Of a DNA stretch of 64,000 nt, positions 1 to 64,000 are shown one piece after another (the first letter of the stretch is position 1; the number at the start of each line of letters is the position of its first letter). Source of the stretch: Chondrosia reniformis (Eukaryota; Porifera; Demospongiae; Chondrillida; Chondrillidae). A program made the translations under genes and the position numbers. The stretch lies in contig OX359200.1 of the NCBI GenBank assembly GCA_947172415.1, positions 374,501 to 438,500 of the forward strand. The letters are read 5' to 3'. The notes beneath the pieces were generated by a model. It was given only the letters and a program-made list of their open reading frames with translations. It made no database searches and was not told the DNA's origin.

Positions 1-121
1 CGACCTAAATCGCTGTGAACTGCACTAACGATCATTACAATATTTATTGCGCTCTTGCAGTCAGTAAAGATTATTTAGACATGCGATCAGAGCTCTTTAT
101 ATAACCACTCCCCACGACGTT

Positions 122-134
122 TGACCTTTGACCC
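122..134 (-). promoter_or_regulatory. DR1-type nuclear receptor half-site pair
   Basis: On the minus strand this reads GGGTCA-A-AGGTCA, two direct hexamers separated by one base. This is the DR1 arrangement bound by HNF4, RXR and COUP-type receptors in other animals. A TATAT-like stretch lies just upstream near 96-103. No adjacent gene was identified, so a promoter role is only inferred. Confidence 0.35.
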
Positions 135-1653
135 CACAAAAATTCAATTAACAATAGTTATTTCTAGACGTCACGAGATTAAAACGCCACACGTTTGACA
201 ATATGCTACGCGACTAGTTATACACGAATGTAGCTCAGTTTACCTACCCCTGGGTCTTCCATGGTCGTGTGGGCTTGCTGATCTTCTTCTGACATCCTAC
301 CTTGGCAACTATAGGAAGGAGATGAAAATGGGCAATCACATATTTTAAGAGTTTAAAGTTCTAAAAGTGCATAATACAAGCAATAGTGTTTCCTAGGAAA
401 CTAATCTAGTTTTAGGCTATTCTAAATAAATAGTGAAATGAAGTCACTTGCCTAAAAGAAAGTAAACCTCTTAACAATTCCTTTGAAGTTAAATATGTAA
501 TATATTACATATATGATGGTTAAATACATATGTAATATGAATTTTTTGTTAATTTATTTATATTTATGTAGCATTCTCATGTCTTGGAGACATGTTTATT
601 AGGGTTACCACAACACAATCTACATGTTGCTAACAACATGACTGTTTTAAACACCAAAAGGGATGTTACTCAAAAGGGCTTCCAATTCCAGAATGATCAG
701 AAAACTGGAATGGGAATGTATTTCTATAGCTACCCATTAGTTGGACAAATCTGGTTCATAACGTCCTCACATGTAACAGTATCTGCTAGATCCACATGTG
801 TAGAGTACAAAAATGGCTGACAGCATTAGAATAGATGTATATACACTAATGCAACTGTCAGATGTACAAAAATAATTTAATCACATTTAATTGTCACACC
901 AAAAGTATTTATAACTTATATGTTTTAGAAATTAAGTTACAATTTTAAGTTAGAACCATAGCTGAAATGGAAGGCATCTGTAATTGAATTGACATACAAA
1001 TCTATCTTCACCAAAATCCTAGACTATTTCCACATCTGTACACACATTTTGTAAATAAAGTGTAATTATACACCATACACCATTGTCTTGAATCGAATGA
1101 CCGAGTTGGACAAGTGCACGCTTTACCACTGAATGGCTTGATACTTGAATTGTTAAATTGTTTATAAGGTTCAGGATGGTGTATCTGGTAAAGAATTGGG
1201 AAAAACAGAACAAAACCTTTCAAAATCTTATACTGTTTGATTAAAGGACTCTAAATAGGGCAAATAACACCGCTAAAAAGGAAAATTACAGAGTCAATTT
1301 TAACAGCCTCTCAGTCATGCAGAGATAAGACCCATTTCCAAACCTAATATTTAAAATGGAAGCGTGCATAGAAACTGAGAGACATACCAACCCACTCATA
1401 GTGAGGAAGCCAAAATGAAGAATGATCTGTCTTGTCGGCTATCATAATACTTGTGTAACCATAAACATAATATAATTCAATAACAATTCAGTTTTGGAAA
1501 GGTGAAAGAGGGAGAAGTAATGAACTGTTTGTAATTGTAATACTTGTAGCTGGTTATATATATAGTAACGCAGAAGTTGTGACCTACATTGACTTTGTAA
1601 ACAAACTTTGCCAGGAGTTTACAGTACTTGTAAAAACAAAAAATATTCCCGAT

Positions 1654-1675
1654 AAAGGTTACCATGGTAACCTTT
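1654..1675. promoter_or_regulatory. perfect palindrome containing an RFX X-box
   Basis: A perfect 22-bp palindrome centred on CCATGG contains GTTACCATGGTAAC, which fits the X-box (GTTNCCATGGNAAC) bound by RFX winged-helix factors. A second, consensus-perfect site lies about 200 bp away at 1858-1871. Confidence 0.4.
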
Positions 1676-1857
1676 GACTTAGACTTTGCAATGTAATATT
1701 ATTATAGACAAACAGGTTAATGATATTCATGAGCTGCCTCAGGGTAATGTCTGAGCTCTAGGAACTGAAAGCTTGAAGACACCAGTTTTGCATGGAATTT
1801 AATTAATTTGTCACTTCAATTTGATACAGAATTGTGGGGTAAGCATGTTAGGAATGA

Positions 1858-1871
1858 GTTGCCATGGCAAC
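1858..1871. promoter_or_regulatory. consensus RFX X-box
   Basis: GTTGCCATGGCAAC is an exact palindromic X-box. In animals such sites are typical of ciliary gene promoters. No neighbouring gene was recognised, so the target is unknown. Confidence 0.4.
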
Positions 1872-3348
1872 TGATTTCTGGTCTAATTAATATTGAGGCC
1901 ATATACTAAATGACTGTCTGTGAGTGAAGATCTCTGCAGACAATATTCCACTTCAGAGACTACTTTCCTGTTACATAACACCAATCCTTCCTTTTTGACT
2001 AGGTAAAGATTACATCACAATATGATAATCCATCTCATCATGTGCAGGTATTGTTGTATCAAAGTGGTGGACACGAGGGTAACAATGGCACACAGGGCAG
2101 CCTTACTACAGTATTGGGTAACTAAACACACATACACACACAGAGATACCCACACCCCCACACACAATTCTTCCTCTTTCCAATTCTGTCCACTAGTACT
2201 GACTAGCTCCACTAAAATGATCCTGGTACCTTTCCTTTAGAACCAGTTGTAGAGAGGGAGAGGACAGAATTGGAAATTGGAGGATACAAGCTCCCTCCTT
2301 TCCACACCATTACTCAGCATACACACTTTAAATAGTTGATGAACCACACATTGCTCTGTCATACGTGAATACTGAATAAGAACTTTACGCCATTAAACCC
2401 TACACTTTACATTTAGGATATATGTACGTAGAAGACACAGGCTTTATCATGGGAGTGGGGATATTAATTTACACGTACACTACAGCTATTAATGAGGGCT
2501 AAAGTTCAAAGAAAGAAGGTGAGATGAATCCGGCTGGTTCAATCAGAGAAAATCAGTGACATCATTAGCAGAGTTACTAATCCCCCATCAGGTCTTTGGA
2601 AGTGCCAGAATCGCATTACCACAAATTATTCATTAAACCCTGTCAAGTAAACTTCCCCAAAATTAATGAAAACATAACAGAATAAAATCAATTAAAACAA
2701 GTGGGCTGGAGGGGAAGGGGGTATGTCATCACATTCTGTGAGGAAGCACGCCCACCCTCCGCTGTACCATAATCAATTGCAAAGAGAGAAATGGAGAACA
2801 TTAACTATTATTGATGTAATTCTGTATGCACACCTTCCTATCCAAGTGACTATATACGCATGCAAACTGAGTGCACTACTCCACAAGGTGTAGCTGTCCA
2901 TATTTCAACAGAAGGCCTACATCACCAGGTCTGCTGCACTGGTCCAGCTATGGGTGGTTATTGCATATACATTAACATATCATATGCCACTTTATAGGTT
3001 TACTTGGACATGGGATAGGGGAAGAGAAGAAGCCAAACTGTATCCTCATCCAAAGCTCTATAGGTTTGCCCGAAGTCATTAGCCTAAGAATATTGTATTT
3101 GGTCTGTTCTCTTTGTTTCCTCCATACGTAGCTCCACAGATATGATAATAATAGTTGTCTAAACTTTAGATTATTCATCAACTTTATCCAACCAAAACAT
3201 GTTGTTTGTTAAAGATAAATTATAATACTTTTAACCAAACTATATGTGAGTACATATAGATAGGAAGTTTTGACAACAAAAGTTTGATATAATGGCTGTC
3301 ATGTCCATTATATCTTGGAAAACAACACAAAGGAACGTCTGCACTTGA

Positions 3349-3370
3349 CACACACACACACACACACACA
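3349..3370. repeat. (CA)n microsatellite
   Basis: About eleven uninterrupted CA dinucleotides. Confidence 0.9.
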
Positions 3371-5096
3371 AGATGAGAACACTTATTAACTAAATCATTC
3401 AAGCCTCCAATAAAAACATCTATATATCCATGCATCCTTGAACCCTTACTAAATGAATTAATTAACTGGTTCTGGATTATAATTGTACACTTTAATTTCA
3501 TCTAACAAAATGTTAGAGGTTGTTATCAATTTGTAATATAAGGATCAAAGTGGCTAACTATAGCTTTGTCTACACCCACATACATCTAGTTGTCCTGTGA
3601 ACTCTTCTGATGTCACCAGTTGCACTGAACTTAAGGGGTCAGTTATCTGGACTGTGTAAAATGAGTGGGCGAAGCTTCACCTCCTTCTATATACTTTAGA
3701 TTATATGGTAGCCGGTCCTCCCACTCATCCCATGGCAAAACACATCAAATATTCACTTAGCAACATTCCTAGCACATTCCAGTATCACTGTATCTCTCCT
3801 GGTGGAGCTAGGCAATTAACCATCAAAGGAAGAGGTCACTACATGCATACATTTAAACATCCCAACTCTGAACCTTCAAACACACATAAAGCAACAATGC
3901 CTCAATATTTTGAAAGTAATATATCTGTTCACTTTAAGTTCAAATTTGAAAGTAAAGGCTATCCTTTGATGTGGTTGTAGCTACCCATTTGAAGGGTGAG
4001 ATTTAAGTGTTGCAAAAGAATGTCAGGTTCAAGCAGCCAATAGGAATTCAGGAGTGATGTCATAGAATAGTGCTTACAATTCTGGAGACATTAGCATTCA
4101 ATTGTTCGCATATGTTTAGTACATACGTACATACACGGAAGTATTGACTGTTCCATTAAACACATATAGAAAGAAAGAACTACATAATAAGTCATTCCAG
4201 GTACTATAAGTATAGCAGTGTAGAATGAGTGTTCTCCTTAAGTCTGCATATTGTATACACACACCTTCCATATACCTATATCATACACACATCTTCCATA
4301 TACCATACTAGTTCTAAAGTTAACTTCCATGCAACTGCTGATGATGTCATCATTCTGATAGTTAATCATACTCAACAAAGAGAATAATTTGCATGAGATC
4401 AGCTACACTCAGGCTGTTACCATTATATCAGATTCACTCTGTATAGTTCAAGTTGCATAATATACCACATCACTATAACATTTTCTTTTTACAATACCCT
4501 TTGAAAAAAATATTTGGTTCTCCTAGCATGTATTACCATGGTAATGCATATCCATGGTAACATACGTATGTCCATGGATATGTATCTCCATAGTCTAGTC
4601 CACCTTAACCTTACATGTGTGGCTGGAGACACTATTTTTGAGAAGTGACCAGTTTTGAGAGGTACTTTGTAGTTATATATACTCGACCTTTGAGGACAAG
4701 AGATTTACAACATTTGTGGAAAGGAGGAATGAGTATATTTTAAAGTATAACTAGCCCTGGGGGAAGGTGGTAGGGCAGCCTGCATACGTAGCTGCATAGC
4801 TTACTAATATGAATATAAAATGTACCTGTTCTGTACAAAAAAGTGTTGAAATAGCTATACTACTTGAAGTACATACGTAATTCCCATCAATGTACGTATG
4901 TATGCATACTACCAAACAGTGGGAAACTTGGGACATTCAGCTATAACATAATGTTTGAATTTAACCACCCAAATTATTACCCAAAGTATGCTTCATCTCA
5001 GAGATATGCACGAATGGTGCCACTGAAGGAAATATTGTTTCCCTCAACCTGATCTACTTTTCAGTAGATTTCTTCCTTACAATTATGCATCCAAAA

Positions 5097-5410
5097 GTGG
5101 GCGTGTACCTACACTGGGGATGGGAGGCGTGTACCTACACTGGGGGATGGGAGGCGTGTACCTACACTGGGGATGGGAGGCGTGTACCTACACTGGGGGA
5201 TGGGAGGCGTGTACCTACACTGGGGGATGGGAGGCGTGTACCTACACTGGGGGATGGGAGGCGTGTACCTACACTGGGGGATGGGAGGCGTGTACCTACA
5301 CTGGGGGATGGGAGGCGTGTACCTACACTGGGGGATGGGAGGCGTGTACCTACACTGGGGGATGGGAGGCGTGACCCTACACTGGGGGATGGGAGGCGTG
5401 ACCCTGTGTA
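5097..5410. repeat. 27-bp minisatellite
   Basis: Roughly eleven tandem copies of a 26-27 bp unit built on GTGTACCTACACTGGGGGAT followed by GGGAGGC. Because the unit is usually a multiple of three, reading frames stay open on both strands through the array. These are not genes. The last two copies carry GTGACC in place of GTGTACC. Confidence 0.95.
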
Positions 5411-6972
5411 GCAGCTGCTGTGATAGAATGTGGTAAAATGCATTCAAATGTCAATCACTTACATCCATTGACCAATATACGCAAGTCATTCCTGTACCTC
5501 TCACAGTAGACATATAAACAGACACAGGCAACATACATTTTTGTAAAGCAGTTGAGTAAGAGTTATGCAATATTGTGCAAGAAAGGGGGTACACAAGGAG
5601 TACATATCTAATGTCCACCAGTTACCATTTACTTGCACTTGCACATAAGCAGCTAATAATTGTCCATTTTGACATACATGCATATGCACTGGTTTGCAGA
5701 TGGATCAAGACATTAACATACACAAATTTACCACATTTCAAGGGAATTATATAATATTCATAACTTTTCCTTGATTGAATTAAATTCCATTCATCAAACT
5801 CTTTAATTCTCCTTACAAATTGACAATGCCATTGAGCAGCTACTAAATAACAGTCAATTCATGTAGTTCCTACTGGCCTTGGAGTACTTTCACTTCCTTC
5901 AAATTGTATACAGTTTGTCATGAATACAAAAATTACACAACTTAAAACATTGCTTTCCTTCTTATTCTGGAGCCCAGCCTCCATCAGTAGGACAACGACT
6001 ATTGAAGGAGTAATTCCATTTCCTATATCCAGGTGGTTGTTTTCTGAAATGCTAAATACCACTTGCCATCAGTTATCCTCACATACATACAGTACATAGT
6101 AGCTCAGAACAAGAATAGGCTCTGTCATATATATGTATTATGTATGTATGCAGGTCAAAATGGCTTCATTGAAAAGCTGAAAGTATAATGTCATATACGT
6201 ACCTAATGTCATGTTTATCATACAATAGATCCTTAACAGATATAGAATATCCATATGTAGGAGCCATTGAATATGAGTATGTTTGTATCAGGGCTGCATA
6301 GACCCCCCTAGACTTTTGGGAACCCCTTAAACTGCTTTAACACCCCCATACCATTGCCCCTCCCCCTCAATTCTGAAAATTTTCATTTTTTGCCCCTTCT
6401 GGCCCCAAGTTCTGCATACAGCCCTGTGTAAGTATGCCACATTAGGCTATTATAGTATATTGCACTGTATAATATGTACATAGAAATACAAAAAATCGGA
6501 ACTTTTTTATTGTAACAAAAGCTATCGTTTACAGACCTTTAGAATGTGTGACTGTAGGTAGTTACACAAACCATAAGAGGAGCACGATATGCCTCGTTCA
6601 AATCTCTAAAGGGGCTTTCCCTAAGTCTAGGATAATAGCAGTATACGTACGTACGTAGTATAGTTAATAATATTTGAACAAACATCACAAAAATAAAAAG
6701 GGGGAGTTTATTGCACTTGAGCCTGTGCTAGGCTATTGTTGCAAATAATAGGCAATAGGACTTCGGTCCCCCAGCCAAGTAGATGATTGTCACTTGGTTG
6801 GTTTGGCATAATTATCCAGTGTTGTTTATTATTTGCATCACAAGAATAGTATAAATACACAGGTTATCACATACGTATGCTAAGTCTTTTTAATATTGAA
6901 CTCAAGTTGCCAGAGTTAACAACAATTACAATTACACAATCCACTTTACAACAAGTAATTAAAAAACTCATG
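5411..6972. other. non-coding stretch
   Basis: Nothing recognisable as a full gene. A minus-strand segment at about 5962-6043 follows a good splice acceptor and reads through a compositionally protein-like peptide (see the separate entry). The rest is AT-rich sequence with short TACGTA palindromes. Confidence 0.4.
5962..6043 (-). CDS. possible terminal exon of a secreted-protein gene
   Basis: On the minus strand a pyrimidine-rich tract ending in CATTTCAG precedes an open stretch. It encodes a short peptide rich in Gly, Pro, Trp and Cys (ending with the motif RCPTDGGWAPE) and closes with TAA at 5962-5964. The composition resembles an extracellular domain. It could be the last exon of the gene that starts with the signal-peptide exon near 10.6 kb on the same strand, but no connecting exons were found. 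It could also be chance. Confidence 0.2.
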
Positions 6973-7572
6973 GGGCCAGGAAGGGTCAGGACGGGCGGGG
7001 GAGGGCTAGGAAGGGTGAGGGAGGGTCAGGAAGGGCTAGGAAGGGTGAGGGAGAGCTAGGAAGGGCTAGGAAGGGTGAGGGAGAGCTAGGAAGGGTGAGG
7101 GAGGGTCAGGAAGGGCTAGGAAGGGTGAGGGAGAGCTAGGAAGGGCTAGGGAGGGTGAGGGAGGGCCAGGAAGGGCTAGGGAGGGCGAGGGAGGGCTAGG
7201 GAGGGTGAGGGAGGACAAGAAAGGGTGAGGGAGGACAAGAAAGGGTGAGGGAGGGCCAGGGAGGGCTAGGAAGGGCTAGGGAGGGCCAGGAAGGGCGAGG
7301 GAGGGCGAGGGAGGGCGAGGGAGGGTGAGGAAGGACAAGAAAGGATGAGGAAGGGTCAGGAAGGGCTAGGAAGGGTGAGGGAGGGCCAGGAAGGGCTAGG
7401 GAGGGCTAGGGAAGGCGAGGGAGGGCTAGGGAGGGTGAGGGAGGGCTAGGGAGGGCGAGGGAGGGTTTAGGAGGGCGAGGGAGGGCTAGGGAGGGCGAGG
7501 GAGGGTGAGGAAGGGCTAGGGAGGACGGGGGAGGATGAGGGAGGACAAGGAAGGGCTAGGAAGGGTCAAGGT
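6973..7572. repeat. G-rich minisatellite with quadruplex potential
   Basis: About 600 bp of a degenerate 10-bp motif (AGGGAGGGCT, AGGAAGGGTG and relatives). The G-rich strand is the plus strand, with GGG runs every 4-7 bases, so G-quadruplex formation is expected. Higher-order units of 20-40 bp are visible. Frames open across parts of it but it is not a gene. Confidence 0.95.
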
Positions 7573-8354
7573 ACAGATAGGGGTGTTTAAAGGCAAATAC
7601 AACCTGGTCCAAGAATTACTTGCCTGTGTCTTTTACAGATGTGTGACTGTTATGTACGTATAGCCTTAGCACTGGGTAGTTGTCAATTGATATAACCACC
7701 AATTATGAATACTCCTTTAAACAATAACTATGTAACACAATCTCTGATTGTATCACACCTACATAGCCAAGAGCCACAATTCTCCAATAGCTAGAACTAC
7801 ACATATGACGCCTCCATTTTCAGTACAAAAATGGCTACCTTCTTAAACCTTTGTGCCTTTTCCTCTGTAAAGTAATATGTACTAACTAAGTAGTTGTGGT
7901 TTGAGTATCAATTTTATACCTGTGCAACCAGCTGTGTATGCCTATACATTAAAACCAGAAGGACTGACACAAAGGGGTCCCTTGCAGACATACGTATGTA
8001 CCTTACTAATGGGAACACATTTAACATTAAAATAAGATGAAGGTACGTACACACCAAGGAGGACCAAGGAGGGGGAGGAAGAGTGCTTATTATAGAGCGT
8101 GTCAGTTCTTGCAATCAAATGCAACAATTTCTGTAACACTACCAGTTGAATACAAATTTTAAGAAATTGGAAGGTCAATCATCACACAAATGTGAGTGCT
8201 ACCAGTAGAATTCATAGAAAATGGTAAGCCAACCAAAATTGACATTTTCCTAGCAAATGTTTATAGCGCTCTTAGAGAACCATTTAGGGTTAGGAGCGAA
8301 ATTCTCTTCTTGACGAAGGAGATATGGTTGATTAAAAATATTGTACTGCATGAA

Positions 8355-8515
8355 AAATCTAATATACCATTTTCCTACATGCTATGCCTATTCTGTAAAA
8401 GAGCCTATAGGGGAACTAAACCTGAAGAGAGCTTTGGATGAAGATACAGGAGTCTTTTCTTCCTTCTTTCATCTTCTTCTCCACTGGGTCAGACAGCCGT
8501 TTCTCGCATACATTT
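8355..8515 (+). repeat. dispersed SINE-like repeat, copy 1
   Basis: Member of a family whose core contains CCTATAGGGAACTAAACC, then GAGAGCTTTGGATGA, a TC-rich run, and CTTCTCCACTGGG. This copy begins with the block containing TTTTCCTACATGCTATGCC and ends in the CAGACAGC(C/T)GTTTC block. Other copies lie at about 12641, 27060 (minus), 27224, 46385 (minus), 47995 and 61405. Confidence 0.75.
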
Positions 8516-8814
8516 TACTCTATCAAAAATAAATATATGACGGCCATTTTTCCAATAAAAACCAGAGACCATTTTCTGCTACTTCAGCTGGCGGTACTCA
8601 CAGGTATGTATACGTACTCACTACACCAGTACATTATACAGTACATTAGGTCGATTGCACATTCATAATTGGTGAGTAATACAATCTGGTACAACTATTA
8701 TTCAATGTCCATTTAGGCATAGCTTGTTTGTGTTAAAAACTTATTGTTACCAGCTATTAGGAATGTTTGGTGATATTAACTGATGGTACTCATCCAAATA
8801 ACACATCCCATGAC

Positions 8815-8836
8815 ATGTGTGTGTGTGTGTGTGTGT
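8815..8836. repeat. (GT)n microsatellite
   Basis: About eleven GT dinucleotides. Confidence 0.9.
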
Positions 8837-9472
8837 ATTTGCTTCTGTAAGGCTTCCCTTACAATGAGAACACACGCATAATTAACTTTGGGTTCAAGTG
8901 GATAATACCTACCAAGCTTGTTCAGTAATCAGAGGTTGTTCAGTAAAGGGTTACTTTCAAAAGATATTTTCTGAAAGAGCATGTACATCTGTACTGGTAA
9001 ATACAGATCACCTTGCATTGTATTGCTTGGCAACTTGATGGTGTCTTAGACGCTACAAGTCTTCAGTTGAACACCTTGTATTTTCTTACATTGATTACCA
9101 GAAGGAATGAAGAGGGAGGCTGGCTTGCATGTAGCTAATGTTACACCAAAATACATAACTTCATATTTGACACAGCTAACCACTGTTGCTATACAGAACT
9201 CATACATCTGCCAATAGATACACTCTGATTCTCACAATAAATGGAAAATACAAGTCAGAGATATAGTGGGTGTACATTGACAAGTAGAGACGTATCTATG
9301 TGTGCGTAGATAAGGTATCTTACAATCAGATAAAAAGAGAATTAGTATCTAATTACAAGAAAGGTAAAAATTATCAAGAATCCATTTTTAAACTTTAAAT
9401 AATAGACACACTAATGAATTTGAGTCTGTGATAATGGGGTAGGTATGTGTGGATGATAATTAGTTGATAAAG

Positions 9473-9485
9473 GGGTCAAAGTTCA
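9473..9485 (+). promoter_or_regulatory. DR1-type nuclear receptor site
   Basis: Reads GGGTCA-A-AGTTCA, two direct hexamers spaced by one base. It lies about 1.1 kb downstream (minus-strand sense) of the orphan signal-peptide exon. Its function is inferred only from motif likeness. Confidence 0.35.
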
Positions 9486-10613
9486 GCTTGGCCAACCATA
9501 GGAATTAATCCTTAACTGTTGGAATGTAGCCAGTCAGCCACTGATCTATCTACACAATTTACATGTGCATCACTCAGTTGATGGCATTTAGTACTCCAGG
9601 AAAGAATTACTGGAATCTACTTGCCTACTTATCTAGGTAAAAGTGAACAGATAAATACATACAAGTAATTTGAGTTGAGTAACTCGTAGGACTGCCATCC
9701 TCCGCACTCAAATTACTTGCCTGCTTTGTTGGGCTAATGCGTACATAATATATTCATAACCTTAAGGATTCTGATCCTTATGTATCCTCGCAAATGGCCG
9801 GTAAAGGGAAAAATAGGCTTGCTGTACGTACTGTATCACCATTTGCAAATACATCTAAATAATGCATTATGATATTTGAGTCGGTACCAGTATTTATGAT
9901 ATTATAAGAGAGGAACGTTAAAACCGGAAGTAAGAATGAAAACAATGTAGTGGCTGCCTGTGGCAGTCCCTACAATGGTTTACACATTTGTGCACAAGAG
10001 AGCAATACTAAACTGGGAAAAGCTAACTTCAAAAGCATATAACTTGATTACAGCAGTGAAACAACACTGGTTGTACACTAAGTGAAATATTTAATAACTA
10101 TTAAAAACCAATTATCAAAGTACTTAACAATAGAAATGAATCTCTTAAAACTCAAGTGTCTCAAAGCAAAGAAGGAACTACATAGATATAGCAATGAAAG
10201 GCACTTCAAATTATTATTTACCATTCAATCCACCCTGTTTCTTTCCCATGATCATGACTGGAAGTGATTTGGGAGCTCCAAAGTTTAAAGTTTAACTATC
10301 ACTTTACTAGATAAACAAGTCAAGGTGACAGAGAGATACCATTATAAAGGGGCTAAAGGGGTTACCAAATGGAGGCCAAGATTAACTTAAGATACGAACT
10401 CAAATAACTTCTGACCTACGTTTAACCAATGAAGTGTTGATGTAGCAGTAGTTTCTAAGGGCTAGCTAGAATTGTTTAAAAGTAATTATAAAGAACAACA
10501 CGTTAATTGGCTGTCTTTTAAAGCATATTTTGTGAGGTCCTCCATTCAAATGACGAATGAATAAAGTGAATAGTAAATACATTCTCATATCACCTGACAC
10601 TACCTAGGGTGTT

Positions 10614-10692
10614 GGCGGCAGCAGGGCTCACCAGCAACAGTAACATGGCGAATGTTAATACACAGACGCCTACTTTACTTACAAAAACCATT
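10614..10692 (-). CDS. orphan signal-peptide exon of an unidentified secreted or membrane protein
   Basis: On the minus strand an ATG (complement of 10690-10692) opens a short frame. It encodes a classic secretory leader: a short N-terminal part with one Lys, a hydrophobic core LTFAMLLLLVS, and a small-residue cleavage region PAAA. The frame then meets GT splice-donor candidates (…ACCCTAG|GTAGTG or …GTCAG|GTGATA) just before a stop. This is how a signal-peptide first exon ends when an intron follows. The downstream exons should lie below 10.6 kb on the minus strand; only one weak candidate (5962-6043) was seen. The signal peptide is directly visible; the existence of the gene is inferred. Confidence 0.4.
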
Positions 10693-10699
10693 GTCACAT

Positions 10700-11460
10700 A
10701 ATCACTTACATTACAAATAGAATGCAACAAAGATCTATTTTAGCTCGTCTGATGTCACCTTATTACTTTACACAAAAAACCACCATCCCTCGACAACATT
10801 TTGTTTGAAATTGAAAGATTGCCCACATTAACTAGCAATAACAACAGTATATGGAAAACTTTCACAGCTACATGTATTTCACACAGTGTTCCACTTGTCT
10901 TATCCAAACACCCACTTGCCACATTTAGGAAACTCACTGTAGGAAGAAGCTTTTCTGTAGGATAAAACAGTTAATAGCAACCTCTTACATCTTTGATACA
11001 CATGAATAAAGTAGTTAATATTATAATTACAGGAGGTAATGGAGCATACTAATGTACCAGCCAATTAAGTACGGGAGAAACTGGCTCAGATTAAACCAAG
11101 CGAAACAGTAGTCAGTTGCTAAGTTCACTGCTAAATGTACGTACGTATGTCAACAGCATAGGGTTTAGAACATTATTATAGTATTAAACAGCCAGCTCAA
11201 TAAAGGCAATTTGTTTAAAGGAGGAATTTTAAAAAGTACTTAGTGTGTAATTAAGAATTATTTCACTAACAGCCAAAACAATTAAGCACTTCAAACAACA
11301 TCAAGTCCAATCAACATTCAAACTGGAGCAAGTGAATGAAAGGAACCAACTGAATGGACAGTTCAAAGTCTACCAACTAGGCAGTAAACTAGGACCATCT
11401 TCCCATTATTCAAACCATCACTCGAACGCACCTCATGGCAATTCTTCAGTCAATCTTCTG
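10700..11460. other. non-coding stretch
   Basis: AT-rich sequence without supported genes. It may include the upstream region of the minus-strand signal-peptide exon. Confidence 0.4.
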
Positions 11461-11732
11461 AGGGAACTAGATGGGTACAGGGGGCACTAGATGGGTACGA
11501 GGGGCACTAGATGGGTACGAGGGGCACTAGATGGGTACGAGGGGTACTAGATGGGTACGAGGGGCACTAGATGGGTACGAGGGGCACTAGATGGGTACGA
11601 GGGGTACTAGATGGGTACGAGGGGCACTAGATGGGTACGAGGGGAACTAGATGGGTACGAGGGGAACTAGATGGGTACGAGGGGCACTAGATGGGTACGA
11701 GGGGCACTAGATGGGTACGAGGGGCACTAGAG
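11461..11732. repeat. 20-bp minisatellite
   Basis: About 13 tandem copies of GGGGCACTAGATGGGTACGA with occasional GGGGTAC or GGGGAAC variants. The unit length is exactly 20 bp, so no frame stays open through it. Confidence 0.95.
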
Positions 11733-13699
11733 ATTAAATGCTCTTCATAACAATATATAAGCCAAATGGATAGTCAATAATAAATATTAAATTAGCAAAT
11801 CACTATTTCTCTCAAACAACCAACAGATAAAAATGGTTTAATTGTAACCCGAGACGGAGCAGAACCTAATTTGTGCATTTCACATTGTAATATTCCAACC
11901 TAAGGCGGCAGTAGGAAGCTTAGTACAGTGTGCTATTTGAGAAATTAGACTGGTAATATGACCCTAATACCCTCACTCTGGGTCTCAAACTAGCAAATCA
12001 GTTACAAGTGTCTTCTTTGCTTGATTCTACAAGTCTGACAACTAATTACATTAACTCATCCACAGATGAATCTAGCAGCCTCAATAGGGAAAGAATTCAC
12101 TTTATAATTAATATGAATGGCTTCAGCATTTGGCTAGCACCATCACAGACAATCAAATACTCACATGTGAACAAAAACAGGACCAAATGCTAGCTCCCTG
12201 TCGCAGCCTAACACTCTAAAAGGCCAGCAGTACAATATGGACTGTTGCCAGTTATTAAACAAACACTCGTCTAATCAGAGATACATGGGCCCACTTTGGA
12301 AGTCCTTTAACAATTTGTAAATTGAAGAAAAATAAAACTAATGGAGGGAGTCCTTTAAGCCACGTGAATATCAGCCTAGCTTTGTTCCAAGGACTATTAC
12401 TTCCTATTGCTAGTCTAACTATCAATCCTCAATTACTGCCCTTAATTGTCAATCTTTAAGCATTCAACACCCAAACACATCTCAAAGGAAAATATCTCAT
12501 TACAAAGTATCATGACAACTAGTAAATGCTTTTAACACTACCACATCAAAGGATCGCATGCCAATACAAATTGTGTCAAGATTGGTGTTGATGTACATTT
12601 CCAGCACAACATTCACACAACACGTTCATACATCTACATCCAATACACCATTTTCCTACATGCTGAGCCTATTCTGTAAAAAGCCTATATATTCTTGCAG
12701 GACGGGAGTTTCAGAAGTGGTCACATTCTCATCATATACACGTTGGCTAACTAGCTTTGCTGTAATAGATACATAAATATCCAACACAATCACTGAGACC
12801 GAATTTGTATCAACTCATGACATCAAGTGATCTAACTTACACATTACGAATAAAACGATCAAAATGGACTATTAAAAGACTTGTATACCAAAGGCTTCGA
12901 CAACACGTGAAAGCTTTATTTTCAAGTTTTCACACTTTATTGGTTTTATATTTCCTTTATAGAGTAAGCACCCCCATTCACAAACAACACTACGTACAAT
13001 GAACATCGCATAAGCAGACAGCATTAAGATACTAACATCAACATCAAATCGGATTCAAAACTTTAGCTATCGTTCTAAAAGCTTTACAATCACTACTGCG
13101 ATTCTTCTATGAATAGGCTACCAAATACCAGTAAATTCGGAAACGATCTTCCATTAATATCAATTCGACGCGTACGTAAAGAAATGTAAAACTTGTCTAC
13201 CGATTAACCATTCAATCAGCTAAACAATGCGTACAGAGTCTGGCATACAAGTTTTAGGAATAAAATAGAACCTGTTAGAGACCCACCTTCTAAGCGATCC
13301 TTTGTATTTTCGAAAGCAATGGATACGTTTTCCTTAAACTTCTTTAGAAGCTAGAGGTCAGCGATTCGACTTCACGGATGATCAAATCTTCAAGATTCAC
13401 TGGAGAAGACGCTCAGCATTAAGTGAAGAATTTTCTGCGAGTGACGTCTGATCTTTGCACTCCGCCTACACAGTTCGACTGGGGCAAAAATTGATAATAA
13501 AATTCATTGATGAGTGCACACCCTCCAGTTTACGGAAAAGGTAAGATATACGGAGTACCCGAGATCAGATCTAAAAATCGGAGGAAAAGGCAAAGCTATT
13601 CACTATCCTATGGTTTGCACGAGTGATGCAGAGATTGTAACGTCTAGAAATATCTTATCCAGTGATTAGAGAGTCAAATTATCTGAAAATTAGATTGCT
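11733..13699. other. upstream region of NR-A, no gene seen
   Basis: No coding exon is supported. A truncated SINE-like copy lies at about 12641-12690. The last 300-400 bp before the NR-A ATG are less AT-rich and probably hold the promoter and 5' UTR. No clear TATA box is present. Confidence 0.4.
12641..12690 (+). repeat. dispersed SINE-like repeat, 5' fragment
   Basis: Only the TTTTCCTACATGCTGAGCC … TCTGTAAAAAGCCTATA part of the family is present. Confidence 0.6.
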
Positions 13700-16600
13700 A
13701 TGTCGGTTAGCGAGGTGAAGCGAGAAAAACGTCTTTTGCTAGTAGACGATGATGATAGTTCTAGAAGCCCGGTGCAAATTCAAGACAGAGAGGTATGATT
13801 GAATAACTAGTCGATAATTGGTGACAAATGTTGCCAATTATCCCCTTTCTTTCTCAGCGTACTCTTAACAAACACAAGCCTAGAAGAAACGATGGCAGAC
13901 CCCTAACTGGTCCCAGCTGTGCCGTGTGCGAAGAAGAGGCGCCAGATGGACAACAGTTTAGAAAGCACTATGGCGTGATATGCTGTGAGGCATGCAAGTG
14001 TTTCTTCAGACGGACTGTTCAAATGGGCAAACGTTACGAGTGTAAACTCTCTAGAGACTGTCCAGTTGGAAAGAATGTGCGGCATTGGTGCCAATCTTGT
14101 CGTTTCCAGAAGTGCTGTAACTCTGGGATGAAGAGAGAAGGTAGCATTATCTGCAATTCAATCTCTATTCTGCAATTATGTCCGTATAGTAGTCCCGAGG
14201 ATGGAATATCTAGCCTATATACTAGTCAAGTGATAATTGTGACAATGATGTTTTGTGAATCATTATTATTACAGTGTACCAGTAGACTCTATTGTCCCAG
14301 AAACTTTATGTATCAGAAATTCCAAGGAGTCTCCTTATAAGCTACAGATGAGAACTATTGGATGTACGTGACAAGCAACAATTGCAATGATTTTCCATTA
14401 CTAAAAGGGAATCCCTATGTAAATAATATAGTTTTTGTGAATTGGAAATCAATAGGGAGCCATTTTACTGTTGCTAAATAGCTTCATAGTCACATGACAG
14501 TCATGTGAGCTTAAAGAAAATGAATTATTAAAGTCACACCCCCTTGTGCAGCAAGTCATGAATATGAGTAGTTGTATAAACTGTTATTAGATAATGAGTA
14601 ATGTTATAGCCATAAAGCTGTGTTAATTTTTTGGGTAGCTTAGGTTTCTGGGGGGCTAGAAATTGGAATATACTTGTTACTACCCTACAGTTATATATAT
14701 ATCTATAATAGGAAACTGAAAGGGACTATAGCTATATTATTGAGTAGCCATTGTTGGCAGACAATGCGCTTAGAGATGTATATATATGTACAATAGAAAT
14801 ATTAACTTGAATTTCTTAAAAGTGAAATAAATGTTTAAATACCTAATCTTGTGAATGATAAGAATATAGTCATTTTGAAATTGGAACTGGTGATAGAGTA
14901 TTTCAATTCTAGTGTGGAAACTAAATGGCTGTTCTCTCTGCAACATTTGCCAGTGACATCTAGAACCTTTCATCGTGGTAATCAGAAGTAATTCCATTGA
15001 AATGCTATAATAATTACAGTGCATTGGCTGTTGTATGAAGAGGGACATTTTATTAAATCCCTGGGATGAACAGTGATCTCTTTGTACATGACCTTTTTAT
15101 GGAGAGGAAGTGCTGGAGAGATCGTGTAAGGTTCACCTAGACTAGTAGGATTTAAGATTGGAACTACAGTTTTTTGGTTTGAAGGATGTGGGTGTCCCAA
15201 GAATTCACACAAGGGAAGTCCTCAGTCATCTGGTTAAATCTTTTTTAGTTTTTAAGTATCACTTCCTATCATTCACCCTCTTGGCCTTATTTGCCAATTG
15301 GAGGTGCCTTGATGAATCATAAGCCAGTCTGTGGACATCTGACTCAAAGGTTAATAGCTTGTCAGCTATCATATGATCACTTGTTAGCTATCATATGATC
15401 ACTTGTTATTGCTGATGGAGCGGTATAAACTAGCTTCCAACTTTTGTGGTTTCTTGAGCAACCGTGTGTGTGAATCTTTTATGACATCTGTGTGTTACCA
15501 TTTGTATAATTTTGTGTTTTTCTCAATTTTTGGCACATTTTGTAATCTCATTAATTGCATCTTCTTTTTGTTATATTACTAAACTCCTGTGGAATGAAGT
15601 CATCATTGTTGTAATTCAATCCTGTCAGATAATCAGCACTCGGAAATTGACTTTACACAGAAATAAATACATATGACATACACACTTGATAATACTTAAT
15701 ACTTGACCAATATTTTCCTTCCCTTAGCTGTAAAGGGTCTTGGAGTAAACAAGAAGTCTGGAGCCAAGGAGACCACCAAAAGGTCAAAGGTCGACGGGCC
15801 CACACACATAAGGCACAAGATTACCAAATATGATGACAGCTGCGACGACGCTGGTGAGGACTATCTCATGCTATCTGCCCCCATGACGTCCCCCGACTAT
15901 ATTGGCTTTGTGGACAAGAAGAAGAATGGACAGCATATGGAATCCCTCGGCCTGGGGCTCTCTCCCGTTAATCTGAATAACTCTCTAGTTAATCTCAGTA
16001 GTCCTCCTTCTGTCAGCACACTGAACAACCGCTTGTCTGAAACCAAGCAAGAAGAAGGTTTAGAGCAAACACAGACACTGGCAGGTACAAAGTTTGCTTC
16101 TCTCTCCAGTGATGTGATTGGCCATTCGAGTGGTTACTATGGTAATGCTCACTACTCCAGAGGAGGTAGTGGATACAGTCAGCATTACACTAGTCCACCC
16201 ACACCAGTTGGAGCCACGCCCAGCTACCCCGCCTCCTATCAGAGCACGCCGTGCCCATCTGCATGCCCCTCCCCCTACCATCCCTCAGCTTGTCAGTCTG
16301 CCAGTAACACTCCGTATGCAACTCCTTACCAGACGCCCGTGGCATCACCTGTCAGTACGAGGAACACGCCTGCTGCCACGCCCCTCCAGTCACCAGCCCC
16401 TTCACCACACCCTCCGTTTGTGAACCCTTGTCACCTTCCAATGTACTATCAGCAGCATGATGGTGTAGTTAGCGACACTAACAGTCCCTTATCTCTGAGG
16501 TCTTACCCAGCGTCCTGTCCCGTTTCCCCGGCCACCTCTCCCACTCCCTTGTCCAGTAGATCATTCCAACAGCTACTGAATCCACACACTGTTGCATCGT

Positions 16601-18830
16601 CATCGCAAGTGTCCAACATTGTCAGCTTTCCCACAATATCGGGTGACCAGGTAGCCTTTCAAACTCAGCGCCAATTTAGGGCAGCCAATAAAGTTCCTCT
16701 GCAATTGCCATCTGCTCCGCCATATCCGGGCACCTCAGAAGTGGTTAGTTTTTATCAATTTCCAGTTCCACCCCCGTACTGACATTCATCTAGTTCCATA
16801 TTTAGGAGTAATAAGCACTATTTAGTTAAATGTGTTCTATATTGTCAATGTGGGTGGTCAAAAGCACCTCTTTACAAACTGATTGGATTCATAGTCGGCC
16901 ATTTTATTTTATTGTCCACCCTATCTAAGAGTTACTGACTTCACAGGTTCAAACCATTTTTTTGTAAATTTCTTATTTTCTATTTTCCTCCATTCATCTC
17001 ACTTTTTTCAAGTTTGTATTACGATCATGAATTATATTACAATTTGGTGAATTGCTAAAATTCAATAGTAAATGCGACACAGGTGCCACGCCCCCACATT
17101 GCCAATACTAGTACCTTTTGTTACTGCTCTCTTTGTGAATAATACTGTAATTGATTTTGGCCTTTTGGGGGTGTGGCTTATATAAAATGCACGTGTTTGT
17201 TGGTATATTAATGGCATGCATATAACTGAGTGTGTCTGAGTACGTGACTAGTGATGTCCACAGACTAATTCACTGCATGAATGATTTCATACCTTTGGCA
17301 ACAGTAACCTTTCATATGTAAAAGGCCCAATAAGTGACCTTTGCTGATAGAGAGAGGATATCCTTTGTGGTTTTGAAGTCATGACAGGAATGCAGAATGT
17401 ATAGATAATGGAGACATATTGTTAGTCTTATACATCAGCTGTACACCATCCCCAACATACCAGTCTCTTCTTGATAACTTCAGCTATGGGACTGTTAACA
17501 TTCCTAGAATAGTGACTATAAATAGTCTTGCCTCTAGAGGTGTGTATTGAAAGTGTTGATGCCTTTCAATGAATTGCAATGTATATATTAACAGACTTGA
17601 ATAGGGAATATGCAGAATCAAAGATAGCCTTACAACTAATAACAATGACACAGAACTAGATATTTTGGTATGTGTATAATGAAGCTGGTTAGTGTGATTG
17701 CATATGTAATTGGTTACAATGTAGTGGAGATATTGTGTGTGTTCTCCCTTAGCATCTAACTGCTGATTCAGTACTGCAAGGTGCTCCAATACATGCAATC
17801 AGTTCGACCTTACCTCACGAGACCAAGGCCTTGGTCATTGAGGGCGGGGCATTGGAGGTACAGTCCAGCCAACACCAGGAAGCGGAAGTGGAGGAAGTGC
17901 TAGACTCGCTACGTCTACGCATCAGTGCTATGTTTAAATGGGCCAAGGGGGAAGTAAAGGGATTTGATGACTTGTCTCCTTTGGACCAGAAAGCTCTTCT
18001 CAGAAGAACAGTAGCAGAATTAGTTATGCTTGGGTTTGCCAAAGCCTCCATCGGATTTAATGGTACACAACTGCACCTGTTTTGGACTTTCATATGTACA
18101 GAATTAAATTGGTTGTGGTTTAGTTATCATTTTGAATTCAAATACAGTTAAAAGTTAGTACAGTTAAATGTATAAATATAGCTTATAGTAATCTATTTAA
18201 TCAAGGGCACATATGATCTGTACAATATACATATGCAAGTGTGTCTATGTTTTGTTGATCTCAGATATGCTCCTTCTGGGGAAAACGGGAAAGATCATTC
18301 AACCTACTCATACCAATTCTGGTATTGCATCTGTGGCAAGAATCACTCTTCTTCGTTTGGTGGATCCACTGAAGATTCTGAACATTGATAACAAGGAACT
18401 CCTCTTGCTGAAGGAAGTGGTGCTATTCAATCCAGGTAAGCTGAATGAGAAGCCATTAGTACCTGGGTCCATCACATGATGTAATGTCTGTAGAGGCACT
18501 AGTTAGGCACTTGTAAGATGTATCCCTTTCATTTCCCATGTCTTCCACTATGTAGAAATAGATGGCTTGAGAAACAGGGACACTGTAAGACAGCTGCGGA
18601 AGAGAAGACTTGTGGAATTGAAAGAATACACTAATAACGCTGACCCAAATCGCCTGGGTGAACTCCTCTGTCTACTGACCCCACTGTATGAAGTTGGGCA
18701 AGAAGTCACTGAACAACTCCGACTGGAACAGTTTGTGAATGAAGGAGAAGCAAGAATTGATGCATTGCTACTAATGTCAATGATTAATGACGGCGGAAAC
18801 ATTGATTTATCTTTGGAACGCATAAAATAA
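13700..18830 (+). CDS. NR-A: nuclear receptor with divergent P-box and enlarged first zinc finger
   Basis: Ligand-regulated-type transcription factor acting in the nucleus. Six exons join in phase: 13700-13792, 13858-14140, 15728-16743, 17753-18062, 18265-18435, 18556-18830 (about 715 aa). The start is the first ATG of an open exon ending in a GT donor. Exon 2 carries the C4 DNA-binding domain (about residues 52-125). Finger 1 has 18 rather than the usual 13 residues between Cys2 and Cys3; the P-box is CEACKC followed by FFRRT. Finger 2 spacing (5, 9, 2) is normal. Exon 3 is a long Ser/Thr/Pro/Tyr-rich hinge. Exons 4-6 encode the ligand-binding domain, with the helix 3-5 signature MFKWAKGEVKGFDDLSPLDQ then KALLRRTVAELVMLGFA, ending in a helical C-terminus. 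The donor at 16744 (GTG|GTTAGT) is chosen because phase 0 matches the next acceptor; otherwise the frame would stop at 16780-16782 and give a receptor without a ligand-binding domain. The intron after the DNA-binding domain is phase 1, as in NR-B to NR-E. Confidence 0.9.
15781..15793 (+). promoter_or_regulatory. DR1-like sequence inside NR-A coding exon
   Basis: AGGTCA-A-AGGTCG, encoding RSKV. It fits a DR1 except for the last base, but codon constraint is a sufficient explanation. Confidence 0.2.
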
Positions 18831-18945
18831 GAATTTTATTTGTGTGTTTAGATTTTTGTGGTTGCTTGTAAATACCGTTTTCTTTTCTATGCCCAACCCT
18901 TATTAATCACCTTTTGTTGCGCAATATCCTGTGGAATATCCGAAA

Positions 18946-21900
18946 ATGGCCGCTCAAGGTAAGAGCAGTTGTACATGCGTTAATTTCATTATAGTTGCAA
19001 CTGTTATGAGAGATCCTTAGTGACGAGTGATTAAAAGCGATCATGAGAATGTGTTTTACATACAATATGTTCTGCGATCATGTTGAACATGCATATATCG
19101 GTAGTATATACTAAGTAATAATCAATCTGCCTGCTCCACCTACTGATTCCTATCGACCTACCTTGCAGGTCGGTTACGTGTGGCGCTGTTGGCAATACTG
19201 CTGCTTCTACAGCACGCAACCGGTGACCTTACGTCTTCGGATTCAACAGAAACAGCTCCTTCTGGTTCATTGGAGAAGGACTCGAAAGAAGCGAAACAAA
19301 ATCCCGCCCCAATGGCCTTTGCCTCAGTGGTCAACGAAATGGGAAAAGGGTAAGTACTGACAAATGTGTCTATACGTGAATTAGAGGCTGTAGGCTGTAA
19401 TACAGTGTGTCAGTGTGAGTGTGGTGTGATGGTGTAAGAAACGTCATTAATGAGTGTATTCATTGATAAACTGTACGTGTTAATACAATGGACATCATTT
19501 AGACTGGGGAGACACTTATCCATTGGCTACTATACAGTGGTCTCAGATGTCACTTCTACAGACGCTCATCCTAAGAGAATGTCTTAAGAAACCGATTTTA
19601 TATCCATGACTTTCTAGATTGCATTTTATGACAAATGTGATTGATATTTAATTTAATTACGATGCACAAAATTTTTCACACAAGATATGCAAATTACACA
19701 CAACCATGCACCCAAAGTAACTTGGTTGATAATTTGTGGATAAGTGGAGCACCCGTGTTGTAATACAAGACGATCCATGTAGTTACATTAATCTGTCTTG
19801 TACTCCTTTGAAATTGATTAGTTAAGTTTATGTATTTAACTAAATTTACTGCTATACGAAGGACTCTTTAATGACTAATTGAGTTAGTTAAGGATCATTC
19901 ATATTACAATACAACATTAACACAATTAGCAGAACTATTTTATCATCAATACATAATAATAATTTAACTTCCGGGAGAGATTATAGAGAAAAACAGTTAA
20001 TGAGTTACAGATGCTCATATCACCAATACAACCAATTTAGCTCTAGATCATTTTAAGAGGTTAATGTCATAGTAACCTAATATCCATGGTAACCACATTT
20101 CCGTGGTAACCAGTCTAATTAGATGACTTGAAAGGAAATACTGTTTGTTGTTCCAGTCTGTCGGACATGTCAAACTACAGTGTGTACTACATGAAGGAGG
20201 CAGTGAAATACGATAACTACTACTGTTTTGTAATGCCGACTGTATAGACTTGAGATAGCGGCAGATTTAGGGCATGCTTTGGGCGCTGAATCACTCCCTC
20301 GAAGTTTGAGTTTGTATTAGCCTTATCTCAAACCTCTTTGATAAAACACTAATCAACTCACCTCACACCCTTTCTCTGTCACACTCCTATAATCCCCTCC
20401 CCCTGTCAACCTACTACTTTGTATTCTCTTTATTCAGGTTTCTGAACTTTTGGCAAAAGTACAATTTTCTAGTTAATGTGAGTCAAGTACACTTATTCAG
20501 TAGTCATAACTTGTATGGCTTTAAGTGACTTTGAAGTGCAAGCAATTCCTTCTGGAAAGCTATTGCATCACTTTTGATAGCTACAATATAACCGGTCGGC
20601 TTGGAGCTGGCTGAACTTGGCCTTATTAGAGAGGTGGCCACATTATATATACGGCCATTTTTTACCAGATATTAAGAGCCAACTGTAATTAAAAGGTGAC
20701 AGTTTTACTGTGGCTCTCCTATTGGGTTCCATTGCTACATTGTGTTGTGTTGCGTTGCGTTCAGTTTTACGTGCCGTGGTGTGAACACAGTCAAGCACTG
20801 TATCCTCTCCTCTCTGAACTGGCCCTCCGGATGACAAACAGCTCTGTGAATGTGATACAGGTGGACGTGTCGCAATATGGAGGTCAGCTGATTAATTACG
20901 TATGTCAGTCATGTAGGATACCTCAAGTGACTACATCTACTTGTATAGATCTGAGTGATTGGGGCAATTCATTCCTGAAGGCAACACTAACCAAGTTTTA
21001 AGATGGCTATACGGCTGTCAAAATGTTTGGTCATGCATTTTAAAACTTTGGTTGGCATCACAATTAACAAGAACCCCCATCCCCATCTACTGTTTAGTTC
21101 AAACTTTATCTAGAATCCTTATTATCCTGTACCAGAGTTGCTCAATATATATGAATTTAGGTTACTTCGGCTAGCTATACTTACAGTAGGCCCTTTGTGA
21201 AGATTTAGTTTTCTCTCTCTGTTTATAAAGATTTTGTAAAAATAAAGTAGATTAGTAGATTAACTTTCATATATGTTGCTATGGAAACTTAATAGATTTC
21301 TAGTGACACAGTGTAACACAGTCCTTTGGACCTACAGCTACGCATGGTCACACATGGCCATGGATGAATAGCTGACTTAATGGACAATTAAAGTGATAAT
21401 TAACCCGCAGCTACTATCACATATTTATGCATTATGAGGCCAGCTGCTCCAGTGATTGAGCAGATGAAGTAGAATTGAAAAAAAAAAAAAAAGTGGGGAG
21501 CCAACATACTGGTACACAGGCCTGTATCTATAAGTCTTCTCTATTGATAGTTTAGTAATTATTTGCTATAACAGCCAATTCTGCTTGCAAATTCTTGGCA
21601 TACCGTATGACAAAGTTCACCAATCCATGCCAAGGGTCAATATAGTTTTACAACTGGTTTATGTAGCTTTCAATACAAACCATTTAAACTTTCCACTTTT
21701 AAATGAAAGGAATGTTCTCCTGATCCACATGGTAAAGATATAGTCTTTCAAGGTTCGACCCGTCACATGTACATGGGATATGTGGGGTGATGACCCCAAG
21801 ACATGCTTAACTATATCCCCTTTGTGTACAAAGCTGCTAGAATTACTCCTCTGGACTGAAGAATCTAAATAATAAATATATTTACTGTGTCCAATGGGGG

Positions 21901-24900
21901 CAGGAAGGACTCTCTTTCTAAAGTTTCTTTTGTTAATACAGAAGGACACATAGCTGCTTAAATATTTTAAATGAAGAATGTTTGAATTTTCTTTCTAAAA
22001 ATGTGTTAACTTTTAACTCTGTCTCCCTGTGTGTGTGTGTAGAGGTCGCTGCCTACTTCCAAGTGACAAGCACTCCAAATATTAAGTTGTGAGTCAGCCC
22101 CTGTAATTTGCTTTTCTTGTGTGGCTTTTGTTCAATGGAGGTGCATTTGTCAAGTCTTTTGTTCTGGTGAATTGTGATTGGACCAGATGAGAGATAAAAT
22201 GTATTCTCACGTGTCTAATATAACATTGAAGAGACTGGTAATACAGGACCCACTGTTGGGAGAATGTCTCCCTAATTAACCATTCTACATTCCATATACA
22301 TATATAATGTGTTCCTGATTGGCTAGTTTCAAACCACAAGTTTGTTATAAAATGGCTTCTCTTTCTAGTGGACATTTGCTCTTCAATGGCTGCCATAGAC
22401 TTCATCTTCCAAACTACATTCTACCACTGAAGAGAGCCACTTGTCTTGTCTTGTCCATTTCCCAGTTCACTATCAAGAATGTACTTCCTCATTTTATTGG
22501 CTACTATTCTAGCCAATCAGATCACTGTATTTATGTTGATCTATCATAATGTTTGTGTCTGATAAGTTGATTGGCCAAAGCCCCTAGCATTCTGGGATAC
22601 CAGATAGAGATGTCAGGACACATTTCTGCCTCACTAAAATGGCAGCTGATAGTGGGCTGGGAATGAGACTAGATGCTCACTTGAAGCCATTTTGAAATGC
22701 TACATTAACATGACAGTCATTTAAATATATACTTTGATCATAGAAAATGGCAGCTGATAGTGGGCTGGGAATGAGACTAGATGCTCACTTGAAGCCATTT
22801 TGAAATGCTACATTAACATGACAGTCATTTAAATGTAAACTTTGATCATAGATGTTTCTATTGCTTGTAAATTATTTTTATTTCCAATTGCAGTTTAAAA
22901 CAAGGAATACCATACAATTACAATGACCACGTAACTATTCCTAATTTAATGCGATTTATTGGTATAGTGTTGGGGTAAGTAACATGTAAAGCTAATGATT
23001 TGTGTATGATCATTTAAACAAAATGCATGTTGAAGGATGGCTTTGTAAAACGTGTGATTTCTCTCATTTTTCAGACCTGCAATGTTTGAAGTCAACACTA
23101 CAGACAGTTATAAAATGTGGAAGGGTAACTTGACTGTCTTTTATATGCTACTCCATTCAAAGGAGGTTAACAGTGAATGGCAGGTTAATGTACAGACATA
23201 ATGGCATGCCATATGTATAAGTACATAATGGTGTATGTACAGACATAATGGCATGCCATATGTATAATTACATAATAGTATATGTACAGACATAATGGCA
23301 TGCCATATGTATAATTATATAATGGTATTTTGCTATACAAGACCACACTCAACTCTTTCTCCTTCCGAATGTGCTTCATTTTGCCACCATTTTTTTCTTT
23401 TTCTGTTTCATTCCTTTTTCTCCTTTTTCTCTATAATATTTCTTACTTTTTTTTATCTTAATTTTTTCGTTTTCATTCTAACTTTTTTGATTTTTTTGCT
23501 TTTTCGCTGTAGCGCTTATTTTTATTCTTTTTTCTCTCCGCGTGACTTGTCATCTCTAATTCCCTTCGCTCTAGTCTATATATCAGCGAGTAGCTGAAGA
23601 GAAATACATTGAAAATGTCTTTTTATACACAAGCAATCAAGAGGTAGTCCAATTGCTGGGGGTTAAGTATACTCCTCTCTTGGTTGTGTTAAAGGACTCA
23701 AATATGTATGAATATAAAGGTTAGCTAAGATGAGATTTAATACTTAAACTACCCTATATTTCAGAATACAATTGAATGAAGTCAGTTACAGCTAAAATAT
23801 ATTAATTTTTGACACTCAGAATGTTTAAAGTGCCCATCAACAAAACAAAATATTTCATTTTCAGGTAGTTTTCACTTCTCTTTGAGATCTCTATTAGGTA
23901 ACCGAATCTGTACTTCTTAATTGGTTCTCTGAAACATTTTAATTGGTTCTCTAAGTATCCCTCTAGTTCCAACTAAGATTCTCTTTGAGGTCTCTATTAG
24001 GTAACCAAATCTGCACTTCTTAATTGGTTCTCTGAAACATTTTAATAATTGGTTCTCTGAAACATTTTAATTGGTTCTCTAAGCGTCCCTCTAGTACTCT
24101 GTGTTTGTGTGTGTTCACTTGTGTGTACTGTATATTGTAGATGTGATATCTCCTTACTCGATGGGAAAATGGGTGGACAGTGAGCGGTTTGAGGCTTTTC
24201 CGGAAGTTAACTTGACCACAGCCAGGAGATTTATATACAGCTCAATAGGTATTGAGATGTTGCTAAGGTTACCTGAGTTACTGGATTTGAACTTTGAAGT
24301 TAACTTCCTTAGGAAAGAAATTAGTAATGCTTTCAACAGGGGAATACCCCAGTCAGTTGGATAAAAGGTGCAATTGTTAAAGAAATATTTGACTTCTATC
24401 CACTAGTATGATGTACTTCCACAGAATTGCAGATATTGTGAAGTCGTTTGCACTTGGCAGATCACTACACAGGTTTGGAGGTGTGGTATAAAGCTTTCCC
24501 TTCCCTTATCACAACCACAACCATTTCATTTCCTGTAGTTCATATCAGTTTATATGGAACAAAGGGAAGGAACTTCCAGAAGCCTTAGCAAACCAGTGAG
24601 CACTGATGTTGATACAATTAATGCTTAATTATCCAACTCCATATTTAATACAATTTAGGGAGATCAGTTTGCCCAGTCTTTTGGTGTATGACAGAGAAAG
24701 AAACTTAAATTATATTTATGACAAAGTAGGTTTGTTGAAATTCTTTGTATCATTTATCATCATCATCATCACCATCATCAATTTTTAATTTTATCAGGAA
24801 TGTCCCTTCAGCTCATAGCTGGTCTACCAGGGAGTCCTGTAATTACAAACATTATACACAAATTGTAAATCAGTTATATCAGTCAACAATCAGTCTGGGC

Positions 24901-27900
24901 AGGTGTTGAAAGTAGGGGAGGTGTCACTTTTCTTTCTTTTTCTTTTTTTCTTTACTGCCTGGAGGTGAGCCCTGGCCATCCCATTGCTTTGTAATCCGTA
25001 CTTCCAGCACACCCTATAATATGTACTGTCTTCCGCCTGTGAATCACAATCAGAGACCAAGGCACTCTTGGCTATGTAGTGGTTGTCATGGTGATGTAAT
25101 TTGGTCGTCATGGTGATAACACGGGTGTATCTGTTCACTTTAGCCACTTGCACCAGAGCAGTTCTCACAAAAGACTCTCTCCCAGTTTCTGGTCAGTGTT
25201 TCTAGGGGAAATGTCAAAGTGAGTTAAAACATTGTGAATCATGGTCAAATGATCACCATGGTAACTGAAGCTTGTATCAAAGTGTTCTCTTAATGCTCCA
25301 CCTCTAGGCCAGTGGAGGGCTCTCAGTAATAGACAGAGTCTTGCATGTAAGTGCATGATAAGTTTCCATGACAACTCTGTTACCATGGCCGTTTTACTGA
25401 TTGGACCATTTAAAAGAGTTGTTTCACTCAATCCTTTTAAAAGCATGGTACATTTAAAGGTACACACACATATATAAGCAATTTACCAGAGTGATGGTTC
25501 ATTTAGAAGTTCCCCCAGGGGGGTGGGGTGGGGTTGTATGGAGGTGGGATACACAATTGATGGAGTGCAATGAATATGGAGGTTGCATAAGCTTACTATT
25601 CAAGTGGAGTGAAGTGTGTTCAAAGTCTCTCCTCATTTCTCTGAGATGGCCTGGAAAGATAATTATGTGATGGGCTCTACATTTGGCTGATAGGAAATAA
25701 TGAGTGTAACAAACTAAGAATATCTGATATAGTAGTGCAACGAAGTGTAGACATTAGAGTGGCAAGATGTATGTAGCAATAAGACTTGCCATGTGAGCAT
25801 AGAGATTTCTTCTAATAACATCTTTGAGATGAACCACCTCAAAGATGTTATATAAAGACATAGATGTAAGCACCACTTTTATTTTAAAATAATTGTGGTT
25901 ATCCTTATCTATCTGCAGTTTATTAGAGTGGTCTATGGAGGCTTCCATGTGAGTTAACACATAATAAAATTATCATATGTATGTTCTTCTTGAACTTAAC
26001 AGTGAACATGGACACACACATTATTAGTTACCACCTTCCAAAAGAGAGACAAATATGGAAGTCCTGTTGCTAGGGTTTGCCCACCCTTGGTGACCTTTAA
26101 TGATAATCATTGGATTTTTAATGATATTCATGATATTTTAATGATATTCATTTTGCCTTTTAATTTTCCTTGAGACCCCTTGAACCCTTGTAATAATTGT
26201 CATGCCTGCAAGTAGACAATAAGTATCCCTTCATTCTCAGCTACAAACCCCTTCAGCTACAAACCCCTTCAGCTACAAACCCCTTCACCTACTAACCCCT
26301 TCACCTACAAACCCCTTCAGCTACAAACCCCTTCACCTACTAACCCCTTCACCTACAAACCCCTTCACCTACAAACCCCTTCACCTACAAACCCCTTCAC
26401 CTACAAACCCCTTCACCTACAAACCCCTTCACCTACAAACCCCTTCAGCTACAAACCCCTTCAGCTACAAGCTCATTCTCAGCTACAAACCCCTTCAGCT
26501 ACAAGCTCATTCTCAGCTACAAACCCCTTCAGCTACAAGCTCATTCTCAGCTACAAACCCCTTCAGCTACAAGCTCATTCTCAGCTACAAACCCCTTCGG
26601 CTACAAGCTCATTCTCAGCTACAAACCCCTTCAGCTACAAGCAAAAATCCTTAATTTTAGAAGTTTCTAATAATTTGAACTAGTTGTTATTAATGTTGCT
26701 GGTGGGAGTGGCTTAGTGCTGGTGGGAGTGGCTTACTGTTGAAAGGTTTGTATTTTAGTAGGGTAATCAAAAACCACTTAGGAGGGAGACCATGTTGGCC
26801 CCACAGTGACTGTTCTCATAGTTAAGTTGTAACTAAGACATAAACTAGGATAAACCAGTTTAAGTTTCCTAAACTTGGGGACTTTTTCACATATGCTTTG
26901 TCAATGGTTTCCTTGCTTGTGGTTAAACCCAAGGAAACATCATCGTACACTGTATTGACCTAAATCCTCCAATTCTCACAATTAACTGTGTTGAACTCCA
27001 TGTACACAGTTTGTTCTCTGTTGCTATGGCAACCAACTGGTTACTCCTGGAGAGAAGAAGAGAAGTAGAAGGAGAAAATACTTGTCTCCTCATCCAAAAC
27101 TCTCGTTAGGTTTAGTTCCCTATTAGGCCTTTACTCTAAAGTAGATGTAATGTATAAGAAAAATGGTGTGTTAGATTATTCATGGTACAAAAATATTTAT
27201 TCTGTCTGTTATGTGTGTGTCTATGTATGAAAAATCTAATATACCATTTTCCTACATGCTGTGCCTATTCTGTAAAAAGAGCCTATAGGGGAACTAAACC
27301 TGAAGAGAGCTTTGGATGAAGATACAGGAGTCTTTTCTTTCTTCTTTTCCTTTCTTTCATCTTCTTCTCCACTGGGTATGTATGTATGCATGCAAAAATA
27401 TGAAATTAGAGAAGAGCTGAGTTGTAGTTTCTAATCCCAAATGTATACAGTACAGTGACCTATTGAGAAACCTTTCTTTCTTTGAAGAGATCCTCTCTGA
27501 TCAATTAAGAGGGCTTCCCTCTAGACAGATTCCTTGGAAAGTTTCAATGGACTTGCTTCACAAAGCTTCACCTCCCAATAAGCACATTCACTAGTTCTTC
27601 CTCATTAAACCAACTGAATAGTGCATCTGAACTCGCCATTTCACTGGATTGGCTCCAAACACTGGTTACATTCTTATCACCTTCTACTCTGGCCTCTTCT
27701 GAATTTGTGAAGCAAAATAAGTTTATAATGTCATCAAAGAAGTGACATATAGTATAGCATAGTTCTTAATAGAAGTAGAAAGGGGAGGGGTCATGGGAGG
27801 GGCCTTTGAGGTTCTTAGATTTCCCATTTCAAAAGATGTTTCTTCCTATTCTTCGCCAAATTTCCCATCGCTTCCACTTTTCATGTCTCCTTCATCTCAG

Positions 27901-30031
27901 CTAATTGGCATGTGTTGTTAAGTAACAAGCATGACCGACTCTCCGTGACTGACCAGCTGTGACTGGCTCTCTGTGACTGTTAGGACACTGAAAGGTGGAC
28001 TTTTGGACTTGACAATTTTCAATCAATTGACCCCATGTATACTTAAAAGAAGGAAATTCATTCCTTAGAAAATATTCCATGACCTAGCATCTTTCACTTT
28101 TCACCAGCAAACCTTGTTTGTGTACTGGCCTCGTAGTTCATAATCACTCAACAAGATTTAAGTAAAACATTCCTCATTTAGGAAACTTTTACTACAAAAT
28201 TCAATGTCTCTACTGGATCTCATTAGTAAAGTATATAAAGTGGAGCGCTCCCTGCACCTCAAATTCACCTAACTTTAAAGTTTAATGGCTTATGGTCAGT
28301 AGAACTTAACTGGCCCCTCCCTTGTACTTGTCCCTTTTGTAATCCTTCTCAAGTAGACTGAAGATAATTCTGTTTTCTTACTTGTTTGTGACAATTTATT
28401 GAAGAGGCAACTGTAGTAGGTAATTCAGCTTCTCAGATGGCTTGAATTGACCTGCACCAACTAATCTACTAGGTACACTTAACCCTTGAAGCTTTATTAC
28501 CTTGAGTCATTTCTGTGTATGAGAATGATGACTCATCTAAGTTAGGGTCTTTGAATCAAGACAGGTGTGGTAAAGAAGAAGAAAATCCTCACCCCAAGCT
28601 CTATACTTCACCTGCTAATATAAATGTGATTAAGTCATAGGTGAAATGGTGTCAGAAATAATTCACTGATTTGGTAATTTAACTGAGCACTTACTATTAT
28701 TATATATTATTAAATGTATAGTGATTATCAGGTGATTCTATTTAAAATTCAAGGACTATAGATCAATATTTCAATCCTAGGGTATTCTTTGATGTATTTG
28801 ATGTAGACATTACAGCTGATAATCAGGTAATATAAACCAATTTACACATTAAGATTGCTAAATGTAAGCATGTAAGATATTCATTCTATACATTACTTAA
28901 TTGTACAAAGAGTTACTATACATTGGGTATATGATATACCCCATGCCATTCCTAAGTTATGAATATCATTAGCTGAGGAGGTGGACAAGGAGACAATTAA
29001 ACAAAGATTCTTTGGATGAGAATGCATACATATAGGCTCACCTTACTGGAGTGTAGAGACTGAGTGACCATAGCACAGCGGAGCTCAGAGTACATTTTGT
29101 TCACCTGTACTATAGCAGTAGACATTGCACTAACAGCAGTCATGGCAGAACCTCTTGAGGTCACTGCAGGACAACTGAACAATTATGAATCTCAGCATAG
29201 GAGGCCACACTGGGTTGAAAAAGTGCTAAAGGAAGGATTTATATTAGTTCAAAGGTTAACTCAATATTGCTTTCCTAGGTTGAATGATATGGGTGGTCTC
29301 TCTGTGGACCTGTATCATCATTTGTGCAGGGTCCTGACCACATCAAAGGAACCCATTTGTGTCCATCAATGCAGGGTCAACGGTTTCCTAACCTACTAAT
29401 AAGGTCTAATTTGCACAGTCATTGAGGCTAGTCTCAGGCTATAGGTTTTAGCATTTCATCTTTATTGGCCTCTAATTGAGAATCTGTTTTGTAATTTTTA
29501 ATATAAAGTTAAGGAAGGTTTTGTGGGATAGTATATATCTTAATTGTGTACATTAACCTAATGTCTCTGTTAATTCATTAACCTTAAACTAAGTACAATC
29601 TTATGTCGCCTTTTTTAGTTTTAATACACTATTCATGAAAGATCTCCTAATTCATAACGTTTATACCTGTTCATTCTCATTCAAACATTTCATCATATTG
29701 TAGACATTCAAACAGCACAGGAATACATTCCAAAAGCACTTTTCAACAGTAACCCTCAAAGTGTTCTCTTCCCGTCCTGCAGGCAATGTTGATTCACAAA
29801 CCAATCCTTTCAATTGTTGCAATTGCCATGTGTGCAGCTGGAGTATATTTATACTTGTGTGGTCCTCGCTCTCAGCGGAGAGCAATGAATGATGCTGGAC
29901 GTCTTGTTAGGAAAGAACTTAGGAGGAGAGGACATCTAAAGAGATCTGAAAATCAAGAAAGAAGGAAAGAGACAAATGATGAAGAAACAGAACAAGTGAT
30001 TCATAGAAGACAAGTTCACAATGATAAATAA
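18946..30031 (+). CDS. TMX3: TMX3-like thioredoxin-related transmembrane protein of the ER
   Basis: Protein-disulfide-isomerase family member anchored in the ER membrane. Exons joined in phase: 18946-18958, 19169-19349, 20157-20229, 20765-20882, 22043-22088, 22894-22974, 23075-23183, 23587-23719, 24141-24248 (3' end uncertain), 24425-24472, 24539-24595, 24659-24725, possibly 28781-28826, and 29783-30031 with the stop. Order of parts: signal peptide (VALLAILLLLQHATG), a linker, a thioredoxin domain with active-site segment FYVPWCEHSQALYP, a region like TMX3 LLKGDLAYNYRGP (here FLKQGIPYNYNDHVT), PDI-like b domains (EEKYIEN, PLLVVLKDS, GKWVDSERF, LPSLLVYDR), then a transmembrane helix (ILSIVAIAMCAAGVYLYLC) and a charged cytosolic tail. 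The second active-site cysteine is Ser (CEHS instead of CGHC), so classical disulfide exchange is probably lost. The exon join after 24248 and the 24.7-29.8 kb part are incomplete: one short exon is missing in my model. The long intron carries minisatellites and repeat copies. Confidence 0.85.
22636..22851. repeat. 108-bp tandem duplication
   Basis: Two near-identical copies, period 108 bp, beginning AAAATGGCAGCTGATAGTGG, inside a TMX3 intron. The low divergence suggests a recent duplication. Confidence 0.9.
23189..23327. repeat. 47-bp tandem repeat, three copies
   Basis: Three copies of a unit starting TGTACAGACATAATGG and containing the palindromic CATATGGCATGCCATATG-like core; starts at 23189, 23236 and 23283. 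It lies in the TMX3 intron directly after the exon ending at 23183. Confidence 0.9.
23878..24092. repeat. tandem duplication with TTAATTGGTTCTCT motif
   Basis: A segment beginning CTCTTTGAG(A/G)TCTCTATTAGG is repeated after about 100 bp. Inside it TTAATTGGTTCTCTGAAAC recurs several times. It is intronic in TMX3. Confidence 0.85.
24890..25467 (-). other. unrecognised coding-like minus-strand frames nested in TMX3 intron
   Basis: Two adjacent open stretches, 25467-25165 and roughly 25197-24890, lie in different frames and overlap slightly. Together they encode about 190 residues of mixed composition (for example ALREHFDTSFSYHGDHLT and GRESFVRTALVQVAKVNRY). A splice acceptor-like CATTTCCCCTAG sits between them. 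They could be two exons of a nested gene, a frameshifted pseudogene, or chance. I do not recognise a family. Confidence 0.2.
25815..25851. repeat. short fold-back related to the CTCAAAGAT MITE family
   Basis: Inverted arms ATAACATCTTTGAG and CTCAAAGATGTTAT around a short loop; the arms resemble the termini of the element at 60360-60545. Confidence 0.6.
26228..26642. repeat. 15-bp minisatellite
   Basis: A long array of CCTTCACCTACAAAC / CCTTCAGCTACAAAC units (period about 15 bp). It changes at 26461 to a compound unit alternating with AGCTCATTCTC. It is intronic in TMX3. Confidence 0.95.
27020..27033. promoter_or_regulatory. RFX X-box-like site
   Basis: GTTGCTATGGCAAC fits the X-box consensus with one non-palindromic base. 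It is located in a TMX3 intron. Confidence 0.3.
27060..27150 (-). repeat. dispersed SINE-like repeat, fragment
   Basis: Reverse orientation copy with GGTTTAGTTCCCTATTAGG and the AG-rich run; it stands just before a plus-strand copy. Confidence 0.65.
27224..27378 (+). repeat. dispersed SINE-like repeat, copy 2
   Basis: Near-identical to the copy at 8355-8515 from the AAAATCTAATATACCATTTT block through CTTCTCCACTGGG. The high similarity suggests recent mobility. Confidence 0.8.
27400..29780. other. long TMX3 intron sequence
   Basis: Mostly AT-rich non-coding sequence. A possible short TMX3 exon lies at 28781-28826: frame VFFDVFDVDITADNQ, good acceptor TCAATCCTAG and donor CAG|GTAATA. It aligns loosely with the TMX3 segment just before the transmembrane region. 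No other gene was recognised. Confidence 0.4.
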
Positions 30032-30307
30032 GAGTTTTTAGGTGATATTAATAATTTATGCAATATACTGTATTAAAAAGATTTGTCTTATGCTGCAGTT
30101 GTGGAAGATAAGGGACAAAATAAGATTTCTTATGATTGAATTTGCAAAGTATTTTTTTAGGTGGCTTCGGGTCAGTAGATGGACTAGTACTATTTTACTC
30201 AATACCCATATTCTTACCGCATCCTGCTGTATATGACATCATACCAGCGCTGGGTCACTGATATAATATACACAATGTTCAATCAACTGCATTATTGTGT
30301 TAGTACG

Positions 30308-33300
30308 ATGGCAAGTAGGAGAGTTCTTCAGCCGAAAAATAGTAATCTAAGTACTAAATCGTGGTCGAAAAGCTGCGAAGATTTAGATAAGATTTATGAA
30401 GATGGACCTGCGTGTGCCATTTGTGGAGATGTTGCTTTGAAGTCTCATTTCGGAGTGTTGAGCTGTGAAGCTTGTGGGAGCTTCTTTAGACGATACGCTA
30501 GGACGGAGGATCCTTTCGTGTGTTTTTCAGGAGGAGACTGCATAGTTACGAAGCGTACCCGGAACAAGTGCAAGCACTGTCGACTTGAGAAGTGTATCAG
30601 CAAAGGAATGATGAAGGAAGGTGAGACCATAGTTCTGGAACATATATTTAATCGACTGATTTTAGACAATTATACAGCTGGGGTAATTTTGAAAGAAATT
30701 ATTCGTGAAAGATTTCAAGTAACTGTCATGCATGTATTTTATATATAATTAGTTGATGATTACTGAACTACAGCAACAGTAATTTAAGTGTATATATTAT
30801 AATGAAGAACTGGTCGAGAATAATAATATCTTACATGCATAGTAATATAGATAGATAGATAGATAGATTTAAAAGCTCTAAAATGTAGCAACGCATAAAA
30901 ATCTAATTGTCAGTAATATTATGTAGTCTCATCCAAGATACCAGTTAGATGAGCTTTGCGCAATTAAATGTTAGCCATGTATAATAATATAATGCTGTAT
31001 GTAAGCTTAAATTTATTAATAATTTATCATCTGTGTTTAAAATTCTGGCAACATAAAACATCCTTTCCAATATCTTTGTTATGCTATCTATAGATATTAC
31101 TGAACTAAAGGAGATAACAATACAGGTAGATAGATACATTTGGACTTTGACCTTTTGGGTGCATAGGTCCAGCTATTATATTATTAATCGCCCACCATTT
31201 TTGAGTGTGATGTAATCCCAGGTCAGCCCACAGGACCTCACAGGTTCATGTACTCTACCTTTGAAGTTTTAGTGAATTATATGATACCTGAAAGTTGATC
31301 CTCTCTGGCCACGCCCCTATTCCCTTGGAAACCACGCCCCCTCACCCTGGACTGATTCTTGTTGCCTCTAAATAGGTGGTCCCTATAGAGTACTGAAGTA
31401 CCCCCTCCATTCCACAAGCTGCACTCTATGTGTTATAATTGGTTAGTACTAGTTGAATTTTACAAGTTTAATTGAATCAGATCCATAATATGCAAGTATA
31501 AAGTACAGTATGGTATTATAGCACATTAATATCAGTACCAGATGGACAGTGAAAGTATTTACACTATAATGAACTACTCAGTCAATGCATATTATTATGT
31601 ATATTTGGAATTCCTTCTAATTTATCTGATAGCTGTAAACAGCACCTCAAACACAACCTTAGAGGTTCTAATGACACCCTTTGACCTCTGGATGTGTATA
31701 ATCATAGTGATAATCCAACCACAAAAACAGGAAAGATTCTATTTGCCACCTTCCTTTAATGGAGGTAGAAAGTTGTTAACTGAGTCTTAGGTTTATAAAC
31801 AGGTCTTTGTGGTAAGGCATACCAATCAACCTTGACCTTACTCTCTCCTCTCCCTGATAGCCGTGAAGGACACATCAAGACCAGCTGTCAGGGAATTTCA
31901 GAGACAAGCCCCACTACCAGCCCAGCCGATGATGGTTGCTCCTATCCGCTACATACTCACAGGCCCCACTGCAACTCCTGTTCCTGTAATGCCTTATAAT
32001 GGACAGATGCATCAATTTGGAGTGTATCATGATGGCATGATCCCTAATACACAGTATGTTCCTGTGAATGCTCCCCAGTATGTTCCTCAGGTAGCCCCTA
32101 CTGAACATGGCCGCCTGCCACAAGTCCTAACAAATGGAAATATACCACTTTCCAACCCCCATATTGCTAGAAATGGTTCTTCTCCCACCGAACTAGACCA
32201 ACAGCAGAGGAGACTTGAAGAAGAAAGGTCTCCAACTCCTCCCTCAGTGTCAGGTCCCAACAGTCCATCTGGTACTGGCTCAACACCATACATGTATCCT
32301 GCTCCGCTGTCTCCTACTAGTTCTGCAGCCTCTGATGGAAAGAAACCATCTATTGCACAATCAACAGAGCCTGTGACCTCTTTGGGTGCCTCTGCCTTTC
32401 CCTTAAATTCTTCATCTAACCATGAAAACAAGCCTCCAAGAGGAGATAACCCATCAACAGTGTCTGGTCCTGATGTTCCTCTGCCACTCTTAGATTTAGA
32501 CTATCTCATCCAGAAACATGATGAGGCTTTGCAGTTTTCTACACCATCAGTTCCATCAGGTGATGGTGTATCATTAGATGTCATTACCAAAGGAGGTACT
32601 AAGTCTATTCTTGCTTTTGTTACTTGGCTAAAGAATGTGAAAGGCTTCACCATTCTACCTCGCCTGGTTAGGATGACTATCTTTAAGCATTGCTGGATGG
32701 ATCAGTGCCTACTCAATGTTATTTATAGAACATTTATACAGGGCTCAAAGGAAGATAGGATTGTGACTAGTGCTGGATTTGAAGTCAATGCGGGAGACGT
32801 TAAGCATTCACTATTGGCCTACACTTTTGGACGGATTGCTAAAGAAATTATCCCAATATATCGAGATCTTGAATTGGACTACAAGGAGTTGATTTGTTTA
32901 CGTCTCTTGCTCTTGTTTGATCCTGGTAAGTCACTACAGTGACAGTAGCTTTAAAACATACTAGCTAACCACTATATAGGAGAATGTTTGATCTTTAAAA
33001 ATATATTCCTGGTAGTTATTTACTTTCTTTTCTCCTATATAGCTCCATGATTATTGTACATGGACAACTTAGGCCTTTTATAATAGTTATACAATGCAAT
33101 ATCCTGTCAATAACTCAGTAAATGCCTAAAAGCTTGTGAAAAGCCTAGGGGTGGAGTGTATAACTTACTTGTATCTATACGGCCATCCCTACTTAGAGAA
33201 TACTGCCGTACTCTCTGATAGGCAAACTTCATTTTATGTTTATTCTGGTAGAAATCCCTAATTTGGACCTCGGTGCTAAGGACACAGTACGAAACACTCA

Positions 33301-33496
33301 AGAACAAGTTCTACTAGTCCTTGAAGATCACTGCAATTCCAAAATGCCAACTAACATGCAGAGATTTAGTAAACTGCTTCTTTCACTATCCCTTTCTAAA
33401 GGAGTTACGCAAGAGGCAATCCAGGAGTTGGAAATCAGAAAGGCCTTACAGTCGGCAAAAATTGATAATGATATGTTCGCTAACCTTGAAATTTGA
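30308..33496 (+). CDS. NR-B: nuclear receptor of the palindromic cluster
   Basis: Three coding exons: 30308-30620, 31861-32925, 33252-33496 (540 aa). The ATG at 30308 is chosen because it opens a peptide comparable with the starts of NR-C to NR-E; an in-frame upstream extension lacks similarity. The DNA-binding domain (about residues 36-104) has normal zinc spacing, but its P-box is CEACGS: the Lys that contacts DNA bases in other receptors is Gly. Exon 2 carries a Pro/Ser/Gln-rich hinge and then ligand-binding helices (TWLKNVKGFTILPRLV, CWMDQCLLNVIYRTF, ELDYKELICLRLLLLFDP). Exon 3 (245 nt) carries the last helices (VLLVLEDHCNSKMP, QRFSKLLLSLSLSKG) and a C-terminal helix with QELEIRKAL. Exon 2 and its flanks are almost identical to the inverted copy in NR-E, while exon 1 is only about 70% identical at protein level. 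The exact ligand and DNA target are unknown. Confidence 0.9.
30848..30868. repeat. (GATA)n microsatellite
   Basis: Five tandem ATAG/GATA units in NR-B intron 1. Confidence 0.85.
31141..31153 (-). promoter_or_regulatory. HNF4-type DR1 site in NR-B intron 1
   Basis: The minus strand reads AGGTCA-A-AGTCCA, which contains CAAAGTCCA, the half of the DR1 that favours HNF4-type receptors. Its position in the first intron of a receptor gene would suit auto- or cross-regulation, but this is inference. Confidence 0.4.
31736..32985 (+). repeat. left arm of 1.25-kb inverted duplication (NR-B exon 2 and flanks)
   Basis: From ATTCTATTTGCCACC in intron 1 through exon 2 and about 60 bp of intron 2 (ending CTATATAGGAGAA), this arm is nearly identical in reverse complement to 41048-42296. 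Similarity stops abruptly on both sides. The arm length is 1250 bp against 1249 bp. Confidence 0.9.
32986..33228. mobile_element. probable ~240-bp insertion in NR-B intron 2
   Basis: NR-E intron 2 is only 85 bp and runs straight from TATAGGAGAA to TTTCATTTTTATGTTTATTC. In NR-B the same flanks are separated by about 240 bp of unrelated sequence. Near its left end stands TTCTCCTATATAG (33030-33042), the reverse complement of the flank CTATATAGGAGAA. The type of element is unknown; a deletion in NR-E is the alternative. Confidence 0.5.
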
Positions 33497-33659
33497 CTTT
33501 AAACGTGTACAGTATTTTAGAATCTGAATATTTGAACAAGCATTATCAGCTCTTTTTATTCCTCAAGTTTGATTAATTAATTAGTATTATTGCAGAATAT
33601 TTATGATATTTATGTAAAGAGATATCCATCTGAATCCTAAAAGAAGTGTTTCTAGCTAG

Positions 33660-33722
33660 ACTAAAAGATGAACCATATCAAAGATACGTTTGGTACAGTT
33701 AGAAGAAATCCCTATCATCTAT
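33660..33722. repeat. MITE-family terminal fragment
   Basis: Contains AAAAGATGAACCATATCAAAG and then GTACAGTTAGAAGAAATCCC, matching the right end of the element at 60360-60545. Confidence 0.55.
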
Positions 33723-33890
33723 ATGAAGTTAAAGAGTTATATGTCTATAAATAATATCGATGAGGAAAATCATATACTCTAGACTGTTGGTTAATTTGTT
33801 GGCAAATGTCTAAAATACTAGAAAATACTAGGGAAAAGTGCAGATGCCATTGCCGACCGCTTCGAATGTGCGAATAGGAGAGTAGGTGGT

Positions 33891-33900
33891 ATATATAAAG
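33891..33900 (+). promoter_or_regulatory. TATA box of NR-C
   Basis: ATATATAAAG lies 80 bp upstream of the NR-C ATG in a 480-bp gap after the NR-B stop. Confidence 0.5.
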
Positions 33901-33979
33901 TTAGGTGTCAAGTTCGTATTGCTTTGAAAGTCCAAGTATATAGCTACGTAGTAACCCCGCGCTTATACCACCGTCTAAG

Positions 33980-36900
33980 ATGGATCAATCGAAGAAGAGT
34001 GAATGTAGTTCGCCGGATAACACCTCGGACTATTTCTCCGACGTTAGCGGAGGTCGCTTCAAGACTCCTTCTTGTCAGGTCTGTAATGATCCTGCCACGG
34101 GAAAGCATTTCGGAGCCTTGACATGCGAAGCTTGCAAGAGCTTCTTCAGGCGCAGTGTCCGTCTCAAGACGCTGTACGCTTGCAGAGCTAATAGAACCTG
34201 TTTTATCACAAAGCGAACACGTAATAGATGTCAATACTGTCGTCTTCAAAAGTGTTTTCTTGTTGGAATGAGGAAAGAAGGTGAGTATGCGTGTCTATAG
34301 TTGAAAGTGCTACTAAAATCTGAGTCTGTTATAGTCTTCTAAGAGAGAGAATGAACATCATTATACAATCAAGCATAATAGGTTATAGAAAAGTACAAAA
34401 AAGCAGGTCTCAATTTAGATATTGAATTTGCCAATGAATAAAATGTCAATATTTGTGAAATGTAATTGAAAATGTAATGTAAAGAACTTGTATAAATTTG
34501 TTTCCAATATAGCTAGCGAGAACTTAATGAACTTAAAAGATTAAAGTTGTAAAGTAATGGTAGGATAATTATAATATGTAATCCTTCTGTATGCCTCAAC
34601 TGTATAGTTGCTTAGTTAGATAGCCTAAAGTTTTGGAGCAAGGTATTGCTTCTCAAGAAATTTTGAGTTTAATAGAATTGTGATTTTCTATACACACACT
34701 CCTGCTCCGCTCCTCTCTCTCTCCCTATATACTTAATGGCTTGCAACCTGTAAAAAGAAATATGGTATTTAAATTCATCAGTTCAAACTGATATAATTAC
34801 TTGAGGTATAAAGATATTGAGGCCCACTCAGAAAGGTAAAGCATGGACCTTAGAAGTGAAATATTACATAACACATTCATTCATAACATATAGGCATTCT
34901 TTGACACACTATATTCTTGAGTGCTATATGTAAGTGACCACAAGTATGGTGTTTCCTGAGTATGATGATCTGATCATGACCCTTTGAGGTTTGACATATA
35001 TGCACCTTTACAAGGCGATAGTGTGTACACTTAATAGTTAACAGTGTCCACCCATGTTTCCATGGAAACCACCCCACCTAAACAATGTCCTGGGTAGGTG
35101 TGACCAGTTCAGGGTTCCCTTGGAACTGATCAATTATTAATGTTAATTGGAAACAGGAGCAGTTTCTATTGTCTTGTATAATGCCACTAATTTTAGATAG
35201 GATAAGTTCATCAGGTTTACTTATCACATAAAGCAACAATGAATAGCAAACATCCCTCATGAGAAAGCAAGGCAACAAGAGCTTGTATACTATATATAGT
35301 AACCTCATGACCTCATACATTATAAGGAAGACCTATGTATACAGTCGAGTTTTTTGGGATATTTTGATAGAACAGGAATATATTGAAGGTCTTGATAGCA
35401 AAACAGAAAGTTTAAGGTCAATAATTTACTTTTATTTTCTCATGTTTATTGACTGTATAAGAGAAATGAAATTTAAAGTTTTATTAAAGTTAATTGAAGT
35501 GTTTATGCCATTTGGTCCAAAAGAAACTTGTTTTTTTGTTTTCATTTTGAGCGTATACACAATCGTTATTGAAACGATAAGGGTTAATTGTTGTGTACAT
35601 TTTGTGTGACTGTGGCTCATACTATTCACAATCATCATTATGCAACAACAGAAAATAATATAGTTCCAACTTAATTTGGTATTGTTTGCTGAGAGCAGTT
35701 GTATTGCCAAGCACTGTCTATTCATCAGCTAGGGGCTTTGGATATTCTGAGGTTACCATGGCTACAGTTTGGATAGACATCAATCATAAGATGGGCAAGG
35801 ATTGGGGGTAGATTGAGGTTAGAATTGATGGGCAACAATTAGAGTTGAGGTTAGAATTGATGGGCAACAATTAGAGTTGAGGTTAGAATTGACAGTTGTG
35901 GGTGGGCAACAATTAGAGTTGGAACTTTGTTTAAACATTTCCTGCTAAAGCTATAAGTTTGCATTCCAGAGTTGTAAAACCATTGAACCCAATCAATCAA
36001 CTGTCATTCACACTGTTAGCTGATTATAGAAATAGAGTTTTAAGTCTGTACCCAACCCATTATCGCTGGTAGGCTCCTACAAGTAGGTATGCCATCCCTT
36101 TGTTGAAGTGAGTAGGCACCTGTAATTTACTAATCTGTACTCTCTACTCCTACACAATGCAATAACACCTATGATCACTCATGTATCAACTCTTGTGAAT
36201 GCTTAAGAAATCGTCCTGCCCATATTAGTGGCTCATATTAAATTGCCTGTTAAGATACAAAGTTTAATAGGGTACATTGTGTGCTGAACTTATGTAGAAT
36301 TAATGTATAATATCGTATTACTGTGGTTAGTGGAATCAACATTTGAGACATTAGTTGCATTAATTCATTAGCTTCCTTTTAAGGATTAGATCAATGTTCT
36401 GTATGCTATTAATATTGTGACAGCCATCTTATATGACCTTGTATGAGTGGTCAATCTTCAGGAAGTGGGGAGCCAATTCTATGAATCACCAATATTTTTT
36501 TACATTTTATTTATAGCTGTGAAGGAAGAAGGAAAGTCTTCAAGAGGTTCCCCAAAATCTGCAGCCATTCAAATAGGGTGGTCTCCACCAACACTTCCCA
36601 ATCTCTGTCAAACACCGCCTACCCAACCTGTTACCTTTTTAGTAACTCAATCAGTTAATTATCACTTCCTCCCCAGCAACTTGCAAGAACCAACTGTATT
36701 CATGGATAAAGGGCCCAATCCATCTTACAACTTCCCCACACAGGTAGACACACACGCTCACGGACCTAACTTGGTTGGAGAACAGCATTTTCCACTCTCT
36801 GTCAGTCTCACAGGTGGAAGTAGTGATCATAGCTCTAGTAGCGGGGATTCACACCTAAGTCAGACGGCCTCCCATGTCTCCAGCAACCTTAGTGAGCTAG

Positions 36901-37964
36901 TGACTACCAGTGGAGTGAGAGATCCTCCACCAGTTTCTGACTCCCCAGTGAAAAGCCTCAAAGTTGAACTGGAATCTTTAGCACCTGATGAGCCTGCTTA
37001 TAAAACTGGTGTCCCTGTTAGCGGTCCAGAGATTGATATTCCTGATTTCAACTTGGACCAGTTGATTGCCTCACACCAAGAGACACAGAAGCCTCCCTCT
37101 GAAGCACCTCCACAGACCAATGGAGTTGATATCTCGATGCTAATCAAAGGAGCTCAGAAGACCTTAGGAGATTTTGTGAACTGGATTAAATGTATAGTTC
37201 CTTTCGCTCAACTTCCTCCGGACGTTCGGGTGAAGTGTGTAAAGGGGTGCTGGATAGAGCAAATGATTTTGTCGCTCGTGTACCGCAGTCTGCTTTTGAA
37301 TAGCAGCAAGGGACTTGTTCTGTCAAGTGGTACAGAATTCAGTCAACAGGAGGTGAAACATTCTTTAGTTGCTTATAGCATTGGACGTATTATGGGAGAA
37401 TTGATGGGTACATTTGCAAAGTTGCAGTTGGACCACAAGGAATTTGTTTGTCTAAGATTGCTATTTCTCTTTAGTGCTGGTAAGTGTGATAAGTGTGATA
37501 GAGAATTTTGGATTACAGTCAGTAGTGTCACGCGTGTACTTCTAGAATCAAAATTTACACCATAAATTGTTAATCTATGCACAATATTGCGCAATGTACT
37601 GAATAAACTAACTAACCCTTAGACAAGTGATTATAAAATTTAGATACATTTTGTGGTAATGAAATAGAATGACTTGTTGTTTTGTCAGATGAACAGTGTT
37701 TGCTCTCTTTGACCCATAGATACACTTGAGGTTGATTTACCAGTGAAGGAACACATTAAATCAATACAATCTAAGGTTCTAGTCACACTGGAGGACTACT
37801 GTATGGCCAAATCATCCAACAATCCTCAGCGCTACAGCAAAGTACTTCTCTCCATGGCATCCCTCAGAAGCATCACTCAAGAGCTAACCCAAGAGTTGGA
37901 GATCAAGAAGGCCATGTCTAAAGAGCACTTTGATGCTTCCTTCTTAAATTCAATAGGAATTTAA
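33980..37964 (+). CDS. NR-C: nuclear receptor of the palindromic cluster
   Basis: Three coding exons: 33980-34280, 36517-37479, 37720-37964 (502 aa). The DNA-binding domain (residues about 32-100) has canonical spacing and P-box CEACKS followed by FFRRS; the second finger reads CRANRTC. Exon 2 has a Ser/Pro-rich hinge and the ligand-binding signature [20 protein letters not shown] with [15 protein letters not shown] and [17 protein letters not shown]. The last exon (245 nt) ends in the helix [16 protein letters not shown], a candidate AF-2 region. The ligand-binding domain is closest to NR-D, its tail-to-tail neighbour, while its DNA-binding domain is the most distinct of the four. A TATA box stands 80 bp upstream of the ATG. 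Intron 1 is over 2.2 kb and holds a three-copy tandem repeat. Confidence 0.9.
35811..35922. repeat. ~40-bp tandem repeat
   Basis: Three copies of a unit with GAGGTTAGAATTGATGGGCA and CAACAATTAGAGTT, in NR-C intron 1. Confidence 0.85.
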
Positions 37965-38301
37965 GACTTGTTCACTTTGCCATCATTTAAGTGAAAAGAG
38001 TGTTTTCATTTTTCTCTGAAGTATCCTGAATATATGTATGCATGTATATATCCAAACTACATACATGATTCTTATGTATTATTTTAACTTCCTTTATATT
38101 TGGTTCTTAAAATCTAACTACACTATAGCTACTGTGATAAATATTGAATTCAAAACAATGTATCAAACTTTTATATAAGTACACGTGAATAAATTCCATG
38201 TAATCAAAAAGGTGTAAGTATATGAGTTTGGTTGTTCATGTAAAAAGGTGTAATTGTGTCCATAAAGAACTAGGGAGATATAGTATGCATAAAGTATTCC
38301 A

Positions 38302-40539
38302 TCAAATATCAAATGTTGTAAATATGTCTCCGGCCAAATCCATCGACTGCATGGCTCTCTTAACTTCCAATTCCTGGGTCAATTCAACTGATATGCTTCG
38401 CAATGAGGAGAGGGATAGTAGGATCTTGCTATACCTCTGAAAGTTACCAGGAAATTTACTCATACTATAGTCTTCAAGTCTCAGCATAACTTGCTCCTGA
38501 ATGCCCGACAGGATCTCCTTGGCACTAGGGTCTAGGTCAGCAATATCTATACAAAGTTGGCAAATTAAATGTAGTAAATTAACAAATATACTTACGGAGA
38601 TTTTAACAGCTTGAGGATTGCAGAACTCAAGCAGCTAATCACACATTTAAAGTTATGATCTGTTATAAAGGTAACACTTAAATACTACAAACTAGTGTGC
38701 ACGTGCCCGCACTTTCTAACCTGAACCGAAAAGAAGTAGAAGACGAATAAAGATCAGTTCTTTGTGGTCCAGCTGGAGCTCCTTAAAATTCACTGTCAGT
38801 TCCCCCATTATTCTCTTAGCCCCATAGGAAATCAGCGAGTGGGTGATATCTGAAGATTTCACTTCTTCTCCAGTCTGAAGAACTATTTGATCACTTGCAT
38901 AAGTGTATTTTAAAGTGCGGAATACTGCATTTAGAATTACCTGCTCCACCCAGCAGTGTGTAAGACAAAGTTTGCGAACTTTTAAAGGAAGAATTGTGAA
39001 TGCAGGTATAGTCTTAACCCATCTTACAAAGTGCCCAAGAGATTTTTTGCCATTCTCTATGATTTGCATCATGTCTATCCCTTTAGCAGGAGGAGTTGAG
39101 GTGGCACTAAGATGCTCAACTATCAGCTCATTATGTGACTTAACTAACTCATCAATATCAATTCCCTTAATAGGAACCTCTGGACCAGTAGGAGGAGGAG
39201 GAGGGGGAGAAGAAGCAGCCGCATTTTCAGGTTTCTGGGTTTCACTCGTTTTGACCTGTCCGTTTACAGGGGGCAGACGGCTAAAATGGCTTTCTCCATT
39301 GTGTTTGCTGGAGTAGGTGGGTGAGTATAGTTCATCAGAGCTGATACCCGATTGATAGGATACATCTCCTGAAAAGACTCCTGATGATATTCCAGAAGAG
39401 GATTTAGACGGTAAAGAGAAATCATCTTCCTCCTTATAGACTGACTTTGATGTTGTTATTGCTACAAAAAAATAGGAAAAACAGAGTTTAAGGAAGAGGC
39501 TTTAACAGATTGCTATGGCGACCAGTTCAAATTAGGAGAGGCTATAAAATGTAAGAAGATAGCATTCAATTAACTATTAACAATAAACTCTAAAGGGCTG
39601 GTGCCAAGATTTTTCTTTTCATGTAATGGCTGTCCTTGAATAGCTACTTTAACACATTCTTTTCTCAAGTTAGTTTCCTTGGGAATTAACAAACATAAGT
39701 TCTGGATATCAAATTATGTAAATTGTGATGTGATTTCTACAAAATACCGTTATGAAAATATTTTAGTTTCGTTTCCAAGACATCTCAAATCAAACAACCT
39801 AAACACTACAAGTAGGCCTGGTCAGTAGAGACAGGTGTGGTACTATAGATTAGCTATGTTAGGAAAAATAGAATTATAATGAGGTAAGATAAGGGAGTTA
39901 TAAAAACATTCCATTGAGACATTCATGTGTTTTCAAAATCTTCGACCTTGCTACACTCCATTAGTCAGGGAATGCTTTGGCACTGCGAACTATTACCAGA
40001 GAATAAGCACTAGAATGTGGGTAGCACCGAGGTAATGATGCTGCAATTAAAAGTTCATGTCTGCAAGATTAAGCCAAGTGTGCGTGCTATATTCACAGCT
40101 GGGACGCACTGTCGTACGAAAAAACAGTACAAACGTTACGGGGGACTTCTTAAAAGCTACACATGGTATCCACTAAAGGTGTATGTATTTGTGTGTGTGC
40201 GTGTTTGTGAAAGCCTTTTAAGTTTTAACCCAAATATATGGCTCTTATCGAAGTCACCTATTGACCGGTCAACTCACCTTCCTTCATCATTCCTTTCGCG
40301 GTACACTTCTGAAGTCGACAATATTTGCATTTGTTTCTTGTGTTAACTGTTATTTTACAGTTTCCTCCAGCGAAACAGATAAAGTGATCATCAGATATTG
40401 CGTATCGACCGAAAAAGCTCTTACAAGCTTCACAACTCAATACTCCATAATGGTTCCCAGAAGCAATATCTCCGCATACGACACAACTGACGTTGTTCTC
40501 TAACGATTGGCCCGTATCCTCTGCCGTTTTCGAAGCCAT
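38302..40539 (-). CDS. NR-D: nuclear receptor with FFGR recognition helix
   Basis: Minus-strand exons: 40539-40278, 39461-38721, 38546-38302 (415 aa, the shortest of the four because of a short hinge). The DNA-binding domain (residues 19-87) has normal cysteine spacing and P-box CEACKS, but the invariant FFRR is FFGR, losing an Arg that contacts the DNA backbone in other receptors. The hinge contains a run of six prolines. Ligand-binding motifs are LGHFVRWVKTIPAFTILPLK, CWVEQVILNAVFRTL and LQLDHKELIFIRLLLLF. The 245-nt last exon ends in LTQELEVKRAM. The DNA-binding domain resembles NR-B/NR-E (for example [13 protein letters not shown] and ICFAGGNC), whereas the ligand-binding domain and last exon resemble NR-C. 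The stop lies 340 bp from the NR-C stop, tail to tail. Confidence 0.9.
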
Positions 40540-40622
40540 TCGAATTTTTACTGTAAGAACAGAGAGATACCTTCTTCGTTCGTGGAAGACCACCGCGTAA
40601 GGTGAAAATCTAATGTGACAAA

Positions 40623-40650
40623 TGACGTCACGACTTTTGTCAAATATATA
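40623..40650 (-). promoter_or_regulatory. CRE and TATA elements upstream of NR-D
   Basis: A palindromic CRE TGACGTCA (40623-40630) and, on the minus strand, a TATATATTT stretch (about 40642-40650) lie 85-110 bp upstream of the NR-D ATG. Confidence 0.4.
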
Positions 40651-40776
40651 GCTCAGTGTGTTATGAACTATAAAGGCCACTACAAATGTTGTGAGGTGAC
40701 AAGAATTTAAGTACACTGAAGTAAATGTTTCCGGGTATGTGGAAGTAGTGAAATGTGAGAAAAGAAAAGAAATTGA

Positions 40777-42972
40777 TCATATGTCCATTGATGAAAACAT
40801 GTCATTATCAAGTTTGACTGAGCTCAACGCTTTCTTGACTTCAATCTCCTGGCTCACCTCTTGCGAAACTCCTTTAGAAAGGGATAGTGAAAGAAGCAAC
40901 TTATTGAATCTCTGCATGTTAGAAGGCATTTTGGAATTGCAGTGATCTTCCAGGGTCAGAAGAACTTGTTCTTGAGTATTTCGTACTGTGTCCTTAGCGC
41001 CGGGGTCCAAACCATGGATTTCTACAAGAATAAACATAAAAATGAAATTCTCCTATATAGTGGTTAGCTAGTATGTTTTAAAGCTACTGTCACTGTAGTG
41101 ACTTACCAGGATCAAACAAGAGTAAGAGACGCAAACAAATCAGCTCCTTGTAGTCCAATTCAAGATCTCGATATATTGGAATAATTTCTTTAGCAATCCG
41201 TCCAAAAGTGTAGGCCATTAGTGAATGCTTAACATCTCCCGCATTGACTTCAAATCCAGCACTAGTCACAATCCTATCTTCCTTAGAGCCCTGTATAAAT
41301 GTTCTATAAACAACATTAAGTAGACATTGGTCCATCCAGCAGCACTTTACGATAGCTAGTCGAGCTGGTCGAGGGAGACCGGTAAAAGATTTTACATTCT
41401 TTAGCCAAGTGATGAAATCCCCAATAGACTTAGTACCTCCTTTGGCAATGACATTTAGAGATACACCATCACCTGATGGAACTGATGGTGTAGAAAACTG
41501 CAAAGCCTCATCATGTTTCTGGATGAGATAATCCAAATCAAAGAGTGGCAGAGGAACATCAGGACCAGACACTGTTGATGGGTTATCTCCTCTTGGAGGC
41601 TTGTTTTCATGGTTAGATGAAGAATTTAAGGGAAAGGCAGAGGCACCCAAAGAGGTCACAGGCTCTGTTGATTGTGCAATAGATGGTTTCTTTCCATCAG
41701 AGGCTGCAGAACTAGTAGGAGACAGCGGAGCAGGATACATGTATGGTGTTGAGCCAGTACCGGATGGACTGTTGGGACCTGACACTGAGGGAGGAGTTGG
41801 AGACCTTTCTTCTTCAAGTCTCCTCTGCTGTTGGTCTAGTTCGGTGGAAGAAGAACCATTTCTAGCAATATGGGGGTTGGAAGGTGGTACATTTCCATTT
41901 GTTAGGACTTGTGGCAGGCAGCCATGTTCAGTAGGGGCTACCTGAGGAACATACTGGGGAGCATTCACAGGAACATACTGTGTATTAGGGATCATGCCAT
42001 CATGATACACTCCAAATTGATGCATCTGTCCATTATAAGGCATTACAGGAACAGGAGTTGCAGTGGGGCCTGTGAGTATGTAGCGGATAGGAGCAACCAT
42101 CATCGGCTGGGCTGGTAGTGGGGCTTGTCTCTGAAATTCCCTGACAGCTGGTCTTGATGTGTCCTTCACGGCTATCAGGGAGAGGAGAGAGTAAGGTCAA
42201 GGTTGATTGGTATGCCTTACCACAAAGACCTGTTTATAAACCGAAGACTCAGTTAACAATTTTCTACCTCCATTAAAGGAAGGTGGCAAATAGAATATAC
42301 AGAAGGCAAGGATGCTAGCCTAGTTTTATTACACTGCTTTTTGGGGTAAATTACAGTAACAGGTTCTCAAATTATCAATGCGACATTTTATCACATTGCA
42401 TACGCAGACACAGATAGAGATAGAGGCTTTACGTAAATCCGTACAGTCGCCAAAAATGTGTTTGTCTAGAAGTGAGAGTTGACAACGCCTACGTATATCG
42501 GCTACGAAGTTCGCACACAGGGGGGGCTAATCTGTTATTAATAGTAGAGGAGCATTCAAAACGCATGTTTGAAATTAAATGAAATAAATACTATCGTGTC
42601 GTCGACCCTGAATCTTCGCAGAGACCGAAAAACTACAACAAAAGCGTATTAAAGGATAAGTTAAAACGACTATTGAGTTCGACTATTACGAAATACATGA
42701 ACTACAGCACAAATACCATCCTCACCTTCTTTCATCATCCCTTGAGTGATGCACTTTTGAAGACGACAATACTTGCACCTGTTTCTTGTACTTTTTGTAA
42801 TGGCACAGCGTTTCTCAGCAAAGCACACGAAAGGATCGTCAGATCTTGCGTATCGTCTGAAAAAACTTTTACACGCTTCACAACTCAGAACGCCGAAATG
42901 GTTGCCGGTAGCGGAATCTCCGCAGATGCGGCATGCGGGTCTTTCGTCTGGGGCATCAAGTCCGTTATCCAT
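40777..42972 (-). CDS. NR-E: nuclear receptor, inverted partner of NR-B
   Basis: Minus-strand exons: 42972-42726, 42171-41107, 41021-40777 (518 aa). The DNA-binding domain (residues 14-82) has P-box CEACKS followed by FFRRY, so unlike NR-B it keeps the usual Lys. The hinge exon is 1065 nt, exactly as in NR-B, and nearly identical to it in sequence, except around ligand-binding helix 3 (SIGDFITWLKNVKSFTGLP against SILAFVTWLKNVKGFTILP). The last exon is 245 nt and about 80% identical in protein. Intron 2 is only 85 bp. A TATA box lies about 120 bp upstream of the ATG. The product should be a DNA-binding transcription factor; ligand unknown. Confidence 0.9.
41048..42296 (-). repeat. right arm of 1.25-kb inverted duplication (NR-E exon 2 and flanks)
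   Basis: Reverse complement of 31736-32985 with few differences. The arms are separated by about 8.1 kb containing NR-C and NR-D. Confidence 0.9.
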
Positions 42973-43088
42973 ACTAGCAAAGATTATAATTCAATCGGAA
43001 CGAAGTAACAAAATGACTCGAGGAAAAACGAACTTGAATCTTTCTAACCCGACAGCATTTGTATACAGCAAGGCCCACATATACAACC

Positions 43089-43098
43089 TTTATTTATA
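43089..43098 (-). promoter_or_regulatory. TATA box of NR-E
   Basis: The minus strand reads TGTATAAATA about 120 bp upstream of the NR-E ATG. Confidence 0.45.
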
Positions 43099-46000
43099 CA
43101 GACGATATTATTTACTCATCTGATCACAGGAAATGAGTTGACGGAAATAAATACCGCAAGCTCGGAAATGCACTCTTTGATATTTATTAGACACTCTCCT
43201 GGACAAATTTAGATAACGAGAATGATATATAGGAAAACGTGAATTGCTCGTATATCAAAACACTTTAAGAGATATAGTTAGTGTATATGTATCCAGTTGG
43301 TTATGACGATCTAGAAGGATGGAAATTAAACACTAAGTCAAGGAAATGAAATATGTATGCAGACTAAGTCTTGTACAATTTGCATATGATATACTATGAT
43401 GAAAGGCATTAATGTCAAGTTGAGCAGGGTCACAGGGTCACTTGTGGCCGTTGTTAGTTTTAATGTACAAGTGTTGAAATATTAAATGGTTAACAGTTTG
43501 GGGATAAAGTTACTTTCTAATGTCATTTGCACTTTAAAATTTACTATTACTACAGTAGGAAATTTCCTTATTATTATACTTTACATTTATCATTAGTTAC
43601 ATCCTGGATGTTGAAGACTCCTACAAAACACACAGATCAATTCTAACAGTGTCTAGTTACTGTAGCTAATCTTTAAAGTTTACCCTTGAAGATACATTGT
43701 AATGTCAAGATCCAAAGATTAACACAATAACAATCTTCAAAAAATCAAAGGAATCAATAAATTTATAAAGATGATAGATTCTCAATATATGTACATGTGT
43801 GACATGTATGAGTACTACATGGCCAGATATGTCCTCACACCAAAGTCAACTAATTTATCTGTGGTAGTATTCAGTGACACTTAAGTATGATAAATTAGGA
43901 AGATGTTAAAACTACTCAATACACCAATGAGTACCCATAAAAGGCAGCAAGCTCAGAAATTGGCAGCTGCTGGGTGTTGCCTGTAAATCTAAAGATACCT
44001 TGTCTCTCGGTCAAGGCGTGTTCCACAACGGGGACACAATTATATGGTAACTCATCCTAATACTACAGCAGCATGACCCTAGTAATGGTATTTAGAGCTA
44101 TCCATTCACCCCCCTTGCATGTTTAATATAATTAGGTAAGTTGTCTGACCCAGGGACTTTCATGTTTTGTTAATGCAATCAGGAATGCCGGCTTGTCTGA
44201 ACTCTTGACCAACTTGTACTGTATAGTAAGATAGTCATGACCCATCCAATTGGACTGATGCACCTATATTTGAATGAGTTATATAATACATTATCTTATC
44301 ATGGACTTAGAAGGGTTGATCATCTCTTATTGACATATTTCTGACAACCTTTAGCTTTGTAATTAGCTTACACCTGGCCAGCCATCTTCCCACACAGGTC
44401 ATAGCTACACCTCCTGTTGATTTCAGAAATGCTTAGCTACTTAAATTAACACAGTTCTGGTTGTATGTATATATATACACGGTTTCCTCTACGTAACAGG
44501 TAAAGCTTAGAATATTGAGGTCACTATTGGAGTACACCATTAAAATGGTAAATAAACTAAAATATTGTTTCAGATAATGAAATTAAAGCCGAAATTAGCT
44601 CCCATTACCAACATATTTAACCTCTTAAAATGCTGAAAATTGCAACATCGTGAACAACAATTAATTAAATCACGAGAGCAATACATAGTGAAATAGAATA
44701 TTCTCTATCGCTTAATATTTGACGGTTATCACTTTTTGAAAGTAATATCCTAAAGCAATGGTATGGAAAATTGATAAATTTTCAGTTCCCTACACACACA
44801 TAGCTTTCTCCCCTAAAGCAGCTCGTAATCGCTTGTGCGTATCGAATTAAAACCAGCATTACGTCCTTTAGCAGATGGTTTCAAAGTTTAGTCTAACATA
44901 GAATTAAGCTTGAGGGACCTTTTACAGAAACAGCGTCTGTACAAACGTTCTATGTAGCTAAGCTTGGTATACGTAGCGGCATACAGATATCCCCGCATAC
45001 TCACGTGTTATAATAGGGAGCAGATATGAGCGGCCGATTCGCGTTTCTGCTTAGCTTCGGAAAAACTTGCATGGCTTCAAGTTGCCCTATTACCACATCA
45101 AAAGGTACTAACTTAGTTGAACCAAAGACGAACTCCTCAAAGAGCACACACGTTCGCTTCTGTAGGGGTGCTTTTTTAGAACGTCACAACACCTCTACAC
45201 GTGTAGATCAGTTTCTCAATTCCGTTGTTGTCAACTTGTCATGTGACAAAAGGAAGAGGTTCAATAATGCATTCAGTATTTGCATGTAAATCTACTGTCA
45301 TGTGTCAGTATTGATGTATCTGTCAAATTGTAAAAAGAGTGACTTGTACCCGTTAAACATAAAGAGGACTAGAGTTTGCTGGACTGTAGTTCAAAGGATA
45401 AGTGAACAACTTTAGAAAGCCCTTATTTTTATGCCTTCAACATGATAATAGGTGGGCCTTGGAAGACCACGTGTATTTGAATTTCACCAATTACATGACA
45501 GCAATAGAATTGATTGCTCTTTCTTTTTGTTAACAAGTTTTACTTATATAGAGTGTATAAGTGCATGCGCGTTAGTACATAGACCCTATATGGGAATTAG
45601 GTTGACCCTGCATACTTTCGGTAATATTGTGTATTGAGGTGTTACCTTGTTAGCAATCCAAAGCTTGAACCCTGACGTATCAGTTATACAACAGCACATT
45701 CCGAGTCACGTACACTTCGAATGTCCTTTGAACTTAGGCAAGAAAAATGGCTGACCAAAGAATATTGAATTATTAGCGTAATTACGCCCTTAATTAAATC
45801 AAGCCCACCCAAAAGTAAAGGTAATTTACTTTAATTAAGTAATTTGATTGATTTGAAAAACAACTCTTATCTGGATGCACTTTAATTGCCAAAAAACTAA
45901 ATTACTTTTGTGGCTTTGTTGTACTCTAACATCACTGTTTCCGTTTTTTTTGCGTTAGCAATAATTAAAAGCCTTAACCTTTGCAATTGAATATTTGAAC

Positions 46001-46384
46001 AAAAATATGGAACATATAAAAAGTGTGATTCATAAAACTATATAATTACGCTTTAATTAACTCTCTGATTGCTGATTTAGCCTAATATGGCTTCTAATAC
46101 CAAATGACTGTAAATTGTATTTTTTGTTAGAATAGTAAGGAAGGATATATATGATTCCTAAGGGTCTAATAAATAAAAAATGCAAAAGTACTAGTTGCAT
46201 TTTGTATATATCACAAAATTTTAAACCTATAGCACTATATACACCTTTGTCAACAAGTTAGGCCATTTTTGTCTCCTAAAAATATTTTTCTTACTTTCTG
46301 ACAGTTTGTAAATATTATAGTATTATGCAATAACTAATTAACCATCAAAATACTAGTCTTTGTATGACATATGCCAAGGATTCA

Positions 46385-46600
46385 CAAAAGATCGAAATCA
46401 AGAAAAAGACAAAGATTCCCAGGTACACTGATGAAGGGTGGAATTCCTAGAAACAGTTGTCTGGCCCAGTGGAGCAAAGAAGAGAGAAAGAAAAGACTCC
46501 TATATCTTCATCCAAAGCTATCTCCATGCAGGTTTAGTTCCCTATAGGCTTTTTACAGAGTAGGCATGCCATGTAGGAAAATGATTAATAGATTTTTCAA
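46385..46600 (-). repeat. dispersed SINE-like repeat, long copy
   Basis: Reverse-orientation copy extending from the TTTTCCTACATGG block through CTATAGGGAACTAAACC, the TC-rich run and CCACTGGGCCAGACA to a 3' block with GATTTCGATCTTTTGTGAATC. It matches 61405-61580 over most of its length, so the family unit is at least about 215 bp. Confidence 0.8.
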
Positions 46601-47994
46601 ATATAGACATAGGTATGACCTTATAGGTATATTAAGATTAGATACAGAACCCATTCCAAGGTTGTACCTCTGTGTCTGCCACTGGAATTCCTTATACATA
46701 AATGTGAGTTACAAAAATAAATTAATATAATTACTTTGTTGCTATGACAACATCCACATAGTATATACTGTAGGGTGCATACACACACATATATAATAGT
46801 ATTTAATATACAATTACAGTTGACTATCATGATGCTTCACCAAGTGGTCGCTCTTTAGCTTTAGGTCTAAGCTAATAGGATATAGTAAGAATCCCAAAAT
46901 GGCAAAGCCTGCATTGAAAGGTAAAAATTAAACTAACCCTAACCCTAAATATAGAAATGAGGTATATATTATAGGCTGTACCTCATATACTTATGACAAT
47001 GGAGGAGTGTGGTATAGAGACCATGTGAAAGCTTTGATAGCTGTAATTATTGTGTTAACAGCGTTAATACTCTGTTAGTAGTTCATGTTTTCTGGTACAA
47101 ACTGTTAGGGTTCATATGTTCTTGTACAAAGCAAACATTGAAAACTAAACAATTTCTTGTTCACACTTTAATTAATATTCCCTTTTGGTGGGGGTACAGG
47201 CTTATAAGGGATGAGTACACAGGATTTGAATTTGGTTGTAGTATTTCCAGAGTATATACATGTATATGCATTAGTATATATATTATGGTGGAGCAACATT
47301 ATAACATTGAATACATATGGGTATTATGTATACTGAAAAGGAAATATGTTAAAAGGTTTTATGATTCAGAAACTATTTAATTTTCTGTTTATTATGTATT
47401 CAATTAATGTAAACAACAATGAGAATGCTTTGATCTACTTTATATGCTGTTACAGAAAAGTTTAGACTCTTGGACATAGTCTTAAAGGATTTATTGTATA
47501 TATATATAAATCTCCTGAAAAAGCATGACACACCTGTATCCTCATCAGACCTACTACATATTACATAGTATATATGCCTTTTTCTTTAATTTTCTTTTTT
47601 CTCTTTATCCAAAATATGTTAATACTGTATACTAGTGGCTACCTCCTGTATAGGAGATATGGCTGTATGGATTTGATTGATTGATTGATATATGCCTTTA
47701 TATGTACTTACAAATACAGTGTTAGAATTTCTTATACATTTTTAAGATAGGAAGAGTTTGAATATGCAAAGTAATAAAGACAAAGGTTAAAGTGCAAGGA
47801 GGAAGTAGCAAGAAGAGCTCAAATCATAACTCCTGTGACTCCTAGACTATATATAATTAGTGATTCATGGGCCCAGCTTGTATGGCCTAGTGCATACACA
47901 CGCATCTGTCACTCTAATATACAGTTATTATGTATTATTATTATTATTATTATATAAGCCTTATGAGTAATCAAAAACACATTCCATACAGTAA

Positions 47995-48060
47995 AGGCCC
48001 ATTAGGTAACTAAACCTAGTGAGATCTTTGGATGAGGATACAAGAGTCTTAACCTCTCTT
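47995..48060 (+). repeat. dispersed SINE-like repeat, fragment
   Basis: Contains the GGTAACTAAACCTAGTGAGA and TTTGGATGAGGATACAAGAG parts of the family. Confidence 0.65.
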
Positions 48061-48148
48061 CATTGGTATGTATAAAAATAACTTTAGTCAAGCCTCTAGT
48101 TAAACGAGGCTGTGATTTTTAATCATTAATTAGGTCAATGTATTACTG

Positions 48149-48173
48149 CTGATGAAGACCTACGGGTCGAAAC
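48149..48173 (+). ncRNA. hammerhead-ribozyme-like core in a dispersed element
   Basis: CTGATGA, one extra A, a GACC-TACG-GGTC hairpin, then GAAAC. This has the order of the conserved hammerhead core (CUGAUGA, stem II, GAAA). The following AACGTT is self-complementary, as a minimal stem III of dimer-forming ribozymes can be. The extra A before stem II and the unproven stem I are weaknesses. A related core lies on the minus strand at 62286-62310, where stem II changes to GACC/GGTT (still pairable). Confidence 0.35.
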
Positions 48174-48512
48174 GTTCAATCTAGCTCAATTTTGTTGCTG
48201 ATAGCTCCAATAAACTTATCTTTCTCAATGTGATTAGATTACGATAAGCGAAACGAGTTAATGTTCAAACACAATGGTACATGCGATACTAAACTAGCTT
48301 TCATGCAAAATCTTTTGAATCTGAAAGTGACAACTGTCTATCTATAATATGGTCTCTTGGCATGTGTTGGCTCTCTACGCAATGTCATTCGATTCGCTTC
48401 CTTAGTCATATGCGTATTGTTTAAGGATTTTTAATGTAAACAGCACGCTGCTTGCACAATCTCGCCTGACCCCCATGGCTCATTGTTTACATAAGAGTAA
48501 ACCGACGTTCAA

Positions 48513-50476
48513 ATGTCTATGGATTCTTCTGAAACCGATTACAGGAGAGGACAGTCGCACTCTAACGCAGTTCAAGTTATACTACTAGGGGTGTGTTCCA
48601 GTGTATGTGAATGAGATCCCTCTGTTTCACGCTCAATTAGTTATATGTCGACTGTCGGTTGTAGGATTCGCTAGTAGGGAAGACTAGCATTATACGCTAT
48701 GTGAACGAAGGAAAAACAACCGAAGATTGCTTGAGAACAGCGACTCAAGTTCATCATATGTGAGTGCTTTATTCACTGACCCAGTGAATTAGTTTCAACT
48801 TCGTAAACAAGTTCAACCTAGTAACTGTGAACCCGGAACATCTAACGCATTGTCACTTCTTTAATTAGAACAAACAACTACTTCGTATGTATGTTTCCGT
48901 AGTTTAGCAACCCTTCCTGCGGGAATTACTCAAAAGTCTTAAGAGAAAATTTGTCTACATCATTATTAATCTATTTTGGCACCCAACAGAATTGCCCATG
49001 CTTACATGAAGGCTGAACTGCATTTAAATGCTATTTTTGCTTCTTGATAGTCAAGATTGTTCAAAAGTTGAATTGACAACAGAGAATGGGCAGAGAGTGA
49101 AACTGGACTTGTGGGACACCTGTGGACACGAGAAGGTAATAGTTGGCTACTAACTTGTATAGTTTTTAAACAAGTTGAATATTTGATATAGCAATTCCAT
49201 TCCCCTAGCTTGTAACCATAGATAAAACATGCTATACATGTTATAAGGATTTTTATGATTTTTGTTCAATCTTCTTCTCTATCATTTTCAGTACCATACC
49301 ATTTCCAGTCAGATGCTAAGAAACATGGACATTGTACTATTGGTATACGACATTACTAATAAAGTGAGTTTCACATAATTGAATAATATTGGTTATGCCA
49401 ACGCTGTAATTGTACATTTTCAAATCTATATATGTCGCCTCTGGCACATTTAATAAGAGCACGTGTGATCTAAAACATGTACTATTTTCCTGTAGATCTG
49501 GCTGGTGAGGTTAAATATATGCAAATTAGACTAAAGTACTGTTTTCCTATACTTGCAACTTTGGGAAAAACCTATAGAGCATAATATTTGTGACTTGTGT
49601 TACAAATGGTTACTTGTGTTTGCCTTTGTGTCCCCCTTTAAGGCCTCCTTTGAACATATTCAAGAGGAATGGACGAGCTTGCATGGTAAAAAGATGCTTT
49701 CATGGATTATGCAATTGGAGCAGCAGGAAAACACCATGAGAAAACGTATATCCAGAACCTTGGTCGGTAATAAGTCAGATCTGGGCAGAGATAGAGAGGT
49801 ACAATTCATTGTAGCTGCACACTTAAGACCAAGTCAACTCTAAAATAAAAATTACAGTAATATGATACTATTGGCTAATAGAATCAGCCAAGTCCAAGTA
49901 TTGATTATAAATTAATAGACATAGATCTTAGACACTATTCCTGTTAGATTGAGGGTGAAGGGTATATCTGTTTCACACTAGTAATTACAGAAAGCTTAAT
50001 GGATTTCTTAGAGTTTTATGCAGTCATTTGCAAACAAACACTTCATGATCATGTGCTTTGACAGTAAGGGAAGCTTTTAACTTCTACCCTTATTTGTATT
50101 AAAACATGCAGCATGAATAATTAATACACTGCAGTCTCAATTAGAGTAAATTTGTTCAAATATTCACAGGTGCTAGTAAAACAGGGGGAGGAACTTGCAT
50201 CCAATTGGAATGCATTGTTTTATGAAACTAGTGCTAAGACAGGAAATGGAATTAATGAAATATTTAAAAATATTGGTAAGAATAATTACTAATTACTTCT
50301 CCCATTTTCCATTGAGGTTACAATTTTCCATTGTGTTTATAGCTGAGAAGGTTGCATTGCAAAACTTTAAAAGATGGTCTGAGAAGTCAAATAGTATTTC
50401 ACCAATTGAGGAAAGCAGGGCGTTTAATATATCAGATATACCAGTCTCACACAAATACAAACATAAATGTTGCTAA
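48513..50476 (+). CDS. atypical Rab-like small GTPase
   Basis: Membrane-anchored small GTPase, probably in vesicle traffic. Seven exons in phase: 48513-48590, 48665-48759, 49051-49135, 49292-49363, 49643-49798, 50170-50275, 50343-50476 (241 aa). The P-loop is GDSLVGKTS, built across the first splice junction. G3 is WDTCGHEKY, with His where Rab and Ras proteins have the catalytic Gln. G4 is NKSD and G5 is ETSAK. The C-terminus is CC, a Rab-type geranylgeranylation signal. Switch I is unusual (around CLRTATQVHHM), and about 12 extra residues precede G4 (GKKMLSWIMQLEQQENTMRK). The subfamily is not assignable by eye; the P-loop and CC end are Rab-like. Confidence 0.85.
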
Positions 50477-50534
50477 TAACTATGCTTGAATATATTTAAA
50501 TAATTGTGGTTTAAATGTTATCATATTATTAGAA

Positions 50535-51964
50535 ATGGCCGGATTAATAACGAGTCGGAATATTTTTTCGTACTGCAGTTTGCTTCCCCTTCAAACAATA
50601 TCTAGGAGAAGTTTAAGGACTTTGAGTTGTGTTTCAAATTGTTTTATTCAATCAGCCAGCGAGACTGAACATATAACTATATCTAGACCTCGGATTATTC
50701 GAGTCTCTACCGCTTGCAAGGGTAGATTTTACAGTGAAGAAATGAAAAGAACGGATGCAGATTCGGTTAAAACTAAAGTCTCTAGCACCTCAAAACCGCA
50801 GTACGAATATGGTTCCGTTTTAAGGGACCTTCAGAAGAGGGAAGAACCACCTAAGGAACTGACTAGAGCTAGGAAAGGCGAGTGTAATCTATTCTAGTAC
50901 GTACAGGAAGACTTCACCAACCTGCTTCTATATAAGCTTGAGTATTATAATCCACTGTATGCATATCTCATAGAAGCTAGACAGCATTTCTACATTTGTC
51001 ACTTTAATAATTTCACTTTTGTTTTGCCTTGCACCAAACAGTGGTCCACTCGAGATAATTATGGGGGCCTACTCCTAACTAGGGATGCACACAGGTGTAG
51101 ACTGAAACGGTGTAGTTGAATAAAATTCCAAGCTACACCAAAGGGTTTTAATTAAAGGGTTATACTCATTTAACTCTCATGCAGTGGTGGAGGCAGGTAA
51201 AGATGCAGGATATACAACATTGATATTGGTTGGGCTTGGAATAACGGGTGTGCTGCTGGGGGTCCTTATCTACGAGTTCTTCTCCTCAAACAGTCCTCAG
51301 AAGCTTTATGCAAAGGCTTTGAGAATGATAAAGAAACATCCTCAGGTTAGTCTGTATTCAATAATGCATGGCCCAGTGGAGATGTTGAGAAATGGTAGAT
51401 AGCATATCTTTTGATTTTGTAGGCAATCGAGATGCTTGGTTCTCCAATAACTGGACATGGTGACTATTCGGGAAGAAACAGAAGAAGGATGATAAAGTTT
51501 GTAAAAAAGATTTCATAAACCAGAAATTAAATTGCAAACTTTGCATGCTGTAATTGACAAAGACCTTTAGGTTCAAACATTCTGTATTATTTTTAGTTTA
51601 AACTGCATAATTGGCTCAGAATTTGCTTTGCATTTGTTGTTTTGAAAGTCAATAACATTCTGACCTCCTGTTTGGTATTTCTACTTCTCTTCTCCCTCTC
51701 CCTTGCAGTGCTCAAGAGTACATTGTCAATAAGGAGGAACACATGATGATTGTGTTTTATGTGTCAGGGTCAAAGAGGAAGGGAGAAGCACAGATGGACT
51801 TTAAGAAGGTAGACAAGTATCTGGACTTTGGCATGTTTTTTTACTTAATTTAATCTGTTTCTTTGTAGAACGAGAAGGGCAAGTACATTTGTCGTTATTT
51901 GATAGTTACATTAGAGGGTTATCCCCCAGCTACCATTACACTGCAGGACAACCGTCAGCTGTGA
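50535..51964 (+). CDS. TIMM21: TIM21, mitochondrial inner-membrane import subunit
   Basis: Component of the TIM23 presequence translocase and of respiratory-chain assembly. Exons: 50535-50877 (or 50883), 51185-51345, 51423-51496, 51709-51808, 51869-51964 (about 257-259 aa). The Arg/Ser-rich start without acids (MAGLITSRNIFSYCSLLP…) is a mitochondrial targeting sequence. Then come a transmembrane helix (TTLILVGLGITGVLLGVLIY), the family motif FFSSNSPQKLYAKAL and the intermembrane-space domain (GHGDYSGRNRRR, EEHMMIVFYVSGS, RYLIVTLEGYPP) ending at QDNRQL. The first intron could use a GC donor (AAAG|GCGAGT) or a weaker GT donor six bases later; both keep phase 1. The gene starts 58 bp after the GTPase stop codon. 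Confidence 0.9.
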
Positions 51965-52080
51965 ATAATTTATGAGACTATTTGTGAAACATTACGTAAT
52001 TCATGCATAAGCAAGCTCAGGAACGTGACCATTGTCTTTCAAAATAGTTAGCGTTTATGTAGAATCACGTGTTTACGTAC

Positions 52081-53797
52081 ATGAACAGATTGGTACGGAA
52101 TCTTTCAGGAGTTCTCTATGAGACAGCAAATGTAATGGCCAACACACAAACTTCCGCATCTTCTGTAGCGCAGAATGTAGTCAGCGAAGGGTACGTGATA
52201 TGTGCGCAATAGTTTTTGCATGCTTTATGGTGTATGGACGTACTTTTATAGGTGGCTCTCTCGACTCACAAGTTGGATTCCGTCATGGAGACCTACATCC
52301 AGACAGGCGTTGCAAGAAGCCGAGCACAGAGTAATGAGGAGTGAGTTGTTTAGTTCAATTTGAGAGAGATACGTGATATACTCCTTTACTGTCCCTTTAG
52401 ATGTTAGATCGTCCTACCGCAGTGAGATGGTGGAGATTCAACCGGGCATTCACATTAACACTGTCATTGTTCCTTCAGCTTCAGCCAAAGAGGTTGACCC
52501 TAGAGAGAATGGTTTGGCCACACCCACACCTACCTCTCAAAGGTTACCACTGGTGATGGTGCATGGGTTTGGAGGTGGATTGGGTTTGTTTGCAAAGAAC
52601 TTTGATTCTCTTTCTGAAAAGCGAAAATTATATGCTTTTGATCTGTTGGGGTTTGGACGGAGCTCCCGAATAAGGTTTTCCAGTGATGCTGATCTGGCAG
52701 AACAGCAGTTTGTTGATGCTATTGAGAGCTGGAGAAAGAAAATGGGTTTGGAAAAATTTATTCTTGTGGGTCATAGCATGGGTGGATATCTGGCCTGTAG
52801 CTATGCCATTAAGCATCCTCAGAATGTGAGACATTTGGTCCTAGCTGACCCATGGGGATTTGTTGCTCAGACACCAGAAGAAGCAGAGAGCCTGCGAAAC
52901 CTTCCTTTGTACGCAAGGGGCCTGATTGGAGTCTTTTCACGCATCAACCCAATCTCAGTTGTGAGGGCTTCTGGACCAATAGGTAAGTATACATTAATAA
53001 TCCAAGTGATAATCAAACCACAAGTAATCTTTCTCAAACATCACAAAGAGGGAAAACATGAAAGAAAAAATGCTGGGAATTGAACCCAGGACAGCTGGTT
53101 ATGACCACCAGTGTGTTTTTATTATTTTTGTGTAAGTTGATGAGATCTTAGTGTTGCCTTGTGTATTTGTTAGGCCCAAAGATATTTGGCAGAACAAGAG
53201 CTGATCTCGATAGAAAGTTTTCTGATTTCCTGTCCGAAGATGACTCCATTACTGACTATCTCTATCACTGCAATGCTCAGACTCCTTCGTAAGTCTGTTT
53301 TGTAGGACTTTCCTTATATGGCAACTACATGTTTGCCTTATATGGTAACTAAATATCTTTCCTTATATGGCAAGTACATGTTTGCCTTATATGGTAGCTA
53401 AACATCCTTTCCTTATATGGCAAGTACATGTTTGCCTTATATGGTAACTAAATATCTTTTCTTATGTGGTTTCAGAGGAGAAACAGCTTTCTACAACATG
53501 TGTTCATACCTAGTCTACCCAAAGAGACCGATGATGGACAGAATGGATAAACTAGATGAGGGTGTGCCATTATCTTTTGTGTACGGAAAGAGGACTTGGA
53601 TGAATGCTACAGGCGGAGAGAGAGCCAAGTTCCTCCGCCCTGACTCCTATGTAACCTGTCAATTTATTCCTGCAGCTGGACACCACGTGTATGCAGACAA
53701 TACGGAAAAGTTTAATGAAGCTGTAAAGGAAATATTTAATAAAGTAGACGATAACAAAGACATTAAAGTTCCTGTCAAGTTGAATGTTTTATTCTAA
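52081..53797 (+). CDS. ABHD4: alpha/beta-hydrolase of the ABHD4/ABHD5 family
   Basis: Lysophospholipase / N-acyl-phospholipid hydrolase family. Exons: 52081-52190, 52252-52340, 52401-52982, 53174-53288, 53476-53797 (405 aa). Features in order: a Trp-rich N-terminal segment (SRLTSWIPSWRPTSR), the oxyanion motif MVHGFGGGLG, the strand ending FDLLGFGRSSR, the nucleophile elbow GHSMGG, DPWGF, a lid region, a late acidic segment and the terminal GHHVYADN, combining the catalytic His with the HxxxxD motif known in ABHD4/5. The Ser in GHSMGG points to an active enzyme like ABHD4, not to the co-activator ABHD5, whose serine is replaced in mammals. Intron 3 holds a tRNA-like fragment and intron 4 an array of CArG boxes. 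Confidence 0.9.
53060..53105 (-). ncRNA. tRNA-derived fragment
   Basis: On the minus strand the sequence reads CCTGGGTTCAATTCCCAGCA preceded by an anticodon-arm-like CTGGTGGTCATAACCAG. It has a good T-arm with B-box (GGTTCAATTCC), but no D-arm or 5' half was found. It is probably a tRNA pseudogene or a tRNA-derived repeat fragment rather than a functional tRNA. Confidence 0.4.
53300..53462. repeat. ~50-bp tandem repeat with six CArG boxes
   Basis: Three copies of a unit containing two CCTTATATGG motifs each, at 53312, 53336, 53361, 53385, 53411 and 53435. CCTTATATGG is a perfect CArG box (CC(A/T)6GG), the SRF binding site. The repeat abuts the last acceptor of ABHD4. Confidence 0.9.
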
Positions 53798-54449
53798 TTT
53801 CTAATTTTAATAATGTACATTTCAGTTTTTAGATAAAATTTTACTTTTTGTGTAAATTATTTTTGTATTTATGAATGCTGAGTACATATGGATAACATTT
53901 ATTATATTATAGGATAACTATGCTGTATATTATGCTTACACCAATAGCGACCATTGTTAAATGACATTCATAGGCGGCCATTTTGTGGTGGTCAAAATGT
54001 TTATCCAGTAAACCAGTGGTCCAGGCAAGTCTAAAACTAGAAAGTACAGGTATTTAGAGCTTTCTAGTTTACTCGTAGACAGTATAGTAATAGTCAGTGA
54101 ATATCTGTAGTCAGTGTGAGTTTGGCGAAGTTGAGTTTCCTATAAAACCGGGTGGGATTGAAGATTGCGGGTATGCAATGTCACGTATGTTTAAGAACAT
54201 GATTCCGGTGGACCTTCCCTTTGTGAAGAAGGTACAGATAGCTCCTTTCAGATGCGCATTTCTGTACCTTTGGTACTAGACCTCTAGCTACCTTGATACT
54301 TGTACCCAAGTCTGTACTAATATGCATTGCGTCCACTAATTTTAGATGCTTTTTATGTCAGTGTTTATGTTTATATTTGATGCATAGCTGATCATTGTCG
54401 AGTTGGAACTGTTGAATTTGAAGCTTGTATATATAGAGTGTCCAATAAA
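53798..54449. other. ABHD4-ZC3H18 intergenic region
   Basis: No supported gene. An unexplained 60-codon open frame at 54097-54279 (including GEVEFPIKPGGIEDCG) is followed by a GTAC that could be a donor. It might be a 5' exon of the next gene but shows no recognisable family. Confidence 0.35.
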
Positions 54450-57400
54450 ATGTCAAAGGGAATGTCATACTCGAGTGACTACGAGGAAGAAGAGGAGGAA
54501 ATTGAAGAGGAAGAAGAAGGGCAGACTCCAAATGAAGGCAATGCTGCTTCCTTGAAGATGGACAGTGATGAATCTCAGAGAGACAAAGATTCTTTCAAGT
54601 TGAGTAGTTCAACACACACATTGATGGAGAGCAGGTCAAAGAACGTTGAAGAGCAACATTGTGATCAAACCAGGTATACTCCACCGAGCAGGGAAGACTC
54701 AGAAACAGAGTTAGATTATAACGAAGAGGACACGGGCGATGAAGCAGCTAAGAAGTATCATACAGGAAAGAGAAAGGTTAGCATTTGCAGAAACACTAAC
54801 AGTCTCCATTTTGTGCTGTACAAAGGCTATTAGCAGGGCAGCCATCTTTATCACTTAGGACTCGGAGGAAGGTGAAGTTACCTCAGGTGAGGAGGGAGAG
54901 ATTGTAGAAAAGGCTCAGTCGTATTACAGATATTCACGAAAGTCAAGATCACTGGTTTGTGCGCCATGAAATGGTTTGTTAATTATGTTCAGCATGATAT
55001 CTGTATATGTCCCTCATATACAGACACCGCCACAGCATCATTCAAAAGTGGATTCATCTATCTGCAGACATTATCTGGCAGGTAAGCCCTTCCCCTGGTC
55101 CCCTCCCTCTATGACTCCTCCCTCCTTGATCCCCTCCCTCCCTCCTTGGTCCCTCCCACTCTTTGACCCCTCCCTCCTTGGTCCCTCCCACTCTTTGATT
55201 CCTCCTTCCTTGGCCCCTCCCACTCTCTGACCCCTCCCTCCTTGGTCCCTCCCACTCTTTGACTCCTCCTTCCTTGGCCCCTCCCACTCTCTGACCCCTC
55301 CCTCCTTGGTCCCTCTGCACTCAATTTGCTCACCATTTCTAGGTACCTGTGACTGGGGAAGATCCTGTCGTTTCAGGCATCCCTCAGCTGATGGTAAGTA
55401 CTACTTCTGACAAAAGAGTCATGCTATTTGTTTATTTGTTAAATTAACAATGGGCAGAACTGATAAGGCTGAAAGAGAAGGGTGCCTTACCTGACCACAG
55501 ATCAAGGTATCATGAAGGGAGAGAGGGATGGAGCGATCTTAAAAACTCCTCTCCTAGATCACACAGACATGATGCAATGCCCTATGGACATGGGTCAGGG
55601 TATGCATCCAGAAACCCATTCTTTCCTGGTGAATTTGGAATGGGGCCTGGTTACCATGGTAACAGGCCACCCTATGTCAACCCATTCATAGGTGCTTCAA
55701 GAGCTCAGTACGATCCTGCAATGATGGTTGGTAAATAAATCATTAAAGGTTGTCTTTTATAAAAAATTAAGTAAATAGTTGTTTGTCTCTATCTGCTCTC
55801 TCACAGGAGGAGACAGAGGGATGGGTGCGACTGAGAACTCCTCTCGTGATGAACGTGTGGGATGATGACGATGGTTCATTTACAAAGAAGAAGAAAAAGG
55901 TATCGATATATTTAATTAGTACATTATTAAAATTGAGTCACTTTACCCATGAGTGATAAAGATACTAATACAGAACCATTTGAACACTAAAAAGTTAAGC
56001 TTCACTAGCAACCAAATGCATATTTGACAGTGTACTTTCAGTATCAGAATACAGATAGTTAAAGTAAATTATACAATATACTAAGGTAATCTAATATAAA
56101 TAAAGAATTTAATATAAATAATTCATATGGCTATATATATATATATAATTATATTATATTATTTATTTATATTATTTATTTATTTATATTAGATTACCTT
56201 AGTATATTGTAACTTGTACTGTATGTATACTCGTATAATTTACTTTAACTATCTTAACTATAGTTATGTATTTCCTTTGTGTAGAAGTATGCAAAGGAAG
56301 ACAACGACAGTGGAGGGTAAGGATGTGGCTTCCTGTATAAGGGACGTACATAAGTAATGACTGCGAGGCCTCACTTTACAGGATCCCATCAAAACACACA
56401 ATGTCTTGAATAATGTTTTTGTAACCTTTGTAATGTCAATAACCAGCTCAATAGACTGTATGTCTCTCTCTCATTAGAGAGGTTTCGTGCGCCTGGCAAC
56501 ATTAACAATGTATGCTAATTGCATGCGTCTTGTGTCGTGTGTAGTTACGATGAGTCGAAAAAGAAGAAAGCTAAAAAGAAAAAAAAGCGATCAAAAGAAA
56601 TTTCTGATTGCGAAGATTCATCATCTGAGAGGACAGGAAAAGTGAAAAAGAAGAAAAAGATAAAACAGAAGGGCGAAGCCAGTGATTCAGATGGGTAACC
56701 TTTCAGTTTAATCCATCATTACAGGGCGGCCATCTTTACATCTTATTATTTTGTAGAAATGATGTGCAACACAGTATTACAAAGCATAAGAGAAAGGTTT
56801 CTCCATCAAACCAACTCCTTAGCAACAAGCCCCACCTCACTAGTGACAGATCTGATGAATTTAAGACAAAGAGGTAAGTATTTTGTGAATTTGATCACAA
56901 AATTTTGTTTTGTACATAATCCCAGTGGCTCCTTTTTGCTGACAGGGTTCGATACAAGAGTAAGGTTCCAGAAGGGGGGAGTATTGTCCCCACAGTTGAG
57001 GAGAAGAAGAAGAAAGGACAGCTAAACAGAGATACTGAAGTGAGTTATTTACAAGTCTTACTGCTCCTTTAAACTCAGTCCAACAGTGTGTTAGAGAAGG
57101 TCCAAGTGTCTAGTGTGGTACTGTATGTTGTGTGTGTCTAAAGAATGTGAGATTGCGAGTTTGACTGCATCTGCAATCTTTTGACACACATGGATTTGAT
57201 GCATCAGTAACTCCGTATACTAGTCCATACACCTAAGTATTCTTTTAACCATAATGTTTTACTATGCCTAAAATTTGGATAAATTGCTGTCACATTTGAT
57301 TCCCAGATATACAGTATCTAATTGTGGTTCGCCGGTGTATATAGTATAGTGACTACTGACAGCTGATTGGTTACACATTATCCAATTGGATTTGTCCTGG

Positions 57401-57625
57401 TATACATTGATAATACATGAACTCCTACTAGGAGTATGCCTGACCAACCAGATGACCAAAGTCTGATCTTGGTTGGTTGGGAGACCTGCCTATGTTTCTT
57501 GTCTCTTCTTGTTGATAGACTAGAATGTTTATAACTCTTCATCTCCTGTCATTTATCTGATTATTAAGGTATCAGAACTCAGCAAAATGACGAGACACAA
57601 AATGGCCGAGTATGAACCTGCATAA
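54450..57625 (+). CDS. ZC3H18: ZC3H18-like CCCH zinc-finger nuclear protein
   Basis: Probable RNA-processing adaptor linking cap-binding and decay complexes, if orthologous to ZC3H18. Eleven exons in phase: 54450-54776, 54859-54954, 55024-55081, 55343-55393, 55458-55726, 55807-55899, 56285-56316, 56545-56694, 56757-56873, 56946-57039, 57569-57625 (447 aa). An acidic N-terminus (Glu runs, SETELDYNEEDTGDE) leads to a single CCCH finger built over a splice site, CRHYLAGTCDWGRSCRFRHP (C-x7-C-x5-C-x3-H). A Gly/Pro/Arg-rich segment, the motif EGWVRLRTPLVMNVWDDDD and a long Lys-rich nuclear-localisation-type tail follow. Orthology rests on finger sequence, acidic N-terminus and basic tail; human ZC3H18 is much longer. 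Intron 3 is a pyrimidine-rich minisatellite and intron 6 holds a large fold-back. Confidence 0.75.
55090..55320. repeat. pyrimidine-rich minisatellite
   Basis: Tandem CCCTCCCTCCTTGG-TCCCTCCCACTCTTTGA units (about 30-32 bp) filling the 261-bp intron 3 of the ZC3H18-like gene. The minus strand is G-rich and could form quadruplexes. Confidence 0.9.
56053..56255. mobile_element. ~200-bp fold-back (MITE-like)
   Basis: Long imperfect inverted repeat. The left arm starts AGATAGTTAAAGTAAATTAT and includes CAATATACTAAGGTAATC; the right arm contains GATTACCTTAGTATATTG and ends TTTACTTTAACTATCT. The centre is an AT dinucleotide tract. It is intronic in the ZC3H18-like gene. Confidence 0.75.
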
Positions 57626-57960
57626 TGTTTAAACTGCTTCACTGTATGTATTTCTTCCCCCACTGTGTTATTAACTCAGGAATTAACAGAATTCTTATTT
57701 TTGTTACTTCACTATCATTATGTGTATTCTAGTTTTATAATGGCTATATATATAAGTACTATATAATACACTGACTACATGTACATATGATATACAATAC
57801 AATATTTTTAGCTCTGGAGCATATACATTATCCAAGATTTAGATGAATGCATGCAGCAGGTGGATGTAAGGGCACGCTGACATTGATCTATTATAATTTT
57901 ATATTTACGTCGTGCATGCTTCACTGAATGCATCATTGCTTGATACTTCAGTAGGATAAC
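57626..57960. other. intergenic AT-rich stretch
   Basis: 3' side of the ZC3H18-like gene; no genes or clear elements seen. Confidence 0.5.
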
Positions 57961-57970
57961 ACAAAATTCA

Positions 57971-58034
57971 TGACGTCATTTCAGACCAATAATACATCAG
58001 GGTCCGTCTCTCGCGCCAAATGTTTCTATAAAAG
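57971..58034 (+). promoter_or_regulatory. compact promoter: CRE, CCAAT, E2F, TATA
   Basis: In 64 bp stand a palindromic CRE TGACGTCA (57971-57978), CCAAT (57986-57990), GCGCCAAA (58013-58020, the reverse of the E2F site TTTGGCGC) and TATAAAAG (58027-58034), in the order and spacing of a polymerase II core promoter. Transcription would start near 58057. Confidence 0.6.
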
Positions 58035-58056
58035 ACCAAGAAAAGTTTCAGTTGTA

Positions 58057-58790
58057 CGGCTCACGAGCCATCAACTCTGGAGGTCTATGCTTGCGTAGAT
58101 CGACGCGAAAACCGTGGTAGGAGCACGACCATGGTACACGTCTATCCGAAGGGTCATCGGTGTTCGTATAGTGGGGTGGTCTCTCTATCATGGGTTAGTG
58201 CCTGGAGATGTATCTCACTATTAATCTTGCTTGTGTGTTAAATTGGCACTTGCGGATTCTTGCTATACGACCCGTACCTGGAGGTTGCGTGGATCCAGTG
58301 CCACTACGTAGTCGGTCAGGAAGCTATTGTAGGCTGCCACATCAGGTTGGTTGGACATTTGCAATTTGAATCTTCCTCGATGTTTATATCCGTGTTATTA
58401 TTTATGTATTCTCTACTTCTTTTCTTGTAGTTCATCGATGGGTCCCTACTCTAAAGCAACCTGGCCGATCCCAATGAGCTAAAGTCTGTGTACAGTGCTC
58501 CCAAGCTGCGTTGTGTGCACATGATGATTCTCATTGGTGGGAGTTTGTGGTCCGCCAGGGTCGGGCTTGTTCTGTCCGTAGCGTGAGGCAGAGCAAGACT
58601 AGTAACTGGTCACAGGACGGTCAGGTACGCCGGATCGCTCCCGAGCAGCTTCTCTTACGTCGCCAGTAGTGGAAGTGTCAAACAGAGTTGAAAACAGTTT
58701 TTGGGGCACGAAGTACTTCCACCTCCTCGTGGTGTGCCCTGGGGTCGTCTTTACACTCAGTAAAGTGATGCGAAGAGAAGTACCTTATCA
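58057..58790 (+). other. GC-rich transcribed-like island: structured RNA gene or decayed protein gene
   Basis: The GC content is clearly higher than that of both flanks and it follows a complete promoter. The first 130 bases contain strong hairpins: GGCTCACGAGCC, TCTATGC-TT-GCGTAGA, CCGTGGT…ACCATGG and CCGA…TCGG. Further on, open stretches in different frames look protein-like, for example 58281-58345 (EVAWIQCHYVVGQEAIVGC) and about 58493-58668 (HDDSHWWEFVVRQGRACSV, ending TAG). They do not join in one frame with normal splice sites. I do not recognise a family. It may be a non-coding RNA, a frameshifted pseudogene, or a gene with unusual exons. Confidence 0.4.
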
Positions 58791-59017
58791 ATTTCAGCTA
58801 TGAAGAACAAAGAACTTGTTAACGAACAATATTTTTCTTTTTTAATTTTGAACTTTGAAATGAACATTGTATGACTAATTATAATTTATTTCTGAATGAA
58901 CTGAAATTCGTAGTATATATGTGTACAGTGCACGTGTATACGTGTACTTAAGTACTCTGCATAGCTTTTGCAGGAACAATGATTTGATCGTAATTTATAT
59001 GCTGATCATGACTAAAA

Positions 59018-62000
59018 ATGGCGTCCCAAAAGGTATTCCATATTTCAAGACCGCTTCTAAATAAAGATTTTAAGAAATACCAGTTAGTTCCGAATAAGCT
59101 AGAAAGTGCTTCTGTCAAGTTAAGTCCAACCGAACTTGTTAAGAAAGGCGAACGGAAGGAATTTAGCAAAAACTACTATCATCTCTGGTTCTTCAAACTG
59201 AACAACTACTTTATAGTAGACCCATGGAACCCCAGCATCGTGTACTGGTTCTCAAAGGCCAACGAAGTCATCAGAGGAACTATAGCAGTGAGTTATTAAA
59301 GTGCACCATGTGCATAACACACTATCTATATAGTCTATTGATTGCGTATTTAATTGTATACATTCGACTTGATTGCTACAGGAAGATGGAACGCCTGTTG
59401 TTAAAAGTGTCTACTTCACCAAAAACCCCGGGAATTGGGTATGGGCGGACATGGTTGGCATATTCTCAAAGTTCCATTTTTTGAACGAATACTACTGTTT
59501 ATTTACCGCTGGAATTGGTGATGTGCAACTGATGTACACAGGCCAGCAGAGAGGCGACCCCGACGAGCAGTGGATCATTGCTTTGGACCTCGTCTTTGAC
59601 AAACCACCAGAAAAAGAAGGAGGAGGAATAAATGTTGGATTTCCAACTGCCATGTTGGATGTTCACTTAGAGGAGGACAACCAGACAGTCAATGTTGCCG
59701 GATTGATTGTTTTGGATCCAGAAGGGGAGAAAAATCCCTATGGCAACGTGTGCACAATCAAGTGGTATGAGTGTGAATTCACGGAACCACTAACTGGGCC
59801 GGAAATGGTATCCAAAGAAGCAAAGATGAAGGTGAACTTTCAACGACATCTTGCTCTAGATTCGGTGGCTGTTCCGTATTATGCTGCCTTTGTTGGGGAC
59901 TATCTTACCATCATCATCGATCGGGATCTGACCGGTAATGTCTACGAGAAGGAGAAAGACAGGAAGAAGAGGTACTGGGAATATGGCTACGCAGACATGA
60001 AGGAGCAGGACAATCTTGGATGGCAGCAGACATTAACGGAGGTCAATATTGTAATCGATTTGCCTTCAGACGTAGTGAAGGAGGATGTGGAATGTGAGTT
60101 TAAGAAGAACCACATCCATGTTGGTCTCACAGATGGCACCGACTATCTGGACGGGGAGCCTTTCAGGGAGTTGGACCCTGAGGCCTGCTTCTGGACCTTT
60201 GACAAGAAGAGACAAGTGTGAGTTGATGAAATTCTATTTCAAATATGAGGTTCTGCAAGTAAACACTATAGAAAAGGACCATCAGTCATGTATCTTCAGT
60301 AAATGGTAAAATGTGTTTGGTACCAGATTTTTAACTGATCACGCCACCTTTATTAAGTCTTTGAGATGGTTCATCTTTAGTCTTTTGAGTGTCTAAAGAC
60401 AAGCTGCATCTCTAGACACAATTTGGCTTTTAAGAAGTCAGACATTGTGACCCTGGCAGTCTTCTTCAGGGACTGACTCGAAAAACCATCTCAAAGATAA
60501 TTTTGGCACAGTTAGAAGAAATCCCTATAATCTAATTCTTCGTTAAGGACTGAAATTCACTCAAATTTTGTACACATGGCTTGCTATTGGATACCATTTT
60601 CTGTGATTTCTATTGGTAGGGTTCTTATATGTGTCCTATGTACAATAATGTATATAAAATACAGTATAAGTTATATGTGCAGTATATGTAGTTGTGAATA
60701 GAATGTGTTTACTCTTTTTCATTTAGAATTGAAATCCTGCTGACCAAGGAGTCGAAGGACGAATGGACCCAGATTTACAAGCCCCCGCCCCCTCCACCAC
60801 GCCCACCCTCCAGCAGCAGCGATGAAGATGAGCTAACCCCTCACTGCAGGCCAAGAGGAAGGCACCGTGGACTGTATCCTGGATACCGAAGAGCTCGGCG
60901 AATGCCTAGGCTAAAACACCCAAAGCCTCTCTTCTTCTTTGATCACAGAGAAGTTGTGAAAAAAGTAAATTTGTACTACCTACGTTGTTTTATCCATATC
61001 ACAGGGGAAGGACAGAATAAAATATTTTAAATTTTGAGGGGTGTTCATTGTTTAGTATTTTGACAATTTAACCTCTATCAAGGAGGGAAATATTTGTAAA
61101 GGGGGGAACATACCCACTTCCTCTTTAAAAGAACCCTGATTGTATTATTGGCCTGTGACATCTGTTAAATTACATGATGAGACCTTTCAATTTTCAATTT
61201 CAGAGAAACCATTTTGCAAGCAAATTAAATGTATTAACTGATTGCTTTCTTTGGTAGGAGAAACCTCCCAAGAGAACCAGACCTATTGCTTGGAATACAT
61301 TGGAAAATGACAATGGAGAGACGCTCTTTGTGATTGATAGACTTGGGGGATGTGTGCAAAGGGTATGAATAGTTGAACACAGCATTTTTCAACATGTTAC
61401 ATCTACTTTAGAGTAAAGGCCTATAGGGAACTAAAACTAGTGAGAGCTTTGGATGAGGATATGAGCTTTCTCCTTCTCCTTCTCTTCTTCTCCACTGGGC
61501 CAGACAGCTGTTTCTGGGAATGCCACCCTTCATCAATGAACCTGGGAATCTTTGTCTTATTCTTGATCTTTTGTGAGTCATTAGCGTGTTTACTGGTTTT
61601 CTTTACAGAAAGACTAAATCAGATCCTATTTGTTTCTCTATCCAGGCTCCTCTAATCTCCGACAAATTCATGTTTCGCATTATAACTGAACCAGACAGTG
61701 CTCCCCTCTTCCTCACAAAGCACGATGTGGATGGGGTTGTTTGGAAGCCCTATGTCTGTATTCCTGAGATCAGTGATGTCGAACAGGAAACCAGTTATGT
61801 GGATTTGGAGGAACCTCCGATCCAGTGCAGACACGTTGATACTTTCCATGCTCTGGGATACATTTTTGAGGGTAAACGTGATCGTAAGTATACAGCCTGT
61901 GATATTAGTAGAAAATATGCAGCCATCTGCAACTCCTACTCACATCTCTTCATGTTCCGACATCCTGGCAATGAGGAGGAGGTGGCCGAAGAGTATGTTC

Positions 62001-62122
62001 ACACCTTCACTGATGTGAATGAGGATGGTAGCTTACAGGAAATCTTTGGTCTTCATGTCACACCAAATGGCAGCGTGTTTGTCCTAAGAGAAAACTCCCT
62101 TGTTACACTTAGATTTAATTAA
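59018..62122 (+). CDS. NUDCD1: NudC domain-containing protein 1
   Basis: CS-domain co-chaperone-like protein. Exons: 59018-59287, 59382-60217, 60727-60964, 61258-61362, 61646-62122 (641 aa; human about 583). The N-terminal region begins with the family's RPLL-D-F pattern (SRPLLNKDFKKYQL) and contains WIIALDLVF and PYYAAFVGDYLTIII. The CS domain runs from WQQTLTEVNIVIDLPSDVV through HIHVGLTDGTDYLDGE to CFWTFDKKRQVIEILL. A Pro/Ser/Arg-rich insert (PPPPPPRPPSSSSDEDE and an Arg-rich stretch) explains the extra length. The C-terminal half has the diagnostic KHDVDGVVWKP and DTFHALGYIFEGKRDRKY, then AAICNSYSHLFMFRHPG, and ends NSLVTLRFN. The start is the first ATG, with no upstream frame. Intron 2 contains a MITE and intron 4 a SINE-like copy. 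Confidence 0.92.
60360..60545. mobile_element. MITE-like fold-back element
   Basis: Left end TTTGAGATGGTTCATCTTTAG and inner inverted match AACCATCTCAAAGAT, followed by a right flank GGCACAGTTAGAAGAAATCCC shared with 33660-33722 and 62735-62795. The element is intronic in NUDCD1. Confidence 0.65.
61405..61580 (+). repeat. dispersed SINE-like repeat, long copy
   Basis: Starts GAGTAAAGGCCTATAGGG, runs through CTTCTCCACTGGGCCAGACA and GGGAATCTTTGTCTTATTCT. It matches the reverse copy at 46385-46600. It lies in NUDCD1 intron 4. Confidence 0.8.
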
Positions 62123-62915
62123 TTCTAAATACTATTTTGGCTTCTTTTTGTAGACTTTATTGGTATGCCTTTATAAGATGCTTGTAATATAATATACGTA
62201 TTATGATATAGATTGTACATACGGAACTAGATATGATGTATGAAGTTTATTGAGCAACAGCAACATTAAATCTTTGGAATAGAATGTTTCAACCCATAGG
62301 TCTTCATCAGCAATAATGCTCAATAAACTTCATATATCATCATGATCGCGACGAATAAACCCTATCACTTCATAGAACTAGATATATGTAACCATAAAAA
62401 TTATATAGGGGACTTTATAAACTAGCCATGACCTTAAATCATCGACTCTGGACACATGAGAGTGATAATACGATAACAGATTTATTATGGTGACATATGC
62501 AGTTGAAATAATAATTATGAGTCTATACATCTAAGAGTACAAGTTATATGTAATATATAGGAGAACCATTCTTACATGTGCACATAGATTAACATGTATT
62601 GCTTTGGTAAACAGTAGTTATAATGGAGCTAACATCAGTAGTATATATATAGAAACAGGTATGTACGTACAAATATTACAACTTGAATGTGATTATCAAC
62701 AATGTTTTGATTTACAAACATATCATATACAATCTTTGGAAAGGTTCATCTTTCCAAAGATAAGTTCTACGCAGTTAGAAGAAACCCTTATTCTATTATA
62801 TCATATACAAGGCATGTAGAGTACATGTACACGTTTCACTTTCTAAAAGCAAGTACAAATCTAAGACATCATTAAAATTGGTTTGTCTTCAGTTCAAACT
62901 CCTTTAATATACACT
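62123..62915. other. convergent intergenic region NUDCD1 / cupredoxin gene
   Basis: Contains the fold-back element at 62233-62346 and a MITE end at about 62735-62795 (ATCTTTGGAAAGGTTCATC and its inverse); no gene is supported. Confidence 0.5.
62233..62346. mobile_element. fold-back element with hammerhead-like core
   Basis: Inverted ends ATGTATGAAGTTTATTGAGCA and TGCTCAATAAACTTCATATAT flank about 65 bp. On the minus strand (62310-62286) the interior reads CTGATGA, A, GACC-TATG-GGTT, GAAAC, related to the element at 48149-48173. Confidence 0.6.
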
Positions 62916-64000
62916 TTAGATCAATACAAATAAGGCTGCAACAGCCACTGCTCCAATGAGACACCCAACTACGCCTGCCTTGCTGCCACCTGACAAGGGA
63001 GGTTCAACTATTATCTTCCATCCAAAATAGCGATGGTTGGCACACTACAGAGAGGAGAGGTGGTCAACTGTGTAGTTATACAACATCTGTACATGTACTG
63101 TGAACAGCTTATGTAAAAGTAGGTCATATTCATGTGGTTACTGACTGAGTTAATATATAGTGATTGAACATTGTACTCACTTGATAGTATACTATATTAG
63201 GTGTACTGTCATCGGGGGTCCACTTAAGAACACCAGCCGTAGGACTGTTGCTAGCACAAGTGTAATTTAGAGTATTGAAGTAGTCACTGAATCCTTTAGT
63301 ACAGTCTTGCAGGGTAGGGAAGCTAGTTTGTAGATCAGGTCTGTATTCACAGTAAGTACCCACTGGAATAAACATAAAAAAACAACAAATATACAAGTCT
63401 GGTTATTGGCCAATTGGATAGTAACACATCACTTCATCGCTTCTATGTTTGGGTGCACCATTAATATCATGCAAGGTGCGCCCAAACATAAAAGTGATGC
63501 AGTTAGTCATCCGATTGGAAGTTACAATAATAGAAAACTAACCAATCAGATCCTTCTCATTATTAACATCCAGTCCTGCAATTACAGTTTCTCTCTCCTG
63601 AAGTTAGAAGAATAGCAACCAGTATTTTACTATATTCATACAACTGTATAGTATATTGTATATCTACCAAATGATCACGTGCCGGTCACATGACTGCAAT
63701 TACAAGCTCACCTTAGTTGCTTTGTATCCCAGTCTACCTCCAATTTTATCATCAGTGATATAAAATGGATGAAAGTCACTTCCACCATTAGTATCCGGAT
63801 CATCTCCTCCAAACACTCTGAAGGTGTAAGTGTTTCCTCTCTTTACCCTCAGAACAGGAATCAGAGTATCATTGAGGTACCAACCTACTCCCCATCCAAT
63901 AGCACCTACACAGATCACAAGGAGTCAATACATAATTTGCAATCGAACAAAAGAGAAAAAGTCAGTAATAATTACTGTACCAGTAATCGCTTGATATCCC
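62916..64000 (-). CDS. Skeletor-like cupredoxin-domain membrane protein, partial
   Basis: 3' part of a minus-strand gene; the 5' part lies beyond the window. Exons: 64000-63981 (partial), 63905-63712, 63597-63543, 63362-63181, 63044-62916, all in phase. The protein has a cupredoxin-like fold signature. It begins WYLNDTLIPVLRVKRGNTYT, then FRVFGGDD and HPFYITDDKIGG. A Cys-containing segment (GTYCEYRPDL, DCTKGF) follows, then WTPDDSTPNIVYYQCANHRY with FGWKIIVEP. The pair HPFYITD and P-(D/N)-x-VYYQC-x-HR-x-x-GWKI is typical of the Skeletor/DOMON-associated cupredoxin domain of animals. The C-terminus is a short linker and a hydrophobic helix (GCLIGAVAVAALFVLI) ending the protein, so it is a C-terminally anchored or GPI-type surface protein. 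Metal binding is not evident. Confidence 0.75.
63432..63500. mobile_element. short perfect-like hairpin (MITE remnant)
   Basis: Arms around TATGTTTGGGTGCACC and GGTGCGCCCAAACATA, extended by CATCGCTTC/AAAAGTGATG, with a loop of about 15 bases. It lies in an intron of the cupredoxin gene. Confidence 0.75.

Follow-up and report, generated by a model that had tools for sequence, protein, structure and literature searches.

The window, i.e. the whole 64-kb stretch of Chondrosia reniformis DNA that was analysed, contains a block of four complete predicted nuclear receptor genes, termed NR-B, NR-C, NR-D and NR-E, which extends from the ATG of NR-B (position 30308) to that of NR-E (42972). As described in an initial sequence-only reading, the genes are arranged as B+ C+ D- E-, mirrored at ~38.13 kb between the stop codons of the convergent NR-C (37964) and NR-D (38302). 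Each gene comprises three exons with open frames, and the two introns per gene are all in phase 1 and interrupt the protein at matching places; splicing and expression of NR-B to NR-E are predictions from the genomic sequence.

NR-B (30308-33496, plus strand) and NR-C (33980-37964, plus strand) have predicted coding lengths of 540 and 502 residues, respectively, while NR-D (40539-38302) and NR-E (42972-40777), both on the minus strand, have predicted lengths of 415 and 518 residues. In NR-B, exon 1 (30308..30620) encodes the initiator ATG, the N-terminus and the DNA-binding domain (DBD), with the P-box CEACGSFF and a zf-C4 match of 80.9 bits at C12:404910-405116. The corresponding DBD exons are located at 33980..34280 in NR-C (P-box CEACKSFF; 102.6 bits), 40278..40539 in NR-D (86.7 bits) and 42726..42972 in NR-E (P-box CEACKSFF; 93.4 bits). 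Exon 2 encodes the hinge and the ligand-binding domain (LBD) up to approximately helix 9 and extends over 31861..32925, 36517..37479, 38721..39461 and 41107..42171 in NR-B, NR-C, NR-D and NR-E, respectively. Exon 3 provides approximately helices 10-12 and the stop codon (33252..33496, 37720..37964, 38302..38546 and 40777..41021, in the same order).

Search of the whole 117.38-Mb genome for zf-C4 (PF00105; two C4 zinc fingers) revealed ten matches, corresponding to eight genes, NR-A, B, C, D, E, F, G and H, in which the domain scores above the curated cut-off, and two transposon-borne half-fingers. The ligand-binding domain PF00104 also exceeded its curated cut-off in all eight genes, and the 11 matches of a genome-wide LBD search were all inside these same genes. 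Seven of the eight lie within 49 kb on the contig of the window (C12 371,826-417,436), with NR-F and NR-G on the minus strand directly before the start of the window; the eighth, NR-H, is located on C4. NR-A, an SpNR2/HNF4-like receptor, lies on the plus strand of the window, with a DBD containing a 5-residue insert in exon 1 (13828..14140) and the hinge and LBD in exons 2-5 (15728-16650, 17753-18062, 18265-18435 and 18556-18830), the end of exon 2 being one of two possible donor sites. On C3 and C14 the zf-C4 matches are partial and were rejected as extra genes, since they contain a 200-bp NR-E segment carried by a transposon. The four genes first recognised as a cluster are real, but its true extent is larger, adding NR-F, NR-G and NR-A; the proposed local expansion of sponge-type receptors, NR-A included, is supported. 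We are confident that the locus forms the core of a demosponge cluster of seven nuclear receptor genes, with the structure and history presented here. Among the literature matches listed, none was by its title on Chondrosia and nuclear receptors.

Two receptor types are described for sponges in the available excerpts of PMC2950128 and PMC8092661, and aqNR1 is placed nearest RXR and aqNR2 nearest HNF4 (excerpt of PMC8942334). The kinship of NR-B to NR-H with SpNR1 (AqNR1 of Amphimedon queenslandica; “RXR” of Suberites domuncula) was set by described markers rather than by a tree, with residues mapped by alignment onto RXR-numbered columns. The RxxxE pi-turn motif of helix 7, common to SpNR1, is found in NR-B, C, D, E, G and H, appears as KxxxE in NR-F and is absent from NR-A. 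All seven of NR-B to NR-H have the H4/H5-junction tryptophan that is described for SpNR1 and class I receptors (PMC8092661, PMC2950128); NR-A has valine instead. An arginine that is alignment-matched to the fatty-acid contact of AqNR1 and HNF4 (PMC8092661, PMC2950128), R316 in RXR numbering, is retained in NR-B, C, D, E, F and H. The best solved match of NR-E and NR-F is RXR-alpha. Differences from SpNR1 are the number of such genes, seven, of which six are clustered, the absence of the AF-2 glutamate in NR-B to NR-E, the replacement of the P-box lysine by glycine in NR-B and the helix-10 marker, which is lysine instead of arginine in five of the seven genes (NR-B, E, F, G and H; arginine in NR-C and NR-D, tyrosine in NR-A). 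The column of this marker, the class I arginine R105 (named R321 in PMC8092661), was picked by our own alignment as RXR 426, and HNF4A displays glutamine there, as stated in PMC8092661. Lineage-specific SpNR1 expansion is likewise known from the paralogues P1-P4 of calcareous sponges, a different sponge class, for which the available part of PMC8092661 describes neither clustering nor gene conversion.

Likeness to SpNR2 and HNF4 (NR2A) is displayed by NR-A only, with its 5-residue DBD insert and lack of RxxxE. The SpNR2 markers given in PMC8092661 comprise a DBD insert of 2-5 residues, no RxxxE, valine at W109 and lysine or tyrosine at R321, and NR-A presents valine and tyrosine in the latter two columns. 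Its best solved match is HNF4-alpha, and its LBD groups with HNF4A (90/88). NR-A forms a very long branch, which may affect its position; RXRA and HNF4A form a pair that excludes it (81/81) in the tree of the DBD plus unconverted LBD columns. Two sponge receptors have served to root the nuclear receptor tree and to reconstruct the ancestral receptor of animals (PMC2950128, PMC8092661, in part). A demosponge with eight receptors, seven of them in one cluster that contains both types, would contribute numerous sequences close to this root.

The mirrored gene order had been attributed to an inverted duplication of a unit of two genes, a history in which B/E and C/D must be sister pairs. B and E are indeed sisters (95/97 on the DBD plus unconverted LBD columns) and were said to be mutual best matches; this holds in the LBD (83% identity), but in the DBD B-E and D-E tie at 72%. 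The words LQLDHKE, RIMGEL and ELTQELE, reported as shared by NR-C and NR-D, are all present. RIMGEL contains the RxxxE motif, which is called ancestral in PMC8092661. Consistent with a C/D pair, the LBD identity of C-D (46%) is second only to B/E among these four genes (44% for both B-D and D-E), and a C/D sister pair is compatible with trees built on the LBD alone (not rejected, p 0.24; 0.29 when the long A and G rows are omitted). C/D sisters are, however, rejected by the DBD (p-AU 0.0019, and again 0.0019 without A and G), by the joined DBD and LBD (p 0.0185) and by the DBD plus unconverted LBD columns (p 0.0055), so the duplication of a two-gene unit is unsupported. The best tree is (D,(B,E)) with NR-C outside; (B,D,E) receives 100/99 in the DBD and 100/98 on the DBD plus unconverted LBD columns, and (B,C,D,E,H) 99/99 in the joined tree. 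The DBD alone pairs B with D (90/87), B/E pairing not being rejected there (p 0.076). A search for sponge relatives to add to the tree, with the DBD profile against genome and viral contigs, gave 28 and 15 pattern matches, respectively, none of which was confirmed.

The two-gene unit could be rescued if the DBD exon of NR-D had later been overwritten by E-like sequence, and gene conversion does happen in this cluster. The D-E DBD dS of 1.7, with synonymous sites nearly saturated, means that no recent overwrite is visible, and self-comparison revealed mirrored DNA for B/E but no inverted C/D repeat among the matches listed. We consider this history unlikely. Instead, the cluster was probably built by repeated local duplication of an SpNR1-type receptor beside the SpNR2/HNF4-like NR-A, with B, D and E forming one branch and C, as well as H on another chromosome, remaining outside it.

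Beyond the conserved zinc-finger exons, the inverted repeat at the DNA level is restricted to B/E. It aligns 31736..32985 (plus strand) with its mirror 41047..42296 (minus strand) over 1250 ungapped bp at 95.6 to ~98% identity, and covers exon 2, reaching 125 bp into intron 1 and 60 bp into intron 2. A second inverted match (33218-33477 vs 41056-40796) presents 84.8% identity. The intron margins of the repeat differ at 2/125 and 0/60 sites, and sensitive local alignment of the rest of intron 1 between B and E gave no match. Within exon 2, 38 of the 53 differences fall in a 150-nt island at approximately helices 3-4 (32572..32721, plus strand, in NR-B; 41311..41460, minus strand, in NR-E, placed by mirroring the B coordinates over the ungapped alignment). 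The B/E dS is 0.026 in the 5' part of exon 2, 1.36 in the island, 0.131 in the 3' part and 0.592 in exon 3, while synonymous sites of the DBD, compared by local alignment of exon 1, are saturated. These synonymous contrasts are highly significant (p 1.5e-12 and 3.5e-13). The longest identical run is 260 nt (at most 109 in 5000 shuffles), and no more than 27 differences were found in 150 nt in 20000 permutations. The pair thus contains, within otherwise strongly diverged genes, a tract of low synonymous and intron divergence, as expected of gene conversion.

This patchy mirror, with exon 2 nearly identical and the DBD, exon 3 and island diverged, is the signature left by conversion between inverted gene copies that are themselves old, with part of the coregulator groove spared. 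As judged from sequence, the strong mirroring of B and E reflects a tract of gene conversion and not what is left of a duplicated block. B and E are old sister copies in inverted orientation, ~8 kb apart, in which later ectopic conversion overwrote exon 2 (the hinge and most of the LBD), probably more than once, leaving helices 3-4 and exon 1 unconverted; any conversion of exon 3 would be ancient. A nearly identical exon 2 and differences clustered in functional regions would also result if a single gene had recently been duplicated in inverted orientation, in either direction between B and E, and the DBD and helices 3-4 had then diverged rapidly by adaptation. Saturation of synonymous sites and introns is, however, not an effect of adaptive change, and the strong synonymous divergence of the island, exon 3 and DBD, together with an intron 1 that lacks a local match outside the tract, refutes such a duplication unless mutation rate varied tens-fold between neighbouring exons; we give it very little credence. 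An exon nearly identical in inverted orientation might also reflect an assembly artefact, one arm being a mis-joined or haplotypic copy, but the 1.25-kb arms lie 8 kb apart and differ at 55 sites, and exon 1, the introns and the flanks differ as well. According to the available part of PMC12181767, the assembly derives from HiFi reads (10.31 Gb in 0.80 million, ~13 kb per read) at ~70x, with a primary haplotype QV of 69.8 and haplotypic duplications removed; an artefact is thus unlikely, to the point of being hardly credible.

The island presents a dN/dS of ~0.15 and thus no sign of positive selection. It could be a chance gap between two conversion tracts, and selection may be the reason that it was spared. 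Shared words such as FTILP and GDF raised the possibility that the island derives from a different paralogue (B like D, E like C); this is not supported, because B and E are still closest to each other there (70% nucleotide identity vs 56% for B-D and 52% for C-E). The mammalian pairs BMP8A/B, DDX19A/B and TUBG1/2 (PMC2720389, in part) are similarly old duplicates homogenised beside divergent segments, introns included. They are not nuclear receptors, and B and E differ from them as inverted neighbours with a short spared island within one exon. A literature search for conversion among tandemly arranged nuclear receptor genes found no report. The B/E pair is a clear natural example of conversion affecting part of a transcription factor.

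The AF-2 glutamate column, E453, is occupied by alanine, asparagine, threonine and serine in NR-B, C, D and E, respectively, by glutamate in NR-F and NR-G, by aspartate in NR-H and by methionine in NR-A. The cluster displays a local expansion lacking the classical AF-2 glutamate. The nuclear receptor superfamily includes members without a working AF-2, so this loss limits function rather than superfamily membership. A shifted helix 12 could restore activity to receptors lacking the AF-2 glutamate, and in NR-B, NR-D and NR-E an acidic residue adjoins the C-terminus. B and E differ at positions 280, 298 and 453, which belong to the coregulator groove (excerpt of PMC8258697), the changes at 280 (V/I) and 298 (M/L) being conservative. 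We infer ligand, DNA sites and regulatory output of these receptors. NR-B to NR-E would be ligand-sensing transcription factors with an acid-anchoring arginine and an RXR-like pi-turn motif; lacking the AF-2 glutamate, they are proposed to function as repressors, as dimer partners or as activators of a weak or non-classical kind. The B/E pair would have one hinge and most of one pocket in common, but, with DBDs of 72% identity and the P-box glycine of B, would read different DNA sites and would meet coregulators through different groove surfaces. This overall picture, of non-classical output and of one pocket with separate targets in B and E, is put forward tentatively, at somewhat below even odds.

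A bolder joint reading is rather doubtful. B and E would be a modular concerted-evolution pair, in which conversion between the inverted copies would hold the hinge and the larger part of the pocket alike while selection would keep helices 3-4, helix 12 and the DBD apart; the joint presence of SpNR1-type and SpNR2/HNF4-type genes in the cluster may be a relic of the local duplication that founded the first two animal nuclear receptor lineages. If this were true, two receptors would respond to one chemical signal, each with its own DNA targets and coregulators, and the SpNR1/SpNR2-type linkage would be a testable trace of the first nuclear receptor duplication.

Family searches of the whole Chondrosia reniformis genome (117,379,552 bases, 15 contigs) place nuclear receptors in eight predicted genes, NR-A to NR-H. 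The search with the zf-C4 family, the zinc fingers of the DNA-binding domain (DBD), gave 10 matches (10 of 10 candidates scored), of which seven fall on this contig (C12) and one on C4, with a half match on each of C3 and C14, and the 11 matches to the ligand-binding domain (LBD) family (12 of 12 candidates scored) all lie inside the same eight genes; such counts are lower bounds where a family is large. Seven of the eight occupy 49.2 kb, use both strands and follow the order G- F- A+ B+ C+ D- E-. The sequence-only reading had noted four receptors, B to E, in this region; they are confirmed, as part of a larger cluster than it described. NR-F (C12 374463-372701, minus strand) and NR-G (C12 372071-368292, minus strand) lie just before the window (C12:374501-438500), and NR-H is on C4 (8569217-8571579). 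Modelling from splice signals predicts open, three-exon genes for B to H, whose two phase-1 introns sit at matching positions, and five exons for NR-A (window 13828-18830). NR-F and NR-G both retain the AF-2 glutamate. The hinge exon of NR-G is very long, at 1,842 bp, and this gene has neither the helix-3 lysine nor the arginine that would anchor an acid. With 20 of the 62 frames of at least 95 residues scanned, one thioredoxin-like frame (window 20693-20998) was found between A and B, so the seven receptors are clustered but perhaps interrupted. Large nuclear receptor clusters occur in nematodes, and clustering alone is therefore not new to animals; among the titles listed in searches of mostly open-access literature, none dealt with clustering or conversion of sponge receptors.

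PMC2950128, PMC3038971 and PMC8092661 describe two receptors in Amphimedon, two receptor types in sponges (SpNR1 and SpNR2) and, for the calcareous class, four SpNR1 paralogues. NR-A carries all four described SpNR2 marks, its best match being HNF4-alpha. The SpNR1/class I tryptophan is present in B to H, as is the RxxxE motif except in NR-F (KxxxE), while by our alignment the putative helix-10 marker is arginine in C and D only, with lysine in B, E, F, G and H. By these described marks, the genes would be kin to AqNR1 and AqNR2 of Amphimedon queenslandica. The DBD of NR-H, a gene on another chromosome, contains a 2-residue insert, yet RxxxE and the tryptophan are present and NR-H groups with B-E (99/99 in the joined DBD and LBD tree); a DBD insert is mentioned for SpNR2 in PMC8092661. 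NR-A has a 5-residue insert in its first zinc finger, and this SpNR2/HNF4-like gene is linked to SpNR1-type genes.

Genes B to E had been interpreted as a palindrome produced by inverted duplication of a two-gene unit, with B/E and C/D as sister pairs. Gene order and strand are indeed mirrored about 38.13 kb, but sequence is mirrored only for B and E, the sole exception being zinc-finger stretches conserved among B, D and E. Protein identities in the DBD are 72% for B-E and D-E, 65% for B-D, 55% for C-D and 73% for C-F; in the LBD they are 83% for B-E, 46% for C-D and 44% for both B-D and D-E. Trees were calculated with IQ-TREE and included human RXR-alpha and HNF4-alpha, plus RAR-gamma for the DBD; the B/E and C/D groupings were specified beforehand, the remaining groups were not. 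The DBD tree recovered (B,D,E) with support of 100/99 and paired B with D (90/87), C/D being rejected (p-AU 0.0019) and B/E not rejected (0.076). In the LBD tree B/E has support of 100/100, (D,(B,E)) reaches 67/83 and C/D is not rejected (0.24); the joined data gave (D,(B,E)) at 99/98, with C/D rejected (0.0185). When the DBD was combined with the unconverted LBD columns, B/E received 95/97 and (B,D,E) 100/98; C/D (0.0055) and D/E (0.009) were rejected and B/D was borderline (0.052). Verdicts were the same without the long rows A and G (C/D 0.29 for the LBD and 0.0019 for the DBD; B/E 0.18 for the DBD). Either C or H may be nearest to (B,D,E) (63/44). B and E are supported as sisters; C and D are rejected as a pair by every set except the LBD alone. 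The trees point to a series of single-gene copies in which B and E are an inverted sister pair, a history that, together with gene conversion, supersedes duplication of a two-gene unit.

Divergence between B and E changes in jumps along the gene. Synonymous sites are saturated in the DBD, and within intron 1 a local match is confined to the 125 bp adjoining exon 2, in which 2 bases differ. From the start of exon 2 to about 32,600, dS is 0.026 and dN 0.013; at 32,600-32,715, termed here the island, they rise to 1.36 and 0.20. Beyond the island dS in exon 2 is 0.131, the first 60 bp of intron 2 contain zero differences, and exon 3 has a dS of 0.59 (first half 0.40, second half 0.84). The longest identical run covers 260 of 1523 coding bases (at most 109 in 5000 shuffles), and the densest 150 bases (window 32572-32721) hold 38 of the 53 exon-2 differences (maximum 27 in 20000 codon permutations). 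Synonymous divergence separates 5' exon 2 from exon 3 (p 1.5e-12) and the island from remaining exon 2 (p 3.5e-13); that of the island shows no difference from the DBD (p 0.31) and no clear one from exon 3 (p 0.098). The most economical explanation is that conversion took place between the old inverted copies, in two or more tracts, and left the island unchanged. The 5' and 3' parts of exon 2 differ (p 0.012), and their tracts may be of different age. A multicopy repeat (window 33067-33220), with at least 40 other genomic matches (40 of 848 candidates scored), lies in intron 2 of NR-B, which is longer in part because of it, and is missing from NR-E.

Residues were mapped by alignment to RXR-alpha, with numbering anchored on W282 and with RXR helix names. 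The island extends from helix 3 to the beginning of helix 5, and B and E differ there at 12 numbered positions (269, 277, 278, 280, 288, 291, 295, 296, 298, 299, 301 and 303), with further differences at one residue that precedes the start of the RXR row and at 314, at the island edge. Positions 277 and 301 presumably belong to the groove. Groove positions 280, 298, 284, 450 and 453 are named in PMC8258697. In the charge clamp, K284 is retained in A-F and E453 is replaced by A, N, T and S in B, C, D and E, respectively, which suggests that classical activation would be weak or missing. Over 304-380, B and E differ at 314 and 342 only. By our alignment, arginine 316 corresponds to the residue that contacts fatty acid in AqNR1 (Arg492) and in HNF4, as described in PMC2950128; B to F and H retain it, and A and G do not. 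We infer that B and E would have common ligand sensing with distinct coregulator surfaces and DNA sites. Selection might, as a guess, have spared the island, where dN/dS is about 0.15 and no sign of positive selection was seen.

The zf-C4 half matches on C3 and C14 were rejected as genes, each being a transposon-borne piece of NR-E. The element (C3:1664006-1665638; C14:2845100-2849544) is about 1,633 bp on C3, has 106-bp perfect terminal inverted repeats and carries 200 bp of NR-E (window 42863-43062), 98-99% identical, comprising upstream sequence, the ATG and the first zinc finger. On C14 an 8-bp repeat flanks the copy, and a second element, which has an 8-bp duplication of its own, interrupts it within the NR-E piece; no flanking repeat was seen at the C3 copy. 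In four other long matches to the transposon (C2, C3, C5 and C7) the NR-E piece was not matched. The arrangement looks like Pack-TYPE-like gene capture.

The window also contains an alpha/beta hydrolase frame (52364-53083), a CS domain frame (59373-60221) and a frame whose match to Ras is weak and falls under the curated cut-off (49535-49840). Tandem repeats have periods of about 27 bp (5100-5403), about 20 bp (11462-11731) and about 32 bp (26237-26642), the last being open in three plus-strand frames.
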